Of a DNA stretch of 64,000 bases, positions 1 through 64,000 are shown piece by piece. The DNA lies in contig NZ_DATIND010000156.1 in the NCBI RefSeq assembly GCF_035474595.1, positions 1-64,000 on the forward strand, given 5' to 3'. The notes under the pieces are model-generated. The model was given only the letters and a program-made list of their open reading frames with translations, searched no databases and was not told the DNA's origin. This DNA is from Longimicrobium sp. Its GTDB lineage: Bacteria > Gemmatimonadota > Gemmatimonadetes > Longimicrobiales > Longimicrobiaceae. Each line of letters opens with the position of its first letter. The first letter of the stretch is position 1. The translations under genes were made by a program, and so were the position numbers.

Positions 1-1
1 C

Positions 2-433
2 TTCGCGCGCCTCAACGGCATCGCGGACGACCTCGCTGAGCGGCGGGTGGAGGAGATGGTGGCCGCCTTCGGGCTGGAGGAGTTCGCGGACCGCCTCTGC
101 GGAAAGCTCTCCACCGGCCAGCGGCAGCGGGTGTCCATCGCCCGCGCGGTGGTGCACGATCCGCCCGCGCTGGTGCTGGACGAACCCACGCTGGGGCTCG
201 ACGTGCTGAGCAGCGACGCCATCTTCCGCTTCATCGCCGACGCGCGGGCCCGGGGGCGTGCCGTGCTCTTCTCCACCCACCAGATGAGCGAGGTGGAGCT
301 GCTGGCCGACCGCGTGGGGATCATCGCCAACGGGCGGCTGGTGGAGGAGGGGACGGCCGAGGAGATCACGGAGCGCGCGGGCGAGCACAACCTGGCGCGC
401 GCCTTCCTGCGCATCGTGCGGGAGGCCGCGTGA
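2..433 (+). CDS. ABC transporter ATP-binding protein, NatA-like (5' truncated)
   Basis: This is the C-terminal part of an ABC ATPase whose start lies before the window; the reading frame is open from base 2. Visible motifs in order are the signature loop (LSTGQRQR), Walker B (LVLDEP), the D-loop region (LGLDVLS) and the H-loop histidine (STHQ). Walker A is missing only because of truncation. The arrangement is that of NatA/CcmA-type exporters, which power an ABC-2 membrane partner. Its stop codon overlaps the GTG start of the following permease by 4 bases, so the two are translationally coupled and form one transporter. The exported substrate (Na+, drug or peptide) cannot be told from sequence. 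Confidence 0.9.
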   Translation, partial: FARLNGIADDLAERRVEEMVAAFGLEEFADRLCGKLSTGQRQRVSIARAVVHDPPALVLDEPTLGLDVLSSDAIFRFIADARARGRAVLFSTHQMSEVELLADRVGIIANGRLVEEGTAEEITERAGEHNLARAFLRIVREAA

Positions 434-2472
434 ACTGGCGCGTCGTCCGCACCGTGCTGGCGAAGGAGCTCCGCGAGACGCTCCGCGACCGGCGCACGCT
501 GTTCATGATGATCGTCATCCCCACCCTGCTCTACCCCGCCCTGCTGGTGGTGATGGAGCAGCTGACGCTCTTCGGCCAGCGGCGCCTGAGCGAGCGCCCT
601 GCAGCCGTCGCCGTCGCCGGGGCGGACGCGGAATTCTCCGCCTTCTTCCGACGTGACTCCACCCTCCGCATCCTCCCCGCCGACAGCGCGACGACGAGGG
701 CGATCCGCGCCGGCCACGCCGACGCCGCCGTCGTCCTGGCCCCCGCGCCTGCGGACACGGCGGGAACGCGGGACGTGCGCGTGCTCTTCGACGCGTCGGA
801 CGACCGCTCGCAGCGCGCGCACGAGCTGGTGGGGAAGAAGCTGGGGGAGTGGAACGACTCGCTGCTGGCGCGCCGCCTGGCCGGGCGCGGGCTGCCGCCG
901 GCGTTCGCCCGGCCCATCGCCGTCGCCGACTCGTCCGTCGCGACGGCGGAGGAGACGGGGGCGTACGCGCTGGGCCGCTTCCTGCCGGTGATCCTGATCC
1001 TGATGACGCTGCTGGGCGCCTTCTACCCCGCGATCGACCTGGCCGCGGGGGAAAAGGAGCGGGGGACGCTGGAAACGCTGCTGACCGCGCCCGTTCCCGC
1101 GCGCGAGATCGTGGCGGGGAAGTTCGCGGCGGTGACGGTGATCGGGATGGCGGCGGCGAGCGCCAACCTGCTCAGCATGCTGCTGACCTTCCAGAGCGGG
1201 ATCTTCAAGTTCGCCCGGGCCGCGCACGTGAAGTTCACGCTGCCGTGGAGCACCGCCGCGCTGGTGCTCGTCGGACTCGTTCCCCTCGCGGTGCTCTTCT
1301 CCGCGCTCTTCCTGGGGATCGCGGTGCGCTCGCAGAGCTTCAAGGAGGCGCAGAACGCGCTCACCCCCGTGCAGCTCGCCAGCACGCTGCCGATCCTGGT
1401 GATCTCGCTCCCGGGGATCGACTTCAACGCCGCCCTCGCCGCCGTTCCCGTGGTGGGGATCGCGATGATGTTCCGCGAATTGATGGCGGGGACGGCCACG
1501 CTGGTCCCCTCCCTCGTCGCGTTCGGGACGACGGTGCTGTACGCGGGGCTGGCGCTGCACTTCGCCGCGCGGGCGTTCGGGCGCGAGGACGTGCTCTTCG
1601 GCGGCGGCGCGGGCGCGGCGGCGAAGACCGGCTGGCGCGAGCGGCTGGCCGCGGTGCGCACGGGCGCGCGCCGGGTGCCGCTCCCCGCGGAGTCGCTGGC
1701 GTTCGTCGCGGCCATCGCGCTGCTGTACTTCCACGCGGGAACGGCGCTGCAGGCGCGCTTCGGCGAGCGCGGACTGCTGTACAGCGAGTGGGGATTGCTC
1801 CTCCTCCCCGCCCTGCTCTTCCTCGCGCTCGGCCCGTTCGACGCGCGGCGGACGCTGGCGCTGCGGGCGCCGTCGGCGCGGGGGATGGCGGGCGCGCTGC
1901 TCGTCGCGCTGGGCGGGATCCCGCTGGGCTGGGCGCTGGGATGGGTGCAGCTGCAGTGGCTGGACGTGCCGAAGGAGCTGTTCGGGGCAATGCAGAAACT
2001 GACGACGGCCACGGACCTGCCGCGCTTCCTCTGGCTCCTGCTGCTGGTGGCGGTGACGCCGGCGGTGTGCGAGGAAGCGGTGTTCCGCGGGGTCCTCTTC
2101 CAGGGGGTGGCGCGCGAGGAGCGGATGTGGAGGACGGTGGGGCTCACGGCGCTGATCTTCGGCGCCTTCCACCTCTCCGGCGAGACGGCCATCCGCTTCC
2201 TGCCGACGGCGTGGATCGGGGTGCTGATGGGGATCGCGGTCTGGCGCACGCGGTCGATCTTCGCCAGCATGGGGATGCACTTCATCAACAACGGGCTGGC
2301 GGTGGTGATCGTCTCGCGCCCCGACGTACGTGGCGCGGTGATGAACGGCGCGACGGGCGAGCCGAACTGGTGGCTGGTGGCGCTGGCGCCCCTTGCGCTG
2401 GCCGCGGGGCTGTGGCTTCTTCCCCGGCGGACGCGGGCGGCGGGGGATGCGGCTGCCCCGTCCCCCGAATGA
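430..2472 (+). CDS. ABC-2 permease fused to CPBP intramembrane protease (NatB-like)
   Basis: A 680-residue membrane protein with two parts. Residues about 1-390 are an ABC-2/NatB-type permease: a cytoplasmic N-terminus with LRDRRTLF, one early membrane helix, a soluble extracytoplasmic domain, then a helix bundle containing the KERGTLETLL motif. Residues about 420-670 are a second membrane domain with all three CPBP/CAAX-protease motifs: EEAVFRG at 548-554, FxxxH at 577-581 and HFINN at 617-621. These would form an intramembrane glutamic-type protease site. The GTG start overlaps the upstream ATPase stop (GTGA), making a two-gene exporter operon. Such permease-CPBP fusions are known, but their substrate is not. 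The protease part may process the exported cargo or provide immunity; that is inference. Confidence 0.88.
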   Translation: MNWRVVRTVLAKELRETLRDRRTLFMMIVIPTLLYPALLVVMEQLTLFGQRRLSERPAAVAVAGADAEFSAFFRRDSTLRILPADSATTRAIRAGHADAAVVLAPAPADTAGTRDVRVLFDASDDRSQRAHELVGKKLGEWNDSLLARRLAGRGLPPAFARPIAVADSSVATAEETGAYALGRFLPVILILMTLLGAFYPAIDLAAGEKERGTLETLLTAPVPAREIVAGKFAAVTVIGMAAASANLLSMLLTFQSGIFKFARAAHVKFTLPWSTAALVLVGLVPLAVLFSALFLGIAVRSQSFKEAQNALTPVQLASTLPILVISLPGIDFNAALAAVPVVGIAMMFRELMAGTATLVPSLVAFGTTVLYAGLALHFAARAFGREDVLFGGGAGAAAKTGWRERLAAVRTGARRVPLPAESLAFVAAIALLYFHAGTALQARFGERGLLYSEWGLLLLPALLFLALGPFDARRTLALRAPSARGMAGALLVALGGIPLGWALGWVQLQWLDVPKELFGAMQKLTTATDLPRFLWLLLLVAVTPAVCEEAVFRGVLFQGVAREERMWRTVGLTALIFGAFHLSGETAIRFLPTAWIGVLMGIAVWRTRSIFASMGMHFINNGLAVVIVSRPDVRGAVMNGATGEPNWWLVALAPLALAAGLWLLPRRTRAAGDAAAPSPE

Positions 2473-2512
2473 ATTCGGGGGCAACAAAAGCACAAAGTCC
2501 CTCCGGGACTGC
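2467..2512 (+). repeat. dispersed repeat, GAATGAATTC family, copy 1
   Basis: About 46 bases beginning GAATGAATTCGGGGGCAACA and ending in a small hairpin (AGTCCCTCCGGGACT). A diverged copy lies at 20228-20274 with the same order of blocks. The TGA stop codon of the upstream permease is inside the repeat, so the repeat also supplies the end of that gene. Confidence 0.6.
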
Positions 2513-2616
2513 TGCCATGCATCCGGGCGTTTCGGATGCATGGGCGAGGAAGCGAGCGGGATCCGCGTGAGGGATGCGCGCCCGGAGGGCCGGGACGGTA
2601 CAGACCGGGTAGATTG

Positions 2617-2648
2617 TTGACAGATCAGACCGGGAGGATGCCTGACAC
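2617..2648 (+). repeat. IS481-like element, left terminal inverted repeat (inner unit)
   Basis: Thirty-two bases starting TTGACAGATCAGACCGGGAG that match the complement of 3882-3913 with a single mismatch. This is the transposase-binding end of the element. A weaker tandem copy precedes it at 2601-2625. Confidence 0.8.
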
Positions 2649-2686
2649 GGTATCGTTGATCTCGCCCAAGCCACAGGGGGGACGCC

Positions 2687-3835
2687 ATGCCGTGGAACCG
2701 GACGGATTCGGAGAACGAGCGGCTGCGGTTCGTAGCCAAGGCGCAGGAGAAGCTCTACAAGATGTCCGAGCTGTGCGAGCGCTTCGGCGTGAGCCGGGAG
2801 ACGGGCTACGCGACGCTGGCGCGGTACAACGCGCTGGGGGTCGACGGACTGAAGGCCCGCAGCCACGCGCCCCTGAACTGCCCGCACAGAATCTCGGCGG
2901 AGATGAGCGAGGAGCTCCTGGCCGAACGGCGGTTGCATCCGCACTGGGGGCCGCGGACGCTGCTGGCGTGCCTGCGCAAGCGCGAACCCGGGCGGGTGCT
3001 GCCGGCCGCGAGCACCGTTGGCGACCTGTTCAGCCGGGAGCGGCTGACGAAGCCGCGGCCGCGGCGCCGGAAGTGGAGCCACCCGGGACGAACGCAGGTG
3101 GGGGTATCCGGGCCCAACGACCTGTGGACGATCGACTTCAAGGGCGAGTTCCGCACGCGCGACGGGAAGCTGTGCTACCCGCTCACCATCGCGGACGCCC
3201 ACACGCGGTTCCTGCTGGCGGTCGACGTGCTGTCCTCCATCACGCACGCCGGGACCCAGGCCGTGGTGGAGCGCGTGTTCCGGGAATACGGGCTGCCCTG
3301 GGTCATCCGCTCGGACAACGGGTGCCCGTTCTCGAGCAAGGCGATTGCCGGGCTGTCGCGGCTGAACGTCTGGTGGACGCAGCTGGGGATCCGGCAGGAC
3401 CGCATCGAGCCGGGGCACCCGGAGCAGAACGGCTCGCACGAGCGAATGCACCGGACGCTGAAGCAGGAAACGGTATGGCCGCCAGCCGCGGACATGCCGG
3501 CTCAGCAGGAGCGGTGCGACCGGTTCCGCGCCGAGTTCGACTTCGAGCGGCCGCACCAGGCGCTCGCGATGCAGACGCCCGGCTCGCTGTACGTGCGCTC
3601 GCCGCGCGAGCTCCCCGAGCGCCTGCCGGAGCCGGAGTACCCGGGTCACTGCGTGGTCCGGCCGGTGCGTGCGAACGGCATTCTCCACTTTCGCAATCGG
3701 GACCTGTTCCTGAGCGAGGTGCTGATCGGCCACAGTGTCGCCCTGGAGGAGATTGCAGAGGGGATGTGGTCGGTCTACTTCTACGATCTGCTGCTCGCGC
3801 GCCTCAACGAACGGACGTGGAAGTTTGTGGACTAA
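2687..3835 (+). CDS. IS481 family DDE transposase
   Basis: A 382-residue transposase that appears intact. The N-terminus (residues 20-60) is a helix-turn-helix with the YKMSELCERFGVSR pattern typical of IS481-family enzymes. The integrase core (rve) follows, with catalytic residues D150 (TIDFKG), D210 (RSDNG) and E246 (HPEQNG). The D210-E246 spacing gives the expected DX35E. The C-terminal beta-rich region (HFRNRDLFLSEVL) is also usual in this family. The gene sits alone between inverted repeats about 50-70 bases away on each side. All catalytic residues and both ends are kept, so the element may still be mobile. Confidence 0.93.
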   Translation: MPWNRTDSENERLRFVAKAQEKLYKMSELCERFGVSRETGYATLARYNALGVDGLKARSHAPLNCPHRISAEMSEELLAERRLHPHWGPRTLLACLRKREPGRVLPAASTVGDLFSRERLTKPRPRRRKWSHPGRTQVGVSGPNDLWTIDFKGEFRTRDGKLCYPLTIADAHTRFLLAVDVLSSITHAGTQAVVERVFREYGLPWVIRSDNGCPFSSKAIAGLSRLNVWWTQLGIRQDRIEPGHPEQNGSHERMHRTLKQETVWPPAADMPAQQERCDRFRAEFDFERPHQALAMQTPGSLYVRSPRELPERLPEPEYPGHCVVRPVRANGILHFRNRDLFLSEVLIGHSVALEEIAEGMWSVYFYDLLLARLNERTWKFVD

Positions 3836-3881
3836 CCCCCGGGTGTTTGGAGATCAACTCCCCGGGTTCTGGAGGAAGAAA

Positions 3882-3913
3882 GTGTCAAGCATCCTCCCGG
3901 TCTGATCTGTCAA
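3882..3913 (-). repeat. IS481-like element, right terminal inverted repeat (inner unit)
   Basis: Complement of the left inner end at 2617-2648 with one mismatch, 47 bases after the transposase stop. A second, weaker unit continues to about 3930, mirroring the double-unit left end. Confidence 0.8.
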
Positions 3914-4043
3914 GGATCATCCCGGTTGCTCAGACGGCGCCGCGCGTGGGTGGATGCCGGCAAAACGCGCCGGATGCACGGCGCGGCGGTGGCCCGGCGC
4001 GGTTGGCAACAGTTGTATCGTTGCCTACCGCGCGCGCAGCCCG

Positions 4044-4065
4044 GTTTGGCGCCTAAGCGCCAAAC
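4044..4065. promoter_or_regulatory. perfect palindrome ahead of the RAM-domain gene
   Basis: GTTTGGCGC, four spacer bases (CTAA), then GCGCCAAAC: a perfect 9-bp inverted repeat about 70 bases before the ATG at 4134. There is no T-run after it, so it looks more like an operator than a terminator. A weaker inverted repeat (GGCAAC/GTTGCC) lies just upstream. The bound protein is unknown. Confidence 0.4.
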
Positions 4066-4133
4066 ACGCCCAGAACCTGCGGTTCCAATCCGTTGAAGAT
4101 CGACTGCCAACCACGACGACGAACGGTGAGCCG

Positions 4134-4418
4134 ATGAGCCAGATGGTGGCCTGCGTGGTGCTGATCCGCGCCGTGCCCGGCGACGTGCCCGCGCTGGCGC
4201 GCCGCATCGCCGGAATCGACGGCGTGGCCGAGGTCTACTCCGTGTCCGGCGACTACGACCTGATCGCCATCGTGCGCGTGAAGGAGTACGAGCGCATCGC
4301 CGAGATCGTGACCGAGGAGATCGCGCAGATCCAGGGGATCGAGCGGACCAACACGCTCACCGCCTTCCGCGTGTTCTCCAAGCAGGACCTGGGCACGGCG
4401 TGGGACATGTTCGACTGA
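4134..4418 (+). CDS. stand-alone Lrp/AsnC ligand-binding (RAM) domain protein
   Basis: A 94-residue protein consisting only of the alpha-beta ligand-binding and oligomerisation domain of Lrp/AsnC regulators. The fold pattern is visible: MVACVVLIRAVPGD, GVAEVYSVSGDYDLIAIV and the closing TLTAFRVFSK strand. There is no DNA-binding helix-turn-helix. Such stand-alone proteins bind amino acids or modulate full-length Lrp-type regulators. The frame is open upstream to 3954, but the ATG at 4134 starts exactly at the domain, and the upstream residues look non-coding. It appears monocistronic, with a palindrome about 70 bases upstream that might be an operator. Confidence 0.88.
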   Translation: MSQMVACVVLIRAVPGDVPALARRIAGIDGVAEVYSVSGDYDLIAIVRVKEYERIAEIVTEEIAQIQGIERTNTLTAFRVFSKQDLGTAWDMFD

Positions 4419-4420
4419 AC

Positions 4421-4450
4421 CGCAGGGGACAGGTTACAGGGGACAGGGAC
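4421..4450 (+). repeat. GGGGACAGG-type short repeat run
   Basis: Right after the RAM-domain gene stop, GGGGACAGG occurs twice within 30 bases. Related runs lie at 29408-29443, inside a coding sequence, and at 34684-34712, at the cheA stop codon. Confidence 0.55.
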
Positions 4451-4625
4451 GAGCCCGCCGGATTGGGGTGGATTGGCGAGCCGCACCACGTGCTCGTCTA
4501 CCCTCCACAACGACGATCGGCGGGGGATGACTTTACCGTCCGGCTGGATTCGGCTAAGTTCATATCACTCCTGACCTTCCCGGCGCCCCTCCACGCCGCG
4601 GCTTCCACCACCCGCGCAGTCCCCA

Positions 4626-5462
4626 ATGCTACCCGTACTGTTCAGAATCGGCGGCTTCACGGTCACGTCGTTCGGCGTGATGATGGCGCTCTCTTTCGTC
4701 ACCGGCGGCTGGATCCTGGCGCGCGAGCTCCGGCGCAGGGGGCAGGACCCCGAGCACGCGTGGGACCTGGCCGGCTACGCGGCCATCTTCGGCATCGTGG
4801 GCGCCAAGATCTACTACATGATCCTGCACTGGCCCGAGACGGCGGCCCACCCGTGGGCGTCGCTGCTCTCGCGCTCGGGGCTGGTGTGGTACGGCGGCTT
4901 CATCCTGGCCGCGCTGGCGGTGCTCTTCCGCGTCCACCGGCTGAAGCTCCCCGTCCTCACCCTGGCCGACGCGTGCGCGCCGACGCTGGCGATCGGCTAC
5001 GCGATCGGCCGCGTGGGCTGCTTCCTGGTGGGCGACGACTACGGCGGCCCCACGAAGCTGCCGTGGGGCGTGGCTTTCCCCAACGGCGCGCCGCCGTCCA
5101 CCGCGGGGAACCTGCGCGCGTTCGGCGTGAACATCCCCGCCAACGTCCCCGACGGGATGGTGATGACGGTGCACCCCACGCAGCTGTACGAGACGGCGCT
5201 GTCGCTGGCCATCTTCTTCGTCGTCTGGAAGCTGCGCGACCGCCTGCGCACGCCAGGCGCCGTCTGGTTCGTGTGGCTGGCGCTGGCGGGCGTGGAGCGC
5301 TTCGTGGTGGAGATCTTCCGCGCCAAGGACGACCGCCTGCTGGGGATGTTCTCCGTCGCCCAGCTGATCAGCGTGCTGATCGTGCTCGCCGGCGTCGCGG
5401 GGTACTTCGCCGTCACCCGCCGCGCGGTCCGGCACCCCGCCGCCGCGCCCGCGGGGGCCTGA
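4626..5462 (+). CDS. lgt: prolipoprotein diacylglyceryl transferase
   Basis: A 278-residue inner-membrane enzyme that moves a diacylglyceryl group from phosphatidylglycerol onto the lipobox cysteine of preprolipoproteins, the first step of lipoprotein maturation. It has about seven membrane helices. The diagnostic segments are GRVGCFLVGDDYG at residues 128-140 (family form GRxGNF) and the later HPTQLYE motif. Length is normal for the family. The maturation partner lspA is also in this window (40515-41084), and several lipobox proteins here are substrates. The next gene on the same strand starts 17 bases later but is frameshifted. Confidence 0.95.
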   Translation: MLPVLFRIGGFTVTSFGVMMALSFVTGGWILARELRRRGQDPEHAWDLAGYAAIFGIVGAKIYYMILHWPETAAHPWASLLSRSGLVWYGGFILAALAVLFRVHRLKLPVLTLADACAPTLAIGYAIGRVGCFLVGDDYGGPTKLPWGVAFPNGAPPSTAGNLRAFGVNIPANVPDGMVMTVHPTQLYETALSLAIFFVVWKLRDRLRTPGAVWFVWLALAGVERFVVEIFRAKDDRLLGMFSVAQLISVLIVLAGVAGYFAVTRRAVRHPAAAPAGA

Positions 5463-5478
5463 CGACTCGAGCGGCGCG

Positions 5479-6347
5479 ATGAACCGGCGCAGGTTCATCG
5501 CGTCGTCGCTCGGGGCCGCCGGCGCCCTGCTGGCGGCCGACGCGGGGCTGGTGGAGCCCCGCCGCCTGGAGGTCACCCGCCACGACCTCGATCCCCGTCC
5601 CCTCCCGGCCGCGCGCCGGTCACGCTGGCGCAGATCGCCGATCTGCACCTGAAGCGCGTCGGCGGGCTCCATCACCACATCGCCGAGCAGGTCGCCGCCG
5701 CGCGCCCGGACCTGATCCTGTTCACCGGCGGTTCCGTCGACCGGCGCGACGCGCTCCCCGCCTTCCGCGAGTTCCTCTCCCTGCTCGACCCCGCCACGCC
5801 CAAGTACGCGATCCTGGGGAACTGGGACCGCTGGAGCGGGATCGATCCGTCCGCGCTGGGCGAGCTCTACGCGCGCTTCGGCGGGCGGCTGCTGGTGAAC
5901 GAGACGGCGGTGCACCTCCACCGCGGACGTCGCCTCGCGCTGACGGGGCTGGACGACCTGCTCGCCGGCCGCCCCGACCTGCGCGCCGCCGTCCGCGGTG
6001 CGGAGCCCGCCGACGCGCGGCTGCTGCTGATGCACTGCCCCGAGTACCGCGACGCCCTGGACCGCGACGCCGCGGCGCAGATGGTCGGCGGCTCGCTGAT
6101 CGCCCCCGGCGCGGGCGTGCAGGCGCGCGAGTTCCGCGCGATGCTGTCCGGGCACACGCACGGCGGGCAGGTGGCGTTCTTCGGCGCGGCGCCGGTGCTG
6201 CCGCCGGGGAGCGGGCGCTACGTGCGCGGCTGGTTCCGCGACGCCGGGCAGGTGCCGCTCTACGTCTCCCGCGGCATCGGCGAAACCGGGCTCCCCGTCC
6301 GCTTCGGCTCCGTCCCCGAGCTGGCGATCTTCACGCTGGCGGTGTGA
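5479..6347 (+). pseudogene. metallophosphoesterase, frameshifted
   Basis: The frame starting at 5479 (MNRRRFIASSLGAAGALLA, a Tat/Sec-like signal) runs into a TGA near 5651. The rest of the protein continues in another frame from about 5610 to 6347. Joined, it is a YaeI-type calcineurin-like phosphoesterase with DLHL, GNWD and GHTHGGQ metal-site motifs. The shift behaves as a one-base loss around 5605-5615. The second metal motif, normally TGDxVDR, reads TGGSVDR, so a metal-binding Asp is also missing. Two independent defects argue for a decaying gene, although a sequencing error could explain the frameshift alone. It lies 17 bases after lgt. Confidence 0.75.
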
Positions 6348-6389
6348 TACCAGATCTGGCAATCAACTATGCACCAGACGCACAGAATT

Positions 6390-6458
6390 GACGTCATCCT
6401 GAGGCCGGCCACACCGTCGTTGCCTCCGCACAAGCGGTTGCAGGCCGAAGGATCTATA
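6390..6458 (+). repeat. dispersed repeat, GACGTCATCCTGAGG family, copy A
   Basis: Starts GACGTCATCCTGAGGCCGGC and ends with CAGGCCGAAGGATCTATA. Both outer blocks recur at 14528-14598 (same strand) and inverted at 15612-15681, while the middle 25 or so bases vary. It fills most of the gene-free stretch 6348-6650, where I see no coding sequence. Confidence 0.7.
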
Positions 6459-6650
6459 GGCGAAGTCGCACGTGCGCTGCCGGATTGCACGATCGATCCC
6501 CGAAACCGGTTTGACGGCGCGGAAGTCGTTGCCGGAGAGCGAGATGCGCAGCATCCAGCATAGCTCCTTTTTAGCCCTTGCCTTTCGTTCGCATCTCGTT
6601 TATCATCCCGCCTCCCATCTCTCCGTCCACTTACCTGTCGCCGGTGCCGG

Positions 6651-7181
6651 ATGGAAGGCCTTCCCAAGTGGCTCATCTTCCACGTCGCGTTCGGCTCCGT
6701 GCCGTACTTCGCCAGCGTGGCGCTGCGGTACTTCAAGGATGGAGATGGAAACCCCTGGCGCAGCTCGCCGGAGATCATCTTCCTGGTCCTGGTCGCGTGC
6801 TCCAGCGCGCTGGCCGAGATCTCGTTCGGGCACCGGCGAACATCACCGCTGCGCCACACCTTCCAGGTGGCGCTCGGGACGGGCGTGGTGCTCGCCGCGA
6901 TTGCGTACGGAGCCTACCTGGGTGACGAGCTGAGCAGCCCGGGACGCGAAGCCGGCATCGATTGCGAGATCGTTGCGGAGGCGGCGAGCACCGCCTCGGC
7001 CGTGACCGCCGCCGATCCGCTGGTCGAGACGATCCGCCGGCAATGGGGCGCGCCGTGCTCGCGGTGGGAGCGCAGACGAGAGCGGTACTTCGTATTCTCG
7101 AAGCGCGTTGCGATCATCTTTACCATTCTGGGCGCTTTCGCTATCTTCTGCTTTCCACCTTCAAGGCGAGGAGGCCTGTGA
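6651..7181 (+). CDS. hypothetical membrane protein
   Basis: I do not recognise a family. The 176-residue product shows about four membrane segments: residues 7-25 (LIFHVAFGSVPYFASVAL), 42-58, 72-88 and a final one near residue 155 (IIFTILGAFAIFCF). A charged loop with cysteines lies between the third and fourth. Its stop overlaps the ATG of the next small gene (TGATG), so the two are translationally coupled. The ATG at 6651 is preceded by a purine-poor leader, so the start is only probable. Confidence 0.6.
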   Translation: MEGLPKWLIFHVAFGSVPYFASVALRYFKDGDGNPWRSSPEIIFLVLVACSSALAEISFGHRRTSPLRHTFQVALGTGVVLAAIAYGAYLGDELSSPGREAGIDCEIVAEAASTASAVTAADPLVETIRRQWGAPCSRWERRRERYFVFSKRVAIIFTILGAFAIFCFPPSRRGGL

Positions 7182-7375
7182 TGGGTGACACGGAGTGGGT
7201 GTTTACCCTCGGCACGATCGTGATGATCGGGATCGCCGTCATCATGCCGCCGATGATCGTCTGGGAGTTCCGGATCCGTGCCCGCGAGGCGGCCGGGGAG
7301 GGGCCCGCGCCCAGCCGCAGCCTGCTCCGGCGCGAGCGGCCGGGGCCCAAGCGGCGCACGCCGGCCGCGCGCTGA
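7181..7375 (+). CDS. small single-span membrane protein
   Basis: A 64-residue product. Residues 6-28 form one membrane helix (WVFTLGTIVMIGIAVIMPPM), followed by a strongly basic cytoplasmic-type tail with many Arg and Pro. The ATG overlaps the stop of the previous membrane protein gene (TGATG), and a strong hairpin terminator begins 7 bases after its stop, so the pair forms a bicistronic unit. No family is recognised. Coupling and the terminator are the main evidence that it is a gene. Confidence 0.6.
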   Translation: MGDTEWVFTLGTIVMIGIAVIMPPMIVWEFRIRAREAAGEGPAPSRSLLRRERPGPKRRTPAAR

Positions 7376-7381
7376 ACGCCG

Positions 7382-7410
7382 GAAGGCGCCGAGCAATCGG
7401 CGCCTTCTTC
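7382..7410 (+). terminator. intrinsic terminator after the small membrane gene pair
   Basis: GAAGGCGCCGA, loop GCAA, TCGGCGCCTTC: an 11-bp perfect stem followed by a T-rich TTCTTCG stretch. Confidence 0.8.
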
Positions 7411-7482
7411 GTATCTACCTCCCTCGTTATCCCCCGATTTTCTTCCAGGCGCCGCGGCGGTTTTCCGCATGCGGCGCGATCC

Positions 7483-8463
7483 GTGCGCAGTGGGGCGCGC
7501 GCAAATCCCACGCGGCCCAACGACCTTTCGCGCCCGGCGGCAGCCTTGCCCCCAGCTCCGGACCCGAGCACCCCGCCGATCCCCGCCTTCGCCAACCCCG
7601 GCTCCGGGCGCGGCCAGGAGGCGGCCGACGCCATCTCCGCCGACGCGCGCTTCGAGCTGCGCGACGCGGGGCCCAGCGGCCTGGCCGACGCGATCCGCGA
7701 CGAGGTGAAGCGCGGCACCCGGCGCGTGCTGGTGGCCGGCGGCGACGGGACCATCGCCACGGCGGCGGCCGCGGCCTGCGAGACGGGGGTGGAGCTGGCG
7801 GTGCTCCCGGCGGGAACGCTGAACCACTTCGCGCGCGACAACGGCATCCCCACCGAGCTGGCCGAGGCGCTGGAGCTGGCGGCGACGGGAACGGCGCGCG
7901 GCGTGGACCTGGGGTTCGTGAACGACCGCCCGTTCCTGAACACCAGCTCGGTGGGCGCCTACGTGGGGTTCGTGCGGATGCGCGACCGGATGGAGCGGTG
8001 GATGGGGTACCGCATGGCCAGCTTCCTCTCCGGGCTGCGGATGACGGCGCGGCTGCGCAGCTTCGACGTGCAGGTGCGGGTGGAGGGGAAGGTGCGCTCC
8101 TACCGCACCGCGCTGGTGTTCATCGGCGTGGGCGAACGGGAGACGCGCTTTCCCACCTTCGGCGGGCGGGTGGAGAACGGGCGCGCGGGGCTGCACGTGA
8201 TCGCCGTGCACGGCAAGGCGGTGGCGCGCCTCACCGCGCTGGGGATCGCGGCCGCGGCGCGCGGGCTGAAGGTGGTGTCGCGCACGCCGCACCTGGACGC
8301 GTTCCTGGTGGACGAGTGCACCATCGCCATGCCGCGGCGCATCGCCTACCTGGCCATCGACGGCGAAACCACGCGCATCCCCGCGCCGTTCCACTACCGG
8401 CTGGAGCGCGGGGCCATGAAGCTGGTCGCGCCGCCGCCGGAGGAAAAGGGTGCGTCAGGATAG
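7483..8463 (+). CDS. diacylglycerol/lipid kinase family protein
   Basis: The product contains the DAGK catalytic fold: a short N-terminal NPGSGRG phosphate-binding segment, GGDGTI (nucleotide-binding signature) and PAGTLNHFARD. The C-terminal beta-rich lobe ends in DGE near the terminus. Such enzymes phosphorylate lipids or sphingoid-type substrates with ATP. The start is uncertain. No in-frame ATG exists near the domain; GTG at 7483 is proposed, with TTG at 7546 as an alternative, and neither has a clear ribosome-binding site. The frame extends further upstream, but those residues overlap the preceding gene and terminator and look non-coding. About 300 residues fit the family. Confidence 0.8.
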   Translation: MRSGARANPTRPNDLSRPAAALPPAPDPSTPPIPAFANPGSGRGQEAADAISADARFELRDAGPSGLADAIRDEVKRGTRRVLVAGGDGTIATAAAAACETGVELAVLPAGTLNHFARDNGIPTELAEALELAATGTARGVDLGFVNDRPFLNTSSVGAYVGFVRMRDRMERWMGYRMASFLSGLRMTARLRSFDVQVRVEGKVRSYRTALVFIGVGERETRFPTFGGRVENGRAGLHVIAVHGKAVARLTALGIAAAARGLKVVSRTPHLDAFLVDECTIAMPRRIAYLAIDGETTRIPAPFHYRLERGAMKLVAPPPEEKGASG

Positions 8464-8527
8464 CGCGGGCTGTATCGTTATCCTTTCGCAGTCCATCGGC
8501 GTACCGTCCCTGGAGCGGAGCCGCACG

Positions 8528-9055
8528 ATGACGAAAGCCGCTTTTGCCGCGCTGGCCCTGGTGCTGGCGCTTGCCCCCCGCGCCGCCGCGCAGGCCGCGC
8601 GCGGCCCCACGGCCGTGGATTCGCTGGCCCGCGTGCGCGTGACGCAGGACTTCCTGAGCCCGCGCACCTTTACCGGGCTGGTGCTGCAGGCCGACACCGC
8701 CGACCTGGTGGTGCAGCGCGGCGACGACCGGCTGACCATTCCGCTGGCCTACGTGCGGCACGTGGACCTGTCCACCGGGCGGCGCACCGCCGGGCAGGGC
8801 GCGTGGCGCGGCGCCGTGTATGGCTTCCTGGGCGGGGCGACCGCGACGGGGATCCTGGTGCTGATCGTGAAGGCCAGCGGCGCCACCTGCCAGGACTGCC
8901 TGCTGAGCAGCCCCACCGGGAGCGCCGCGCTCCTGGGCCTCCCGCTCACCGGCGTCACCACGCTCACCGGCGCGGTGGTCGGCGCGCAAAGGCCGGGCGA
9001 CGACTGGGCGCGCGTGCCGCTGCCGATCCTGCTGCGCGAAGGGGCCGGCTCCTGA
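8528..9055 (+). CDS. exported hypothetical protein
   Basis: A 175-residue product with a clear Sec signal peptide (MTKAAFAALALVLALAPRAAAQA, cleavage expected after AQA), then a beta-rich region (FTGLVLQADTADLVVQRGD). Two glycine-rich hydrophobic stretches follow (AVYGFLGGATATGILVLIV and LLGLPLTGVTTLTGAVVGA), resembling glycine-zipper membrane segments. The frame is open to 8450, but the ATG at 8528 begins the signal peptide and has GGAG nine bases upstream. No specific function is recognised. It converges on the lanthipeptide-like gene, with a shared terminator between them. Confidence 0.65.
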   Translation: MTKAAFAALALVLALAPRAAAQAARGPTAVDSLARVRVTQDFLSPRTFTGLVLQADTADLVVQRGDDRLTIPLAYVRHVDLSTGRRTAGQGAWRGAVYGFLGGATATGILVLIVKASGATCQDCLLSSPTGSAALLGLPLTGVTTLTGAVVGAQRPGDDWARVPLPILLREGAGS

Positions 9056-9083
9056 TCCGCCGCATGCGATCGGACACGACGAA

Positions 9084-9122
9084 GAGAACCCCCGCCGCGA
9101 GCAGTTCGCGGCGGGGGTTCTC
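9084..9122. terminator. bidirectional terminator
   Basis: A 17-bp perfect inverted repeat (GAGAACCCCCGCCGCGA and its complement) separated by GCAGT, between two convergent genes. It can serve both strands. Confidence 0.8.
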
Positions 9123-9147
9123 TCATCTCCCGGCTGCCGATTGGCGA

Positions 9148-9348
9148 TCAGTACGCCACGGTCTGCTCCACCGGCATGGTGGTCTCGGGCGGGCACCCGC
9201 CGCTGCAGTAGATGTCCGCGCTCGGCTGGCAGATGCCGATGCAGGTACACACGTCCGGCCACGACTGCCCGCCGGTGGAGATCGAATCCGAGACGGGGGC
9301 GGTCTGGAACGAGGTGACCTGCAGGTCTTCGGGGTTCAGGTTGAGCAT
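9148..9348 (-). CDS. lanthipeptide-like RiPP precursor peptide
   Basis: A 66-residue peptide with a strong ribosome-binding site (AGGAG seven bases before the ATG). The N-terminal half has the leader pattern LNLNPEDLQVTSFQT, similar to leaders of class I (pinensin-type) lanthipeptides in Bacteroidota and Gemmatimonadota. The C-terminal half is a core rich in Cys, Ser and Thr (DVCTCIGICQPSADIYCSGG, then CPPETT) with five cysteines, suitable for thioether rings or disulfides. No LanB/LanC, LanM, protease or transporter lies near it, so any modifying enzymes must be elsewhere. The family call rests on the leader motif and the Cys/Ser/Thr-rich core; it is inference, not proof of modification. Confidence 0.65.
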   Translation of the reverse strand: MLNLNPEDLQVTSFQTAPVSDSISTGGQSWPDVCTCIGICQPSADIYCSGGCPPETTMPVEQTVAY

Positions 9349-9601
9349 GGGAGACTCCTGGATGCGGGTGGGTTGGGACGGGAAGGGACTCCAATCTTGC
9401 CACGCCCCGCAGCATTTTCAAGTACCGTCGTGAAGAGATAGCGAGCATCGCCACGCTTCCGCCATCCCGTTCGATCCTGGGATGCATACTCCGCGTTCAC
9501 GCTGAAAACTTCGCGAACTCGGCTGGAAATCCCGCGCCAGCATTCGATCCAGCCAATGTCGGATTCCGAGCCCTTCGCGCGCAGAACCGGTCCTCCGCTT
9601 G

Positions 9602-9808
9602 CTAGGCGTACAGCTCCAGGAAGCCGCAGCGCTCGCAACGGTCGGCGTTCAGGGGAAAGCGGCGCCGGCGGTCGAGCTTCAGGCCGGTCCAGAAGCTCTT
9701 CTCCGGCGCGCCCTCGATCCACTCGGTGGGCTTCGGGCTTTGCGCCGAGTCCAGCAGGAAGCCGGTGGTCATGGGGCTGCCGCACTTGGGGCAGATCATC
9801 GCGGGCAT
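9602..9808 (-). CDS. small zinc-ribbon protein (DUF6487-like)
   Basis: A 68-residue protein with two metal knuckles: CPKCG at residues 6-10 and CERCG at residues 58-62, which together should bind one zinc. The segment between them contains the conserved W/P-rich EWIEGAPEKSFWTGLKL. This layout matches the small DUF6487 (PF20097) zinc-ribbon family, whose role is unknown. It ends the minus-strand unit that starts with the penicillin acylase homologue, 7 bases upstream. The 9349-9601 stretch beyond it shows no gene. Confidence 0.75.
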   Translation of the reverse strand: MPAMICPKCGSPMTTGFLLDSAQSPKPTEWIEGAPEKSFWTGLKLDRRRRFPLNADRCERCGFLELYA

Positions 9809-9815
9809 CGGCGCG

Positions 9816-12251
9816 TCACCTCGGTTTCAGGACCAGGCGGCTGACGCGGCGCGACTCGGCCCTGCCGCGGTCCAGCGGGATGCGCCAGAGCCGGCCGGTG
9901 CGCCACATCGGCGTCTGGTCGCGGTAGTGGCGGCTGGTGGGCACGCCGCTCTGGCCGGTGGGGATCACGAAGCCGCCCTCGCCGTCCACGTCGGCCATGT
10001 CCACCACGTGGCGCTGGCTGGGGCCGTACGCGTTCACGAACGGCGGCGTGCGGCCGCCGTAGCCCGCCACCTTCACCGTGTTCCCCGAGCCGCCGTTGGG
10101 GAACGGGCCGATGTTGAGCCCCAGCGAACGGTTCAGCATCCCCACCACCCCGAGCGGGTGGGCGATCTGGGTGACGTGCAGGTCGCCCCAGGTGCGCGCG
10201 CCCACCGTCGCGATGGCGGCGCGCATCGCGGCGGCGGAGAGGCCGTCGAGCGTTTCCGCCGCCGGCGTGCGCACGTCGTCCACCCACGCGCCGCCATTGC
10301 GGTCGAGCACGTGCTCCAGCGCGGTGCGGGGGAAGTAGACGGGCTTGCCGCGGTACTCGTCGTCGCCGATGGCGTGGCGCAGGTTCTCCAGCCAGACGTA
10401 GAAGAGCGCCGCCGCGTGCGAGTCCACCGACGCGTCCCCCGTCCAGGCGCGGAGGTCGCGCGCGGCGGCCGAATCGCCCGCCAGCTCCGCGGCGCGCACG
10501 GCGAACGCCTTGTAGCGCACCGCCATCTCGTCGCGGACGTCCATCTCCTGGCGCTGCACGTCGGCCGCGGTCAGGCCGCGCCCGGCCAGGATCATCTCCC
10601 GGATCCGCAGGGCGCGGTACGGCTCGGCCCAGTCGTTGGCGATGAGGTACGGATAGCCGGAAGCGGCCGGGAGCTGGCGGTTGTTGGCGGTGACGATGAA
10701 GCCCTCCGCCGGGTTCAGCGCGTGCGGATGCTGGTCGAAGCCCAGCCACCCGGTCCAGTCGCCCTCGCCCGTCCACCCGGGCACGGGAAGAAGGCCGGTG
10801 CCGCCCTTCCGCACGGGAACGCGGCCGCCCATCCAGTAGCCGATGTTCCCGTCCACGTCCGCGAAGATCACGTTCTGGTGCGGGTTGTTGAACCCGTGCA
10901 GCGCCGCCGCGAACTCCGCCGCGCTCCCCGCGCGGTTCATCCCCACCAGCGCCGCCATCTCGGTGGACGGGTCCTGCGCCGTCCACCGCATCGCCAGCAC
11001 CTTTCCCTTCACCCGCTCGTCCACGTCGCTCAGCACCGGGCCGTGGCGGGTCACGCGCACGCGCTGCACGACCGGCGCCGCGCCCTTCACCTGGATCGTC
11101 TCCGGGCGCACGACGAACGGCATCGGGCCCGTGGGGGTGATGTAGCGCGTGGTGTCGGACGGATCGACCTGCTCGACGAAGAAGTCGACGTCGTCCACCA
11201 TCGCGTTCGTGTATCCCCAGGCCACGCGCTTCGAGTGGCCGATGACGATGATGGGGAAGCCGGGGAGCATCATCCCCGCCGCGTCGATCGCGCCGCCGTG
11301 GATGGCGCCCAGGTACCAGAGCGAGGGCGCGCGCAACGCCAGGTGCGTGTCGTTGGCCAGGATCGGCTTGCCGCTCTTCGTCCGCGCTCCCCCGATCACC
11401 CACGAGTTGGAGGCGCGGGAGATGGAGACGCCGTCGAGCAATGCCAGCGCCAGCGCGGGAACCCGCGGCAGCGGCACGGCCGAGCGGCGCGCGGCGGCGG
11501 AGGTGTCGGCCGGGACCGGCGCGGGAAGGGGGATGCGGGTGCCCGGCGCGGAGCCGGACGGAGCGGCGCCGCCCTTCCCCGCCCACTCGGCGTCGCCGCC
11601 CAGGATGGTGGGCCCCCACTGGGGATACGAGGGATACAGGTCGCGCGCCAGCTCCGGGCCCACGGCCTCGGTCGCGCGCTGCAGGTCCAGCCCCACGTTC
11701 CAGTCCGCCAGGTCCCACGCCATGATCTTGCCGATCGCCAGCGTGTTGCGGACGGTCCAGTGCTCGGGCCGGAAGCGCAGCGCCAGGAACTCGGGCGGCA
11801 GCGGGCCGGGGTGATGGTCGATCCAGGCGTTCACCCCGTCGGCGTACGCCTGCAGCAGGCGCCGGCTCTCCGGGTCCAGCGTGCGCTCGTTGTCGGCGGC
11901 GGAGCGGCCCATCCCCAGCGTGCGCAGGAAGCGGTCGGTGTCGACCAGCGGCGGGCCCAGCACCTCGGCCATCCGCCCGTCGGCCACGCGCCGGAAGAGC
12001 TCCATCTGCCAGAGCCGGTCCTGCGCGTGCACGTAGCCCACCGCGCGCACCAGGTCTTCCTCGTCCTTCGCCCACACGTGCGGCACGCCCAGCGAGTCGC
12101 GCCACACCTCCACGCTGCCGTGCAGCCCGGGGATCACCGCGTCGCGCGCGGGGTCGGCCTCGGCGCGCCCCACGTACCAGCGCGCGCCGGCGGCCAGGAG
12201 AACCACCAGCAGCACGAGCCCGGCAAGGACGTACGCGAGCTTCCGGAGCAT
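9816..12251 (-). CDS. penicillin acylase family protein (Ntn hydrolase, S45)
   Basis: An 811-residue self-processing amidase. Residues 1-25 (MLRKLAYVLAGLVLLVVLLA) are a membrane anchor or signal. The alpha-chain (GVPHVWAKDEEDLVRAVGYVHAQDRLWQME) is followed by a spacer and then the beta-chain starting at the catalytic Ser281 in RASNSWVIGG. This serine becomes the N-terminal nucleophile after autocleavage. Family members cleave amide side chains of beta-lactams, acyl-homoserine lactones or related acylated amines in the periplasm; which one applies here is unknown. The frame is open to 12542, but the ATG at 12251 begins the hydrophobic anchor. It is divergent from the 12514 gene. Confidence 0.93.
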   Translation of the reverse strand: MLRKLAYVLAGLVLLVVLLAAGARWYVGRAEADPARDAVIPGLHGSVEVWRDSLGVPHVWAKDEEDLVRAVGYVHAQDRLWQMELFRRVADGRMAEVLGPPLVDTDRFLRTLGMGRSAADNERTLDPESRRLLQAYADGVNAWIDHHPGPLPPEFLALRFRPEHWTVRNTLAIGKIMAWDLADWNVGLDLQRATEAVGPELARDLYPSYPQWGPTILGGDAEWAGKGGAAPSGSAPGTRIPLPAPVPADTSAAARRSAVPLPRVPALALALLDGVSISRASNSWVIGGARTKSGKPILANDTHLALRAPSLWYLGAIHGGAIDAAGMMLPGFPIIVIGHSKRVAWGYTNAMVDDVDFFVEQVDPSDTTRYITPTGPMPFVVRPETIQVKGAAPVVQRVRVTRHGPVLSDVDERVKGKVLAMRWTAQDPSTEMAALVGMNRAGSAAEFAAALHGFNNPHQNVIFADVDGNIGYWMGGRVPVRKGGTGLLPVPGWTGEGDWTGWLGFDQHPHALNPAEGFIVTANNRQLPAASGYPYLIANDWAEPYRALRIREMILAGRGLTAADVQRQEMDVRDEMAVRYKAFAVRAAELAGDSAAARDLRAWTGDASVDSHAAALFYVWLENLRHAIGDDEYRGKPVYFPRTALEHVLDRNGGAWVDDVRTPAAETLDGLSAAAMRAAIATVGARTWGDLHVTQIAHPLGVVGMLNRSLGLNIGPFPNGGSGNTVKVAGYGGRTPPFVNAYGPSQRHVVDMADVDGEGGFVIPTGQSGVPTSRHYRDQTPMWRTGRLWRIPLDRGRAESRRVSRLVLKPR

Positions 12252-12513
12252 GGGCGGGGCGGAACGGGGGATGGGAAGATTGCGGAGAGCGCGGAATGAT
12301 GCGCGTCCGGGCGAGGCGGGGTCAAGGATCGGGAGGGAGATGGGGATTCCGGACCGCCGGCCGCGCCCCGTCCGGCGTGGATGGAGCTCGGCCGCACCCC
12401 TCCGCGCGGGCCGGTCGCGCCCCCGCCGGATGGCTTGATAGTTGCCACCCCCCGCCGCCCCGCGCCCAGGCTGAATGCGCGTCGCATCCCCCCCGTCCGC
12501 AAGGAGAAGCACG

Positions 12514-12870
12514 GTGGCCGAGATCAAGGTCGAGAACCGCAACGATCACCGCGGCGGCGGCTTCAGGTGGTGGTGGCTGATCCCCCTGCTCCTTCTCGCC
12601 GCGCTCGCATACCTGCTCCTCCGCGGCCGCGGCGGCGACCACGCCGCGCCCGCCACGGACACGACGACCGTCGCCCCGGCGGCGGCGCCCGCCGGCTCGC
12701 CGGCCTCCGCGCCGGTGCAGCCGGCGGTGCAGGACACCACCGTGGCCCGCTCGCCCGGGGCGGATTCGCCGGGCGACACCACTGTCTCGGCCGCGCCGGC
12801 CGCGGGCGGCGCCCCGGCGGCGAACGCGCAGGACACCCTGATCAAGACCGACAGCACCAGGCGCCCCTGA
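12514..12870 (+). CDS. single-span membrane protein with Ala/Pro/Thr-rich tail
   Basis: A 118-residue protein starting at GTG with AAGGAGAAG upstream. Residues 1-20 are polar, about 21-38 form a membrane helix (WWWLIPLLLLAALAYLLL), and the rest is a low-complexity Ala/Pro/Ser/Thr/Asp tail that would sit outside the inner membrane. No family is recognised. It precedes two DUF2382 genes on the same strand (38 bases to the next start), which suggests a shared stress- or envelope-related unit. The frame also allows an ATG at 12475, but the ribosome-binding site favours 12514. Confidence 0.6.
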   Translation: MAEIKVENRNDHRGGGFRWWWLIPLLLLAALAYLLLRGRGGDHAAPATDTTTVAPAAAPAGSPASAPVQPAVQDTTVARSPGADSPGDTTVSAAPAAGGAPAANAQDTLIKTDSTRRP

Positions 12871-12908
12871 GCGGCACCGGCAGCCCTCGAGCAGGAGGAA
12901 ATCGGCAG

Positions 12909-13736
12909 ATGAACGACGACATGCGCGGGCTGGTCCCGCTGGACCAGATGGACGGCTTCGAGGTGGCCGAGGGCTACACCGACATCCGCGGCTTCGGCGC
13001 CTTTCTCCCCGACGGGCGGAAGATCGGCGAGGTGAGGGAGCTGCTGGTGGATCCCGCGGCGCGGCGGGTGGCCGCCGTGACGGTGGACGTGGACGGGAAC
13101 GAGGGCGGACGCGGCGGCCCGACGCGCGTGCCGATCGAGCAGGTGGAGATCGACACCTCCAGCCGGCGCGTGCTGGTGACCTTCGCGGGAACCGGCTACC
13201 TGGGCCTGGGCGGCCCCGGCGCGGCCGCGGCGGCAGCGGGCGCGGCGGCGTACGACGAGCGCGCGGGCCGCCCGCCGGGCGACGGCGACGAGCAGCGGAT
13301 GACGCTGGCGCGCGAGGAGCTGGCCCTGCGCAAGGAGCAGCTGTCCGCCGGCGCGGTGGACGTGCAGAAGCGCGTGGAGACGGAGCACGTGCGCGAGAGC
13401 GTGCCGGTGATGCGCGAGGAGGTGTCGGTCGAGCGCCGCCCCGTCACCTCCCCCGACTCGCCCACCGAATCGTACCAGGTGGGCGACGAGCTCCACATCC
13501 CCCTGGTCCGCGAGGAGCTGGTGGTGCAGAAGCGGCTGGTGGCCACGGAGGAGATCGTCATCACCCGCCACCGGGTGCAGGAGGAACAGGTGGTGGAAGC
13601 CGACCTCCGCCGCGAGCGCGCCGAGGTCCGCAACACCGGCGATGCCGACGTGCGCGGCGACGTCCGGGGCGACGACGACCGGGGCGACGACACGCTGCTC
13701 CAGGACGGCGGGCCGGAGGGCGTGCGCGTGCGGTAG
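12909..13736 (+). CDS. PRC-barrel/DUF2382 (YsnF/AvaK) domain protein
   Basis: A 275-residue protein. Residues about 15-95 form a PRC-barrel-like domain (DIRGFGAFLPDGRKIGEVRELLVD). Residues about 130-250 are a DUF2382 domain with repeated RxEELxLRKEQLSAG and VxVEKRV blocks (LAREELALRKEQLSAGAVDV, VPVMREEVSVERRPV, LVREELVVQKRL). These proteins are typical general-stress or desiccation-related proteins; their biochemical role is unknown. The ATG has a strong AGGAGG 10 bases upstream. It is followed by a second, shorter DUF2382 gene, probably a duplicate of the C-terminal domain. Confidence 0.85.
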   Translation: MNDDMRGLVPLDQMDGFEVAEGYTDIRGFGAFLPDGRKIGEVRELLVDPAARRVAAVTVDVDGNEGGRGGPTRVPIEQVEIDTSSRRVLVTFAGTGYLGLGGPGAAAAAAGAAAYDERAGRPPGDGDEQRMTLAREELALRKEQLSAGAVDVQKRVETEHVRESVPVMREEVSVERRPVTSPDSPTESYQVGDELHIPLVREELVVQKRLVATEEIVITRHRVQEEQVVEADLRRERAEVRNTGDADVRGDVRGDDDRGDDTLLQDGGPEGVRVR

Positions 13737-13913
13737 CGCGAACGTAAGTCGGGACGGGAGCGCCGTTTGGGCTCTCCGTCCCATTTCGTCCCATGCAAGG
13801 TGAACCGCACGCTGCAGACGCGGGGAGCGGAACAAACGTTGCACAGGGGTTGGCCCCCCGATCTGGCGGACGTGCCGCACCGGGAGGGCACTTCACTCAA
13901 CGCAGGAGAGCCG

Positions 13914-14438
13914 ATGATGCGCGACAACAACGACAACCTGGACCGCCTCGACAACCGTCTGGACGAGACCACCCGCCGCGACGCGGCCGGGGCCGAGGAG
14001 CGGCTCACGCTGTCGGAGGAGCAGCTCGCGGTGGGCAAGCGCGAGACGTCGGCCGGGCAGGTGGAGGTGGAGAAGCACGTGGACACGCGCCACGTCCGCG
14101 AGGAAGTTCCGGTGATGCGCGACGAGGTCACCGTGGAGCGCCACGAGCTCACCGGCGCCGACGCCGTGAACACCGACCGCGCGTTCACCGAGGAGCACAT
14201 CTCGGTGCCGCTGACGCGCGAAGAGGTGGTGGCCGAGAAGCGCGCGGTGGGCGCCGAGGAAATCGTCGTCCGCCGGAACCAGGTGGAAGACACCCAGACG
14301 GTGGAGGCCGACCTGCGGAAGGAGCGCGCCGAGGTCCACCAGACCGGCGACGTGCGCCGCGTGGACGAGGGCGGCGGGATGCGCGCCGACAACCCGCTGA
14401 GCGGCGGCCGCGACCTGGACGGCGACGGCGTCCGCTGA
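13914..14438 (+). CDS. DUF2382 (YsnF/AvaK) domain protein
   Basis: A 174-residue paralogue of the previous gene that contains only the DUF2382 part: LTLSEEQLAVGKRETSAGQV, VPVMRDEVTVERHEL, VPLTREEVVAEKRAVGAEEI and VEADLRKERAEV. It starts at ATG-ATG with GCAGGAGAG just upstream. The 177-base gap to its paralogue suggests its own promoter. A strong terminator follows. Probable role: stress-response protein, by family. Confidence 0.85.
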   Translation: MMRDNNDNLDRLDNRLDETTRRDAAGAEERLTLSEEQLAVGKRETSAGQVEVEKHVDTRHVREEVPVMRDEVTVERHELTGADAVNTDRAFTEEHISVPLTREEVVAEKRAVGAEEIVVRRNQVEDTQTVEADLRKERAEVHQTGDVRRVDEGGGMRADNPLSGGRDLDGDGVR

Positions 14439-14461
14439 TCCCGGCGGGCTGAGAGGGTGAA

Positions 14462-14494
14462 GGGGCGCTCCCAACCGGGGAGCGCCCCCTCTTT
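14462..14494 (+). terminator. intrinsic terminator after DUF2382 genes
   Basis: GGGGCGCTCCC, short loop, GGGAGCGCCCC, then CTCTTTA: an 11-bp stem with a T-rich tail. Confidence 0.8.
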
Positions 14495-14527
14495 ATCTGG
14501 TGGGATCAGTCGAGCATCCTCCCCAGA

Positions 14528-14598
14528 GACGTCATCCTGAGGCCGGCCACACCATCCACTTCGTCCGCACAAGTCGTTACAGGCCGAAGGATCTATAC
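14528..14598 (+). repeat. dispersed repeat, GACGTCATCCTGAGG family, copy B
   Basis: Shares both outer blocks with copy A at 6390-6458. It lies in the gene-free stretch 14495-14805 between convergent genes; apart from this repeat I see nothing coding there. Confidence 0.7.
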
Positions 14599-14805
14599 CA
14601 TCCTCGCACGTCCGCCCCGCACCGGCGACTGAAGTCGCAGCAACAACGACGGGAAGCCTCGCAAACTGCGCGAGGCTGATCCGCTCATTCTGAGGCATCG
14701 GCGCTCACGACCGATCTCCTTACATCCTCCAAGGACGCGGCAGAGCGAGGACGACTCAGGCTGACGTCATCGCGACGTGTTCGATGTTCCCAACCACCGG
14801 CGCGA

Positions 14806-15438
14806 TCACCCCGGGCGGAGCTTTTCGCGCACGACCTCGCGGACGGCGTCGCCGCCGAAGCCGCGGCGGGCGAGGAAGCCCTGCAGGCGGCGGCGGGCGT
14901 GCGCGGGGTCCTCGCCGGGGCGCGGCTTCCAGCGCGCGGCGGCGGCGCGGGCCAGGTCCAGCTCCGTGGCCCCCTCGCGCTCCATCACGCCGGCGATGGC
15001 GTCGCGCGCCGTCTCCGCATCGACCCCCTTCGCGCGCAGCTCGCTGGCGATGCGGCGGCGGCCCTGCGGGCGCAGGCGCACGCGGTCGCGCACGAAGCTC
15101 TCGGCGAACGCGGCGTCGTCCACCATCCCCATCTCCCCCAGCCGTTCCACCGTGGCCTCGGCCAGCTCGTCCTCGAACCCCTTCCGACGCAAGCGCCGCG
15201 TGAGCTCCGTCGCCGAGCGCGAGCGGTAGGAGAGGAGCGAGAGCGCCGCGTCGCGCGCCTTCCATCCCCGGTCCTTCGCCTCCAGCGCCGCGAGCCGCTC
15301 GTCGTCCACCTCATCGCCCACGCGCACCCGCTCGGCGACCACCAGCTCGGCCGCGAGCGCCAGCCGGAACGCGCCGTCCACGTGCACGTTCACGCGCTCG
15401 GGGTGCAGCTTCTGCGGCTCGATGGCGGTGATCTTCAT
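14806..15438 (-). CDS. recX: RecX family regulatory protein
   Basis: A 210-residue all-helical protein with the RecX three-helix repeats: ALSLLSYRSRSATELTRRLR, VDDAAFAESFVRDR and RIASELRAKGVD. RecX inhibits RecA filament growth and ATPase activity, limiting recombination and the SOS response. Length is usual for the family. recA is not next to it here, unlike in many genomes. The N-terminal 60 residues (AIEPQKLHPERVNVHVDGAF) are the beta-rich extension seen in several RecX proteins. Upstream lies a terminator-like hairpin and a dispersed repeat. Confidence 0.9.
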   Translation of the reverse strand: MKITAIEPQKLHPERVNVHVDGAFRLALAAELVVAERVRVGDEVDDERLAALEAKDRGWKARDAALSLLSYRSRSATELTRRLRRKGFEDELAEATVERLGEMGMVDDAAFAESFVRDRVRLRPQGRRRIASELRAKGVDAETARDAIAGVMEREGATELDLARAAAARWKPRPGEDPAHARRRLQGFLARRGFGGDAVREVVREKLRPG

Positions 15439-15486
15439 GCGGCTTGCGATCGGGGTTGAAGTTGACCGAAGCTAACGCAAACACAA

Positions 15487-15521
15487 AGGACGCGGGAGAT
15501 GATCATCATCCCCCGCGTCCT
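15487..15521 (-). terminator. terminator-like hairpin between the zinc-ribbon gene and recX
   Basis: AGGACGCGGG and its complement CCCGCGTCCT flank 15 bases; on the minus strand it is followed by TTTGTGT. It would end transcription of the minus-strand gene at 15727-16530. Confidence 0.55.
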
Positions 15522-15611
15522 CTTCGGTCGTCTCCCAACCCGCCGGTCCGGGAAGATTCATACCTATCGAAAATCGGCCGTGCATTTCCTCAGCGGACGT
15601 GCGGCACCGGC

Positions 15612-15681
15612 TATGGATCCTTCGGCCTGCAAATACCTGTGCAGATTCAGCTTGCAGTGTGGCCGGCCTCAGGACGACGTC
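15612..15681 (-). repeat. dispersed repeat, GACGTCATCCTGAGG family, copy C (inverted)
   Basis: Complement of the family seen at 6390 and 14528: outer blocks GACGTCGTCCTGAGGCCGGC and CAGGCCGAAGGATCCATA on the minus strand. It sits between the zinc-ribbon membrane protein gene and recX. Confidence 0.7.
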
Positions 15682-15726
15682 TCCCTGTCATGAGCGGAAA
15701 TGCACAGGCAATCTCAAGATACGGGA

Positions 15727-16530
15727 TCAGATGTGCCAGTGGCAGGCGTTGGCCACGCGCGCGAGCTTCTCCTCCAGCCCGGCGACGGCGAAGGTGACCG
15801 TCTGCGCGGACGACTGGAAGGGCGTGAACTCGAAGCGGAAGCTGCTCGCGCGCGTCATCGCCCGAGCGAGGCTGACGGGCTCGGGCGCGAAGAGCGCCTC
15901 GCCGCTGGTGGACTCGCTCCACAGCTGGCGCCGCGGCGAGGCCTCGTCCAGCCTGTAGCGGATGGTGACCTCCTGGTAGTGGCCGTACTCGGGGTTCGCC
16001 TGCAGCCCCGTGGCCACGAACACGTCGGTCGTTCCCTCGCGGCAGCGCACGATCAGCGACGGCCGCGCGCTGTTCGCCCGCCCCTCGATCTCCGCGTCGG
16101 CGACCGCGGTCAGCACCACCGTGGGCGTGCCGTCCATCTCCGAGGTGTCCTCGGAGACCGACCAGTTCCCGGCGGGCACGCCGGGCACCGTCGCGACCGT
16201 GTCGCCGTACGTGGTGTCGGTGGCGGAGAACGCGACCGTGGAATCCGACATCGCCCGCGTCTCCGAATCCATCGAAGCGCCCAGCGCGATCAGCCCCACG
16301 AACGCGAGCAGGCCAAGGAGCCCCACGCCCGCCACCACGGCCACGATCACCCCCGTGCCGATGCCGCGCCCCGAGGGCGGCGGCGCGGCGGGGCCGCTCC
16401 ACTGCGCGGGCATGGGCGGCGGAGGAGGGGGCGCGTACGGCGCGGACGCGAGCGGGAACCCGCAGTGCGGGCACTGCGCGGCCGAGGTGCTCACCGAGCC
16501 CCGGCACTCCGGGCACGGGATCAAAGGCAT
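15727..16530 (-). CDS. zinc-ribbon, membrane-anchored protein
   Basis: A 267-residue protein. An N-terminal zinc ribbon (CPEC at residue 6, CPHCG near 21) is followed by a proline-rich linker, a membrane helix at about 60-85 (GVIVAVVAGVGLLGLLAFVGLIAL) and an extracytoplasmic domain. The last 130 residues (LIVRCREGTTDVFVATG, then YQEVTIRYRLDEASPRRQLW and a TVTFAVAGLEEKLARV end) resemble VasI-like domains found near type VI secretion genes, but no such genes are here. I treat that resemblance as weak. Function unknown. It ends ahead of an inverted dispersed repeat. Confidence 0.6.
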   Translation of the reverse strand: MPLIPCPECRGSVSTSAAQCPHCGFPLASAPYAPPPPPPMPAQWSGPAAPPPSGRGIGTGVIVAVVAGVGLLGLLAFVGLIALGASMDSETRAMSDSTVAFSATDTTYGDTVATVPGVPAGNWSVSEDTSEMDGTPTVVLTAVADAEIEGRANSARPSLIVRCREGTTDVFVATGLQANPEYGHYQEVTIRYRLDEASPRRQLWSESTSGEALFAPEPVSLARAMTRASSFRFEFTPFQSSAQTVTFAVAGLEEKLARVANACHWHI

Positions 16531-16606
16531 GGTGGTGGACCCTGCGAGATCGTCCGGACGAGGGCGGCGCGGCGGTGGCGCCGGCCGGCGAGGCGGGAAG
16601 GAAAAG

Positions 16607-16680
16607 TGGGCGATGAGGGATTCGAACCCCCGACCCCCTGTGTGTAAGACAGGTGCTCTAACCAGCTGAGCTAATCGCCC
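16607..16680 (-). tRNA. tRNA-Val (anticodon TAC)
   Basis: On the minus strand the acceptor arms GGGCGAT and ATCGCCC pair fully. The D-arm GCTC/GAGC and the anticodon stem CCTGT/ACAGG enclose the loop CTTACAC (anticodon TAC), and the T-arm loop is TTCGAAT. The discriminator base is A at 16607; CCA is not encoded. The TAC anticodon reads GTA-type valine codons. Confidence 0.95.
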
Positions 16681-16692
16681 GTCGGGATGGCG

Positions 16693-16923
16693 CTACAGGA
16701 TGATCCCCAGCGGGATCAGCACGGCGTAGCCCAGCACCAGCAGCAGCGGCGCGAGCACGTTGTCGGCGTTGCCGAGCAAGACGTAGCCGAGGATGATGGA
16801 GGCCAGCCCCGCGCCCAGCACCGCCAGGTTCTTCGGCGTGAAGCGGAGCGAGCCCGCGGATTCGCCCGGGGCGGGAGCGACGGGAGCGTTGCGCGCCGTG
16901 CGCGCGGGAGTCGGTCTGGGCAT
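16693..16923 (-). CDS. small membrane protein
   Basis: A 76-residue protein. Residues 1-28 are polar and Pro/Ala-rich. Two membrane helices follow (LAVLGAGLASIILGYVLLG and VLAPLLLVLGYAVLIPLGII) joined by a short NADN loop, and the chain ends in the membrane. It is broadly like small two-span DUF3098-type proteins, but I cannot confirm a family. It lies just upstream of the tRNA-Val gene on the same strand, 12 bases away, and may share a transcript with it. Confidence 0.6.
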   Translation of the reverse strand: MPRPTPARTARNAPVAPAPGESAGSLRFTPKNLAVLGAGLASIILGYVLLGNADNVLAPLLLVLGYAVLIPLGIIL

Positions 16924-17048
16924 GCGAAAAACCTAGCTGCGGCGCCGGAAAGCGTCAACCCCGCACGGCGCATGGAGATGCGGAAAGCGGGGCACGTTCC
17001 GCCTCCCGCGGTGAGATTTTGGCGATGCGATTCCCCGCGCTGGTGACG

Positions 17049-17110
17049 CACTCCCGCACTCCCGCACTCCCGCACTCCCGCACTCCCGCACTCCCGCACT
17101 CCCGCACTCA
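17049..17110 (-). repeat. octanucleotide tandem array (AGTGCGGG family), single arm
   Basis: About seven tandem copies of CACTCCCG (AGTGCGGG on the other strand). The array runs into the stop codon of the peptidase gene that ends at 17108. No inverted partner arm is visible within 130 bases, unlike the other copies in this window. Confidence 0.85.
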
Positions 17111-18103
17111 GGCACTTTCCTCCTCCGGCTCGGCGATCGGGTAGTCGACACCCGCCATCTCCGGGCGGATGGGCGGAAGCATGCGCTCCTCGGCATCCAT
17201 CTGCGCGAGCTTGCGGCGGTTGCGGCGGCGGCGCGGGATCCAGGCGGCCAGCACCAGCACCGTCGCCACGAGCCAGATGAGCGCGACGTTGCTGAGGATG
17301 GCCAGCCAGCCGTAGCGCGAGCGCACGTCGCGGCGCCACTCGTCCTCCAGCTGGCCGAAGGTGATGCCGAACGTGGTGCGGAGCGCCGCCTCGAACGTTC
17401 CCTCGCGCTGCCAGTTGGCGAAGAGCAGCTGCATCCCGCGCTCGCCGCCGCGCCGGCGCAGGTAGTCCACCGCCGTGGCGGAGAGCAGGTAGGCGAAGCG
17501 CGCCTCGACCGCGCCGCGCGGCCAGTCCAGCGTGAGCGAATCCAGCGGCGGCGTGGAGCCGGTCATGAACGCCACGCGCAGCTGCCATCCGCTCTCCACG
17601 TCCCATCCCCCGCTCGCCACCTCGGCGTACCCCTCATCAAACCAGCGCGGCACGTTGTCGCCCAGCCGGTCGTGCACGACGAGATGCGCGACCTCGTGCC
17701 GCAGGATGGTCGCCGCGTCCTCGCCGCGGACGCGCGCGCCGGGGTACTCGGGGAGCACGATGCGCCGCATCTCGGGGATCGCCACGCCGCCGGCCCACTC
17801 CGGCACGCCGCCCCCCGTCGCCGCGGCAAACTCCGCCGGCGTGGACGCCAGGATGATCGTGGTGGACTCCGGCACCGCGACCGCGCCCAGCCCCGGAAAC
17901 CGCACCGGCGTACGCGCCGCCGCAAGCACCCGCCGCGCGAGATCCTTCTGCCGCGGCGCGTACACCACGCGCACCGAGCCGGACGACATCGCCTCGGTCG
18001 CCTGCGCATGGAGATGTGAATCGATCGGGACGGAACCGGCGGCGAGCGACAGGATGGCAAGGACGAGCCGGAGCGCTCGCCGGAGGGAAAAGGGACGCAT
18101 CAT
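17108..18103 (-). CDS. peptidase MA-like metallohydrolase, membrane-anchored
   Basis: A 331-residue exported protein. A signal peptide (residues about 8-30) is followed by a beta-rich region. The zinc motif HEVAH comes next, with a downstream glutamate in RWFDEGYAE, the gluzincin pattern of the peptidase MA-like family. A long helical region and a C-terminal membrane helix (LAILSNVALIWLVATVLVLA) complete it, with a basic cytoplasmic tail. The catalytic domain would face the periplasm. ATG at 18103 is chosen because the signal starts there; the frame is open to 18145. The substrate is unknown. The stop codon is embedded in the edge of an octanucleotide array. Confidence 0.85.
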   Translation of the reverse strand: MMRPFSLRRALRLVLAILSLAAGSVPIDSHLHAQATEAMSSGSVRVVYAPRQKDLARRVLAAARTPVRFPGLGAVAVPESTTIILASTPAEFAAATGGGVPEWAGGVAIPEMRRIVLPEYPGARVRGEDAATILRHEVAHLVVHDRLGDNVPRWFDEGYAEVASGGWDVESGWQLRVAFMTGSTPPLDSLTLDWPRGAVEARFAYLLSATAVDYLRRRGGERGMQLLFANWQREGTFEAALRTTFGITFGQLEDEWRRDVRSRYGWLAILSNVALIWLVATVLVLAAWIPRRRRNRRKLAQMDAEERMLPPIRPEMAGVDYPIAEPEEESA

Positions 18104-18279
18104 CCCTGAACGATCACGGCGCGTACCGGAAAAGTGAAGCCTCACCGACCAAGGCGATCCTTCAACCCGGGCTTTCGTAGGGCGACCGGACGAGCGAGAA
18201 AAGTCTTGCAGCCCACATCCCTGAGCGACAAGATTGCGCCATAAGGTTCAGCAGACGAAAACCACGCAACGGAGGCGGC

Positions 18280-18528
18280 ATGACCCGAAACGTCCTTTTC
18301 CTGAAACTGCTCCTCGGCATCGGCGTGTGCGTGGCGTTGGGTACGGGCGTGCGTGAAGCCTTCGCGGCCCCTGCCGCGCGGGGCTTCTGCACCGATCCCC
18401 TCGCGTCGGGCTACTGCTCCACCGGGGCGCAGTGCCAGGGAGTGTGCCAGGCCGCCGGCTTCCCCAGTGGCTATCCGGCCCTCTGCAACTTCTCGACGCA
18501 CTGCTGCTACTGCGAGCGCGATCCCTGA
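18280..18528 (+). CDS. small secreted Cys-rich peptide, defensin-like pattern
   Basis: An 82-residue product with GGAGG six bases before the ATG. Residues 1-30 are a signal peptide (LLLGIGVCVALGTGV, cleavage around AFAA). The mature part of about 50 residues has eight cysteines spaced C-x8-C-x5-C-x3-C-x12-C-x5-C-C-x1-C. The CxxxC, then long loop, then CxC order is the CS-alpha-beta signature of defensins. The stretch from VCQAAGFPSG to CCYC parallels insect and plant defensins, and myxobacterial defensin-like peptides are known. No immunity or export gene is adjacent. Alternatives are another disulfide-rich toxin or a structural surface peptide. The fold is inferred from spacing only. Confidence 0.6.
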   Translation: MTRNVLFLKLLLGIGVCVALGTGVREAFAAPAARGFCTDPLASGYCSTGAQCQGVCQAAGFPSGYPALCNFSTHCCYCERDP

Positions 18529-18702
18529 CCGATACAGATCTTCTCTCCGATGCCGAAGGAAGGGATCGGAAACGATGCTGCATGGCGGACGCGATCCCAG
18601 GCCGCCGGAAGCACGAAGCCTCGCCGTTCGCCAGCGAGGCTTCTTCAATCACGCCACTACCGCCGCGCCCACCCGTTGCTGCGGCTGCGGACTCGCACCT
18701 GC

Positions 18703-19593
18703 TCACGCCTGCGCCGTCTCCCCCGCCTCCGCTTCCACGTTCTGCGTCGCGAACGTCACCGGCTCGCCCGCGTCCACCTGCTTCAGCGCGACGCCGCAGC
18801 GCTCGCCCCACAGGCTGAAGCGGTTCGTCTCCACCCCCTGCCGCCACGCCTCGGCGGCCGCGCGGTGGTTGCCCTCCAGGTAGAAGGCGCGCCCCATCTC
18901 CCACCACGCCTCGAGCATGTTGGGGCCCAGCTCCAGCGTCTTGCGGAAGAAGGCGCGCGCGTCGTCGAACATCTCGCGCTCGGCGTACACCAGCCCCATG
19001 TAGAAGTGGGCGTAGAGCGATGCCTTGCGGTCCTGCTCCTGGCGGATGGCCTTGGACAGGTGCTCGATGGCCTCGCCGAAGATCCCCTTCTTCAGGCAGA
19101 TGTAGCCGAGATTGACGCGCGCCAGCGGGTTGTCGGGCGTCTTCGCCAGCACCTTGTAGTAGGTGAACAGCGCGTCGTCGTAGTGGCCGCGCAGCATCTG
19201 CGCCCACCCCAGCAGCGTCTCGGCCTGCGGGTCGTTGGGCGCCAGCTCCAGCGCGCGCTCCAGCTCCTTCACCGCGCGCTTCGCGTCGCCGCCGGCGATG
19301 GCGCTCCACCCGCGCTCGATGTACGTGGTGCTGCCAATCAGGTCGGACACCACCGTGCGCCCGCGCGGCGCCGGGGCGGGCGCGGGCTTCTCGCCGGCCA
19401 GCGACTTGTAGCGCTGCACCAGCTCGCGGATGGTCTCCTTGAAGGCCGTCAGCCGCTCGATGGCCGCCTCGGTCTCCTTGAACAATCCCACGATGTCGTT
19501 CTTGACCGCATCGGCGGCGTCGCCCGCGTCCAGCCGGGCAACGATGGCGGCGCGGCGCTCCTCGTACGCGGCCAGCAGATCCTCCGCGTTCAT
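18703..19593 (-). CDS. TPR protein at the end of the chemosensory cluster
   Basis: A 296-residue protein. Residues 1-70 are a charged helical region (coiled-coil-like), then a short linker (PAPAPAPRG) and at least five tetratricopeptide repeats from about 90 to 265 (for example GHYDDALFTYYKVLAKTPDN and GIFGEAIEHLSKAIRQEQD). TPRs bind proteins; here the partner is probably a Che or Mgl component. Its ATG overlaps the stop of the upstream cheW by 4 bases (ATGA), so it belongs to that operon and is its last gene. Confidence 0.85.
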   Translation of the reverse strand: MNAEDLLAAYEERRAAIVARLDAGDAADAVKNDIVGLFKETEAAIERLTAFKETIRELVQRYKSLAGEKPAPAPAPRGRTVVSDLIGSTTYIERGWSAIAGGDAKRAVKELERALELAPNDPQAETLLGWAQMLRGHYDDALFTYYKVLAKTPDNPLARVNLGYICLKKGIFGEAIEHLSKAIRQEQDRKASLYAHFYMGLVYAEREMFDDARAFFRKTLELGPNMLEAWWEMGRAFYLEGNHRAAAEAWRQGVETNRFSLWGERCGVALKQVDAGEPVTFATQNVEAEAGETAQA

Positions 19594-20120
19594 CCCTTCG
19601 CGCCCTTCGCCGCCGGGGTTCCCGCATCCTCGTCCTCCGCGCCGAAGCCGGAGAAGAGGAGCTGCATCCGCTCCTGGCTGCTCAGGATGCGCTCCAGGTC
19701 CAGCAGCACCACCAGGCGCCCCTCCAGCCGCACGATCCCGCGGATGAACTCGGCGGCCAGCCCCTTCACGTAGCCGGGCGGCGGGTTCACGGCGGTTTCC
19801 GGCACGCGCAGCACCTCGGTCACCTCGTCCACGATCAGCCCCAGGCGCTCGCCCTGGAAATCGGCCAGCATGATGCGCGTGTCGTCGTCGTAGCGCAGGT
19901 CGTGCACCTCGAACCGCTTGCGCAGGTCGATCACGGGCACCAGGGCGCCGCGCACGTCCAGCACGCCCTCCACGAAGGCGGGCGCCTTGGGCATGGCGGT
20001 GGGCGGCTCGTAGCGCAGGATCTCGTGCACCTGGAACACGTCGAGCCCGAACTCCTCGCCGCCGATGCGGAAGGTCACGAGCTGCACCTGCGGCACCGCC
20101 GCCGCGCGAACGTTTCTCAT
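19590..20120 (-). CDS. cheW: chemotaxis coupling protein CheW
   Basis: A 176-residue CheW that links chemoreceptors to CheA. It has the two SH3-like subdomains: LVTFRIGGEEFGLDVFQVHEI, VLDVRGALVPVIDLRKRF and IVRLEGRLVVLLDLERIL. The start is taken at ATG 20120; an earlier in-frame start at 20207 adds residues without family similarity. It is coupled (ATGA) to the downstream TPR gene. A 336-base repeat-filled gap separates it from the next cheW upstream, so it may have its own promoter. It is one of three CheW proteins in the cluster. Confidence 0.92.
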   Translation of the reverse strand: MRNVRAAAVPQVQLVTFRIGGEEFGLDVFQVHEILRYEPPTAMPKAPAFVEGVLDVRGALVPVIDLRKRFEVHDLRYDDDTRIMLADFQGERLGLIVDEVTEVLRVPETAVNPPPGYVKGLAAEFIRGIVRLEGRLVVLLDLERILSSQERMQLLFSGFGAEDEDAGTPAAKGAKG

Positions 20121-20227
20121 GGGACCGTTCGTGGAAAGTAAATCGTGAAAAGCAGCTTCAACGGCTGTGCGTGGGCGTGTTCCGCGCCGGGGGCGGCTTG
20201 CAGGCATCCCCGCGGCCGTGGCCGGGC

Positions 20228-20274
20228 GAATGAATTCGCGGCAACAACGGCCCGAAGTCCGCCTTCGCGGACTG
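20228..20274 (+). repeat. dispersed repeat, GAATGAATTC family, copy 2
   Basis: Starts GAATGAATTCGCGGCAACAA and ends with a small hairpin (AGTCCGCCTTCGCGGACT). It matches the block order of 2467-2512. Confidence 0.6.
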
Positions 20275-20344
20275 CCACCTCGCCATCCCCGCGCCGCACG
20301 AAACCCTCGCGGAACGGGCGGAGAGGGCCAGCCGGGCGGGCAGG

Positions 20345-20450
20345 ATGCATCCCATCCCGCACCGTTGCCATCCGGCTACCTCTCCCGGTACGGGAGAGGT
20401 GGCGAGCCCAGGCGAGCCGGAGGGGGGCGCGATGCCGGTCGCGCGCGCCG
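20345..20450 (+). repeat. dispersed hairpin repeat (ACCTCTCCC arms), copy 1
   Basis: Centre at 20378-20400: ACCTCTCCCG, TAC-type centre, CGGGAGAGGT. Flanks have common blocks (GTTGCCATCCGGCT before; GAGCCGGAG, then GGGCGCGATGC after) shared with 34570-34665 and, inverted, with 60100-60205. With the other repeat it fills the gene-free stretch 20121-20456. Confidence 0.7.
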
Positions 20451-20456
20451 AACCCG

Positions 20457-20927
20457 TTACGCCGCGGTCGCCGCCTCGCGCAGCATCTCCGCCAGGTCGA
20501 TCAGGCTCACCAGCGTTCCATCCAGCCGCGCCACGCCGACGACGAACTGGTCGCGGTCGCCGCCGGTGAGGGGCGCGGGGCGGTAGTCGGCGGGGGTGAG
20601 CGCCACCACGTCCTGCGCCGCGTCCACGGCGACGCCCAGGCGCGCCTCACCCATCCCCACGACCAGGATCGCCGGCTGCTCGGCCTGCAGCGCGAGATCG
20701 AGCAGCGGTGCCACGTCCAGCACCGGCACCAGCTCGCCGCGCAGGCGCAGCATCCCCATCAATCGCGGCGGCATGTCGGGGAGACGGTGGACGCGGCGCT
20801 TCGTCACCACCTCCTCCACCAGCTGGATGTCGCAGGCGTGCAGCTCGCCGCCCAGCCGGAAGGCGATCACCTGCGCCTCGTCCTCCGCCACGCGCTCGCG
20901 GAAGGGGCGGAACGCGTCGCCGCTCAC
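20457..20927 (-). CDS. cheW: CheW-like coupling protein
   Basis: A 156-residue CheW-domain protein: QVIAFRLGGELHACDIQLVE, MGMLRLRGELVPVLDVAPLL and VARLDGTLVSLIDLAEML. It starts at GTG, overlapping the cheB stop (GTGA), so translation is coupled to CheB. The pairing with cheB, cheD and cheR makes it part of the adaptation half of the cluster. It is the second of three CheW proteins; differences between them could assign receptors to separate arrays. Confidence 0.9.
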   Translation of the reverse strand: MSGDAFRPFRERVAEDEAQVIAFRLGGELHACDIQLVEEVVTKRRVHRLPDMPPRLMGMLRLRGELVPVLDVAPLLDLALQAEQPAILVVGMGEARLGVAVDAAQDVVALTPADYRPAPLTGGDRDQFVVGVARLDGTLVSLIDLAEMLREAATAA

Positions 20928-22147
20928 GGCGCCTCCTCCAGCGCGGGCGTCTCCGTGGGCGTCTCCGCGGGTGCCGGGACGAGCGCCGCGCGGGCGTTCA
21001 CCGCGCCCTCGATGGCCGCGTGGATCTGCTCCAGCGGCAGGATGGTGGTGGCGTGCTCGGCGGCGGCCTGCGGCATCCCGTAGATCACGCTGGTCCGCCT
21101 GTCCTGCGCGATCCCCGCGCCGCCGGCGGCCACGATCTCGCGCAGCCCCTCGGCGCCGTCGCGCCCCATCCCCGTGAGCACCACGCCGACCGAGCGCGCG
21201 CCGTAGACCTCGGCGGCGGAGCGGAAGAGGGGGTCCGCGGCGGGGCGCACGCCCCAGAGCGACGGCCCCTGGTCCAGCGCCACGCACGGCGTTCCCGCCT
21301 CGTCGCGCACGATGCGCATGTGGAAGTCGCCCGGCGCCATGTACACGTGGTTCATCCGCACCGGCTCGCCATCCGCCGCCTCGGTCACGGGAAGCCCGTC
21401 CAGCGCGTCCAGCCGCTCCGCGAAGGTGCGGGTGAAGTGCGCGGGCATGTGCTGGACGATGAGCACCGCCGCGCCCAGCGGGTTGCGCAGCCGCGGCAGC
21501 AGCTCCGCCAGCGCGCGGGGCCCCCCGGTGGACGCCGCGATGCACACCGCCATTCCCGACGCGGGCGCGTCGGCCGCCACCGTGCGCCGCCGCCTGCGCC
21601 GGAGCGGCTTCGGCCCGGCGGCGGGCGCGGCCTCCAGCACCGAGCGTTCGCGTGGCGCGGGGCGCCCGGCCACGCGCACGGGAATCATCTCCAGGTTGGC
21701 CGACGCCGCCGCGCGCAGCGCCTGCAGCAGCCGGTCGGCCACCGTCTCCAGGTTCAGCGAGATGGTGCCGCTGGGCTTGCTGACGAAGTCCACCGCGCCG
21801 TAGTCCAGCGCGCGCATGGTGGCTTCGCCGCCCTCGGTGGTGTACGCGCTCAGCATCACCACGGGGCGAGGCGTCTCGCTCATGATGTAGCCCAGCGCCG
21901 TCAGCCCGTCGAGCCCCGGCATCTCCACGTCCATCGTCACCAGGTCGGGCTCCAGCTGGTGCACCTTGCGCAGCGCGTCGTTGCCGTCGCGCGCGGTGCC
22001 GATCACCCGGAACTCGTCGGTCTGCGAAAGGATGTCGGAGATCACGCGGCGCATGAAGGCGCTGTCGTCCACCACCAGCACGGTGTGCGGCCCGCGGCGC
22101 TTTCCGCGCGGGCGCGGCGGCGGCGACGGCGGCCTAGAGGACGACAT
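20924..22147 (-). CDS. cheB: protein-glutamate methylesterase/deamidase CheB
   Basis: A 407-residue two-domain enzyme. The receiver domain has acidic VVDDS and phosphoacceptor D73 (TMDVEMPG). The catalytic domain holds the Ser206 (AASTGGP), His233 (VQHMP) and Asp330 (GMGRDG) triad. Phosphorylated by CheA, it removes receptor methyl groups for adaptation. A Pro/Arg-rich N-terminal extension of about 20 residues and an Ala/Pro/Thr tail are unusual but look harmless. It overlaps cheD by 14 bases and the next cheW by 4. Confidence 0.96.
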   Translation of the reverse strand: MSSSRPPSPPPRPRGKRRGPHTVLVVDDSAFMRRVISDILSQTDEFRVIGTARDGNDALRKVHQLEPDLVTMDVEMPGLDGLTALGYIMSETPRPVVMLSAYTTEGGEATMRALDYGAVDFVSKPSGTISLNLETVADRLLQALRAAASANLEMIPVRVAGRPAPRERSVLEAAPAAGPKPLRRRRRRTVAADAPASGMAVCIAASTGGPRALAELLPRLRNPLGAAVLIVQHMPAHFTRTFAERLDALDGLPVTEAADGEPVRMNHVYMAPGDFHMRIVRDEAGTPCVALDQGPSLWGVRPAADPLFRSAAEVYGARSVGVVLTGMGRDGAEGLREIVAAGGAGIAQDRRTSVIYGMPQAAAEHATTILPLEQIHAAIEGAVNARAALVPAPAETPTETPALEEAP

Positions 22148-22622
22148 CCGGCTTCCCCACCGACGAGACCACCGTGCGTCCGGCGGCCACGTCGAAGCGC
22201 ACCGAGCGGCCGTAGTCGCCGCCCACGGCCTCGCCCAGCAGCGGGATCCCCGCCTGCCGCAGCGCCTCGCGCGTCGCGCGGATGTTGCGCTCGCCCATGT
22301 TCAGCGAGCCGGGCACCATCAGCGAGGTGAACATCGACGCGCCGCCCACGATGCGCGCCTCCAGCCGCCCCTCGCGCGCGCCCATCGCCGCCAGCTCGCG
22401 CACCATCATCGGCACCGCGGTGGTGGCGAACTTGGCGAAGTTGTCGCGGTCGCGCGCCAGCGCCGGCTCGGGAAGGAGGACGTGCGCCAGCCCGCCCACC
22501 TTCGCCTGCCGGTCGTGCAGGAGGATGGCCACGCAGCTCCCCAGCCCCAGCGTGATCAGCACGTCGCCGGGGGCGCCGGTGGCGTGGTGGGCCACCTTCA
22601 CGAAGATCTGCCGGGGCTTCAT
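22134..22622 (-). CDS. cheD: chemoreceptor glutamine deamidase CheD
   Basis: A 162-residue CheD. The catalytic Cys30 and Thr24 lie in ITLGLGSCV, and the His47 lies in GGLAHVLLPE. It deamidates glutamines on chemoreceptors and in other species is a partner of CheC, which is also encoded in this cluster (33778-34398). Its ATG overlaps the cheR stop (ATGA), and its end overlaps cheB by 14 bases. Confidence 0.95.
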   Translation of the reverse strand: MKPRQIFVKVAHHATGAPGDVLITLGLGSCVAILLHDRQAKVGGLAHVLLPEPALARDRDNFAKFATTAVPMMVRELAAMGAREGRLEARIVGGASMFTSLMVPGSLNMGERNIRATREALRQAGIPLLGEAVGGDYGRSVRFDVAAGRTVVSSVGKPDVVL

Positions 22623-23467
22623 GCGGGCTTCTGGAAGATCCGTTCGCGGTTGTTCACGGAGCGGAAAAGGGTGCGCGCCACCCCCACCAGCGTCTCCACC
22701 TTTCCCATCACCAGGAACCCGCCCGGCACCAGCGCGTCGTAGAAGTCCTTGAACAGCCGCTCCTGGATCTCGCGGTCGAAGTAGATCACCACGTTCCGGC
22801 AGAAGATGAGGTTCTGCCCGCCCTCCGCGCGCTCGGAGATCAGGTCGCGGCGCACGAAGCTCACGTTCTTCTGCGCCTCGGGGCGGATGCAGTACGGCGG
22901 CCCGGGCGAGAACCAGCGCTGCCGGATGTGCGGCGGCGTCTCGGTCAGCGACAGGTCGGGGTAGCTCCCCCTGGCCGCGTTCTCCAGGCTCTTGCGGTCG
23001 ATGTCGGTGCCCACCACGCGCACCCGGTCCGCGTCGCCGCGGCGGTGGTGCTTCTCGGCCCACTCGCGCATCAGGATGGACACCGTGTACGCCTCCTCGC
23101 CGCTGGCGCTTCCCGCGCTCCACACCTTCAGCGGCCCCGGCGTGGCGAAGAGCGGTGGCAGCACCTGCTGCTCCACGGCGTGCCACGTCTCGATGTTGCG
23201 GAAGAACTTGGTGACGTTGATGGTCAGCGTGTCGAGCAGGTGGTCGTACTCGGCCGGCTCGCGGTCCAGCAGCGAGGCGTAGTCGGCGAACGAGCGCTGC
23301 CCCCGCGCGCGCATCCGCACGGCGATGCGGCGGCGCAGGCACTTGTCCTTGTAGAACGAGCAGTTGAAGCCCCGGTCGCGCTCGATCTTCAGCTTCAGGC
23401 GCTCCAGCTCCTCCTCGTCGCCCTCCAGCGGCAGGGTGAAGGGGAGGTACGGCGGCGGCAAATTCAT
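22619..23467 (-). CDS. cheR: chemoreceptor methyltransferase CheR
   Basis: A 282-residue SAM-dependent methyltransferase. The N-terminal helical domain has YKDKCLRRRIAVRMRARG and TINVTKFFRN. The Rossmann domain has the SAM motif VWSAGSASGEEAYTVS and NLIFCRNVVIYFD. It methylates glutamates on MCPs, opposing CheB. It is coupled by ATGA overlaps to the DUF4388-TPR gene before it and to cheD after it. Confidence 0.96.
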   Translation of the reverse strand: MNLPPPYLPFTLPLEGDEEELERLKLKIERDRGFNCSFYKDKCLRRRIAVRMRARGQRSFADYASLLDREPAEYDHLLDTLTINVTKFFRNIETWHAVEQQVLPPLFATPGPLKVWSAGSASGEEAYTVSILMREWAEKHHRRGDADRVRVVGTDIDRKSLENAARGSYPDLSLTETPPHIRQRWFSPGPPYCIRPEAQKNVSFVRRDLISERAEGGQNLIFCRNVVIYFDREIQERLFKDFYDALVPGGFLVMGKVETLVGVARTLFRSVNNRERIFQKPA

Positions 23468-25080
23468 CGCAGCACGTTCTCCACCAGCTCCAGGTTCGTC
23501 CGCACCACGCCGTTCTGGGGATTGATCTCCAGCGCGCGCCGCCAGAGCCGCACGGCTTCCGGCCGCTCCATCCGCTTGTAGTGGATGTTGCCCAGGCGGA
23601 AATACACGTCGTCGCCCAGCTCCGGGCTCAGCTCCAGCGCGCGGCGGTAGGCGTCGGCCGCCTCGTCGTAGGCGCCGCGACGGTACAGCGCGTCGCCCAG
23701 CGCCTTGTGCGTCTGCGGCAGCTCGCCGTCTTCCTCGCTGGCGCGGCGGTACAGCACCTCGGCCTGGTCCCACTCGCCGCGGCGCTCGCGGACGGCGCCG
23801 TAGTGCAGGTGCACCGGCGCGCTGTGCGGGTGCGCGGCGATCCCCTCCTCGCCCAGCTTCACCGCCTCGTCGGCCTTCCCCGCCGCCGCCAGGGCCATGA
23901 GTCCGTAGGCGAAGTAGGCCGCGGGCGGCTTCCCCGCGCCCAGCACCTCGCGATACTTCTCGAACGCCTCGGCCGCGGCGTGCGGATCGCCCTGCTTCAG
24001 CGTGAGGATCGCCCGGGAGAGCAGCACCTGCGGCCGCTTCGGCGCCATCCGCGCCGCCTCGTCCACCGCGAAGCGCGCGTCCTGCAGCCGGCCGATCCGC
24101 TCCAGCGCCAGCGCCATGTTGTGCAGCGCCGAGGCGCGCACGCCGCCGATCTCCACCACCTCCTTGAAGTAGCGCAGCGCGAACCGGTCGTCGCCCTTCC
24201 TGAGCCCGATCAGGCCGAGATGGAAGCGCGAGTCGGGATTGGTCGGCTGCAGCTCGGCGACACGGCGGAATTCCCGCGTGCTCTCCTCGTACATCCCCGT
24301 CTTGTAGAAGGCGATGCCCAGGTTGCGGTGCTCGTCGATGCGCGCGCGGGGCACCTGCTGCACCTCGGGCGCGCGGCGGCCCACCGGGTGGGCGAAGCCG
24401 GCCTGGATCAGGCCGTACAGCGCCTTCCCCACGTCGAACTCCACCATCCCGCTGTCGTCGATGATGTCCTGCACGCTGCGCTTGCCGTCGATCAGCGGCA
24501 GGATCTTGCGCTGCTCGTCGGACAGCTCGAAGCCCTCGATCGGCTTCGAGCGGTCCATGTCGAACACCAGCTCCAGCGAGGGGATCTTCTTCTCGATCAG
24601 GCTCCACTCGTCGATCCGCCGCGCGCCTTCAAGCAGAAGGTTCTCGGGGTTGATGGAGACGAGCATCGCCCCCTCCTCGGGGCGCTGGTCCGGCTCGAAC
24701 TGGAAGGTCCCCTGGTTCCAGGTGAAGAGGAAGTAGACGGCCTCCTCGATCTGGATGCGGATGTAGTGCTGCAGCTGCTCGCGGCTGATGTTGCCACGGC
24801 GGACGAGGATTTCTCCGAGCCTGTCGCCCGGCGTCTTCGCCTGCTCGTCGATCGCGGCGAACAGGTCTTCCGCGCGCAGCAGGCCGTTCTTCACCAGCAG
24901 GTCGCCCAGCCGGTCGCGCCGGTTCACGATGCTGGCGTAGGTGATGCGCCCGCGGTCGAAGTAGATGTAGCCGAAGTTGCTGCGGTCGGTCAGCGACAGG
25001 CACCCCGTCTTCTGCCCCATCGCCAGCAGCTGGAGCACGTCGGGAAGGCCGGCCTCGCGCAGGTTGCCCTTGATCGCCAT
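23464..25080 (-). CDS. DUF4388 (PATAN) plus TPR scaffold protein
   Basis: A 538-residue protein. Residues 1-95 are a DUF4388/PATAN domain (GNLREAGLPDVLQLLAMGQK, GCLSLT, then YIYFDRGRITYA). A central region of winged-helix-like segments follows (GDRLGEILVRRGNISREQLQ; IDGKRSVQDIIDDSG), then about seven TPRs from residue 250 to the end. DUF4388 domains are linked to two-component, gliding and polarity systems, and TPRs give protein scaffolding. It is coupled to cheR (ATGA) and lies 1 base after the DnaA-like gene. A shorter paralogue is at 29868-31007. Confidence 0.85.
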   Translation of the reverse strand: MAIKGNLREAGLPDVLQLLAMGQKTGCLSLTDRSNFGYIYFDRGRITYASIVNRRDRLGDLLVKNGLLRAEDLFAAIDEQAKTPGDRLGEILVRRGNISREQLQHYIRIQIEEAVYFLFTWNQGTFQFEPDQRPEEGAMLVSINPENLLLEGARRIDEWSLIEKKIPSLELVFDMDRSKPIEGFELSDEQRKILPLIDGKRSVQDIIDDSGMVEFDVGKALYGLIQAGFAHPVGRRAPEVQQVPRARIDEHRNLGIAFYKTGMYEESTREFRRVAELQPTNPDSRFHLGLIGLRKGDDRFALRYFKEVVEIGGVRASALHNMALALERIGRLQDARFAVDEAARMAPKRPQVLLSRAILTLKQGDPHAAAEAFEKYREVLGAGKPPAAYFAYGLMALAAAGKADEAVKLGEEGIAAHPHSAPVHLHYGAVRERRGEWDQAEVLYRRASEEDGELPQTHKALGDALYRRGAYDEAADAYRRALELSPELGDDVYFRLGNIHYKRMERPEAVRLWRRALEINPQNGVVRTNLELVENVLR

Positions 25081-25081
25081 C

Positions 25082-26257
25082 TCAGGCCAGCTCCTCGATC
25101 AGGCGGTCGTCCAGCGCCAGCCAGTCCCACGCCACCTTCTCGGGGTTGTTCAGGTACCAGCGGTCCACCGGCGGCGGCGCCGGGCGCGACCGCTCGGCCG
25201 CGGCGCGCGCGGACAGGAGCAGCGCCTCGGCCTCGGCCACCCGGTCGGGGTCCTTCAGCACGGCGGAGCCGGCCGCCTCGGAGTCCAGCTCCGCCAGCGC
25301 GGCGGCGATGGTGCGCAGCTTCTCCACGTCGGCCGCATACCCGGCCAGCAGCGCGTCCACGTCGAACGCCGAGTCGGTGTCCAGCGAGTGCTCCAGGCGG
25401 CGCGTACGGAAGCCCTCGCCCTCCCAGCGCAGGATGGCCTCGGCCAGCTTCTTCCGCCACGGGTCGGTCTCCACGATCTGCTCGACCGTGGAGGTGATGT
25501 CGAAGAGGAAGGCGCTGAACTCGTCGGCGTGCTCCGCGCGCGGGAGGCCGACCAGCGAGGAAAGCTCGGAGACGCGCACCTGCCGCCGCTCCTCCTCCTG
25601 CACCTGCCCGATGCGGTCCACCCCGGCGTGCAGCTCGCGCGCGCCGTCCAGCGGCAGGCCGGCCAGCGCCTCGCCCACGCCGCCGCCCAGCTCCACCCCG
25701 CGCCGCGCCGCCGCCCGGCGGACGATCTCCACCCGCGTCTCGGGCTCGGCCGGCGTCATGTCGACGACGAGGCCGCCGGCAAGCTTCCCGCGGAACTCCT
25801 CGGTGACGCCCTCGAGATCGGCCGGGGCCGCTTCCGCCGCCAGGACGATCTGCGTACCCGTCCACACGATCTCGTCCCACACGCGCAGCAGCTCGGCCTG
25901 CGTGCGGCTCTTCCCGGCCAGGAGATGCGCGTCGTCGATGAGGATGACGTCGCTCTCCAGCAGCTCGTCGGCGAACGCCTCCAGCGTCCCGGCGGATACG
26001 GCCGAGGAGATGTCGTCGACCAGCTCCTGCGCGGTGCGGTAGGTGACGTGCAGGTCGGGGCGCACGGTCAGCGACAGCGCGCCCACCGCGTGCAGCAGGT
26101 GCGACTTGCCCACGCCGGCGGCGCCGTATACGAACAGCGGGTTGTAGCTGGTCCCCGGGGCCTCGGCGGCACGGCGCGCGGCGGCCGCGGCCATCTGGTT
26201 GCCGGGGCCTGCCACGAAGGTGTCGAAGGTGAAGCGGGGGTCCGGCTGGAACCTCAT
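25082..26257 (-). CDS. DnaA-family AAA+ ATPase lacking the DNA-binding domain
   Basis: A 391-residue protein. Residues 1-180 match DnaA domain III closely: FTFDTFVAGPGNQMAAAAAR, PLFVYGAAGVGKSHLLHAVG (Walker A), VILIDDAHLLAGKSRTQAEL (Walker B) and the ADLEGVTEEFRGKLAGGL region. In that last region the arginine-finger stretch of DnaA (RLRSRF) is changed to EFRGKL. The origin-binding domain IV is absent; instead there is an unrelated helical C-terminus. It therefore should not initiate replication. Its place among che, TPR and mglA genes suggests a nucleotide-dependent switch or assembly factor for the array or pole. That role is inference. Confidence 0.8.
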   Translation of the reverse strand: MRFQPDPRFTFDTFVAGPGNQMAAAAARRAAEAPGTSYNPLFVYGAAGVGKSHLLHAVGALSLTVRPDLHVTYRTAQELVDDISSAVSAGTLEAFADELLESDVILIDDAHLLAGKSRTQAELLRVWDEIVWTGTQIVLAAEAAPADLEGVTEEFRGKLAGGLVVDMTPAEPETRVEIVRRAAARRGVELGGGVGEALAGLPLDGARELHAGVDRIGQVQEEERRQVRVSELSSLVGLPRAEHADEFSAFLFDITSTVEQIVETDPWRKKLAEAILRWEGEGFRTRRLEHSLDTDSAFDVDALLAGYAADVEKLRTIAAALAELDSEAAGSAVLKDPDRVAEAEALLLSARAAAERSRPAPPPVDRWYLNNPEKVAWDWLALDDRLIEELA

Positions 26258-26365
26258 CGGGTCGCTGGCGGCGTCGGAATTCGGGCGGCGGCGATTGTCA
26301 GGGTGATGAGGGAAAGCTATCTCCCGACGCGCCTTGAAGCTAGGTGCCCGGCACCGGAACCCGGC

Positions 26366-26990
26366 TCAGGTGCCGACCGGGTACTCCGCCATCCACTCGA
26401 AGATGAGGGAGCGCAACTCGGCGAACTGCAACTCGGCGGGCTTCACATGCAGGGGGCGACAGAGCGACGGAAGGGGACCGGAACTGCGCGTCTCGCCTGC
26501 AGATCTCCGACGGCCCGGGAATCCGGGCCGTTCCGCCGAGTGCCGTCGCCAGCATCGCACGCACCGCCGCGATGGCCTGCGCGGGGCTGTTGTCGTGGGC
26601 ACGGATATCCTGCCCCGCGATGTCCGAGCAGAACTTCTGGTACCGGTAGCGGTCCCGGTCCAGCACGAGCGAGCGCTTCGTTCTCTGCCGCCGGTCGCCG
26701 TACTCCTGCGCGCCCATGAACAGGCCAAACTCGAACGGCATGTTGAAGCGCGGGAGCCGCGTGCTCGAATCCAGCGTCACGCGTGAAATGTCGTGGATGC
26801 CGTACCGGCACTCGCGGATGATCCGCTTGATCTTGACGATCCGCACCTCACCCCCATCCTCGACCTCCAGAGCGGAACGCGCGATGAACCCGCAGTCGTA
26901 GACCGCGAACACAAGCGCGTGAAAGATGGGGCGGTAGCGCGAGTCGAATGGACAGTTGATGAATACGTTCCTTTCGTATCCATCCTCCAT
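26366..26990 (-). pseudogene. VFINCPFD-motif Rossmann-like protein, frameshifted near the C-terminus
   Basis: Residues 1-175 read cleanly (NVFINCPFDSRYRPIFHALV, GIHDISRVTLDS, FNMPFEFGLFMGA, KFCSDIAGQDI). The expected end (PSLCRPLHVKPAELQFAEL, then EWMAEYPV) is in another frame ending at 26366. The shift lies near 26470-26485 and is a net gain of one base or loss of two. The unshifted frame runs to 26340 with an Arg/Val-rich nonsense tail. The family is widespread and uncharacterised; its start resembles nucleotide-binding Rossmann proteins. It overlaps the small gene before it (TGATG) and interrupts the che-mgl cluster, so it is probably a transferred cassette. Confidence 0.65.
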
Positions 26991-27172
26991 CAGCGGTTCC
27001 GAGGATCGCCAGCCTCCCGGCCGGACTCGGAGGCTCGCTTCCGCGCCTGGGCGGCACGCTTCTCGTTGCGCTCCTTCACTGCGCGAACGGCGTCCCTGAT
27101 CTGCTCCTCCGTGAACCGCCCCGAACCTTCGGGACGAATGACCGTGCGCCAGGGCACCTTCTTCTTCGCCAT
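26990..27172 (-). CDS. small basic protein, partner of the frameshifted gene
   Basis: A 60-residue, lysine/arginine-rich product (MAKKKVPWRTVIRPEGSGRF, then a charged helix TEEQIRDAVRAVKERNEKRA). It overlaps the ATG of the following gene by one base (TGATG), so the two are a coupled pair. The small-basic-plus-larger-enzyme layout recalls toxin-antitoxin or defence cassettes, but no family is recognised. The 204-base gap before mglA contains no other gene. Confidence 0.6.
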   Translation of the reverse strand: MAKKKVPWRTVIRPEGSGRFTEEQIRDAVRAVKERNEKRAAQARKRASESGREAGDPRNR

Positions 27173-27376
27173 TGCTCCCTCCCTTTTCGATGGATGCGAT
27201 CGATCAGGAATCCGGCCGCCCCGCGTGATCAGAAGGAGAAGCCGTCCATCGAAAGATGAACGGGTCGGGAGATTCTACAAGGCCGCGCCAGAAGACGGCT
27301 ACCGTGCGTACTCGCGTACGCACGGTGGCGTAAAAATGCGCGTCGGCGGCTGGTAATCGGGAGGAAAGGCAGCTGC

Positions 27377-27988
27377 TCAGGTGGCCGCGGTGACGCCGCG
27401 GCCGAAGCGCTGCGAGAGGCGGCGGAGCACCTGCTCGCTGATGCCGCGCAGCGTGTCGAACACGCCGGCGCCGGCCAGCGCGCGGGCCTCGTAGCGCGGC
27501 AGGTCGCGGTAGTTCAGCAGGTCGTCCATCTCCTCCACGCTCATCACGTCCGGCAGGTCGCGCTTGTTGTACTGGAGGACGATGGGGATCTGGCGCGGGT
27601 CCACCCCCTGCTCCAGCAGGTTCACCTGCAGGTTGCGGAAGCTCTCCACGTTCTCCTCGGCCTGCGCCCGCTGGCTGTCGCCCACGAACACCACGCCGTC
27701 GGCGCCCTGCAGCACGAGCTTGCGCGTGGCGTCGTAGTACACCTGCCCGGGAACGGTGTAGAGCTGGAAGCGCGTCTGGAAGCCCGAGATGGTGCCCAGG
27801 TCCAGCGGCAGGAAGTCGAAGAAGAGGGTGCGGTCCGTCTCGGTGGCGAGCGACACCATCCGCCCGCGCCGGTCCTCCGGCACCTGGCCGTAGATGTACT
27901 GCAGGTTGGTGGTCTTCCCCGAGCGCCCCGGACCGTAGTACACGATCTTGGAGGTGATCTCGCGGGTCGAGTAGTTGACCAGGGACAT
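27377..27988 (-). CDS. mglA: MglA-type small Ras-like GTPase
   Basis: A 203-residue GTPase closely similar in pattern to Myxococcus MglA: NYSTREITSKIVYYGPGRSG with the P-loop at residues 19-26 (GPGRSGKT), TETDRTLFFDFLPLDLG, LYTVPGQVYYDATRKL and IVLQYNKRDLP (guanine specificity). It binds GTP and in myxobacteria marks the leading cell pole, recruiting motility machines. The start at 27988 matches the MglA N-terminus; upstream in-frame codons overlap the roadblock gene region. It lies 61 bases after three roadblock-protein genes that could provide its MglB-type GTPase-activating partners. Confidence 0.95.
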   Translation of the reverse strand: MSLVNYSTREITSKIVYYGPGRSGKTTNLQYIYGQVPEDRRGRMVSLATETDRTLFFDFLPLDLGTISGFQTRFQLYTVPGQVYYDATRKLVLQGADGVVFVGDSQRAQAEENVESFRNLQVNLLEQGVDPRQIPIVLQYNKRDLPDVMSVEEMDDLLNYRDLPRYEARALAGAGVFDTLRGISEQVLRRLSQRFGRGVTAAT

Positions 27989-28049
27989 TCGCCGTTCCGC
28001 TTCCTTCCAATCTCTCTGCCGTGCATCGCTTCGCCGTCGATGGCGAAAT

Positions 28050-28556
28050 CTACGCACCCGGTCCCGCGGCGGCGCCGTCCTGCCCGCCGAAGATGGTTTC
28101 CAGCCCCGCCGTAAGGTCCCGCTCGAACGACGCCGCGTCGGCCGTGGGCCGCGTCTCGCTCCACCCGGGGAGCGCCGCAACCTCGCGCACGAACTCGTCG
28201 AAGAACACCTGCACCAGCCCGATGGACGAGTCCTCGCCGAACACGGCGATGGCGATCAGGTCCTCGGCCGGCGTGCGGAAGGGGCCGATGAACACCTGGC
28301 TCACCGCGCCGCCCTGGTGCAGGTGGCGGAAGCCGCCCTCGCCCAGCATCACCGCCAGCGCGTGCGACGAGGCGTGGATGCCGGCGCCCAGCGCGGCCAC
28401 CCCCATCACGTCCAGCGCCCGCGCGAACCCCCGCTGAGCCAGCACCTGCCCGCTCTCGTTGATCAGCAGCACCAGGCGCAGCCCGCCCTCGCGGGCGAAG
28501 CGCTCCACCGGCGGCGCCAGCGCGCCCACGAACTGCGCGAGGTCCGCGCGCCTCAT
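28050..28556 (-). CDS. roadblock/LC7 domain protein, MglB-like candidate
   Basis: A 168-residue protein with a roadblock fold: LRLVLLINESGQVLAQRGF, then a helical middle (VAALGAGIHASSHALAVMLG), strands VSQVFIGPFRT and DLIAIAVFGEDSSIGLVQVF, and a longer C-terminal helix. Roadblock dimers regulate small GTPases; MglB is the GAP of MglA. It directly precedes mglA and overlaps the previous roadblock gene by 4 bases (ATGA). It is the best candidate for the MglB function, but assignment among the three is uncertain. Confidence 0.85.
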   Translation of the reverse strand: MRRADLAQFVGALAPPVERFAREGGLRLVLLINESGQVLAQRGFARALDVMGVAALGAGIHASSHALAVMLGEGGFRHLHQGGAVSQVFIGPFRTPAEDLIAIAVFGEDSSIGLVQVFFDEFVREVAALPGWSETRPTADAASFERDLTAGLETIFGGQDGAAAGPGA

Positions 28557-28906
28557 CCCAGCGCCTCTACGACCTTCGCCGCTTCGAGCCGCACCAGCCC
28601 GACGTTCACCCAACCTTCCGCGATCACCACCAGCAGCAGGTCGCCCAGCTGCGGCGGCGCGGCGGCGAAGAGCAGGCCGTCGTCGGCCTCCACCTGCACG
28701 AACTGGGCGGACCCGAACTCGGCCGACTGCACGGAGCGGCGGGCGCGGCGGAAGATGGAGGCCACCAGCGCGGCCACGGCGCCGCCGGGCACGCCCACCA
28801 TCAGGTCCTCCTCCACGATCAGCCCGTCCTCGAGGGCCACGACCATGCTGCCGCGCACGCCGGGAACGCGGTTCACCCGGTCCAGCAGCTCGCCGTAGGC
28901 GCTCAC
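28553..28906 (-). CDS. roadblock/LC7 domain protein (short)
   Basis: A 117-residue single roadblock domain: VPGVRGSMVVALEDGLIVEE, GGAVAALVASIFRRARRSVQ and LLFAAAPPQLGDLLLVVIAE. It starts at GTG, overlapping the TPR-roadblock gene (GTGA), and overlaps the next roadblock gene (ATGA). It probably dimerises, perhaps with one of its neighbours, to regulate MglA or to act as a scaffold. Confidence 0.85.
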   Translation of the reverse strand: MSAYGELLDRVNRVPGVRGSMVVALEDGLIVEEDLMVGVPGGAVAALVASIFRRARRSVQSAEFGSAQFVQVEADDGLLFAAAPPQLGDLLLVVIAEGWVNVGLVRLEAAKVVEALG

Positions 28907-29871
28907 GGGGCGCCTCCGCCCAGGAAGCGCACCGCGGCGTCGCGCGCCCGCGCGGCCACCCGCAGCACCCATCCCATCGGCACGTCGCGGCGCCCGGCCA
29001 CGGCCACCATCCCCCCGTCGGGCGTGGGAGAGAGGCGGATGACCGCGTCGGGCGTCTCCACCATGATCCCCTTCCACGCGCCCAGCTTCAGGTGCCGCAC
29101 CGCGCGCTGCGCCTCGTCGGATGCGGGGGAAAGGACGGCGGCGATCTCGGGGCCGCGGTCGCGCCCGCCCACGTGCATCTCGCCGGCGACCACGAACCCC
29201 TGCGCGTCCAGCATCACCGCGCCCACGATCCCCCGCTCCGCGCTCAGCGCCGCCAGGTCGCGCAGCAGCACGTCGAACACGTGCCCTTCCCCCGCGCTCG
29301 CGATCGGCGTATCGGCGGACGGAGCCGGGGCTGTCATCGGTGACGTGGCAGGCGGTGACGTCGTCGCGGCGACCGCGGGACGAGCCGGAGCCTCCGTCGC
29401 CCCCGCCGTTCCCTGTCCCCTGTCCCCCGTCCCCTGTCCCCTCCCGCGGCCGCGGGCCGCGCGCCGCTCCGCCAGGATCCGCTCCAGCGCGTCGCGCACC
29501 TCGGCATCGTCGAACTGGCTTTCCAGCGCGCGCTCCAGGTGGCGCTCGGCGTCTTCCAGCTCCCCGCGCTCCAGGCAGAGGAAGCCGATCTGCCGGCGCG
29601 CGCCGTGGTGCTCGGGGGCCAGCGCCAGGGCGATGTCCCACTCGTCGAACGCCTTCACCTGCTCGCCCGCGTCGCGGTACAGGCAGCCGAGAAGATAGTG
29701 CGCCTCGACGTCGTTAGGATGCCGCTCCAGCCCGCGGATCACCAGCCGGAGCGCCGCATCGCCCTTCCCCAGCGCGCGGTAGTGCTCGGCGAGGGGGAGA
29801 AAGGCGGGGCTGCCGGCGTCGGCCGCCACCTCGTCGCTCCACTGGCGGACCTGCTGCGGGGTGGCGCTCAT
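28903..29871 (-). CDS. TPR-roadblock fusion protein
   Basis: A 322-residue protein. Residues about 1-125 hold TPRs (KGDAALRLVIRGLERHPNDV; RGELEDAERHLERALESQFD). Then comes a Gly/Arg/Gln/Thr-rich linker (RGRGRGQGTGDRGQGTAG) encoded by a GGGGACAGG-type repeat run, an Ala/Pro/Thr linker, and a roadblock-type domain at about 200-322 (LSAERGIVGAVMLDAQGFVV; GGMVAVAGRRDVPMGWVLR). It is coupled to the DUF4388-TPR gene before (ATGA) and the short roadblock gene after (GTGA). It probably brings a GTPase regulator to the TPR scaffold. Confidence 0.82.
   Translation of the reverse strand: MSATPQQVRQWSDEVAADAGSPAFLPLAEHYRALGKGDAALRLVIRGLERHPNDVEAHYLLGCLYRDAGEQVKAFDEWDIALALAPEHHGARRQIGFLCLERGELEDAERHLERALESQFDDAEVRDALERILAERRAARGRGRGQGTGDRGQGTAGATEAPARPAVAATTSPPATSPMTAPAPSADTPIASAGEGHVFDVLLRDLAALSAERGIVGAVMLDAQGFVVAGEMHVGGRDRGPEIAAVLSPASDEAQRAVRHLKLGAWKGIMVETPDAVIRLSPTPDGGMVAVAGRRDVPMGWVLRVAARARDAAVRFLGGGAP
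29408..29443 (-). repeat. GGGGACAGG-type repeat inside a coding linker
   Basis: CCCTGTCCCCTGTCCCCCGTCCCCTGTCCCC lies within the TPR-roadblock gene and encodes its GQGTGDRGQGTAG linker. The same motif family is intergenic at 4421-4450 and at 34684-34712. Confidence 0.65.
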
Positions 29872-31007
29872 CCGGCCTCCTCGCCCATGGTGGCCAGCAG
29901 CGCGTCGGCCGCCGCCATCGCGGAGCGGGCCTTCTCGCGGCGCACCGGGTCGCCGTCCTCCAGCCGGAGATACGTCGACCACGCGTCGCGCGCGCGGTGC
30001 ATGTCGCCCGTGTGCGCGGCCGCGAAGCCCAGCTCGTAGTGCGTGACGGCAGAGAGCGGGTCCAGCGCCGCCGCGCGCGCCAGCGACGCCACCACCTCGC
30101 CCCAGCGGCCCAGCTTGCGCTGCGCCTGCGCCAGGAGGAGCCAGACCTCGGGGTGGTCCGAGTGCGTGTGCGACAGCTCGTCCAGCGTGCGCCGCGCCCG
30201 GTCCGCGTGGCCGTCGCTGATCGCCAGCTTGGCCTCGCCCAGCGCGTCGCGCAGCGGGCGCTCCATCACCGGGCCGCCGGGCTCGTCGGCGCGCTCCTCC
30301 AGGATCTCCACGATCCCCGCCGTCACCAGCCCGTACACGATCTTGGCCACCTCGAACTCGCCGCGCCCGATGGCCCCCGCGATCTCCTTCAGCGTGCGCC
30401 CGCCGTCGATCTCGGCCAGCACCTCCCACTCGGCGGGGTGAAGGTCGAGCATCGTCCCGTCGGGCGTGTCGGGGACCAGGGCGGGGATGACGCCCATGTG
30501 GGGGACCTTGCTCTCCAGCGTGCTCCACTCGTCCACCCGCCGCGCCGCCTCCATCAGCAGGCTCTCGGTGGGAACGCGGAGATGGACGGCGCCGGCCTGC
30601 GGCGCGGGCCCCTCCTCGAAGCGGAAGTAGCCGTCCTTCCACTGGATCAGCGCATAGACCGCCTCCTCGATCTGGAAGCGCAGCTGGCGGCGGACGTCGG
30701 CCACGCCGGCGGCGCCCATCTCCACCAGGATCTCGCCCAGCGGCCGCCCGGGCGAGCGCGCCTGGACCTCGCGCGCCGCCTCGATGTGGCGCTCGGTGAC
30801 CTTCCCCGCGCGCAGCAGCAGGTGGCCGATGCGCTCGTGCGCCTCGCCCAGCTCCGCGCCGGTCACGGCGCCGCGGTCGAAGCGGACGATGGCCGGGCGG
30901 CGGCGCCCCTCGGCGGTAATGGTGAGCACGCCGGTCTTGCGCGACAGGTCCAGGAGCTGGAACACGTCGCTCAGCGCGAGCTCGCGAAGCGGTCCCTCGA
31001 TCGCCAT
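29868..31007 (-). CDS. DUF4388 (PATAN) protein with C-terminal TPRs
   Basis: A 379-residue paralogue of the 23464-25080 product. DUF4388 occupies residues 1-90 (GPLRELALSDVFQLLDLSRK, GVLTIT, then AIVRFDRGAVTGAELGE). A middle winged-helix-like region follows (GRPLGEILVEMGAAGVADVR; IDGGRTLKEIAGAIGRGEFE), then about three TPRs near 270-360. It is coupled by ATGA to the TPR-roadblock gene and lies 12 bases after the large TPR gene. It probably recruits signalling partners to the TPR scaffold. Confidence 0.85.
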   Translation of the reverse strand: MAIEGPLRELALSDVFQLLDLSRKTGVLTITAEGRRRPAIVRFDRGAVTGAELGEAHERIGHLLLRAGKVTERHIEAAREVQARSPGRPLGEILVEMGAAGVADVRRQLRFQIEEAVYALIQWKDGYFRFEEGPAPQAGAVHLRVPTESLLMEAARRVDEWSTLESKVPHMGVIPALVPDTPDGTMLDLHPAEWEVLAEIDGGRTLKEIAGAIGRGEFEVAKIVYGLVTAGIVEILEERADEPGGPVMERPLRDALGEAKLAISDGHADRARRTLDELSHTHSDHPEVWLLLAQAQRKLGRWGEVVASLARAAALDPLSAVTHYELGFAAAHTGDMHRARDAWSTYLRLEDGDPVRREKARSAMAAADALLATMGEEAG

Positions 31008-31019
31008 CCCCGCCCCCCG

Positions 31020-33785
31020 TCAGCCCGCGCCGGCGGGCGCCGCCGCGGTGCGGAACACGCTCGCGAAGTCCAGCGCCGTGTCGATGTTCTCGCGCGCGGG
31101 CGCGGCCCACGGCCCCTCGGGGTCCGCCTCCACCGCCCGGCGCCAGTGCTCGATGGCCTCGCGGAAGCGCCGCTCCGCCGCGGCCACCATCCCCAGGTGG
31201 AACAGCGCGTCGGGGCGATGGGGATCGAAGCGCAGGATGCGCGCGAAGGCCGTCCGCGCGTCGGCCCGCCGCCCGTCGTCCAGCAGCACCTGCCCCAGGA
31301 GGAGGAGCGCGTCGAAGTGGTACGGGTCGCCCGCGAGGAGATCGACCAGCCCGTGCACCGCCTCGCCGAAGCGCCCGGCCGCGCGGTAGGCCGAGGCGAG
31401 GAGGAGCGCGCCCTCGAAGTACGTGGGGAGCACGTCCAGCGCCGCCCGCGCCTCGGCGATCGCGTCCTCCGTCCGCCCGCGGTCCAGGTAGAGCCGCCCC
31501 AGCTCCAGCCGCGCCGCGACGAAGTCCGGATCGAGCCGGATGGCCAGCTTCAGCGCGCGCTCGGCGTCGTCCGGCTTTCCCGCGGCGACCGCGGCGCGGC
31601 CCAGGTTGCGCAGCAGCCCGGCATCCTTCGGCGCCAGCTCCACCGCGCGCGAGAAGACGCGCACCGCCTCCGTCGCCTCGCCCTCGCCCAGCAGCGCCTC
31701 GCCCAGCACCTGCAGGTTGTCCACGCGGTCGGGGTCGTGCTCGCGCACCATCTCGGCGGCCTCGCGCGCGTCCGCCGGGCGGCCCAGGCGCAGGAGCGCG
31801 CGGGCGCGGCCGGCCCAGGCGCGCGCGTGATCCGGCCCCCACGGCTGCGCCTCCAGCCGCGCGATCGCGCTGTCGAAGCGCTCCAGCGCCTCGCCCTCCA
31901 GCCCCTGCCGCAGGAAGATCTGCGCGGTCAGCAGCGCCGCCTGCACCGGGTCGGCCCCGGCGACGGCCACGCGCCGCACCTCGCCCAGCGCGCGGTCCAG
32001 CAGCCCCTTGGAGAGATAGTCCTCGGCCAGCGCGAAGGCGTCCGCCGCGGCGACGGGAGCCGTCGCCGGCGCGGCGGCGGGCTGCGGGGCCAGCTCGCTG
32101 AAGATCTGGTCCAGCGCCTGGTCGTCGAAGGTGAAGCTCTCCACCCCCGCGTCGCCGCTGATGCGCTCGGCCGCGTCCAGCTCGGGCGCCAGCACCTCGG
32201 CGTACTCGAACTGCACGTCGATCGACAGCTTGTAGCGCGGCGTGGTGTAGTACGGGTTCAGCTCCAGCGCGCGCTTGGTCTCCCGCAGCGCCCCCTCGAA
32301 GTCGCCCAGGTTGCTGAGGACGAAGGAAAGGTTGTAGCGCGCCTCGGCGTAGTCGGGGTCGGCCTCCACCGAGCGGACGAAGGCGTTCCTCGCCTCCTCG
32401 TACCGGCGGGTCTCCATCAGCACCGCGCCGATGCCGTTCCACGCGGCCGCCGCGTCGGGGCTGGCGCGCAGCGCGGCGCGGTAGGCGTCCAGCGCGGCGC
32501 CGTGGCGGCCGCGGCGCAGGTACATCAGCCCGCGGTTGCACCACGCGTCCACGAACTCGGCGCGGAGGCCCACGGCCTGCGCGAACGCCTCCTCGGCGCC
32601 CGCATCGTCGCCGCGGTGCAGGCGGACCACGCCCAGGTTGTTCCACGCCAGCGCGTAGCCGGCGTCGCTGTCCAGCGCGCGGCGGTAGCTCCCCTCGGCT
32701 GCGTCGACATCCCCCGTCTGGTGCTGGCAGACGCCGCGCTCGTTCCAGAGCTTGGGGCTCTTCTCGTCTTCGGCCAGCAGCCGGTCGTAGAGATCGAGCG
32801 CCTGCGACGCCTTTCCCTGGAGGAGGTAGACCTCGGCCATGGCCTGGCGCACCAGCGCCGGCTCTTCGGCCTGCTCCAGCGCGCGCCCGAACTCGCGCAG
32901 CGCCTCGTCGTACAGCGCCTTCTGGCGGAAGGCGATCCCCAGGTTGTAGTGCGCCAGCTTCTCGCCCTGCGCCACCTCGGGGCGGCGCACGCGCCCGCCG
33001 ACCAGCTCCTGGTAGCGCGCGGTGCTGTAGCGGTCCAGCGAAAGGTTGGCCTGCGCCTTGGCGAAGTGGGGGTTCAGCTGCATCGCCCGGCGCGACTCCT
33101 GGCTGGCGCGCTCCATGTCCTGCATGTCGCCGTAGACGAAGGCCAGCACGTAGTGCGCGTCCGGGAGCTCCGGGTTCAGCTCCACCGCCCGCGTCAGCTC
33201 GCGCAGCGCCTCGTCGTTCAGCCCGCGGTTGTAGTAGAGCTCGCCCACGTAGAAGTGGAGCACGGCGCTGTCGGGATCGTGCTCCAGCGCGCGCAGGAAC
33301 CACGTCATCGCCGTCTCGAAGTTCCCCCCCGCCTTCTCCGCCTGCCCCAGCTGGATGAGGACGCCCAGGTCGTCCGGGTCCTGGGCCAGGACGCGCTTCA
33401 GCTCGGCCACCGCGCCGGCGTGGTCGCCGGTGTTGAGGTACGCGGTCGCGAGCCGGGTGCGCGCCTCGGCGTCGGCCGGGTCCTCGCGCAGCCGCTCGCG
33501 CAGCTCCGAGATCATCCGGTCGTAGTAGCCGGTGGCGAAGTAGGCGATCTCCAAGTTCCGCTGCGCCACCACCATCTTGGCGTCGATGGCCAGCGCGCGC
33601 TGGAACTGCTGGATCGCCTCCTCGTACAGCGCCTTGTTGAAGTAGAGGACGCCCAGGTTGTTGTGCGCGCCCGCGTCGGCGGCGTCGATCCGCTGGGCGA
33701 ATCCGCGCAGGATGCGCAGGTCGCGCTCCGAGTGGGGCGGGCGCGGCTCGTGGGCGGCGGGGGAAAGGTCCTGCAGCTCAGGCAA
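31020..33785 (-). CDS. large TPR scaffold protein
   Basis: A 921-residue protein made almost entirely of TPRs (about 20 or more). The first block runs over residues about 35-545, and a linker rich in Ala/Pro at about 560-590 separates a second TPR block to the end. Examples: NNLGVLYFNKALYEEAIQQF and WNNLGVVRLHRGDDAGAEEA. No signal peptide is seen, so it should be cytoplasmic. In myxobacteria, TPR proteins assist MglA-driven motility and pili; here it probably organises the Che/Mgl complex. It overlaps cheC by 8 bases. Confidence 0.88.
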   Translation of the reverse strand: MPELQDLSPAAHEPRPPHSERDLRILRGFAQRIDAADAGAHNNLGVLYFNKALYEEAIQQFQRALAIDAKMVVAQRNLEIAYFATGYYDRMISELRERLREDPADAEARTRLATAYLNTGDHAGAVAELKRVLAQDPDDLGVLIQLGQAEKAGGNFETAMTWFLRALEHDPDSAVLHFYVGELYYNRGLNDEALRELTRAVELNPELPDAHYVLAFVYGDMQDMERASQESRRAMQLNPHFAKAQANLSLDRYSTARYQELVGGRVRRPEVAQGEKLAHYNLGIAFRQKALYDEALREFGRALEQAEEPALVRQAMAEVYLLQGKASQALDLYDRLLAEDEKSPKLWNERGVCQHQTGDVDAAEGSYRRALDSDAGYALAWNNLGVVRLHRGDDAGAEEAFAQAVGLRAEFVDAWCNRGLMYLRRGRHGAALDAYRAALRASPDAAAAWNGIGAVLMETRRYEEARNAFVRSVEADPDYAEARYNLSFVLSNLGDFEGALRETKRALELNPYYTTPRYKLSIDVQFEYAEVLAPELDAAERISGDAGVESFTFDDQALDQIFSELAPQPAAAPATAPVAAADAFALAEDYLSKGLLDRALGEVRRVAVAGADPVQAALLTAQIFLRQGLEGEALERFDSAIARLEAQPWGPDHARAWAGRARALLRLGRPADAREAAEMVREHDPDRVDNLQVLGEALLGEGEATEAVRVFSRAVELAPKDAGLLRNLGRAAVAAGKPDDAERALKLAIRLDPDFVAARLELGRLYLDRGRTEDAIAEARAALDVLPTYFEGALLLASAYRAAGRFGEAVHGLVDLLAGDPYHFDALLLLGQVLLDDGRRADARTAFARILRFDPHRPDALFHLGMVAAAERRFREAIEHWRRAVEADPEGPWAAPARENIDTALDFASVFRTAAAPAGAG

Positions 33786-34398
33786 GGCGGATCGCCTGGA
33801 GGATGATCTCGAGCGACTCCACGTCGGGAAGGAGCAGGAACTGGCCCTGCACCGTCTCGTCGCCGTCCATCACGAACTCGGTCTGGATGCAGAACACGAA
33901 GTCGCGCTCGTGCCCGAAGTTGGTGTACGCCGTGGTCAGCACCGCGCCGCACAGGTCGATCACCAGCGACGGGACGGACGGGAGGAGCATGAGCCCCATG
34001 AAGTCCGACAGCGCGTTCATGTAGGCGGCCGAGAGGATGTTCCCCGCCTCCTTGATGGCGCTCTGCTCCAGCTCGCCGAACACGTGGCTGGAGCCCGGCT
34101 GCCGGTGCAGGAGGATCTCGGCCAGGCGCATGGCGCTGTTGCGCGGAAAGATGAGCAGCGTGCGCCCGGTCAGGTCGCCCAGCATGTGCATCAGCACGGC
34201 GGCCACAACCTCTTCGGGGTGGCCCATGATGTCGGGCACGTCCTCCAGCGCGGTGACCTGCAGGCGCGGAACGTTGATCATGATCCGCGTGTTGGTCATC
34301 TGCGACAGCGCCGTGGCGGCGTGCCCCGCCCCCATGTTGCTGACTTCGCGGAGGGCGTCGATCTGAATGGCCCCCAGGTCCCGCAGGTCGAGCGTCAT
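33778..34398 (-). CDS. cheC: CheY-P phosphatase CheC
   Basis: A 206-residue CheC with both phosphatase helices: EVSNMGAGHAATALSQM (Glu18/Asn21) and EAGNILSAAYMNALSDF (Glu117/Asn120), each ExxxN with the following hydrophobic pattern. Two active sites distinguish CheC from CheX-like variants. It hydrolyses CheY-P, and CheD (22134-22622) is its usual partner. The start is at ATG 34398; the frame is open upstream without family similarity. It overlaps the large TPR gene by 8 bases. Confidence 0.93.
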   Translation of the reverse strand: MTLDLRDLGAIQIDALREVSNMGAGHAATALSQMTNTRIMINVPRLQVTALEDVPDIMGHPEEVVAAVLMHMLGDLTGRTLLIFPRNSAMRLAEILLHRQPGSSHVFGELEQSAIKEAGNILSAAYMNALSDFMGLMLLPSVPSLVIDLCGAVLTTAYTNFGHERDFVFCIQTEFVMDGDETVQGQFLLLPDVESLEIILQAIRLA

Positions 34399-34569
34399 AC
34401 TCGCGGTCGCCTCGTGTGCGTGTGTCGGACCTGCATCAACTTCGGGTCGTGGTCCTGCCGGATCTGTCCGCATCGCCATCAGGAACAGCTAACTTCTTAC
34501 GCCTCGAACTGCAACGTCGGAGTTTCCATCTCCCCCGCAGAGCGCCCCCTCCGCGACGAAGGCGCGTCC

Positions 34570-34665
34570 ATCCGCAGCAATGCCGGCCAAGCTACCTCTC
34601 CCGGTACGGGAGAGGTGGAGGGCCTGAGCCGGCCGGAGAGGGCGCGATGCGGCGGACGCACACTC
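34570..34665 (+). repeat. dispersed hairpin repeat (ACCTCTCCC arms), copy 2
   Basis: Centre at 34594-34616, with the same flanking blocks as copy 1 (AATGCCGG then CCAAGCT before; GGAGAGGGCGCGATGC after). With a GGGGACAGG run at 34684-34712 it fills most of the gene-free stretch 34399-34708 between cheA and cheC. Confidence 0.7.
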
Positions 34666-34708
34666 GCATCGTCCCGCTCGCCCTGTCCCTCTCCCCTATC
34701 CCTGTCCC

Positions 34709-36661
34709 CTACGCCGCGTTCGCCGCCGCCAGCACACTCCCGGCGTCCAGGATCAGCGCCGGGCGCCCGTCGGAGAGGATCGTGGCGCCGGAGAACAGGC
34801 GCAGCGTGTCGGCGGTGGTGTCGAACTGCTTCACCACGATCTCCTGCTGCCCCATCAGAGCATCGACCTCCAGGCCGATGCGCTGCTCGCCCACTTCCAG
34901 GATCACCGCGTGGCGCTTCTCGCCGTCGGGGCGCGTGCCGTTGGTGCGCAGGATCTGGCGCAACCCCAGGAGCGGGATCACCTCGTCGCGCAGGAAGGCC
35001 ACGTTGCGCCCCTTCACCGTCCCCACCTCGTCGGCCAGGAGATGGACGGTCTCGCCGACGTGGGTGAGCGGCAGCGCGTAGGTCTCGCCGCTCTGCCGCA
35101 CCAGCAGCGCGCGAACGATGGCCAGCGTCTGCGGCAGCTGCAGCGTCATCGAGGTGCCGCGGCCGGGCTCGCTGAAGATCTCCAGCATCCCCCCCAGCGC
35201 CCGCACGCGCGTGGCCACCACGTCCAGCCCCACGCCGCGCCCGCTGACGTCCGTCACCGTCTCGGCGGTGGAGAAGCCGGGGCGCGTCAGCAGGCGGTGG
35301 ACTTCCTCGTCGGGGAGCGCGGCGGCTTCCTCGCGCGTCACCAGCCCGTTCTGCACGGCCTTGGCGAGGACGCGCTCGCGCTGGATCCCGCGCCCGTCGT
35401 CCTCCACGCGGATGATGATGCGGCTGCGCTCGCGGCTGGCGGACAGGCGGAGCGTGCCCGTCTCGGGCTTGCCGTGCGCGCGGCGCTCGGCCGGCGCCTC
35501 GATGCCGTGGTCCAGCGAGTTGCGCAGGAGGTGGACGAGCGGGTCGCCGATCTCGTCGAGCATCGAGCGGTCCAGCTCGATCTCTTTCCCCTCCATCACG
35601 AAGTCGACCTTCTTCCCCAGCGTCCGCGCGGCGTCGCGCACCAGGCGGGGGAAGCGGTCGAAAACCTGCGACACGGGGGCGAGGCGCGCCCGCATCACCT
35701 CGTCCTGCAGCTCGCCGATCAGCCGGCTGGCCTGGTCCACCGTCTCGGCCAGCTCGGGAACGTCGGGGCCCACCAGCCTGCGCAGCCGGTCGCGGGCGAT
35801 GACCAGCTCGCCCACCTGGTTCATCAGCGCGTCCAGCCGGCGCAGGTCCACGCGGATGTGCCGCGCCCGCCCCGCCGCCCCGGCCGCCGCGCGCCCCTCC
35901 TCCGCCCCCGCGTCGGGCGACGCGATCTCGGCCGCAGCTTCCACGCGCCGCTCGCCCACGTCGACCGAGCCGATCTCGCCGACGGAGAGGAGGGCGCGCC
36001 GCACCTCGTCCGCGGGCGCGGCGGTGCGCAGGACGAAGCGCAGCGCGCCGGTGAACTCCGGCTCGTTCAGCGCCGCCTCGCCCGGCTCCACCCCGCTCAC
36101 CTCGCCCAGCTCGCGCGCGCGCTTCAGCGCCATGAAGGCGCGCACGCCGGGAAGGAGAGCCTCCTTCGCGACCTGAACGCGGACGGCGAGCGCCCCGTCT
36201 TCCGCCTCGGCGGCGAGGTCGATCTCGCGCGGCGGAGCGGCGTCGAGCTCGATCTGCGGGGCGAAGATGTCGAACGAGACGTCGTCGCCCGCGGCGGCGC
36301 GGAGCCGCGTGAGCAGCGCCTCCAGCCGCGGCTCGTCGCCGCTCTCCTCCACCGCCAGCTCGATGGCCCGCTCCAGCGCGTCGCAGGCGGCGAAGAGCAG
36401 GTCGATGGTCTCCGGCGTGGCCTGCGCCTTCCCGTGCCGGATGCGGTCCAGCAGGTTCTCCATCTCGTGGGAGAGGTCGGCGACGGAGCGGTAGCCCATC
36501 GTCGCGCTCATCCCCTTGATGGTGTGGACGGCGCGGAATACCCCCTCCACCACCTGCCGCGACCCCGGATCGGACTCCAGGGAAAGCAGCAGGTGGTTGA
36601 TCGTCGAGACGTGCTCGCGCGACTCGGAGAGGAAGAGCTCCCCGTACTGCGAGAGTTCCAT
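34709..36661 (-). CDS. cheA: chemotaxis histidine kinase CheA
   Basis: A 650-residue CheA with all domains. HPt (residues 1-105) carries phospho-His46 in RAVHTIKGMSATMG. A P2-like response-regulator docking domain follows (about 150-250, VRVQVAKEALLPGVRAFMAL and EFTGALRFVLRTAAPADEVR). The P3 dimerisation helices lie at about 280-340 (VDLRRLDALMNQVGELVIAR). The ATPase domain has the N-box HLLRNSLDHGIE and the G boxes VEDDGRGI and GRGVGLDVV. The CheW-like P5 runs about 525-650. Inputs come from receptors via CheW, outputs go to CheY and CheB. It has intergenic arrays on both sides, so it probably has a separate promoter. Confidence 0.97.
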   Translation of the reverse strand: MELSQYGELFLSESREHVSTINHLLLSLESDPGSRQVVEGVFRAVHTIKGMSATMGYRSVADLSHEMENLLDRIRHGKAQATPETIDLLFAACDALERAIELAVEESGDEPRLEALLTRLRAAAGDDVSFDIFAPQIELDAAPPREIDLAAEAEDGALAVRVQVAKEALLPGVRAFMALKRARELGEVSGVEPGEAALNEPEFTGALRFVLRTAAPADEVRRALLSVGEIGSVDVGERRVEAAAEIASPDAGAEEGRAAAGAAGRARHIRVDLRRLDALMNQVGELVIARDRLRRLVGPDVPELAETVDQASRLIGELQDEVMRARLAPVSQVFDRFPRLVRDAARTLGKKVDFVMEGKEIELDRSMLDEIGDPLVHLLRNSLDHGIEAPAERRAHGKPETGTLRLSASRERSRIIIRVEDDGRGIQRERVLAKAVQNGLVTREEAAALPDEEVHRLLTRPGFSTAETVTDVSGRGVGLDVVATRVRALGGMLEIFSEPGRGTSMTLQLPQTLAIVRALLVRQSGETYALPLTHVGETVHLLADEVGTVKGRNVAFLRDEVIPLLGLRQILRTNGTRPDGEKRHAVILEVGEQRIGLEVDALMGQQEIVVKQFDTTADTLRLFSGATILSDGRPALILDAGSVLAAANAA

Positions 36662-36664
36662 TAC

Positions 36665-36833
36665 GGAAAATGCGTGAGTGCGGAAGTGCGGGAGTGCGCT
36701 GAATCAGGAGCGGCGGCGGGCCGTGTGCCGCGGGCCGGGCGGCGGTGCGGCCGGTGCATGGGATGTGGACGAAGACTCCGGCCGCATCCGCGGTCGAAGC
36801 GCACTTCCGCACTCACGCACTTCCGCACTTTCG
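36665..36833. repeat. inverted pair of octanucleotide arrays between cheY and cheA
   Basis: One arm at 36669-36692 (GTGAGTGCGGAAGTGCGGGA) and a complementary arm at 36801-36830 (CACTTCCGCACTCACGCACT) enclose about 110 bases and could form a long hairpin. The arms abut the start of cheA and the stop of cheY. Confidence 0.7.
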
Positions 36834-36835
36834 GT

Positions 36836-37198
36836 TCACCCCAGAACCCGCTGCACGGCCTCCAGCACCCGGCTGGGCTGGAACGGCTTCACCACGAAGT
36901 CGCGGGCGCCGGCCTGGATGGCCTCGATCACCAGCGCCTGCTGGCCCATGGCGCTGCACATCAGGATCTTGGCGCCGGGATCTTCCTTCATGATCTCGCG
37001 CACGGCGTCGATCCCGCCCATGTCCGGCATCACGATGTCCATCGTCACCAGGTCCGGCTTGAACTGGCGGTACTTCTCCACCGCCTGCACCCCGGTCTCG
37101 GCCTCGGCCACGATCTGGAAGCCGGCCTGGGTGAGGATGTCGCCGATCATGGTGCGCATGAAGATGGCGTCATCGCAGATCAACACGGTCTGACTCAT
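36836..37198 (-). CDS. cheY: chemotaxis response regulator CheY
   Basis: A 120-residue single receiver domain: acidic D9/D10 (ICDDA), phosphoacceptor D54 (TMDIVMP), SA (LMCSAMG) and the conserved lysine in VVKPF. Phosphorylated by CheA, it would signal the motor or motility machine. ATG at 37198 is preceded by GGAGG; a TTG three bases earlier is possible but less likely. It lies between cheW and cheA. Confidence 0.95.
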   Translation of the reverse strand: MSQTVLICDDAIFMRTMIGDILTQAGFQIVAEAETGVQAVEKYRQFKPDLVTMDIVMPDMGGIDAVREIMKEDPGAKILMCSAMGQQALVIEAIQAGARDFVVKPFQPSRVLEAVQRVLG

Positions 37199-37247
37199 CA
37201 AGCCTCCGTCTGTCGTGCTTGGGTTGGGGTGGGTACGCCGGAGCGCC

Positions 37248-37745
37248 CTAAGCCAGGATGGGGTCGAAGATCTCGTCGGGGTCGATGGCGACGAAGATCT
37301 CGTCGTCCACCTCGCCCACCCCGCGCAGGTACGCGCGGTCGATGCGAAGCGAGCGCAGGGTCTCGGCGCTGTCGGCCAGGGTGCCGGGGTCCACCTGCAC
37401 GATGCGCGCGACCTCCTCCACCGCCAGCCCCGCCAGCTTCCCGCGGTGCTCCACGATCACGATGCTGTGCTCGGGGATGCGCGACGCGGGAGGAAGGTTC
37501 AGGCGGGCGCCCAGGTCCACCACGGTCACGATGCGCCCGCGCAGGTTGATCAGCCCGCACACGTGCGCGCCGCTCCCGGGGAGCGGCGTGTACGGCCGGG
37601 CGGGAATGATCTCGCGGATGCGCGCGACGGGAACCGCAAAGCGGTGCTCGCCGACCACGAAGAGCACCATCCGCTCGGGCTCGGCCGCCTCGCCCTCGGG
37701 CGCGCCGGCCGCGGCGGGAACGTCTTCGGTGTCGGTGTGGAGCAT
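37248..37745 (-). CDS. cheW: CheW coupling protein, first gene of the cluster
   Basis: A 165-residue CheW: RMVLFVVGEHRFAVPVARIR, GLINLRGRIVTVVDLGARLN and HSIVIVEHRGKLAGLAVEEV. The N-terminal 30 residues are an acidic Ala/Glu-rich extension. The start is set at ATG 37745; GTG at 37769 is also possible. It heads the CheW-CheY-CheA run, 49 bases before cheY, and is the best candidate to pair with this CheA. Confidence 0.92.
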   Translation of the reverse strand: MLHTDTEDVPAAAGAPEGEAAEPERMVLFVVGEHRFAVPVARIREIIPARPYTPLPGSGAHVCGLINLRGRIVTVVDLGARLNLPPASRIPEHSIVIVEHRGKLAGLAVEEVARIVQVDPGTLADSAETLRSLRIDRAYLRGVGEVDDEIFVAIDPDEIFDPILA

Positions 37746-37840
37746 CGCCGGCCTGAAGGGGAGCCGCACTCTGTGGTCGTGAGCGGACCAACATAGCGGG
37801 GGCGTCAGGGGCGGTCAAGAAAGCGCGGCCCCGCTGCGCG

Positions 37841-37877
37841 GGAGTACGAAAGTACGGAAGTACGGGAGTACGAAGGG
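37841..37877 (+). repeat. degenerate octanucleotide array (AGTACGGG variant)
   Basis: Four tandem copies of an AGTACGRR unit (GGGAGTACGAAAGTACGGAA and on), a variant of the AGTGCGGG arrays elsewhere. It lies in the gap between the fic gene end and the cheW start. Confidence 0.6.
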
Positions 37878-37964
37878 CCACCGCGCTCCGGCACGCCCGT
37901 CCGGGAGAACGATTTCCGCGGCCTTCTTTCCGGGCAGTCTCGCGCTGGTGGGATCGGCCGGCGA

Positions 37965-39461
37965 TCAGGCGCCCGGAGGCGGCGGCATGCGCAGCCGCGC
38001 TTCGGTGTCGCGCTCGAAGGCATTGCACGTCCGCAGCACGTCCAGCGCGCGCTGCAGGTCCGCGAGGTCGATCGCGGCCGAGAACGCCTGCGCGTAGTCC
38101 AGCATCTTCAGCAGTGCGTCGGGCACGTTCTGCCGCGAGAGCGCGCGCAGCGCCAGCAGGTAGTCGTCGCGGTACGAGGTGGGGATGAAGATGCGCCGCT
38201 GGCCGCCCGCCACCAGCTCGCCGTTCATCATCGCCCGCGCGATGCGGCCGTTCCCGTCGTCGAAGGGATGGACCTCGCTCACGACGAACATCATGAACGC
38301 CGCGCGCTTGAACGGCTCCGCGAGCGAGCGCAGCATCTCCCACCCCTGCCGCAGCGTTCCCGTCACCAGCTCGGGAGCGACGAAGACGGTCAGCCCGGCG
38401 CGGTTCACGGTGCTCTTCAGCTCGCCGGGGCGCTTCTCCGGGCGGCCGCCCATGATGGTGGCGTGCCGCTGCTTCAGCATCGCCATGAACTCGTCGAAAT
38501 CGGCGCCCTCGCCCACCGCGCTCCTCGTCATCTCGCGCGTGCTCCCGACCACGCGATACGTGCCCAGCACGTCGTGGGCGTCCTCGGGGCGCGCGCGCGG
38601 GATGCGGTTCTCGAAGACGATCTCCACCGCTTCCTGGATCTCGAACTCCGTTCCCTCGATGAAGTTGGAGAAGTAGGCGTCCACGAACGCCAGGTTCTCG
38701 AACGCCGTTCCGCTCATGACGGGGTCGGGACGCGCGCGCACCGGCCACTCCAGCAGTGCCGAGTGGAGCACGCGGAACAGCTCCGTGCGCCCGGAGTCGT
38801 ACGGCTCGCCCGCCGCGCGCGCCCTCGCCGCGGGCGAGGCGAGGTTCGCGGTGCGCGTCCGCAGCAGCGCGCCGATCAGCTCGTCCAGCTCGTCCGCCGC
38901 GGCTTCCGCACCCAGTGCCGGCGCGATGGCGCGCGCGCGGTCGCGCACCGCGTTCGCCTCCGCCTCGCCGCCGTGGCGCACCATCCGCTCCAGCCGCGCC
39001 TCGACCTCGTCGCGCGTGAGCGCGGGGGACTCGGGCCCGCGCACGCGCCGGACGCGCAGGCATTCCAGGAACGCCCGCGCGGGCGATGCCAGCCACAGCG
39101 TCTGCACGAAGCGGTTGTCGCCGTCCAGCGGCCCCGGCCCCTTCAGCTGCCGCACGCGCAGCCCGGGAAGCTCGACGATGCGATCATAGGGACCGGTGAG
39201 GAAGATCGTCCCGCGCGGGGTTGGCTTCGCCTCCAGCGCCGTCCGGTAGCTGACGACGGAATCGGGGAAGAGGAGCCCCACGATCTGCCAGAGATGGCGC
39301 CGGACGACGGCGTCGGGCGAATCGGTGAGATTCGTGGTGTAGAGCCGGCTGGCCAGCTTCCGCACGGCACCCGCGCGCACGGCTTCGGCCACGCCGGAGG
39401 ATAGCTCCCGCGTGCTGACGAAGACCTCGGGAAGACTGGCGAGCGGGAGATTTCGTACCAT
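37965..39461 (-). CDS. Fic protein with AbiEi-like N-terminal domain
   Basis: A 498-residue protein. Residues 1-60 are a winged-helix region like AbiEi antitoxins (LASLPEVFVSTRELSSGVAE, then GAVRKLASRLYTT). Residues about 240-490 are a Fic domain with the catalytic motif HPFDDGNGRIAR at about 398-409, complete for AMPylation. The inhibitory helix motif S/TxxxE(G/N) appears as SNFIEG near residue 268, so activity is probably self-restrained (class II type). The start codon lies inside one of four operator-like repeats, consistent with autoregulation by the N-terminal domain. The target protein is unknown. Confidence 0.88.
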   Translation of the reverse strand: MVRNLPLASLPEVFVSTRELSSGVAEAVRAGAVRKLASRLYTTNLTDSPDAVVRRHLWQIVGLLFPDSVVSYRTALEAKPTPRGTIFLTGPYDRIVELPGLRVRQLKGPGPLDGDNRFVQTLWLASPARAFLECLRVRRVRGPESPALTRDEVEARLERMVRHGGEAEANAVRDRARAIAPALGAEAAADELDELIGALLRTRTANLASPAARARAAGEPYDSGRTELFRVLHSALLEWPVRARPDPVMSGTAFENLAFVDAYFSNFIEGTEFEIQEAVEIVFENRIPRARPEDAHDVLGTYRVVGSTREMTRSAVGEGADFDEFMAMLKQRHATIMGGRPEKRPGELKSTVNRAGLTVFVAPELVTGTLRQGWEMLRSLAEPFKRAAFMMFVVSEVHPFDDGNGRIARAMMNGELVAGGQRRIFIPTSYRDDYLLALRALSRQNVPDALLKMLDYAQAFSAAIDLADLQRALDVLRTCNAFERDTEARLRMPPPPGA

Positions 39462-39558
39462 GTAAGCGCCCGGATTCGGGATTCCGGGTAATATTTTACC
39501 ACGTAAGCCACCAAAAAGGAAGACATTTTACCACGTAAGGAGAAAACGTACTACGTAA
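39455..39558 (-). promoter_or_regulatory. promoter region with four TTACCACGTAA-type operator sites
   Basis: Four 11-base near-palindromes, TTAC-N3-GTAA or close variants: 39455-39465, 39496-39506, 39528-39538 and 39548-39558. On the minus strand the two central ones read TTACGTGGTAAAAT, giving TAAAAT -10 boxes. The first spans the fic ATG and the last spans the stop codon of rluD. This fits autoregulation by the fic product's N-terminal DNA-binding domain. The stretch is clearly more AT-rich than its surroundings. Confidence 0.7.
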
Positions 39559-40534
39559 GCGCCGTCCCGCTCGTCTCCCGCGCCCACGCGGTGGCGGCGG
39601 CAAGGTCGGGGGGGAGCGGCGCCTCGAAGCGCATTTCCTCGCGCGTCCTCGGGTGCTGGAAGCGGAGCTCGGCGGCGTGGAGGAACTGGCGGGGGACGCG
39701 GCGCGCAAACGACTGCGCCCACCCGCGCTCGGCGCCGCCGAAGCCTTTCTCCCGCCCGGGCGCGTAGGTCGCGTCGCCGACCACGGGGTGGCCGAGATGG
39801 AGGAGGTGGATGCGGATCTGGTGCGTGCGGCCGGTCTCCAGCTCGGCGCGCAGCAGGTCGGCGGCGCGCCAGCGCTCCAGGCGGTGGAAGTGCGTGCGCG
39901 CCGGGCGTCCGTCGGGCACCACCCCCATCTTCTTTCGGTCGGTGGTGTGGCGGCCGATCGGCGCGTCCACGCTCGCCGTCTCCTGCGGGAGGTGGCCCCA
40001 GCAGGCGGTGAGATACGCGCGCCGGATCTTCCGCAGCTTCAGGTCGTGCGAGAGGGCGCGGTGCGCGTCGTCGTTCTTGGCCACGAGCATGAGGCCGCTG
40101 GTGTCCTTGTCCAGCCGGTGCACGATCCCCGGGCGCAGCACGCCGCCGATGCCGGACAGGTCGCGCACCCCGTGCAGCAGCGCGTTCACCAGCGTGCCGG
40201 TGCGGTGGCCGGCGGCGGGGTGCACGACCAGGCCGGCGGGCTTGTCGATCACCGCCAGGTCGGCGTCCTGGTAGACGATGTGGAGGGGGATGTCTTCCGC
40301 CGCGACGTCCGACGGCTCGGGAGCGGGGATGGTGACGGTGAGGCGGTCGCCCGGCGAGACGGGGTCCTTCTTGCGGACGGGCGCGCCGTTCAGCGTCACA
40401 CGGCCGTCGTCGATCCACTGCGTGGCGCGGCTGCGCGACACGTCGAGACGCGCGGCCAGCCACGCGTCCAGCCGGCCGGCCGCGTCGTCGCCGGCGGCCA
40501 GCTCCAGCGTGCGGTCAGTCGGCGGGCTCTGCAA
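39551..40534 (-). CDS. rluD: 23S rRNA-type pseudouridine synthase, RluD family
   Basis: A 327-residue enzyme. The S4 domain (residues about 15-75, RLDAWLAARLDVSRSRATQW) is followed by the catalytic domain with the RluA/D signature PGIVHRLDKDTSGL. The catalytic Asp sits in HRLDKDTSG. It converts uridines in 23S rRNA to pseudouridine; the exact site is not certain, so RluC/RluD ambiguity remains. It overlaps lspA by 20 bases, the classical lspA-rluD arrangement. Confidence 0.92.
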   Translation of the reverse strand: MQSPPTDRTLELAAGDDAAGRLDAWLAARLDVSRSRATQWIDDGRVTLNGAPVRKKDPVSPGDRLTVTIPAPEPSDVAAEDIPLHIVYQDADLAVIDKPAGLVVHPAAGHRTGTLVNALLHGVRDLSGIGGVLRPGIVHRLDKDTSGLMLVAKNDDAHRALSHDLKLRKIRRAYLTACWGHLPQETASVDAPIGRHTTDRKKMGVVPDGRPARTHFHRLERWRAADLLRAELETGRTHQIRIHLLHLGHPVVGDATYAPGREKGFGGAERGWAQSFARRVPRQFLHAAELRFQHPRTREEMRFEAPLPPDLAAATAWARETSGTALT

Positions 40535-41084
40535 TATCCAGCTCGGTTTCGATCTTCTGCTCCTCGCGCCAGAGCGAGTAGGCCAGCAGCAGCGCGCCGC
40601 AGGTCACGGCGATGTCGGCCACGTTGAACACCGGCCAGCGCGTTTCGCCCACCCCGAAGTCCAGGAAATCCACCACGCCGCGCGCCGAGCGCACCCGGTC
40701 GATCACGTTGCCGATGGCGCCGCCGGTCACGCTGGCGATGGCGATCAGCCGCAGCCGGTCGCGCCAGGGCGTGCCGCGGAACATCACCCAGAGCACGACC
40801 ACGGCCACGGCGGCCAGCGCCATGAACACCCAGCGTGACGCATCGCCCAGGTGCAGCCCGAACGCGGCGCCGGTGTTGTAGATGAAGGTCAGGCGGAAGA
40901 AGTCGCCGCCCACCTCCACCGGCGTGTACGGGCGGAGCGTGCGCAGGACCATGGCCTTGGTCACCTGGTCCAGCACGATCACGCCGCCCACGGTCGCGGC
41001 ATACAGCACCATCTTGCGGCGCGCCTCGTCGGCCGGGGTCGTTGCCGCCATGGGCTGGCTCTGCGTCATCACGTTCTCGGTCAT
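40515..41084 (-). CDS. lspA: signal peptidase II
   Basis: A 189-residue inner-membrane aspartyl protease that cleaves the signal peptide of diacylglyceryl-modified prolipoproteins. About four membrane helices are present. Catalytic motifs are GNVIDRVRSARGVVDFLDF and FNVADIAV, with the two Asp in NVIDR and FNVAD. It acts after Lgt (4626-5462). The N-terminal 20 residues are a polar extension. It overlaps rluD by 20 bases. The gap 41085-41312 upstream shows no gene. Confidence 0.95.
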   Translation of the reverse strand: MTENVMTQSQPMAATTPADEARRKMVLYAATVGGVIVLDQVTKAMVLRTLRPYTPVEVGGDFFRLTFIYNTGAAFGLHLGDASRWVFMALAAVAVVVLWVMFRGTPWRDRLRLIAIASVTGGAIGNVIDRVRSARGVVDFLDFGVGETRWPVFNVADIAVTCGALLLAYSLWREEQKIETELDIAEPAD

Positions 41085-41312
41085 CCGTTCATGCTTCGGT
41101 TCGCGCGCGCCGGCGCGGCATCATCGGCGGGAGTCCACCTGTTACCCGCGGACGCCGCCGGCCGGTCCCCATCCCCGCGACACGCGGGCGGTGGACGAGA
41201 ACGCGTGGGGCCGGGGTTCAGCAGCTTCCGGACCCGGGCCGCGCGGCGCGAAAAAAGATCGCGGAATATAACCGGCGCGGCAATTCGCCGCGCCTGCCCG
41301 CGATGCCGGTGT

Positions 41313-42029
41313 TCAATCCGGCTCCGCGGAGCCCGCGGGGCGTGCGCCGGGGGTGCCGGGCGCCATCAGCCCCGCGCCGGAGTCCATGCGGAAGTCGGCG
41401 AGGGTGCTGTCGTACGGTACCGCATCGGCCTGCACCGGGCCGATCTCCCTTCCGGAAGGGGTGAGGAGGTACAGCCAGTCGTACGAGCCGCCCGCCAGGA
41501 AGTAGCGGTGCTGCCCTACCAGCAGGTTTCCCGCGTACCGGCCCTTCTGCACCACCTCGGCCAGCCACCCGGGCGCCACGAACCGCTCGCGCCCCGCGTC
41601 CAGGTCGAACACGTGCACCGCCGCCGACACCGCCCACGCCGCCGACGCGAAGTAGATGCGGCGCCCGCCCGGCGAGAACTGCGGATCCTGCATCGCGGCC
41701 ACGATGCGCTCCACCGGCCGGGCGCCGTGGCCGCGCACCCGCATCGTGCGGCGCGTGCCGTCGGCGGCCACGGTCCACAGCTCGGTCGCCTCCTGCGTCC
41801 CGCTCCCCGTCTCCACCGGCAGGCCCGGCGTGGAGCGGACGTACGCCACCAGCCGCGCGTCGGGCGAGAGCGCCGCCTGCAGCGTGCGGCCGTCCGTGGT
41901 CAGCCGGCGAGCCGCACGGCCGTGCCCCGGCTCGAACCACACGTCGCCGTGGGTGACGACCACGCGCTGCGCGGCCGTGGCCGGCACGATCAGGAGCAGG
42001 AGGAGCGCGGCGAGCGTCAGAGGGCGCAT
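41313..42029 (-). CDS. exported PD40/TolB-like beta-propeller protein
   Basis: A 238-residue product with a signal peptide (MRPLTLAALLLLLIVPATAA). Then come repeated WD40-like/PD40 blades (RRLTTDGRTLQAALSPDARL, DPQFSPGGRRIYFASAAW and ERFVAPGWLAEVVQKGRYAG). It is probably periplasmic. The propeller is short for TolB, so it is only similar to that group. The start at 42029 matches the signal; upstream frame residues overlap the next gene. No partner function is suggested by its neighbours. Confidence 0.7.
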   Translation of the reverse strand: MRPLTLAALLLLLIVPATAAQRVVVTHGDVWFEPGHGRAARRLTTDGRTLQAALSPDARLVAYVRSTPGLPVETGSGTQEATELWTVAADGTRRTMRVRGHGARPVERIVAAMQDPQFSPGGRRIYFASAAWAVSAAVHVFDLDAGRERFVAPGWLAEVVQKGRYAGNLLVGQHRYFLAGGSYDWLYLLTPSGREIGPVQADAVPYDSTLADFRMDSGAGLMAPGTPGARPAGSAEPD

Positions 42030-42163
42030 GGAAGGACGGCGGTGAGGACGAGGCGGCCGGAGTGGACGAATCGGCGGCGCGTCTCCATCGCGCGGCCGGC
42101 CGCGGCGCCTCGCCGCCCGCGTCCAGCCGCCCACCGGCCGCTGCCCGGCCGATTCCCCCCTCA

Positions 42164-42928
42164 TCACCCGCGCCTCGCGTCCGGCTCCTCGTCGACCGTG
42201 TCCAGGATCATGATCTTCTGCCAGATCTTGTTGGACAGGCTGGCCGCCAGCGTCTCGATGTCGTTCACCGCGTCCAGCACCACCGGGTCGTTCACGTACT
42301 GCACGTGCAGCGCGGCCAGCTTGCTGCTCAGCGACAGCAGCTCCGAGCAGTAGTCCAGGTACCGCGCCAGCTCGAAGCGCGTGAGCGTGCGCCGCGGGCT
42401 GGAGGCCGTGTCCTTCCCGCCGCCCAGCACGAACTGCGGGTCCTTGGTCAGCTGGTGCATGTCCACGATGTGCGCGATGCTGCGCAGCCGGTGCAGCGCG
42501 CGGATCACCCGGCGCCGCTTCACCCGCGCTTCCAGCGAGACCAGGAAGAAAACGGCGAGCGAGAGGAAGACGACCTCGTTGACCCCCGCCTCCACCCCCT
42601 GCAGCAGCTCGGACAGGCTCTCGGCCCCCGGCGAGGCCGCCGGCGGCACGCTCACGAACAGCGACGCCAGCATGAGCGCGAACATGATCAGCGCGACCAC
42701 GCCGGCGAACGTGGCGATCCGGATCGTCCAGATGGGGCGGCGCAGGCGCGCCACGACCCGCTCCGTCTCGCCCCCGATGCGGGCCAGCTCGCCCGCCACG
42801 CGGCTGAGGCCCGAGCCGGGGAAGCGCTCCGCGATCCGCTGCTCCAGCCGCTCCACCGTGCCGATGATGAGGCCGGCCTGCAGCTCGCTGTACGCGCCGC
42901 CCGCCGGCGCCGCCATGTCGTTCGTCAT
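42164..42928 (-). CDS. hypothetical membrane protein with coiled-coil-like ends
   Basis: A 254-residue protein. Residues about 15-65 are a helical region (GTVERLEQRIAERFPGSGLS). Two membrane helices follow at about 68-92 (IRIATFAGVVALIMFALMLA) and 112-132, and the C-terminal 110 residues are helical and cytoplasmic. No family is recognised. Its ATG overlaps the stop of the acetyltransferase gene (ATGA), so the two are co-translated. Confidence 0.6.
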   Translation of the reverse strand: MTNDMAAPAGGAYSELQAGLIIGTVERLEQRIAERFPGSGLSRVAGELARIGGETERVVARLRRPIWTIRIATFAGVVALIMFALMLASLFVSVPPAASPGAESLSELLQGVEAGVNEVVFLSLAVFFLVSLEARVKRRRVIRALHRLRSIAHIVDMHQLTKDPQFVLGGGKDTASSPRRTLTRFELARYLDYCSELLSLSSKLAALHVQYVNDPVVLDAVNDIETLAASLSNKIWQKIMILDTVDEEPDARRG

Positions 42929-43671
42929 CCGCCCCCCGCCTCCCCGCGGAGCCGCACGGCCAGGCTGCGCGCGTACGGCACGAACCCCAGCCGCTCCGCG
43001 ATGGCGGCCGAGGGCGTGTTCGATTCCAGCGTCCGGTACTGCGCCACCAGCCGCCGCTCCAGCGCCAGCGCCGCGATCCGGCTCACCGCCGCGGCGGCGT
43101 GGCCCCGTCCGCGGTGCGCGGGATGGGCGACGACGGAGATGTGCGCGATCGACTTCCCCCACACCTCGTACCCCGCCAGCGCCGCCAGCTCGCCGTCCAC
43201 GAACGCGCCGGCGCACGGGTGCACGATCTCGCTCCCGCCGTGCTCCCACTCCGTCGCCGTCACCGCCGCGCGTAGCCGGGCGAGCGCCGGCTCGTCCCCC
43301 TCCGCCAGCAGGCGGACGGCGGGGGAGACGGGGAGCGGGCGGAAGGTGGCGCGGTCGGCGCAACGCACCGCCGCGGGGCCGACGATCGCCTCCACCGCAG
43401 CGCCGAAGATCCCCGCCCAGAGGGGCGCGGATGCATCCAGCCCGCCCGCGAGCGCCGCCTTGACGGGGTCGCGGAAGTCCGCGAACAGCGCGGGGGAGAT
43501 CGTGGCGACCGGCGCGGCCTCGCCGAAAGTCATGGCCTGCACGCCATGGTACGCGTCCGCCGCGGGGCGCGGGACGACGGTGGGGCGGCGCGGGAGCAGG
43601 GCGGTGTGGGAGCACCCGAAGACGCCCGCCCACCAGCCGTCCACGGCGCGGAGCGTCTCCGGATAGAGCAT
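42925..43671 (-). CDS. GNAT-family N-acetyltransferase
   Basis: A 248-residue protein. The C-terminal half (about 110-245) is a GNAT fold with the acetyl-CoA loop HPAHRGRGHAAAAV (R/Q-x-x-G-x-G/A type) and the ESNTPSAAIAERLGFVPYAR segment. The N-terminal half (about 1-100) is less typical and could set substrate choice. The substrate is unknown. The start is at ATG 43671. It is coupled by ATGA overlap to the membrane protein gene after it. Confidence 0.82.
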   Translation of the reverse strand: MLYPETLRAVDGWWAGVFGCSHTALLPRRPTVVPRPAADAYHGVQAMTFGEAAPVATISPALFADFRDPVKAALAGGLDASAPLWAGIFGAAVEAIVGPAAVRCADRATFRPLPVSPAVRLLAEGDEPALARLRAAVTATEWEHGGSEIVHPCAGAFVDGELAALAGYEVWGKSIAHISVVAHPAHRGRGHAAAAVSRIAALALERRLVAQYRTLESNTPSAAIAERLGFVPYARSLAVRLRGEAGGG

Positions 43672-43679
43672 GGCGGGGC

Positions 43680-44024
43680 TTACTTCGGCGCGTCGGGAAG
43701 CCGCTTGCAGGTCTGCTCCAGCAGCGGGCGCTCGTCCTCGCTGGCGGCGCGCGCCCGGGCGATGCACGACGCGTACGTCTGCGCAGGGCCCATGCGGTGC
43801 ACGGTGTCGCGGTTCTCCACCGGCGGCTCGGTGAATTCGGCCGGCGGCGTGTTGGGGCCCGTCTGCGGCGCGGCGTTGGTCTGCGGGGTGGGCGCGGGGC
43901 GCGTTCCCGCCGGCTGCGTGGAGTCCGCCGCCGCGTTCGCGCCGCCGTTGGCGTTCACGTCGCAGGCGGCGAGGAGAAGCGCCGCCGCGATTGCCGCCGT
44001 GGCGCGGGAGAGGATGCGGTTCAT
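43680..44024 (-). CDS. small lipoprotein
   Basis: A 114-residue product with a signal peptide ending in a lipobox (LLLAAC at residues 16-21), making it a substrate for Lgt and LspA. After the cysteine comes an Ala/Pro/Thr/Asn-rich linker and a short C-terminal helical part with two cysteines (ASCIARARAASEDERPLLEQ). No function is recognised. It lies 8 bases before the acetyltransferase gene and 41 after the purine nucleoside phosphorylase gene. Confidence 0.7.
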   Translation of the reverse strand: MNRILSRATAAIAAALLLAACDVNANGGANAAADSTQPAGTRPAPTPQTNAAPQTGPNTPPAEFTEPPVENRDTVHRMGPAQTYASCIARARAASEDERPLLEQTCKRLPDAPK

Positions 44025-44065
44025 CGGGATGCTCAGAAGGTTGGGGCGGATGGAGATGGGGCGCG

Positions 44066-44905
44066 CTACATCCGCGCGACGACGCCCTCCACCAGCCGGG
44101 TCAGGTTCGGCTCCGCGCGCCCCGCCGTGGCGATGATGGTGGCGATGTCGGCCTCCTCCAGCGCGTCCGGCAGGCACGCGTCGGTGATGATCGACACGCC
44201 CATCACCCGCATCCCCCCGTGCCGGGCCACGATCACCTCGGGAACGGTGCTCATCCCCACCACGTCGGCGCCCATCATCCGCAGCATGCGGTACTCGGCG
44301 CGCGTCTCCAGGTTCGGTCCGGCGACGGCGACATAGACGCCCGTGCGCAGCGGAATCTTCAGCTCCAGCGCCACTTCACGCGCCAGCTGCTGGAGCTCGG
44401 CATCGTACGGCTGCGACATGTCGGGGAAGCGCGGCCCCAGCGCGTCGTCGTTCGGCCCGGTGAGCGGGTTCTCGCCCAGCAGGTTGATATGGTCGGCCAT
44501 CAGCATCAGGTCGCCGGGCGTCCACAGCGGGTTCATCCCCCCGCACGCGTTGCTGGCGATCAGCGTGTCCACGCCCAGCGCCCGCATCACCCGCACGGGA
44601 AAGGTCACCTGCTGCAGCGTGTACCCTTCGTAGCGGTGGAAGCGGCCCTGCATGGCCACCACCGCCTTCCCCCCCAGCGTGCCGAAGAGCAGCCGCCCGG
44701 TGTGCGACTCGACCGTGGAGAGCGGGAAATTGGGGAGATCGGCATAGGGGATGGCGGTCTCCACCTGGATGCGCTCCGCCAGCCCGCCCAGCCCGGTGCC
44801 CAGGATGATTCCCACGCGCGGCGTTGCCTGCGTCCGCGCGCGGATGGCGGCGACGGTCTCGGCGATGCGCTCCGCCAGCGGCTTCGTGTCTCCTTCCACC
44901 CTCAC
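44066..44905 (-). CDS. punA: purine-nucleoside phosphorylase
   Basis: A 279-residue enzyme of the trimeric PNP family (inosine/guanosine). It has [13 protein letters not shown] (phosphate loop), [29 protein letters not shown] and [12 protein letters not shown]. It splits purine nucleosides with phosphate, releasing base and ribose-1-phosphate. GTG at 44905 overlaps the divIVA stop (GTGA); GTG at 44899 is a near alternative. The gene is coupled to divIVA and yggS. Confidence 0.94.
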
Positions 44906-45423
44906 CCCTCCCCGTCGTCGATGCCGGCGCGGTCCACCTCGGCGTCCAGCCGGCCGAGCGCCGCGGTGCGCTCCTCTTCCTCCGAGATCTCGCCCAGCTG
45001 CCGCTCCACCAGCGCGCGGAACAGGCGCAGGAAGCGCACGCGCTGCCCCTGCACGCGCCGGAGCGCCTCGAGCGCGAAGGTCACCTGCCGCTTGGCGTCG
45101 GAGACGATGCGCTCGCCCTCGGAGCGCGCCTCGCGCAGCACCAGGTCGGCCTCGCGCTGGGCCTGCTCGCGCATCCCCTCGCGCAGCTGCTGGGCCGAGA
45201 CCAGGGCGTCGTTCATGGCCCGCTCGCGCTCGCGGTAGTCGGCGATGGCCTCGGCCATCTGCGCGACCTTGCCCGTGTTCGCCTGGTTCTCGCGGACCAG
45301 CTCCTCCATGCGGGCGACCACTTCGTCCAGGAAGTTGTCGACCGCCTCGGGGTCGTACCCCCGCATCACCCGCCGGAAGTCGCCCTTCTTCTTGCGGACG
45401 TCGAGCGGCGTAAGGTCGATCAT
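44902..45423 (-). CDS. divIVA: DivIVA domain protein
   Basis: A 173-residue coiled-coil protein. The N-terminal part ([20 protein letters not shown], then [15 protein letters not shown]) is the DivIVA membrane- and pole-recognising domain, followed by a long coiled coil and acidic end. In Gram-positives it marks poles; in this diderm its role is open, but it fits with the polarity genes here. It is coupled by ATGA to yggS and by GTGA to punA. Confidence 0.9.
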
Positions 45424-46112
45424 CCCCGCTCCCCGAAGATGCTGGAGCCGACGCGGACCAGGGTGGCACCCTCTTCCACGGCGATCTCGAAGTCGTTGCT
45501 CATTCCCATCGAAAGCTCCCCGCCGCGGAAGGCGGGCAGCTGCCGCGCGGCCTCGTCGCGCAGCTCGCGCGTCGCGGCGAAGGCGCGGCGGACCACGGCC
45601 TGGTCGTCGGTGAACGGCGCCATCGTCATCATCCCCGCCAGCTCGATCCCCGGCAGCTCCAGGATCCGCCCGACGGCGTCCACCGCCCCGGCCGCCGGGA
45701 AGCCGCCCTTCGTGGCCTCGCCCGCCGAGTTCACCTCCACCAGCGCGCGCACGGTGACGCCCGCCTTCACCGCCTCGGCGGAGAGGGTCTCCGCCAGGCG
45801 CACCGAGTCGAGCGAGTGCAGCAGGTCGAAGAGCGGAAGCGCCTTCGCCACCTTGTTGCGCTGCAGGTGGCCGATCAGGTGCCAGCGCACGGCGCGCCGG
45901 CCCACCGCGTCCACCTTGTCGCCCAGTTCCTGCACCCGGTTCTCGCCCACGTCCGCCACGCCGGCGCGGATCGCGGCCTGGACGACGGCGGGGGGATGCG
46001 TCTTGGTGACGGCGACCAGCGTCACCCCGTCGGTGCGTCCCGCGCGCTGCCGCGCCCGCTCGATCCGCTCCCGCACCTCCGCCAGCCGGGCCGCGAGCCC
46101 ATCGGTTTCCAT
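45420..46112 (-). CDS. yggS: YggS family pyridoxal phosphate homeostasis protein
   Basis: A 230-residue PLP-binding TIM-barrel protein: [12 protein letters not shown] (PLP-lysine), [22 protein letters not shown] and [20 protein letters not shown] with a closing RVGSSIFG. It keeps PLP and amino acid pools in balance rather than acting as a racemase. The frame is open far upstream to 46817, but the ATG at 46112 gives the normal family length. It heads the yggS-divIVA-punA unit. Confidence 0.92.
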
Positions 46113-46263
46113 GGCGACGAACGTAAGCCCGGGCACGGGGTGCGGCAAGCCGTTCGGCGGCGCCAGTGCGTCCACGGCGAGAGCTTCCGTCCGGAGATGA
46201 CACCCATTAAGTTGAACAGAATATTTGCAAACCGCCGTCCATCTCCCCGCCTCCCGCTGCAAC

Positions 46264-46288
46264 GGTCTCGCGCACATGGCACGAGACC
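46264..46288. promoter_or_regulatory. palindrome ahead of the addiction module
   Basis: GGTCTCG, 11 bases, CGAGACC: 7-bp arms, 29 bases before the first start codon at 46317. It is suitable as an operator for the antitoxin-like product or as a transcript hairpin. No T-run follows. Confidence 0.4.
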
Positions 46289-46316
46289 TTCTACACATTG
46301 GGAAAGGAAGGATTGC

Positions 46317-46892
46317 ATGGGAACCGCGCTGCATCACGAGATGACGATCCCGCTCGACCAGCTCGAAGCCGAGCTCTTCCGGCTCCCCCGCGAAGAGCGC
46401 GCGCGCCTCGCCGACCTGCTGGCCGAAAGCGTGGAGCGCGAGATCGCCGAGTGGTGGGACGCAGAGTCCACGCGCCGGTACGAGGCTTTTCTCAGGGGCG
46501 AGATCGAAGCGGTGGATGCCAGGGAAGCGCTGGCACGGCTCCGTGCGGAATACACTCCGGGCACGCCCGAGTATGATTCCAGGCGCCGCGAGCGGGAACG
46601 ACCTCACTTCCAGACCGCACCCGAAGCCGTTAAAGTGGATGGAGATGCCAATCCTGGATGCGGAGGAGCGGTGAAGACGATCGACGAAGTTGCGGCGGAT
46701 GTGCTTTCCCGCCCGAGGGAGGAGCGCGAGCGGCTGGCCGAGGCACTGATCGCCAGCCTGCGCGTGGAACCTGCGGTCGAGGCGCCGTGGAACGAGGAGA
46801 TCCGCCGCCGGATCCACGACATCGATTCCGGAAAGACGAAGCTGGTTCCGGGTGACGATGTGCTCCGGGAGGCCGAGGAACTGCTCCGGTGA
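46317..46892 (+). CDS. tandem addiction-module antitoxin-like protein (possible double gene)
   Basis: The 192-residue open frame contains two copies of the addiction-module antitoxin pattern (TIGR02574/PF09720 type). Copy 1 is at residues 9-80 (PLDQLEAELFRLPREERARL) and copy 2 at 119-191 (TIDEVAADVLSRPREERERL). The residues joining them (about 85-117) look like translated spacer. GTG at 46671 has a strong GGAGGAG nearby and starts copy 2 exactly, so copy 2 may be translated on its own as a normal 73-residue antitoxin. The first ATG also has AAGGAAGG upstream. The frame overlaps the toxin start by 4 bases (GTGA). Confidence 0.75.
   Translation: MGTALHHEMTIPLDQLEAELFRLPREERARLADLLAESVEREIAEWWDAESTRRYEAFLRGEIEAVDAREALARLRAEYTPGTPEYDSRRRERERPHFQTAPEAVKVDGDANPGCGGAVKTIDEVAADVLSRPREERERLAEALIASLRVEPAVEAPWNEEIRRRIHDIDSGKTKLVPGDDVLREAEELLR
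46658..46673 (+). promoter_or_regulatory. internal ribosome-binding site and GTG start of the second antitoxin copy
   Basis: GCGGAGGAGCG then GTG at 46671-46673, in frame with the upstream antitoxin-like segment. It suggests that the second copy (46671-46892) is the true antitoxin partner of the toxin. Confidence 0.6.
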
Positions 46893-47185
46893 GGCCGCTG
46901 TGGTTCGACCCGAGCGCGAAAGCCGAGTATCTCGGCGCGATCGCGCGGCACAAGGCCGAATCGCAGGCGCGGGGAGCTGCCTTCGCGGAGGATTTTCGCT
47001 CCGCGCTGGATCTGATCCTCGAATATCCGAGAAGCCTCGCCGCCGGGCCCGAGGGCGTGCGAAACAAGCCGCTCCGCCGTTTCCCGTACACGGTCGTATT
47101 CCGCGTCACCGAAGAAGACGCGGTGGAGATCATCGCGCTGGCTCATCAGAGCCGTGAGCCGAGATACTGGCGCGACCGCCTCTGA
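46889..47185 (+). CDS. RelE/ParE family toxin
   Basis: A 98-residue protein: LWFDPSAKAEYLGAIARHKA, ALDLILEYPRSLAAGPEGVR, RNKPLRRFPYTVVFRV and EIIALAHQSREPRYWRDRL, the usual RelE/ParE fold order with a late His and Arg/Tyr. It should be an mRNA interferase or gyrase inhibitor; residue checks cannot separate them. It starts at GTG overlapping the antitoxin stop by 4 bases and ends at a strong terminator. Confidence 0.88.
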   Translation: MRPLWFDPSAKAEYLGAIARHKAESQARGAAFAEDFRSALDLILEYPRSLAAGPEGVRNKPLRRFPYTVVFRVTEEDAVEIIALAHQSREPRYWRDRL

Positions 47186-47218
47186 GCCCCGGCCGGCCTG
47201 CCGCCGAATTTTCAGACT

Positions 47219-47248
47219 AAGAGGGCCGCCATCGCTGGCGGCCCTCTT
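47219..47248. terminator. bidirectional terminator between the toxin and cdaA
   Basis: AAGAGGGCCGCCA, loop TCGC, TGGCGGCCCTCTT: a 13-bp perfect stem between convergent genes, with A/T tails on both sides. Confidence 0.85.
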
Positions 47249-47268
47249 CGTTCATCCTCCTGCGTCGC

Positions 47269-48105
47269 TCAGCCCTTCGGCGGCGGCGCGGATGCTCCGG
47301 CGCCGGATGCGATTGCCGCGGGCGCGCCGCCGTTCTCGCCCGGCAGCGCGCCGGCGGCGAGGATGTGCTGGAGCCTGTCCGGCGTCACGCCGCGGACCAG
47401 GCGGCCCCGGTGAGCGACCGAGACGATCCCGGTTTCCTCGCTGACCACGATCACCAGCGCGTCCGTCTCCTCGCTCAGGCCGAGCGCGGCGCGGTGGCGG
47501 GTGCCCAGGGTGCGGTCGGTCACGGGGAACTGCGTGAGCGGAAGGATGACGCCCGCGGCCACGATCTCGTCGCCCCGCACCACCGCGGCGCCGTCGTGCA
47601 GCAGCGAGTACGGGGTGAAGATGTTCTGCAGGAGCGGCGCGGAAACGCGGGCCTGCAGCTGCGTTCCCGTTTCCAGGTACTCGCCCAGCCCGATCTCCTC
47701 CTCGATGGCGATGATGGCGCCCACCTTGTCGCGCGACAGCTCCTCCACCGCCTCCACGATCTCGCCGGCCACCTCGCGCCCCTGCATTCCCGTGAACGCG
47801 CGGAAGATGCGGTTCTGCCCCAGGGCGGCCAGCCCGCTGCGCAGCTCCGGCTGGAAGACGATGAGCGCCGCGATCACGCCGAAGTTGAAGAGCTGCGTCA
47901 GCAGGTACTCCACCAGCGTGAGGCCCAGGATGCGCGAGACGACGTAGATGCCGACCAGGAGGAAAAAGCCCAGCAGCATCTGGAAGGCCCGCGTGCCCGC
48001 GAACACCAGCAGGATGCGGTAGATGACGGCGGCGACGAGGAGCACCTCCACCACGTCGCGCCACCCGGGCGCCAGGAAGGCGATGCGGTCGATCAGCGCG
48101 CCCAC
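47269..48105 (-). CDS. cdaA: diadenylate cyclase (c-di-AMP synthase)
   Basis: A 278-residue CdaA-type enzyme. Three N-terminal membrane helices (residues about 10-90) are followed by the DAC domain with LLHDGAAVVRGD (DGA motif) and TRHRAALGLSE (RHR motif). It makes c-di-AMP from two ATP, a messenger for osmotic and wall control. It is the last gene of the tilS-hpt-ftsH-folP run and overlaps folP by 13 bases. The start is at GTG 48105; upstream in-frame codons overlap folP and have no family similarity. The last 25 residues are a Gly/Ala/Pro-rich tail. Confidence 0.93.
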   Translation of the reverse strand: MGALIDRIAFLAPGWRDVVEVLLVAAVIYRILLVFAGTRAFQMLLGFFLLVGIYVVSRILGLTLVEYLLTQLFNFGVIAALIVFQPELRSGLAALGQNRIFRAFTGMQGREVAGEIVEAVEELSRDKVGAIIAIEEEIGLGEYLETGTQLQARVSAPLLQNIFTPYSLLHDGAAVVRGDEIVAAGVILPLTQFPVTDRTLGTRHRAALGLSEETDALVIVVSEETGIVSVAHRGRLVRGVTPDRLQHILAAGALPGENGGAPAAIASGAGASAPPPKG

Positions 48106-48965
48106 GCCGCCCCCGCCTGGAAGATGGCGTCGGCCACGTCCAGCGCCTCGCGCGCCGCGCGGACCTCGTGCACGCGGAAGATGCGGGCGCCGCGCGCCAG
48201 CCCCGCCACGCACGCCCCCACCGTCCCCGCGTCGCGCCCCGAAGCCTCCACGCCGCCCAGCAGCGCGCCGATGAACGCCTTGCGGCTGGGCCCCAGCAGC
48301 ACCGGCCGCCCCAGCCGCTCGGCGATGACGTCCAGCCGCGCGATCAGCTCCAGGTTCTGCGCCGCCGTCTTGGCGAAGCCGATCCCCGGGTCGACCACGA
48401 TCCGCTCGGGGGCGACGCCGGCGTCCACCGCCCGCGCCAGCCGCGGCTCCAGCTCGTCGGCAACCTCGGCCGCCACGTCGCGGTAGCCGATCAGCGTCTG
48501 CATCGTTTCCGGCGTGCCGCGCATGTGCATCAGCACCAGCCCGGCGCCGGAGTCGGCCACCACGGCCGCCATCTCCGGATCCGCCAGCGCGGAAACGTCG
48601 TTGATGGCGTCCGCGCCCTCGGCCAGCACCGCGCGCGCGACCGCCGCCTTGCGCGTGTCGACGGTGACGGGAACGCCCAGCTCCGCCTTCACCGCGCGCA
48701 GCACGGGAAGGATGCGCGCGATCTCCTCGTCCGCCTGCACCGGCGCGGCGCCGGGACGGGTGGACTCGCCGCCCAGGTCCAGCGCGTGCGCGCCGTCGGC
48801 CACCAGCTGGCGGGCGCGCGCGAAGGCGGGGGCCACCGCGTGGAAGCGGCCCCCGTCGCTGAAGCTGTCGGGCGTCACGTTCAGCACGCCGACCACCACG
48901 GGGCGCTCCAGCGAGAGCGTCCGTCCGCGGATGCGCCAGGTGCCGGGGTTCGCCGCAGTCAGCAA
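48093..48965 (-). CDS. folP: dihydropteroate synthase
   Basis: A 290-residue TIM-barrel enzyme of folate synthesis that joins p-aminobenzoate to dihydropterin pyrophosphate, the sulfonamide target. Motifs: GVLNVTPDSFSDGG, DLGGESTRPGA, VDTRKAAVA, DPGIGFAKT and GPSRKAF. The start is uncertain: TTG at 48965 gives a normal N-terminus, while the frame upstream is made of octanucleotide-array sequence. It overlaps cdaA by 13 bases, and the ftsH gene precedes it. Confidence 0.9.
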   Translation of the reverse strand: MLTAANPGTWRIRGRTLSLERPVVVGVLNVTPDSFSDGGRFHAVAPAFARARQLVADGAHALDLGGESTRPGAAPVQADEEIARILPVLRAVKAELGVPVTVDTRKAAVARAVLAEGADAINDVSALADPEMAAVVADSGAGLVLMHMRGTPETMQTLIGYRDVAAEVADELEPRLARAVDAGVAPERIVVDPGIGFAKTAAQNLELIARLDVIAERLGRPVLLGPSRKAFIGALLGGVEASGRDAGTVGACVAGLARGARIFRVHEVRAAREALDVADAIFQAGAAWAR

Positions 48966-49135
48966 ACGAGTGCGAAAGTGCGAGAGTGCGAAGGTGCGAG
49001 AGTACAAAGAGCGAGTGGCGAAACTACCGTCTCCACGGCAGTTCCGCCACTCGCTGCAAGCCCCGTCGAAGAGCACGGATTCGCGCTTCAGCCCGTCACT
49101 TTCGCACTCTCGCACCCTCGCACTTTCGCACCCGC
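48966..49135. repeat. inverted pair of octanucleotide arrays between ftsH and folP
   Basis: Left arm 48966-49005 (GAGTGCGAAAGTGCGAGAGT and on) and complementary right arm 49103-49135 (CACTTTCGCACTCTCGCACC) with an inner inverted repeat (GCGAGTGGCGAAACT and AGTTCCGCCACTCGC). The whole could fold into a long hairpin. It reaches from the folP start to the ftsH stop codon. Confidence 0.75.
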
Positions 49136-49138
49136 CGT

Positions 49139-51133
<1,995 letters not shown>

Positions 51134-51186
51134 TGCTTGCGTCCCGTGTGCGCGCCGGTCGCCCGGCCGCGATGCAGCCCGCCGCC

Positions 51187-51753
51187 TCAGGAGTCGTGCT
51201 TCAGGCTCCCGATGAACGGCAGGTTGCGGAAATCCTCGGAATGGTCCAGCCCGTACCCGATCAGGAACTCGTGGGGGGCGTCGAAGCCCACCCAGCGGGG
51301 CTCGCGGATCAGGTTGGCCGCGATGTGCTTGTGGAGAAGAGTACAAATCTCCAGCGACAAGGGTCCGCGCTCCTCCAGCATGGGCACCAGCCGCGAGAGC
51401 GTGGTCCCGCTGTCCACGATGTCTTCCACGAGCACGATGTGCTTGTTCTCGAGGGAGATGGAGGGATCGTAGAGGAGGTTCACGTGGCCCGACGTGGTGG
51501 TGCCGCTCCCGTAGCTGCTGGCCACGATGAAGTCCACGTGCAGCGGCCGCGGGATGTGCCGCACCAGGTCGCTGAGGAAGATGAAGGAGCCCTTCAGCAG
51601 CCCCAGCACCAGCAGGGGCTCGTCGGGTTCGTACGCGCCCGCGATCTCCTGGCCCATCTCGGCCACGCGCGCGGCGATGGTCTTCTCGTCATACACGATC
51701 CGGGTGAGCTCGCGCCCCCCCGTCCGCTGCAGCGTTTCCGCCGAATCAGGCAT
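51187..51753 (-). CDS. hpt: hypoxanthine phosphoribosyltransferase
   Basis: A 188-residue type I PRTase with VLGLLKGSFIFLSDLVRHI, VDFIVASSYGSGT and the PRPP motif VLVEDIVDSGTTL. It salvages hypoxanthine and guanine with PRPP. It overlaps the end of tilS by 8 bases and precedes ftsH, the widely conserved tilS-hpt-ftsH order. Together with punA it completes purine salvage in this window. Confidence 0.95.
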   Translation of the reverse strand: MPDSAETLQRTGGRELTRIVYDEKTIAARVAEMGQEIAGAYEPDEPLLVLGLLKGSFIFLSDLVRHIPRPLHVDFIVASSYGSGTTTSGHVNLLYDPSISLENKHIVLVEDIVDSGTTLSRLVPMLEERGPLSLEICTLLHKHIAANLIREPRWVGFDAPHEFLIGYGLDHSEDFRNLPFIGSLKHDS

Positions 51754-53107
51754 CGTCGATCTGGACTGTTAGTGCCGGCTCGCCCGGCCCGGGCAGGCGC
51801 ACCGGACGCGCGAGCCCCGCCACCCACACCACCCTTCCCGCCGCGTCGGCCAGCACGGGAACGCGCGCGCGGGAGCCCCGCGGCACGCGCCGGTCGTTGA
51901 ACAGCCGCTTCAGCGTGCGCCCGCCCGCGGGGGTGCGCACCCGGTCGCCGGGGAGCCGCCCGCGCAGCAGCAGCGGGAGCTCCACCTCGCCGGCCGGGAG
52001 CGTCACCGCCGTCGCGTCGTCCGCCGCCGCGTGCCCGCCGTCCGAGCGCCAGGCGACGCGGCGCTCGCGGCCGCCGATGCGGCAGGTCCCGGCCCCGCGC
52101 GGGCCGTCGATGGCCAGGGGGAGGTCGGGGGGCGGGGGGGCGGACGCGCGCTCGATGCGGGCGGTGCCGAACTCGGTGCGGATGCGGATGCCGCCGGGGA
52201 GCGCCATCTCGCGCCCGCTGGGCGCGGCTCCGATAAACCGGAGCGCCGACCGGGTTCCGTCCCTGTCCGGGACCGCCCCCAGCCGGCGCAGCAGGCCGCG
52301 CAGCAGCCGTGCGGCCACGGCGGAATCATAACCCGCAAGCCGTTCCCGAACAAGGACGATGCCCCCGTCTTCCTCCCTCGCCAACCCCTCCGCCTCGGCC
52401 CGGAGAACGGCCTCCCAGGCGGCTTCGTCCTCGCGCGCGAGCGCGGCCAGGCGCACCAGCGCGCGCCGCGCGCCGGGAGCGATCGTCCGCTCGATGGCGG
52501 GGAGGATCTCCAGGCGGATGCGGTTGCGCGCGGGGTCGGCGGCGGCGTTGGTCGGGTCCTCGCGCCAGCGCAGGCGGTGCTCGCGGGCGTGGCGCCGGAT
52601 CTCCGCGCGCCAGAAGGGGAGGAGCGGGCGGACGAGTCGCCGCGCATCGTCCACCGGCGCGATCCCCGCCAGCCCGGCGACGCCCGTCCCCCGCAGCACG
52701 CGGAAGAGCACGGTCTCCGCCTGGTCGTCGGCGTGGTGCGCGGTGGCGATCCAATCCGCGTTCGACCGCTCGCGCGCCTCGCGCAGGAAGGCGTAGCGCG
52801 CGTCCCGCGCCTCCTCCTCCGTCCGCAGCGGGCGATTGCTTCGATCGGCGATGAGCGGCACCTCCCACGCGCGGCAGAGGCCGGCGGCCCAGCGCGCGTC
52901 ACACTCGCTGCCGGGCCGCATCGCGTGGTCGAAGTGCGCGGCGGAGAGGGCGATCCCCATCCCGCGCGCGGCGAAGCGGAGCAGGTGCAGGAGGACGACG
53001 GAGTCCACGCCGCCGGAGAGCGCCACCAGCACGTGCGCGCCATCTCCCACCCCCAGCGCGGCAAGGTGGTCCAGGAAACGGAGGGTGAAGGAGGGCCGCT
53101 CGCCCAT
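51746..53107 (-). CDS. tilS: tRNA(Ile)-lysidine synthetase
   Basis: A 453-residue enzyme that modifies C34 of tRNA-Ile with lysine so that it reads AUA. The N-type ATP pyrophosphatase motif SGGVDS is at residues 31-36 (VLVALSGGVDSVVLL), followed by AAHFDHAMRP and the TAHHADDQAETVLFRVLRG segment. A C-terminal TilS domain follows (RGRLPGDRVRTPAGGRTLKR). It overlaps hpt by 8 bases and starts the tilS-hpt-ftsH-folP-cdaA run. Confidence 0.95.
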   Translation of the reverse strand: MGERPSFTLRFLDHLAALGVGDGAHVLVALSGGVDSVVLLHLLRFAARGMGIALSAAHFDHAMRPGSECDARWAAGLCRAWEVPLIADRSNRPLRTEEEARDARYAFLREARERSNADWIATAHHADDQAETVLFRVLRGTGVAGLAGIAPVDDARRLVRPLLPFWRAEIRRHAREHRLRWREDPTNAAADPARNRIRLEILPAIERTIAPGARRALVRLAALAREDEAAWEAVLRAEAEGLAREEDGGIVLVRERLAGYDSAVAARLLRGLLRRLGAVPDRDGTRSALRFIGAAPSGREMALPGGIRIRTEFGTARIERASAPPPPDLPLAIDGPRGAGTCRIGGRERRVAWRSDGGHAAADDATAVTLPAGEVELPLLLRGRLPGDRVRTPAGGRTLKRLFNDRRVPRGSRARVPVLADAAGRVVWVAGLARPVRLPGPGEPALTVQIDDA

Positions 53108-53631
53108 TCCGCGGTCCGGCGCTGGGGGATTCAGGTGGAAGCTGCCGACAGTCTAACCGCCGCGGGCGAGGGAGCAAACGTCCGGAGCCTTCCGATGTCC
53201 CGCAGTCTCAGCGCACGAGTCCCGTTTTTCCCAAAATGTCTCCTCCGATGTGCGCCGTTTGTTCATATGTGGCCCCATTCTTTCTGTGGGGTGGGTGGGA
53301 CATGAGTGTCGCCAAGATGTCGCGCACCACCCACACGGCGCCTTTTCCGACAGATTCACCGATCACCCAAGTCATTGTCCACCAACAGCTTTCCTCAGGG
53401 GCGACGTGGTGTGGGAGGGGAATGGCGCTTGCTCTATCCATCCCTGCCCGATGCCATGACGCAGCACTTCTTCCGCGGCACCGGAACGCGCCTCTCCCCC
53501 GATTCAGCCGAATCCATTCGAATGGTTCCGCGCCCGCTTCGCGCCGGGCCCGGCTGACGGGGAGCCACGGGAACCCAATCCCTCACGAGCTTTCCCCGGG
53601 GACGGGCACTCCGCCCTCCCCACCCTCCTTC
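53108..53631. other. gene-free stretch between divergent tilS and the lipoprotein gene
   Basis: No convincing coding sequence. The central part (53220-53410) is clearly less GC-rich than its surroundings and may hold promoters for both directions. A small inverted repeat (GATTCAGCCGAATC) lies around 53501-53514. The riboswitch follows. Confidence 0.5.
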
Positions 53632-53705
53632 CGACAACGGCACCCCGGCCGCGAGGCCGGTCCGCAAAGCCACGGGTCTCCCGCAGACTGCCGGGCTACC
53701 GAAGA
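53632..53705 (+). ncRNA. c-di-GMP-I (GEMM-I) riboswitch
   Basis: The conserved core is visible in order: GGCACC, stem CCGGCC with a GCGA tetraloop and GGCCGG, then CCGCAAAGCCACGGGTCT, a variable loop, and AGACTGCCGGGCTACCG. The CGCAAAGCC and GCCGGGCTACCGA blocks and the GNRA-closed P2 helix are diagnostic of GEMM-I aptamers. It begins about 120 bases before the start of the lipoprotein gene, and a GCCGGC hairpin lies between it and the ribosome-binding site, which could be the expression platform. It would make the lipoprotein respond to c-di-GMP. Confidence 0.85.
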
Positions 53706-53752
53706 AGCGCACCGCCGGCCGCTCGCGCCGGCCCTGTCGAAGGAGCCCCATC

Positions 53753-55021
53753 ATGAGGACCCTCCGCTTCATCCCCCTCGCGCTTCTCGCCGCCGCGGCG
53801 GCGTGCTCGGACCAGGGCGGCTCGCCCACGGCGCCGGGCCGCACGCCGACGCCCCCCTCCGCGGCACTGGGGCCGGTCGCGGGCGCGATCTTCACCACCG
53901 GCGTGGCGTGCACGGGAACCAACGTCAACATCTTCGGCAGCAAGGCCGACGTCTACGTCGACGGCGGGCCGGCGCACACCGGCGCGGCCGGCCTCCCGGA
54001 CGGCGACTACTACGTGCAGGTGACCGAGCCCGGCGGCACGCTGCTGGGCACCAGCGTCGGCAGCGCCGCGCCCACGCCGGTGCACGTGGCGGGCGGCGAG
54101 TTCGCCTCGTGCTACCAGCTGCAGGACATCGTCTTCCTGCCGCCCGGCCTGGCGGTGAAGGGATTCAACACCACGTCGAACCCCGGCGGCGAGTACAAGG
54201 TGTGGGTGAGCAAGGACGCGGGGTTCGACCCGAGCGCCTCGAAGACCGACAACTTCAAGGTGAAGGAAGACCCCATCACCGGCACGCTGCACGTGCGCAA
54301 GTTCTACGACGCCAACGCCAACGGCCTGGATGACGACGCGCAGCCGGTCACCGGCTGGAAGGTGCGCATCCAGGACGGCCTGGACTGGACCCGCTACACG
54401 CCGGTGGACGTGCTCCTGGAGCAGGACACCTACACGGTGACCGAGTTCATGCCGGTGGAGACGAACTGGATGGCAACCACGGCGACCTCGGCCATCGTCT
54501 CCCTGCCGCCCGACGCGACGGTGACGTTCGGCAACCTGTGCGTGGGCGCCGGCGGCGGGCTGACGCTGGGCTTCTGGTCGAACAAGAACGGCCAGTCGTT
54601 CATCGACGCGGCCGACCTGGCGATGCTGACCGCGCTGAACCTGCGCAACGCGAACGGCACGGGGTTCGACCCGGCGAACTACGCGGGCTTCCGCAGCTGG
54701 ATCCTGAGCGCGACCGCCACCAACATGGCGTACATGCTCTCGGCGCAGCTGGCGGCGATGGAGCTGAACGTGTTCAACGGCAAGGTGAACGGCGGGTCGC
54801 TGATCTACGCGCCGGGAAGCACCAGCGCCAACGCGCTCGGCTTCGCGGCCGTGAACGCGGTGATGGCCGAGGCCAACACCGAGCTCGGGGCGCACGGCGT
54901 GGCCACGGACGGAAGCGCCTTCCGCTCGTACCAGGAAGCGCTGAAGAACGCGCTGGACCGCGGCAACAACAACCTGAACTTCGTGCAGGCCACGCCCTGC
55001 GCCTTCACCTTCGCCCCGTGA
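53753..55021 (+). CDS. secreted lipoprotein with SdrD B-like domain
   Basis: A 422-residue product. The signal peptide ends in a lipobox-type cysteine (ALLAAAAACS, Cys at about 18). A Ser/Pro/Thr linker and beta-rich regions follow, including a SdrD B/prealbumin-like segment (GTLHVRKFYDANANGLDDDA, about 181-230). The C-terminal region begins GGLTLGFWSNKNGQSFIDAA, a block seen in many secreted proteins. It is probably a surface or matrix protein. GGAG lies 9 bases before the ATG. The riboswitch upstream suggests c-di-GMP control, fitting an adhesion role. A terminator follows. Confidence 0.8.
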   Translation: MRTLRFIPLALLAAAAACSDQGGSPTAPGRTPTPPSAALGPVAGAIFTTGVACTGTNVNIFGSKADVYVDGGPAHTGAAGLPDGDYYVQVTEPGGTLLGTSVGSAAPTPVHVAGGEFASCYQLQDIVFLPPGLAVKGFNTTSNPGGEYKVWVSKDAGFDPSASKTDNFKVKEDPITGTLHVRKFYDANANGLDDDAQPVTGWKVRIQDGLDWTRYTPVDVLLEQDTYTVTEFMPVETNWMATTATSAIVSLPPDATVTFGNLCVGAGGGLTLGFWSNKNGQSFIDAADLAMLTALNLRNANGTGFDPANYAGFRSWILSATATNMAYMLSAQLAAMELNVFNGKVNGGSLIYAPGSTSANALGFAAVNAVMAEANTELGAHGVATDGSAFRSYQEALKNALDRGNNNLNFVQATPCAFTFAP

Positions 55022-55062
55022 CCGTTACGACGGGCGAGACCCTGTGAAGTCGCGGTTCGGAC

Positions 55063-55091
55063 GGAGGGCTCCACGCAGCGTGGAGCCCTCC
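55063..55091 (+). terminator. intrinsic terminator after the lipoprotein gene
   Basis: GGAGGGCTCCACG, loop CAG, CGTGGAGCCCTCC: a 13-bp perfect stem, followed by a weak T stretch. In the rest of the gap to 55361 I see no gene. Confidence 0.75.
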
Positions 55092-55361
55092 TGCGTTCGA
55101 TGGGAGACGATACTTCGCTCGTCCCCCCCGCCACGTGATGCGTGGCCGCAACAGAAGGTGGGTGGGCGATGATCGTGAGTAGCAGGGAATCTCCTTAAAA
55201 TCCAACAAGTTACGGCGGAGATGCGTATCAGCGGATCGCGGCATGTGCATTGCCCATCCGAAATGACGGCGAAAGCAGATTCGCCGCACGCGGATCCGCA
55301 TCCGCCCCTCCCTCCCCGGCATTCGCCGAACTCCTTCCCCGATCCCACCTCATCCCGACTC

Positions 55362-55988
55362 ATGCTGGAATGGATTCGCCGGCGCATCGCGGAGCCCGGC
55401 AAGGCGGAGCTGAACCGCAAGCTCCAGGTGGTCGACGCGGCGGCCGAGGGCGCGGGCGACTCGGCGCGCGCGCAGCTGTTCAACCGCGGCGGCGACCTGT
55501 GCGTGGCCGCGCGGCAGGTGCGCCGCGCGCTGGTGTACTACGGCCGCGCGGTGGACGCGTACCTGAAGGCGGGATACACCGGCCCGGCCGCGGCCATGTG
55601 CCGCAAGATCCTGCGCCACTCGCCCGAGGCGGTGCGCGCGCATTGCACGCTGGCATGCCTGGCCGCGCACGGCCGCCAGTTCGGCGAGGTGGAGCGCGAG
55701 GTGCGCTCGTTCGTGGAGGCGTCGCGGCGCACGCGCACCGAGCGGCTCACCATCCCGCGCCTGCGGCTGCTGGCCGAGGCGGTGAAGGAGCCCGGGGTGA
55801 AGCGCTACCTGGCCGCGCAGCTCGACGCGCTGGGCGACGAGCTGGGCGGCCGCCGCGTGCTGGCCTCGATGGACGCCGCGCCGCACCCGGACGACGAGCC
55901 GCCGATCGGCCTCGCCGGGCCCGTGGAGTGGGACAAGCTCGTCCGCGCCGCCGCCGCCGACCCGGACGACCTCTGGCGGTACGCGTAG
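55362..55988 (+). CDS. TPR-like helical protein
   Basis: A 208-residue cytoplasmic protein, mostly helical, with TPR-like helix pairs (LFNRGGDLCVAARQVRRALV; GYTGPAAAMCRKILRHSPEA; AHCTLACLAAHGRQFGEVER). The N-terminus (MLEWIRRRIAEPGKAELNRK) is amphipathic and might touch membrane. The ATG at 55362 begins this; an earlier in-frame start at 55221 adds a Pro/His-rich, unlikely segment. Function unknown. A strong terminator follows. Confidence 0.65.
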   Translation: MLEWIRRRIAEPGKAELNRKLQVVDAAAEGAGDSARAQLFNRGGDLCVAARQVRRALVYYGRAVDAYLKAGYTGPAAAMCRKILRHSPEAVRAHCTLACLAAHGRQFGEVEREVRSFVEASRRTRTERLTIPRLRLLAEAVKEPGVKRYLAAQLDALGDELGGRRVLASMDAAPHPDDEPPIGLAGPVEWDKLVRAAAADPDDLWRYA

Positions 55989-56019
55989 GAATCAGAATGG
56001 ATTGGTTCCACACAGAGAA

Positions 56020-56061
56020 ACGGAGCAGCGGAGAGCCCGACGAGGTTCTCCGCTGCTCCGT
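56020..56061 (+). terminator. intrinsic terminator after the TPR-like gene
   Basis: ACGGAGCAGCGGAGA, 12-base loop, TCTCCGCTGCTCCGT, then CTTTCC: a 15-bp perfect stem that also faces the convergent abiEii gene. Confidence 0.75.
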
Positions 56062-56145
56062 CTTTCCGCGTGCGTTTTCGCTTTCGGGGAGATGCGGGCG
56101 CGGATGTCGTTCCGGCTCACCTGCATCCCCCTGATATGAGATGCC

Positions 56146-57006
56146 TCAGGGCAGGTGGGACAGGAGAACAGAGCGTACAGCCTCCCCCGCGGCGAGCACG
56201 TCGAATTCCAGTCCCGCCGGAAGCACCAGCGGCATGTCGTCGCGAAAGCTCCGGTTCGCCAGCTTCCGCTCGAGCTCGCGTTCGAACAGCGCCCGCGTGA
56301 TGACCGTGTTCTCGCGGCGCATGTAGTCCAGGAAGGCCACAGCCACGCGTTCCGGCTCGAACAGCGGAGTCCCGCCGTTCCGTACCGAAGCTTCGTACCG
56401 GGCAAGGGCGCACTGAAGGTCGAAGAGGTCCCGCCCCTGGGTTCGCTGCAGCAGCGCGCGCAGCTTGGTCCCGAGCATCTCGTTCAGATCATAGGATCGG
56501 AGCATCACCGGCCCGGACAGCCCCGCCAGCGGAGGGTGATACGGCAGGTCGATCACGGCGAACACCGGGTCGCGCTCGCTGTAGTTCACCTCCACCTTGA
56601 TCGTCATCTCGGCCGGAGGCGCGAACGTTGGCCGGTAGGCAAAGACCATCCGTGCGATCTTCGACGGCTGCACCGCGTTCCGGACGGCAAGCTGGAGGGT
56701 CGTGAAGATACTCCGCACGGGCGGCCCCAGCTCTGGCGTGAGCACCCGCGCCAACGCCCGCAGGACGTGAGAGATGGGCCGGGCGCCCACCAGCACGAGG
56801 TCGATGTCTTCGGAGTACCGGGACGCGGGTGCGAGGTGCACCTTGTGGAGCACCGTTCCGCCGCGCATGGCAACCTGGCTGGCCAGGAAATCGTCGCGGA
56901 AGATGGCAACGACCGCGCGGGTGAGAAGGAGATCCTGCTCCACCTGTGCATCCGTGCGCCAGGCAGCGTGCTCGCGCCAGGCGATGATCTCCGGCCGTGG
57001 CCTCAA
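56146..57006 (-). CDS. abiEii: AbiEii-type nucleotidyltransferase toxin
   Basis: A 286-residue DNA polymerase-beta-like nucleotidyltransferase. The active-site motif GGTVLHK at 49-55 is followed by RYSEDIDLVLV with D67 and D69, then a later MLGTKLRALLQRTQGRDLFD helix (KxxAxxxR-type) typical of AbiEii/MenT toxins. Such toxins transfer nucleotides to tRNA 3' ends or other RNA and give abortive infection. It starts at TTG 57006, overlapping the antitoxin stop (TTGA), so it is translationally coupled. Confidence 0.88.
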   Translation of the reverse strand: MRPRPEIIAWREHAAWRTDAQVEQDLLLTRAVVAIFRDDFLASQVAMRGGTVLHKVHLAPASRYSEDIDLVLVGARPISHVLRALARVLTPELGPPVRSIFTTLQLAVRNAVQPSKIARMVFAYRPTFAPPAEMTIKVEVNYSERDPVFAVIDLPYHPPLAGLSGPVMLRSYDLNEMLGTKLRALLQRTQGRDLFDLQCALARYEASVRNGGTPLFEPERVAVAFLDYMRRENTVITRALFERELERKLANRSFRDDMPLVLPAGLEFDVLAAGEAVRSVLLSHLP

Positions 57007-57836
57007 GCGGCTACCTCGAATTCCGCGTTGACGAGCAGGTTCCAGCGTTGCGCGAGCGGCGCCCCGCCAGCGGGCTCGGACGGCACGAGGGCACTGGTGC
57101 GAACGCGGTCCCGGCGCGAAAGCCAGCGTTCCGCCACGCCCGCCTCGCGGCCCCGGCCGACCCGCTCCAGCAGATATCCCAGGCGCTGCGCCACCGCCAC
57201 CTCGCCACCCGCGTCCAGGGCCTGCTCCAGTGCGGCCGGACGCAGCGCCAGCTCCGCCAGCGCCGTCGCGACGACACTCAACCCGCCCGCAGCGCGAACG
57301 TACCGGACGAGGTCGTACGCCGTGGCCTCCGCTGTCGAGAGCCGCACCGGCGCTACTTCGGTCGGCTTCTCCTCGACAGGGGTCTCCGCCGCCGTGGCCT
57401 TCCGGATGAAGCGAAGGCGTTCGCGCCCGATCGTGATCGGGCGGATCTGCCGCGGCGATACGATCTGGGTTTCCTGCGCGGCATAATGCGAAGCACCGTG
57501 CCACTCGGCGGCCGTCAGCAGCCCCACGTAGTACGTGGGAACCTCAAGCGAGCGCATCAGTCCATCCAGGTACCAGGTGAGCGGCGGAGCCCCGCGGGTC
57601 CGGAACTCGGCCGGAACGATGATGAAGAAGCCGCTGTTTCGCAGCGGCCGCGTGATACGACGGGCTGAGAGCAACCTCGCCAAAGCCCCCCGCATCCCTG
57701 GAGAGGTGAGGGAAACCTTGGCGTTCAGCTCTTCATCGGCGAAGAAATACCTGCCGCTGGCCTGCACCTCTTCCACGAACCGCTCTACCTGCCCTCGCTC
57801 ACCCGCGCTCCCGCGGGACCTGCCATGCGTCACCAT
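57003..57836 (-). CDS. abiEi: AbiEi-type antitoxin and autorepressor
   Basis: A 277-residue protein. The winged-helix DNA-binding region is at about residues 10-85 (RYFFADEELNAKVSLTSPGM, LARLLSARRITRPLRNSGFF), followed by the AbiEi C-terminal domain (TYYVGLLTAAEWHGASHYAA; SPRQIRPITIGRERLRFIRK). It neutralises AbiEii and represses its own promoter. The start is at ATG 57836; TTG at 57857 is possible. It is coupled to abiEii by a TTGA overlap. Operator-like repeats lie just upstream. Confidence 0.88.
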   Translation of the reverse strand: MVTHGRSRGSAGERGQVERFVEEVQASGRYFFADEELNAKVSLTSPGMRGALARLLSARRITRPLRNSGFFIIVPAEFRTRGAPPLTWYLDGLMRSLEVPTYYVGLLTAAEWHGASHYAAQETQIVSPRQIRPITIGRERLRFIRKATAAETPVEEKPTEVAPVRLSTAEATAYDLVRYVRAAGGLSVVATALAELALRPAALEQALDAGGEVAVAQRLGYLLERVGRGREAGVAERWLSRRDRVRTSALVPSEPAGGAPLAQRWNLLVNAEFEVAA

Positions 57837-57870
57837 TGCTTTGGCTGTAGAGAGCAATCACGCGAACGTT

Positions 57871-57993
57871 GCTGCATCGTATGCAGATCATACACTTCAA
57901 ATATCGCTTTTGCATACGATGGAGCAAGAAATTTTTGCGAGGCCGCGAAATAGCCACTGTTACTGGCGCTTCTGCATATGATCGAGCGCCAGT
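57871..57993 (-). promoter_or_regulatory. abiE promoter region with three related repeats
   Basis: Three copies of a GCATACGAT-type site: 57871-57886 (inverted: GCTGCATCGTATGCAG), 57908-57924 (TTTTGCATACGATGGAGC) and 57969-57987 (CTTCTGCATATGATCGAGC). The third lies inside a perfect 9-bp inverted repeat (ACTGGCGCT at 57962-57970 and AGCGCCAGT at 57985-57993). The region is less GC-rich than its surroundings. AbiEi antitoxins bind inverted repeats in their promoters, so these are the likely operators. Confidence 0.6.
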
Positions 57994-58036
57994 CCCGCGA
58001 CGAGTCCCGAAGGGTCCGGGGAACGGTCTCGCACCC

Positions 58037-59863
58037 CTAGTCCGCCGCCTCGCGGTCGCCGCCGGACGCGGACTGGATGCGGACGAACTGGAGCTCGTAG
58101 AGGCGCGCGTAGAGCCCGCCTTTCGCCAGCAGCTGCGCGTGGGTGCCGCGCTCGCGGATCTCGCCGTGTTGCAGCACCAGGATCTGGTCCGCGCCCTGGA
58201 CGGTGGACAGGCGGTGGGCGATGACCAGCGAGGTGCGGCCGCGCATCAGCTCGCGCAGCGCCTCCTCGATGCGCGCCTCCAGCTCGCTGTCGACCGACGA
58301 GGTGGCCTCGTCCAGCACCAGCACCAGCGGCTCGAACGCCAGCGCCCGCGCGAAGCTCACCAGCTGCCGCTCGCCCACCGAGAGCGAGGTCCCGCGCTCG
58401 CCCAGCGGCTGGTCGTACCCCGCCGGGAGGCGCGCCACGAAGGGCTCCAGCCCCACGCGCCGCGACGCCTCGTGCACCCGCTCGTCGGCGATGTCGTCGC
58501 GCCCCAGGCGGATGTTGCGGCGCACGTCCTCGCTGAACAGGAACACGTCCTGAAGCACCAGCCCGATCCGCCCGCGCAGCTCGGCCACGGGCACGCGGGG
58601 GATGGGCACGCCATCGAGCCGGATCTCCCCCCGCTCCGGCTCGTAGAAGCGCATCAGCAGGTTGATGATGGTGCTCTTCCCCGCCCCGGTCGCCCCCACG
58701 ATGGCCACCCGCTCCCCCGGCCGCGCGGTGAACGAGATCCCGCGCAGGATCCAGTCGCCCCCCTCGTCGTAGCGGAACCAGACATCGCGAAACTCGATCT
58801 CCCCCCGTCCGGGACTGGGGAGATGCAGCGGGTCGGGGGGGTCCTGGATCTCCGGCGCGGTGTCGACCAGCTCGAAGATGCGTTCGCTGGCCGCCATCGC
58901 CCCCTGCAGCAGGTTGTACTTCTCCGACAGGTCCTGGATGGGGCGGAAGAAGCGGCGCGTGTACTGGAGGAAGGCCGCCACCACGCCCACCGTCATGGTC
59001 CCCCCCAGCGACTGCCAGCCGCCGTACCAGAGGATGAGCGCCATCGCCACCGAGGTCAGCACCTCGATGACGGGAAAGAAGAGCGCGTAGTAGGTGATGG
59101 AGCGCAGGTTCACCAGCAGGTGGTCGCGGTTCACCTCGGCGAAGCGCTCCATCGACTGCCGCTCGCGCCCGAAGAGCTGGGTCACGCGCATCCCGCTCAG
59201 CTGCTCGGCAAGGTACGCGTTGATGCGCGCCAGCCGCACGCGGATGTCGCGGAAGGCGCGGCGGATGAGCGCGCGGAAGACGAACGCGGCGATGCCGACG
59301 AAGGGGAGGACGGCGAAGGTGACCAGCGCCAGCCGCCAGTCCAGCTTCACCATCGCCGCCAGGATGAAGACCAGGGTGAAGACGTCGCCGAAGACGGTGA
59401 CGATGCCGGAGGAAAAGGCCTCGTTCAGCGCCTCGACGTCGTTGGTCACCCGCGTCATCAGCCGCCCGACCGGGTGCCGGTCGAAGTAGCGCAGCGACAG
59501 GCGCTGGAGGTGCGCGAACACCTCCACGCGCAGGTCGTACATGATGCGCTGCCCCAGCCAGGTGGTCAGCAGCGTCTGCCCGTACTCGAAGAGGAAGGCC
59601 AGCACCAGCGACCCGAAGTACGCGGCCACGAGCACCGTCAGCAGGTGCAGGTCGCCCGTCGGCACGGCGCGGTCGAGCGCCACCTTGGTCAGGTACGGCC
59701 CGGCCAGCTCGGTGAACGAGCCGGCGAAGAGGAGGAACACGGCGAGCGCCACCCGCAGCCGGTAGGGCCGCAGATAGGAGAGCAGGCGCCGCATCAGCCG
59801 CATGTCGTACGGCTTTTCCAGCGGCTCTTCCTCGTGGTGCGCCGCGACGGCCGCGTCGCTCAT
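58037..59863 (-). CDS. ABC transporter permease/ATP-binding protein, MsbA-like
   Basis: A 608-residue half-transporter: six membrane helices in residues about 35-330, then an ABC domain with Walker A GATGAGKST, a Q-loop in GLVLQDVFLF, signature LSVGERQL, Walker B LVLDEA and H-loop AHRLST. It would work as a homodimer exporting lipid or drug. The frame is open to 60424, but the ATG at 59863 starts the normal N-terminus. It is monocistronic. The substrate is not clear. Confidence 0.93.
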   Translation of the reverse strand: MSDAAVAAHHEEEPLEKPYDMRLMRRLLSYLRPYRLRVALAVFLLFAGSFTELAGPYLTKVALDRAVPTGDLHLLTVLVAAYFGSLVLAFLFEYGQTLLTTWLGQRIMYDLRVEVFAHLQRLSLRYFDRHPVGRLMTRVTNDVEALNEAFSSGIVTVFGDVFTLVFILAAMVKLDWRLALVTFAVLPFVGIAAFVFRALIRRAFRDIRVRLARINAYLAEQLSGMRVTQLFGRERQSMERFAEVNRDHLLVNLRSITYYALFFPVIEVLTSVAMALILWYGGWQSLGGTMTVGVVAAFLQYTRRFFRPIQDLSEKYNLLQGAMAASERIFELVDTAPEIQDPPDPLHLPSPGRGEIEFRDVWFRYDEGGDWILRGISFTARPGERVAIVGATGAGKSTIINLLMRFYEPERGEIRLDGVPIPRVPVAELRGRIGLVLQDVFLFSEDVRRNIRLGRDDIADERVHEASRRVGLEPFVARLPAGYDQPLGERGTSLSVGERQLVSFARALAFEPLVLVLDEATSSVDSELEARIEEALRELMRGRTSLVIAHRLSTVQGADQILVLQHGEIRERGTHAQLLAKGGLYARLYELQFVRIQSASGGDREAAD

Positions 59864-60533
59864 CCGCGTCCTCCCACGAACGTGCGAGGACGCGGCCGAT
59901 GCCGTAGAGGAGCGAGCTGCGCGATGGTGTGCGTCATGGGCGGAACGTAGCCGGACGCCGGGGCCGATGCAACGTACGCTCCGGCAAGATGTTGAGGCGC
60001 AGGACGATGGCGCTCTCGCCCTCCTCCGCGTCCTATCCACCGTGCCTCGCCCGCGTGCACCGCTCTCGCTCTTCCCGTCGCGCGCACCACGTTCGATGCT
60101 GTTCCTCCCGCCGATGCTATCCCTCCGCCTCGCACCCTCTCCGGCCGGCCGAGGCCGTCCACCTCTCCCGTACCGGGAGAGGTAGCTGGACGGCATTGGC
60201 GTGGAAGAGGATACGTCCTGCCCGCCCGGCTCACCCCCCTCCCCCGGCTCGGATCTCGGCTCCGCGCCTCGGGCCGGACCGCCCGGAGCTCTCCGCGCCT
60301 CCGCGTCTCCGCGTGAGATTGCCGTTGAGGGCGTCCGGGCGTGAGCAGATGCCGTCGTCGCGCGACAACTGCGACGGCGGAAAGGCGGCGCCGGATGTTT
60401 TTCCGCCAGCAATGGCGATCGCATCCAAAGCCCGCTCCCGCAACCGCGTCGGCGCGCGCGGCGGCGTTGACAACGGCTGGACGGCGCCCGTACTATGCGG
60501 CGTTCTCACCTATCCCGCATTCCCGGCCCCGAC
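59864..60533. other. gene-free stretch with an inverted hairpin-repeat copy
   Basis: The interval between divergent genes contains the inverted copy of the ACCTCTCCC hairpin repeat at 60100-60205 (centre 60161-60183) and otherwise Arg/Pro-coding-like low-information sequence with no supported gene. The promoter of the solute-binding lipoprotein gene should be in the last 150 bases. Confidence 0.6.
60100..60205 (-). repeat. dispersed hairpin repeat (ACCTCTCCC arms), copy 3 (inverted)
   Basis: Complement of the 20345 and 34570 copies. Centre arms ACCTCTCCCG and CGGGAGAGGT, with the GGCCGGCC-type flank on one side and AATGCCGTCCAGCT on the other. Confidence 0.7.
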
Positions 60534-61718
60534 ATGCCCCACCCGCCTTTCCGCCGCAATGCACGGCTGCGGCATTCGGCACGCGCGCGCCGCGTGCCGG
60601 CCGTGCGCATGCTCGCGCTCGCGCTGGCGCTGGGCGGCTGCAAGGGCGCCGGCGGCGGAGGCGACGTGACCTTCGCGCTGGCGGGGCCGCTGAAGCAGGG
60701 ATACGGCATCGCCACCAAGCAGGGCGCCGACCTGGCGGTGAAGGAGATCAACGCCGCCGGGGGGATCAACGGCCGCAACCTGGTGCTGCTGGCCCGCGAC
60801 GACGGCGCCGACGCGCACACCGCCATCTCCATCGCCGCCGAGCTGGTGCGCGACGCCAAGGTGGTGGCGCTGGCCGGGCCGGTGAACTCGGGGACGACCA
60901 TCGCCTCGGCGCCCCTCTACAACGGCGAGTCCGACAGCGTGCGCGGCCGGCTCCCCGAGGTGGCGACCACGGCCACCTCGCCCGCCGTGAGCCGGCTGGG
61001 CGACTGGACCTACCGCGTGGCCTCGTCGGACTCGGCCAACGCGGTGGCGCTGGCGGCCACGGCGCGGGGGATGGCGCAGAACGTGGCCATCCTGTACACC
61101 AACGACGACTACGGCCGCGGGCTGGCGGGAAGCTTTCGCGACGCGCTGCTGAAGGCGGGCGGCACGGTGGCCGAGTACGACCCGTTCAACGACTCGACCG
61201 CCGACTTCTCGCCCTACCTGAAGCGGATGCAGTCGCGCGGGGTGCAGGTGGTGTTCATCGCCGGGCTGGACGTGGCCGGGGGGATCATCATCCGCCAGGC
61301 GCGGCAGCTGGGGATGCAGGCCCGCTTCATCGGCGGCGACGGGCTGGTCCCCCTGGCCGGGCAGGGGCCGACGTACGACGGGACGCTCGTCGGCCTCCTC
61401 TATCACCCCGCCGCGAACGACCGCGCGAAGGCCTTCGCCGCCGCGTACCGGCAGGCGTACGGGAGCGACCCCGACCCCTTCGCCGCGGCGGCGTACGACG
61501 CGGTGAACCTGCTGGCGGCGGCCGCGAAGGCGAACGGCGCGTCGCGAGAGGGGATCCAGCGCTATCTCCACACGCTCGGGCAGCCCGGCGGCGCGCAGGC
61601 GTTCCAGGGCGCCACGGGCGAGATCCGCTTCGACCGGAACGGCGACCCCGAGCAGAAGGCGTTCGCCGTGGGCGTCATCACGAACGGAACCATCCAGCTT
61701 AGCAACGGCACTCGATGA
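60534..61718 (+). CDS. ABC-type substrate-binding lipoprotein (Leu/Ile/Val-binding family)
   Basis: A 394-residue periplasmic-binding-protein-type lipoprotein. Basic N-region, short hydrophobic stretch and lipobox LALGGC at about residue 36 place it on a membrane. The Peripla_BP_6 fold is clear: [60 protein letters not shown] and [20 protein letters not shown]. It binds an amino acid or related solute. The ATG at 60534 is chosen to give a usable signal. No permease genes are adjacent; it is coupled (ATGA) to a chemoreceptor gene, so it probably works as a ligand-binding co-receptor. Confidence 0.82.
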
Positions 61719-63430
61719 GCACTCGCGCCAACCGGTCCGGCTTCTTCCAGTCGATCCGGGACCGCCTGATCTGGGGCGGCGCGTTCCTGGTGATCCTGAT
61801 CACCGCGGGCGCGCTGGGAAGCCTGTGGACGGTGAGCCAGCTGACCGGCCGCATGGACGAGCGGCTGGGATCCCTGCGCCGCAGCACCGAGATCGGCAGC
61901 TCGCTGGAGTCGCTGATCCTGAACCAGATCGCCGCGGGCGAGCGCTACCTGGTGACGCCCAGCCCCGACATCGCCGAGCAGTTCGCCACGCTGGGGCGGC
62001 AGGGGCACGAGCAGCGGCGCCAGTACAAGGACCTGAAGGACCTGTCGCCCGCCGAGCAGCAGGAGATCGTGAAGGTGGAGGGGCTGCACTCGCGCATCGA
62101 GGTGGAGTACGCGCTGGCGCACGCCCAGCGCGACATCGGCGACACCGAGGGGGCGCTGCGCCGCGTGGCCGCCGTGCGCCCGCAGACGCAGGAGCTGCAG
62201 CAGGAGATCCGCAAGGTCAGCGCGGCGCAGGCCGAGAAGGTGGCCACCGCGTCCACGCAGCTGAAGGAGAACGCACGCAAGACCGAGCTGCTGCTGCTGC
62301 TGATCGGGCTGGTGGCCGCGGCCATCGCCGCCGGGCTGGTGTACACCACCATCCGCTCCATCACCCGCCCGCTGAACGAGCTGGTGGGCGCGGCCGACCG
62401 GCTGGGGCAGGGCGACCTGCGGGTGAGCCTGAACGGCAACATGACCGGCGAGTTCGCCTCGCTGGCCGGCGCGTTCAGCGGGATGGCGGTGCAGCTGCGC
62501 AACATCGTGAGCGAGACGGTGTCCACCGCCGAGCGCATCTCCACCTTCGCCTCGGACCTCTCCAGCATCTCCGAGGAGGTGGCGGCGTCGAGCGGAGAGG
62601 TGGCCACGGCCATGGTGGGGATCGCGGGGGGCGCCGAGAGCCAGAGCCACGGCCTGCAGGCCACGCAGGAGGCGCTGGACGAGATGAAGACGCGCACGCA
62701 GGAGATCGCCAACGCCAGCCGGATGGTGACCAGCCTGACCGGGCAGATCTTCGAGGTGGCGACGCGCTCGCGGCAGGAGGTTTCGACGGCGCTGGCCCGG
62801 CTGGTGGAGATCCGCGACGTGGTGCAGGCCAGCGCCAACCAGGTGACCGAGCTGGAGCAGACCTCGCTGCAGATCGACCGCTTCGTGGAGACCATCACCG
62901 GGATCGCGCGGCAGACCAACCTGCTGGCGCTGAACGCGGCCATCGAGGCGGCGCGCGCGGGCGAGCACGGCCGCGGCTTCGCGGTGGTGGCCGAGGAGGT
63001 GCGCAAGCTGGCCGAGGGCTCGGCGCGCGCGGCGCAGGAGGTCGCGCAGAACGTGCACGCCATCCGCTCGCGCATCGAGGGGGTGGTGGGAACGATGGCG
63101 CGCGGGCAGGAGAAGGTGGCCGACGTGGAGCACGTGTCCAAGGGCGCCGACGCCGCGCTGGAGCAGATCCTGGCCGCGGTCGACGGGGTGCGCCTGGCCG
63201 CCGGCCAGGTGGAGGACGCGGTGGGGCGCAACAGCGCGGCAATGGAGGGGGTGGAGATGGCGGTGGCCGAGGTCAGCGGCACGTCGGAAAGCCACGCCGC
63301 CAGCGCCGAGGAGGTCAGCGCCGCGGCCGAGGAGCAGAGTGCCGCCACGCAGGAGATGTCGGCCAGCAGCATGGAGCTGCTGCACTCGGCCGAGCGGATG
63401 CGGGAGCTGGTCTCCGGCTTCCAGACCTGA
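61715..63430 (+). CDS. methyl-accepting chemotaxis protein
   Basis: A 571-residue chemoreceptor. Membrane helix 1 lies at about 18-42, a four-helix-type periplasmic domain at about 43-190, membrane helix 2 at about 191-212 ([20 protein letters not shown]), then HAMP (about 213-265). A long signalling coiled coil carries the conserved hairpin tip near 400-440 ([20 protein letters not shown] and [17 protein letters not shown]). It feeds CheA via CheW. No CheR-binding pentapeptide is visible at the C-terminus. Its ATG overlaps the solute-binding gene stop (ATGA), implying they function together. It is the only chemoreceptor in the window. Confidence 0.95.
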
Positions 63431-63436
63431 CAACAA

Positions 63437-63672
63437 AGTGCGGGAGTGCGGGAGTGCGGGAGTGCGTAAGTGCGATACTCATCGCGCTCTCCTCGCTTTC
63501 GATCAGACGAGAAAATCCCCCGCCGGCCCGGTGCCCGGCGGGGGATTTCTCCATCTCCCGATATCCCTCGTACTTCCGCACTCCCGCACTCCCGCACTCC
63601 CGCACTCCCGCACTCCCGCACTCCCGCACTCCCGCACTCCCGCACTCCCGCACTCCCGCACTTCCGCACTTC
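63437..63672. repeat. inverted pair of octanucleotide arrays after the MCP gene
   Basis: Left arm 63437-63475 (four AGTGCGGG-like units), right arm 63571-63672 (about ten CACTCCCG units ending in CACTTCCG). The arms are complementary and enclose a terminator. The left arm begins 6 bases after the MCP stop, and the right arm ends 3 bases before the stop codon of the next, convergent gene. Confidence 0.85.
63513..63548. terminator. bidirectional terminator inside the octanucleotide array pair
   Basis: AAATCCCCCGCCGG, 8-base loop, CCGGCGGGGGATTT: a 14-bp perfect stem with A/T ends on both sides. It serves the MCP gene and the convergent gene at 63676. Confidence 0.85.
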
Positions 63673-63675
63673 CGT

Positions 63676-64000
63676 TCAGCGGACGCGCACCATCCGGTAG
63701 GTGACCAGACGCTCCGGGCGCGTTGGCGTCGCGGGCCACCAGAGGACGGCCTCCCACTCGTCCGGGGCGCGGTAGCGGAACCGGTACCAGTTTCGCCCGG
63801 CCGCCTGCGGCGCGAAGGTCACCGAGCGGGCGTCGATCCGCGACGCGGCGGTGCGGGCGTCCGGGCCCAGGCGGCCGCCGCGGAGCACGAAGAAGGTGGG
63901 ATCCGTCGGGGCCGAGAAGCTGGAGTCCGCGAACGATTCCACCACCAGCGTGGAGTCGTCCTGGAAGCGGTAGCGCTCGTAGAACGCCGGCTGGTTCGTT
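63676..64000 (-). CDS. hypothetical protein, 5' end outside the window
   Basis: The last 107 codons of a gene that starts beyond base 64000. The visible part (FYERYRFQDDSTLVVESFAD, then RIDARSVTFAPQAAGRNWYR and the ending PERLVTYRMVRVR) looks like a beta-rich DUF1579- or lipocalin-like domain protein. No function is recognised. A GTG at 63945 could start an 89-residue version, but the frame is open to the window edge and the upstream residues (NQPAFYERYRFQDDST) look coding. Confidence 0.65.
   Translation of the reverse strand, partial: TNQPAFYERYRFQDDSTLVVESFADSSFSAPTDPTFFVLRGGRLGPDARTAASRIDARSVTFAPQAAGRNWYRFRYRAPDEWEAVLWWPATPTRPERLVTYRMVRVR

Follow-up and report, generated by a model that had tools for sequence, protein, structure and literature searches.

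A DnaA-like AAA+ protein encoded beside a DUF4388-TPR gene in the class Gemmatimonadetes

Which role can a DnaA-like ATPase without the DNA-binding domain of DnaA play amid genes for chemosensory signalling and cell polarity? This question is raised by a gene, here named DnaL, in a stretch of Longimicrobium DNA (the window, i.e. the whole 64,000 nucleotides that were analysed). A previous sequence-only reading had proposed that a replication-initiator fold is reused here for signalling or for array assembly. We therefore examined the protein itself, its gene neighbourhood and its homologues within the phylum Gemmatimonadota.

Residues 6-166 of DnaL match Bac_DnaA in Pfam (7.3e-43), and the TIGR00362 DnaA model yields 190.9 bits over residues 6-233, below its cut-off of 343.9 bits. 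Since the latter match extends to residue 233, homology to DnaA exceeds 180 residues and includes the lid. Thus, the sequence-only reading had correctly recognised DnaA domain III with intact Walker A and B motifs, but had placed its end, at 180 residues, too early. In the AlphaFold model the blocks of the AAA1 core mostly reach 87-95 pLDDT. Superposition on domain III of T. maritima DnaA (2z4r), spanning 238 residues of core and lid at 32% identity, gives a VIA-align Z of 29.8 and an rmsd of 1.8, and a fold search with the model of the whole protein was filled by AAA+ proteins. Domain I (DnaA_N) gave no Pfam match, the N-terminus of DnaL beginning at domain III, and the C-terminal part gave no Pfam match to domain IV (Bac_DnaA_C). 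A hidden domain IV was likewise rejected, with a probability of 0.2% in a profile-profile comparison (hhalign) with gemmatimonad DnaA domain IV. The C-terminal part comprises the helical MID domain, for which searches of Pfam and PDB sequences returned no convincing match and whose helices 266-356 are modelled mostly at ~90 pLDDT, and a tail of low AlphaFold confidence. In the degraded box VII, E154 and K158 align with R281 and R285 of E. coli DnaA, respectively. The latter is the arginine finger of E. coli DnaA (PMC12122000). The expectation that a normal dnaA exists elsewhere in the genome was borne out by a gene of 505 aa with DnaA_N, Bac_DnaA and Bac_DnaA_C on contig C98; apart from this gene and DnaL, no Bac_DnaA gene was found in the window genome.

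The gene is embedded in a chemosensory/mglA cluster (Table 1), as had been proposed, and this cluster is conserved class-wide. The spacing described earlier was likewise confirmed: the TGA stop of DnaL (25084-25082) is followed after one base by the DUF4388-TPR gene, which starts with ATG at 25080 and in turn overlaps cheR by ATGA (23467-23464). Within its DUF4388 region this partner carries an MshE-type c-di-GMP-binding motif (NF053729, 54.7 bits, cut-off 38). On the other side, mglA is not adjacent to DnaL in the window genome, as ~1.1 kb with two ORFs lies in between, together with a terminator-like hairpin (27263-27242); two terminator-like sites were seen in the region, with 1.0 expected by chance. 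Insert and hairpin may uncouple DnaL from mglA transcription in this genome. Neither inserted ORF gave a Pfam match. For the longer of the two, which shows a marginal TIR-effector match, a homologue occupies the equivalent site in only two of 20 loci (L032 and L033). A further cheW (37251-37769, minus strand) lies upstream of cheA, so that the window holds three cheW-like genes, the CheW domain of CheA itself not counted. Near the chemosensory cluster, a Fic/DOC-family protein of 498 aa with SoFic-like PADLOC matches is encoded (37968-39461, minus strand).

Table 1. Features of DnaL and of its gene neighbourhood in the window.
Feature	Residues	Position	Strand	Basis
cheR, cheD, cheB, two cheW, TPR protein		18703..23467	-	Pfam, NCBIfam, CheW matches, conserved order
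DUF4388-TPR partner, 538 aa		23464..25080	-	Pfam DUF4388 2.1e-40
DnaA-like gene (DnaL)		25082..26257	-	ORF, ATG start, 391 aa
AAA+ core (AAA1), DnaA domain III fold	1-168	25754..26257	-	
Walker A GAAGVGKS, intact	45-52	26102..26125	-	sequence
Walker B VILIDD, intact	104-109	25931..25948	-	sequence
Degraded box VII EEFRGKL	153-159	25781..25801	-	alignment
AAA+ lid with sensor-II-like GARELHAGVDRI	169-238	25544..25753	-	TIGR00362 match to 233
MID domain, helical	244-358	25184..25528	-	
Conserved Trp-rich C-terminal tail DRWYLNNPEKVAWDWLALDDRLIEELA	365-391	25085..25165	-	
Insert between mglA and DnaL		26340..27173	-	216-aa + 60-aa ORFs
216-aa ORF		26340-26990	-	
60-aa ORF		26994-27173	-	
mglA-like small Ras-like GTPase		27377..27988	-	TIGR00231 small_GTP 3.1e-7, below cut-off; weak Arf/Ras matches
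mglB-like roadblock protein		28050..28613	-	Robl_LC7 3.4e-6; NCBIfam MglB 32.2 bits, cut-off 200
Second small roadblock-like ORF		28553-28906	-	by eye; conserved order
TPR-roadblock gene		28903-29871	-	Pfam; conserved order
Second DUF4388-TPR gene		29868-31007	-	Pfam; conserved order
TPR protein (921 aa), cheC, cheA		31020..36661	-	NCBIfam; conserved order

A profile of the C-terminal helical part (A1) matches 163 of the 295 Gemmatimonadetes genomes searched (~55%). A search of the phylum with A1 gave 177 of 298 genomes, and among the matches listed all belong to the same class, with one match per genome except for G310, which has two. Against the window genome the profile gives 9.8e-49, the window sequence itself being one of its 20 rows. 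One scan of a species-wide genome collection returned 18 loci, all from Gemmatimonadota and including one Longimicrobium; a viral scan for DnaL gave no match, and plasmid matches cover the AAA part only (~38% identity); of the five listed, three carry the annotation dnaA. No spread beyond the class was thus seen among the matches listed, while distant relatives elsewhere may have been missed. Among the titles and abstracts listed in literature searches, none dealt with this family, and a single paper contained the word DUF4388. DnaL represents a previously undescribed family, and the window gene is its shortened Longimicrobium-family form (f1). Compared to a near relative, window DnaL shows an overall dN/dS of 0.21, i.e. 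purifying selection, which together with the same place being kept across the class argues that the gene is not a product of chance. In the tail, dN relative to L032 is 0.

The domain architecture varies considerably between families. The fullest form (f6, f7 and f10) consists of AAA1 with lid, MID, a second module AAA2 with lid and a Trp-rich tail of the pattern EKxxWxWPxxxDRLIEE. AAA2 lacks the lid in f2, lacks both the lid and the Walker A Lys in f3 and is missing altogether in f1 and f9. Two homologues, L069 (213 aa) and L072 (204 aa), comprise the MID and tail region without any AAA module, and mglA lies directly upstream, leaving no space for one. A separate AAA partner was considered for these two genomes and rejected, as no DnaA-like gene besides the true DnaA was found in them. 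The tail is common to one-AAA and two-AAA forms and is recognisable even in the AAA-less L069. Since both AAA modules have been lost in two lineages, MID and tail form the core of the family. Hence, the earlier statement that domain IV is absent stands, but its supposed replacement by a lineage-specific C-terminus does not: MID and tail are conserved parts that, in the fullest forms, surround another DnaA module. AAA1, AAA2 and DnaA each fall into a group of their own (SH-aLRT 99, 99 and 96). When mapped on a partner-protein tree, which is quick, unrooted and has some long branches, AAA2 requires three changes and AAA1 two; one tandem ancestor followed by losses would explain this distribution. 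The loss series suggests that the AAA+ modules provide optional ATP-dependent control.

In AAA2 of f3 the Walker A Lys is lost in all eight members, and both box VII arginines are kept in all eight. Such retention of arginines in a Walker-less AAA2 suggests an intramolecular finger donor, and for the tandem forms it is probable, as far as residue patterns indicate, that AAA1 receives its arginine finger from AAA2. Nearly every member of f2, f3, f6/f7/f10 and f9 has Arg at the R281 position of AAA1, as against 1/13 members of f1, a family that also has no AAA2. The arginine-finger stretch of the window protein is thus indeed altered, as had been noted, but this alteration is confined to f1 and the other families keep the finger. 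Family f9 has lost AAA2 and retains both AAA1 arginines, so that the donor model fails to cover every lineage.

In 56 of 58 loci, among which three genomes are counted twice, DUF4388-TPR is the next gene downstream of DnaL; the other two loci lie at contig ends. Outside f3, DnaL directly follows mglA in 47 of the 48 loci that could be evaluated. This order mglA, DnaL, DUF4388-TPR is mostly found within a cluster of cheA, cheC, TPR, DUF4388, roadblock, cheR, cheD, cheB and cheW genes. DnaL and full-length DUF4388-TPR agree in 57 of 61 relatives (32 with both, 25 with neither), and the four mismatches are genomes in 590-910 contigs; kinship among the genomes inflates such co-occurrence statistics, and E-values are likewise uncorrected for phylogeny. 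Among the companions that the sequence-only reading had considered, the DUF4388-TPR gene is the invariant neighbour, followed by mglA, but the che genes are not constant. In f3 (L046-L051, L085 and L086) the DnaL/DUF4388-TPR pair was observed outside any che or mgl cluster; in the three neighbourhoods inspected, ileS or a pseudouridine synthase gene is close to the pair, as are divIVA and tolQ/exbD genes in some. An mglA-like gene is present elsewhere in 7/7 f3 carriers of DnaL versus 5/21 f3 non-carriers (Fisher p 0.0007, phylogeny uncorrected). PilT-family copies number 2-4 in f3 carriers and 0-1 in f3 non-carriers, a copy number that may track genome size. The window genome has four PilT-family genes and gave no FliG match. 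In G017, a DnaL carrier, no PilT-family match was obtained at the threshold used, so the link between DnaL and pili is not strict.

Our preferred reading, to which we assign an even chance, is that DnaL acts as an ATP-gated adaptor within a polarity module of MglA and DUF4388-TPR, probably for type IV pili, and serves neither in replication nor as an array component. MID and the Trp-rich tail would be the binding core that docks on the DUF4388-TPR partner, and the DnaA-derived AAA+ module or modules would change conformation depending on ATP. The fuller forms would hold ATP in AAA1 and obtain the arginine finger in cis from AAA2, like two adjoining DnaA protomers fused; the pTM of the tandem-form model is 0.43, which makes domain packing there uninformative. 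With AAA2 and the finger gone, f1 would be an ATP-binding switch, probably with slow hydrolysis. ATP gating is not essential everywhere, as lineages without AAA+ modules exist. SgmX, a TPR protein of M. xanthus, is bound by MglA-GTP and plays an important part in localising PilB to the pole (PMC7519303). By analogy, MglA may exert its effect via the DUF4388-TPR partner, with a presumed output on type IV pili. Since the DNA-binding part is lost and genes presumed to set polarity for surface movement adjoin DnaL class-wide, the replication engine has seemingly been reused, and a reuse for signalling in the broad sense, as proposed from the sequence, appears plausible. A more specific version, in which two DnaA modules were fused round a new helical domain to yield the nucleotide switch of MglA polarity, with AAA2 becoming a dedicated finger donor, is conceivable but rather doubtful.

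Unlikely, in our view, is that DnaL is an Hda-like replication regulator which binds DnaA or the origin via its AAA+ module and couples replication to motility. Its AAA+ fold is nearest to DnaA domain III and Hda, and Lys and Arg at the basic positions of the ssDNA site are kept in most f1 members, as are, for the most part, Ile, Lys and Arg at ssDNA-site positions in AAA2 of the f6/f7/f10 tandem forms. The V211-type residue is, however, an ssDNA-binding residue of DnaA (PMC5835720; PMC12122000), and its AAA1 equivalent is replaced by Ser or Thr in f1 and by His in 19/20 of the f6/f7/f10 forms. The missing domains I and IV, the motility context and the two lineages without AAA+ likewise argue against this role.

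We regard as similarly improbable a remodelling chaperone or loader that builds TPR or pilus complexes by ATP hydrolysis. Strict pairing with a single TPR client candidate would suit such a function, as would the Walker A Lys and first Walker B Asp that are kept in AAA1 of 54/54 homologues examined. Yet the finger is degraded in f1 and L069 and L072 have no AAA+, so that work driven by ATP hydrolysis is not a general requirement.

That DnaL assembles or modulates the CheA/CheW chemoreceptor array is very unlikely, even though it lies within the che cluster in most families. No CheW-domain protein was detected in 7/7 f3 carriers among the relatives, nor in G017, G019 and G035, so that neither CheA nor CheW was detected there. 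All of these genomes nevertheless retain DnaL and its DUF4388-TPR partner; in them, DnaL thus cannot depend on a chemoreceptor array, and the array assembly once suggested for it is unlikely.

Just as little weight falls on the idea that MID and tail act alone in the lineage of the window, where the AAA+ module would be a relic in decay. It would fit the degraded box VII, the sensor II Arg missing in several f1 members, the weakly conserved lid (dN/dS 0.66 between DnaL and the near relative) and the existence of AAA-less forms, but the AAA core is held at a dN/dS of 0.15 in the same comparison, and 13/13 f1 members with AAA1 keep the Walker A Lys and the first Walker B Asp. A role of DnaL in defence was rejected, the matches being marginal only.

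If the adaptor reading is true, the AAA+ engine of DnaA, known mainly from replication and its control, has been duplicated and recruited to polarity and motility class-wide. The series from two AAA modules via one AAA with a finger donor and one AAA to none would then be a natural experiment leading from oligomeric ATPase to adaptor. MglA/DUF4388-TPR systems would gain a candidate further component in DnaL, and some species of the class are in culture.

Compared to known systems, DnaL shares the AAA+ superfamily with the IstB/DnaC helicase loaders (IstB_IS21 4e-8 in Pfam), but this match is weaker than that to DnaA, and there is no transposon or helicase context. The MglA-SgmX system of Myxococcus xanthus resembles the window cluster in that mglA- and mglB-like genes stand beside TPR proteins here as well (PMC7519303 for MglA-SgmX). 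The abstracts on that system describe no DnaA-type protein, and the TPR partner in the window differs by its DUF4388 domain and c-di-GMP motif. Hda is, like DnaL, a DnaA-derived AAA+ protein without domain IV; the Hda model TIGR03420 gives DnaL 84.5 bits (cut-off 194.8), less than half of its DnaA score, and DnaL differs from Hda by the additional MID and tail and by its gene context. With DnaA domain III, finally, DnaL has the AAA+ core, lid and Walker motifs in common, and other DnaL families also keep the finger. Domains I, II and IV and the arginine finger of DnaA are absent from the window protein, whereas MID and tail, the second AAA module of many relatives and the motility context set DnaL apart from DnaA.

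Follow-up and report, generated by a model that had tools for sequence, protein, structure and literature searches.

How expression of a Fic protein joined to a putative antitoxin-type DNA-binding domain might be controlled from its own promoter is the question raised by a locus in a 64,000-nucleotide stretch of a Longimicrobium sp. contig (NZ_DATIND010000156.1, positions 1 to 64,000), which we refer to as the window. A first-pass annotation had described one protein carrying both domains, with four operator repeats around its start codon, and had read the arrangement as a self-contained toxin-antitoxin-like switch. The features on which our analysis is based are collected in Table 1.

Table 1. 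Features of the fic locus, in window coordinates
Feature	Position	Strand	Remarks
fic gene, 498 aa	37965..39461	minus	ATG at 39459-39461; nine-sequence alignment with full-length relatives 52-58% identical
AbiEi-like N-terminal half, residues 1-240	38742..39461	minus	Foldseek, VIA-align, PADLOC AbiEi
Predicted winged-helix part (about residues 10-48), with an NTase-like second part next	N-terminal half	minus	structure model
Inhibitory motif SNFIEG, residues 265-270	38652..38669	minus	N-terminal to Fic core; alignment
Fic core PF02661, residues 328-413	38223..38480	minus	Pfam
Fic motif HPFDDGNGRIAR, residues 398-409	38235-38270	minus	within Fic core; alignment
Operator-like site 1, CTTACATGGTACGAAATC	39449..39466; core 39456-39466	minus	contains fic start codon
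Operator-like site 2, CTTACGTGGTAAAATATT	39490..39507; core 39497-39507	minus	41 bp upstream of site 1
Operator-like site 3, CTTACGTGGTAAAATGTC	39522..39539; core 39529-39539	minus	32 bp upstream of site 2
Operator-like site 4, CTTACGTAGTACGTTTTC	39542..39559; core 39549-39559	minus	20 bp upstream of site 3; contains rluD stop TAG
Upstream gene, RluD-type pseudouridine synthase (S4 + PseudoU_synth_2)	39551..40534	minus	3' end is part of site 4

Pfam recognised Fic alone in the window protein, with PF02661 scoring 44.9 bits (cut-off 24). Both the Fic motif and SNFIEG are intact and are kept in the full-length relatives, one of the nine aligned sequences reading SNCVEG, which bears out the earlier description of an intact Fic domain with an inhibitory motif. 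The Fic motif has the form HPFx(D/E)GN(G/K)RxxR expected of a class II protein, and SNFIEG has the form (S/T)xxxE(G/N) and lies N-terminal to the Fic motif on the same chain, as in the class II scheme outlined in PMC9755527. Because of this position and form, we assign the protein to class II under that scheme. Class II is put at about 80% of Fic proteins in the same account, which describes their control as almost unknown. Among the PADLOC models, SoFic was the best match for the Fic part.

The N-terminal half had been labelled AbiEi-like. For a model of residues 1-247, the top PDB match in Foldseek was the AbiEi antitoxin 6y8q (E 0.015), which was also listed among the matches of the full-length model. 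VIA-align likewise placed 6y8q at the top, with a Z of 7.8 over 163 residues (within residues 1-197), and ranked nucleotidyltransferases such as MenT1 between it and Rv2827c (1zel; Z 4.8 over 165 residues). By itself, this fold evidence for an AbiEi relation is middling. PADLOC AbiEi models matched 8-9 of 39 family members (nine for the most widely matching model), with a best E of 2.7e-7, while the window protein reached only E 0.0086 and 0.029. Pfam AbiEi_4 stayed below its cut-off in all 39 members (best E 0.048, with weak matches in three), and a profile search of solved sequences using the N-terminal alignments gave no meaningful match. The modeled half has the winged-helix N-terminus and AbiEi-type second domain that define the AbiEi family (COG5340). 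As the middling Z score is joined by the PADLOC matches in relatives, we take a relation to AbiEi as likely; the label is upheld by fold and by the relatives, whereas the window protein's own sequence gives it weak backing.

The family is patchily distributed. Of 298 genomes from the window's phylum, 34 have its N-terminal half; for the full protein the count is 37 of 395. A scan of genome contigs placed the protein in Gemmatimonadota, Bacteroidota, Alpha- and Gammaproteobacteria, Solidesulfovibrio and Actinobacteria. It is also present in 19 plasmid records (query coverage of 80% or more), and a few viral contigs carry family members; the search of phage records gave no match. A set of 57 non-redundant homologues (<88% identical) includes 54 with the Fic motif, every one of which has the inhibitory motif as well; the remaining three are one ROK fusion and two short frames. 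For the analysis of upstream regions, 53 loci were used, after dropping five without an assignable start codon, the three without Fic and one whose upstream region was too short.

Upstream of the window gene, the sites form asymmetric direct repeats of about 20 bp that extend over the fic start codon, the promoter region and the rluD stop. The core pattern CTTACRTRGTA matched four times on the minus strand of the window against 0.00 expected in shuffled windows, and the repeat score of the window was reached by 0 of 200 shuffles (1/201). The 12-mer CTTACRTRGTAM occurs four times in the 6.57-Mb assembly, always at the fic promoter, and its reversed control is absent. When the whole assembly was searched with the 18-mer CTTACRTRGTAMRWWWTY at up to three mismatches, the four window sites appeared at zero or one mismatch and ten others all at three. 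Neither search uncovered a regulon, there being no further good sites elsewhere in the assembly. The sites had originally been described as of TTAC-N3-GTAA type, lying across the start codon, two -10 boxes and the end of rluD. Four repeats do exist, but only two fit TTAC-N3-GTAA exactly; likewise, the ATG and the rluD stop are indeed covered, whereas the -10 boxes are without sigma-70 support, a sigma-70 consensus scan having returned no match in the window. Between sites 1 and 2 (window 39468-39489), the plus strand also has a terminator-like element, a GC-rich hairpin with A/T after it, in a spacer that is not conserved in the closest relative.

The annotation had also expected these repeats in close homologues. 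The exact window motif was found at 0 of 12 relatives' loci, but other letters recur there at the same spacing. Each lineage has its own repeat: TGGAAAATATT in Bacteroidota, CTTAAxxxxxGAAAATTCGG in sphingomonads and AAAAACACGACA in Variovorax, where it occurs four times in an 801-kb replicon, all at that replicon's own fic promoter. In both replicons tested, the repeats are thus exclusive to the fic promoter. The palindrome TTAC-N3-GTAA was rejected as the conserved unit: it is missing from the 12 relatives' loci and from the family register (consensus tcTTAAttgccaAAAATTCcCa), in which the site is longer, at about 20 bp, and lacks symmetry. As the letters vary while the ruler stays, motif searches miss such operators.

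To measure the ruler, we scored the self-match of upstream regions against dinucleotide shuffles. A per-locus version of the shuffle test reached significance in the window, whereas many GC-rich relatives, whose copies are degenerate, did not, and a pooled spacing test was chosen for that reason. Across the 53 homologues, the mean best 16-bp self-match was 10.64 at an offset of 31 bp (7.5 in shuffles, z 17.8) and 9.08 at 41 bp (7.4 in shuffles, z 8.6), with dips at the half-turn offsets 25-27 and 35-37. A self-match of at least 12/16 was reached by 20 of 53 loci at offset 31 and by 8 of 53 at offset 41. Restricting the set to 24 representatives less than 55% identical left z at 12.7 and 4.9, respectively. 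In 49 of 53 loci, a three-site model with spacings of 30-32 and 40-43 bp outscored each of the eight decoy spacings, the exceptions being L107, which ties with the decoys, and L073, L017 and L117, which fall below them. The window array follows this plan at 32 + 41, plus its fourth site.

In 27 of 53 loci, the most downstream of the three sites starts 3-6 bp ahead of the start codon; in about 11 of 53 it starts 20-22 bp before the codon and ends just ahead of it. As the ATG could itself attract the fit, we repeated the search in windows free of the start codon. An upstream pair (at least 11/16) was found in 32 of 53 loci, and in 19 of these 32 the best third copy, with 46 distances allowed, lay 40-42 bp further on. 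Loci that were found later and are less than 88% identical to the first set served as held-out cases: five of seven beat all decoys (L205, L206, L210 and L250 strongly, L255 barely), and L273 and L274 do not. The viral locus L250 has a GTG start codon in the same register. L205, L206, L210 and L250 are IMG/VR contigs called viral that encode full-length members with spaced repeats.

Could chance or base composition make an ordinary promoter or other A/T-rich stretch look like an array of this kind? The A/T-rich islands formed by these regions and the high A/T content of the shared core (TTAA ... AAAATTC) would suit such an origin, but the peaks are absent from the dinucleotide shuffles and from 158 start regions of neighbouring ORFs that served as controls from the same loci (7.68 at offset 31 and 7.27 at 41, none reaching 12), and no shuffle of the window matched its repeat score. 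We find this explanation scarcely credible. Among the genes compared, the pattern is also particular to the fused gene. A set of 28 other AbiEi_4-type genes from the class (out of 30) had a mean of 7.32 at offset 31, with none reaching 12, and 0 of 19 stand-alone AbiEi genes beat the decoys (26 found and 23 given, four of them without a usable frame or start). Of 14 further Fic genes in related genomes (out of 22), none reached 12 at offset 31 and one did so at 41.

That about half of the family have a copy over the start codon would suit repeats that act in the mRNA, with a structured or repeated RNA that controls translation or neutralises the enzyme in a type III-like manner. Folding energies of 10 leaders, however, ranged from z +0.83 to -2.14 relative to shuffles, and only two of the 10 were below -1.9, so that leader folding is not consistently below that of shuffles and a type III-like or structured RNA was rejected as a candidate. 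The unit spacing is moreover irregular (20, 32 and 41), and spacings near multiples of 10.5 bp, together with the dips at half-turn offsets, fit double-stranded DNA. We regard an action in the RNA as very improbable.

A natural comparison is offered by G008 (L128/L171), a genome of the same genus and the closest relative, whose rluD product is 88% identical to that of the window. In the window, the fic gene has as neighbours the RluD-type pseudouridine synthase gene and, from a chemotaxis cluster, a CheW-like gene; CheC-, CheA-, CheY- and CheW-like genes lie directly downstream of fic (33778-37769). In G008, rluD and cheW are about 270 bp apart, a 43-codon frame is all that remains from the ATG of the site, and no homologue of the fic protein was found anywhere in the genome. 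Four matching sites nevertheless lie between rluD and cheW, spaced 42, 31 and 20 bp, and a stricter pattern gave three exact matches in the genome, all of them between these two genes. In a gapped alignment of the two species, the sites are identical at 60 of 72 positions versus 20 of 40 for the spacers, and the total array length is equal (41+32 in the window, 42+31 in G008). That sites outlast spacers between the two closest species also speaks against repetition by chance. We read G008, from these sequences, as a recent loss of the fic gene that left the array behind, which makes its array a possible decoy or fossil.

Sites that persist without the gene might instead serve another host regulator or a dedicated sigma factor, with the Fic protein not binding them at all. 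Consistent with this, the winged-helix part shows no specific link with operator similarity (partial Mantel 0.10, p 0.13, conditional on Fic, for 36 of the 53 loci), so the reading of the sites is not attributable to one particular part of the protein. Set against it, the sites occur nowhere else in the window's own genome or in the Variovorax replicon, which would be odd for a host regulator; their letters shift by lineage while the spacing stays, with the fic gene as the only shared trans factor; and other AbiEi and Fic genes of the same class are without the pattern. On balance, we consider a host regulator unlikely. The earlier claim of a self-regulating operator is strongly supported by the comparative evidence of lineage-own repeats at a common spacing.

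Known systems offer precedents for parts of this arrangement. AbiEi of the Streptococcus agalactiae type IV AbiE system is described in PMC3985639 as binding two 23-bp repeats over -35, -10 and +1, probably with one monomer per repeat, and Rv2827c of M. tuberculosis is described in PMC7319586 as binding four 23-bp repeats at its own promoter with graded affinity; according to these accounts, both repress their own promoters. The window protein resembles them in its predicted N-terminal winged-helix and a second domain of similar fold, and in the repeated sites in its own promoter. The published sites are inverted, however, with a 23-3-23 layout for AbiEi and 13- and 4-bp gaps for Rv2827c, and neither layout is seen in the window array, where the repeats are direct, with distances of 20, 32 and 41 bp, and run into the start codon. 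The AbiEi antitoxin is, furthermore, encoded by a separate gene ahead of the AbiEii nucleotidyltransferase toxin, whereas here a Fic domain is fused and no AbiEii (DUF1814) toxin gene adjoins the window fic gene, its neighbours being the RluD-type and CheW-like genes. In CccR of Yersinia pseudotuberculosis, as presented in PMC9755527, a single class II Fic protein with an S(x)3EG motif represses its own promoter, and its Fic activity halts growth of E. coli. CccR shares with the window protein a one-chain class II Fic with a DNA-binding domain, predicted in the window protein, but its HTH is C-terminal and its dimer sits on one inverted repeat with 10-bp halves 26 bp apart, whereas the window protein has an N-terminal AbiEi-like domain and at least three direct repeats. 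SoFic-type class II Fic proteins with DNA-binding domains have the Fic core and N-terminal inhibitory motif in common with the window protein but differ in their N-terminal half, and the 14 other Fic genes tested are without the 31/41 pattern.

Given the precedents of AbiEi, Rv2827c and CccR, as far as those accounts go, autorepression on a phased array combined with silencing by SNFIEG is the simplest synthesis. By comparison of sequences and by analogy, we think it probable that the window gene encodes a self-contained, autorepressed class II Fic whose N-terminal domains sit on one face of the DNA. The AbiEi-like domain would recognise an asymmetric site of about 20 bp, probably as one monomer per site, and three or four direct repeats, running from promoter to start codon at about two, three and four helical turns (20, 31-32 and 41-42 bp), would line up the bound copies, perhaps cooperatively, so as to mask the region where transcription starts and silence the fic gene. 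Enzyme activity would be restrained separately by the intramolecular SNFIEG helix; once released by some trigger, the Fic domain would be expected to transfer AMP and might inhibit growth or be toxic. Site letters and protein would diverge together by lineage, with the geometry of the bound proteins fixing the spacing. The toxin-antitoxin-like switch originally proposed is, on the sequence evidence, unproven, the fic gene having no partner.

A bolder version makes the operator DNA the antitoxin: Fic would be inert when lined up on its private array, whose phased assembly would keep the Fic domains in check, and active once the array is lost or out-titrated. We hold this to be distinctly improbable. 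If it were true, a plasmid or locus could be addictive with one gene, and an array-only genome such as G008 would carry a built-in antidote.

Fic proteins that regulate themselves and AbiEi operators with multiple repeats are already known, and AbiE and Fic are treated as separate modules in the relevant passages of PMC8562856. We found no report of an AbiEi-Fic fusion or of a 31/41 operator in the open-access literature, and within that literature the combination of the fusion and an operator of this design (direct repeats spaced 31/41 bp, the start codon in a site, free letters) is apparently new. The control region is readable from sequence across several phyla, plasmids and viral contigs, and the family offers a ready set of matched putative DNA-binding domains and sites from which rules of specificity and spacing might be drawn.

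Several loci on plasmids and elsewhere depart from the common form. L089, on a Klebsiella quasipneumoniae plasmid (2911-4620), encodes the 570-aa ROK fusion, in which the AbiEi-like N-terminal domain is joined to an HTH and ROK rather than to Fic, and no repeat was found upstream of its gene; seven Klebsiella records from the plasmid search are of this kind. L070, L071, L074 and L080 are short or split copies of the family, which suggests frequent inactivation. At the plasmid loci L078, L087, L076 and L090, the neighbours of fic include HipA-type and VapC/AbrB genes, as in defence or addiction neighbourhoods, and the locus of L090, a shorter Fic relative, has an AbiEii-type gene as a neighbour.
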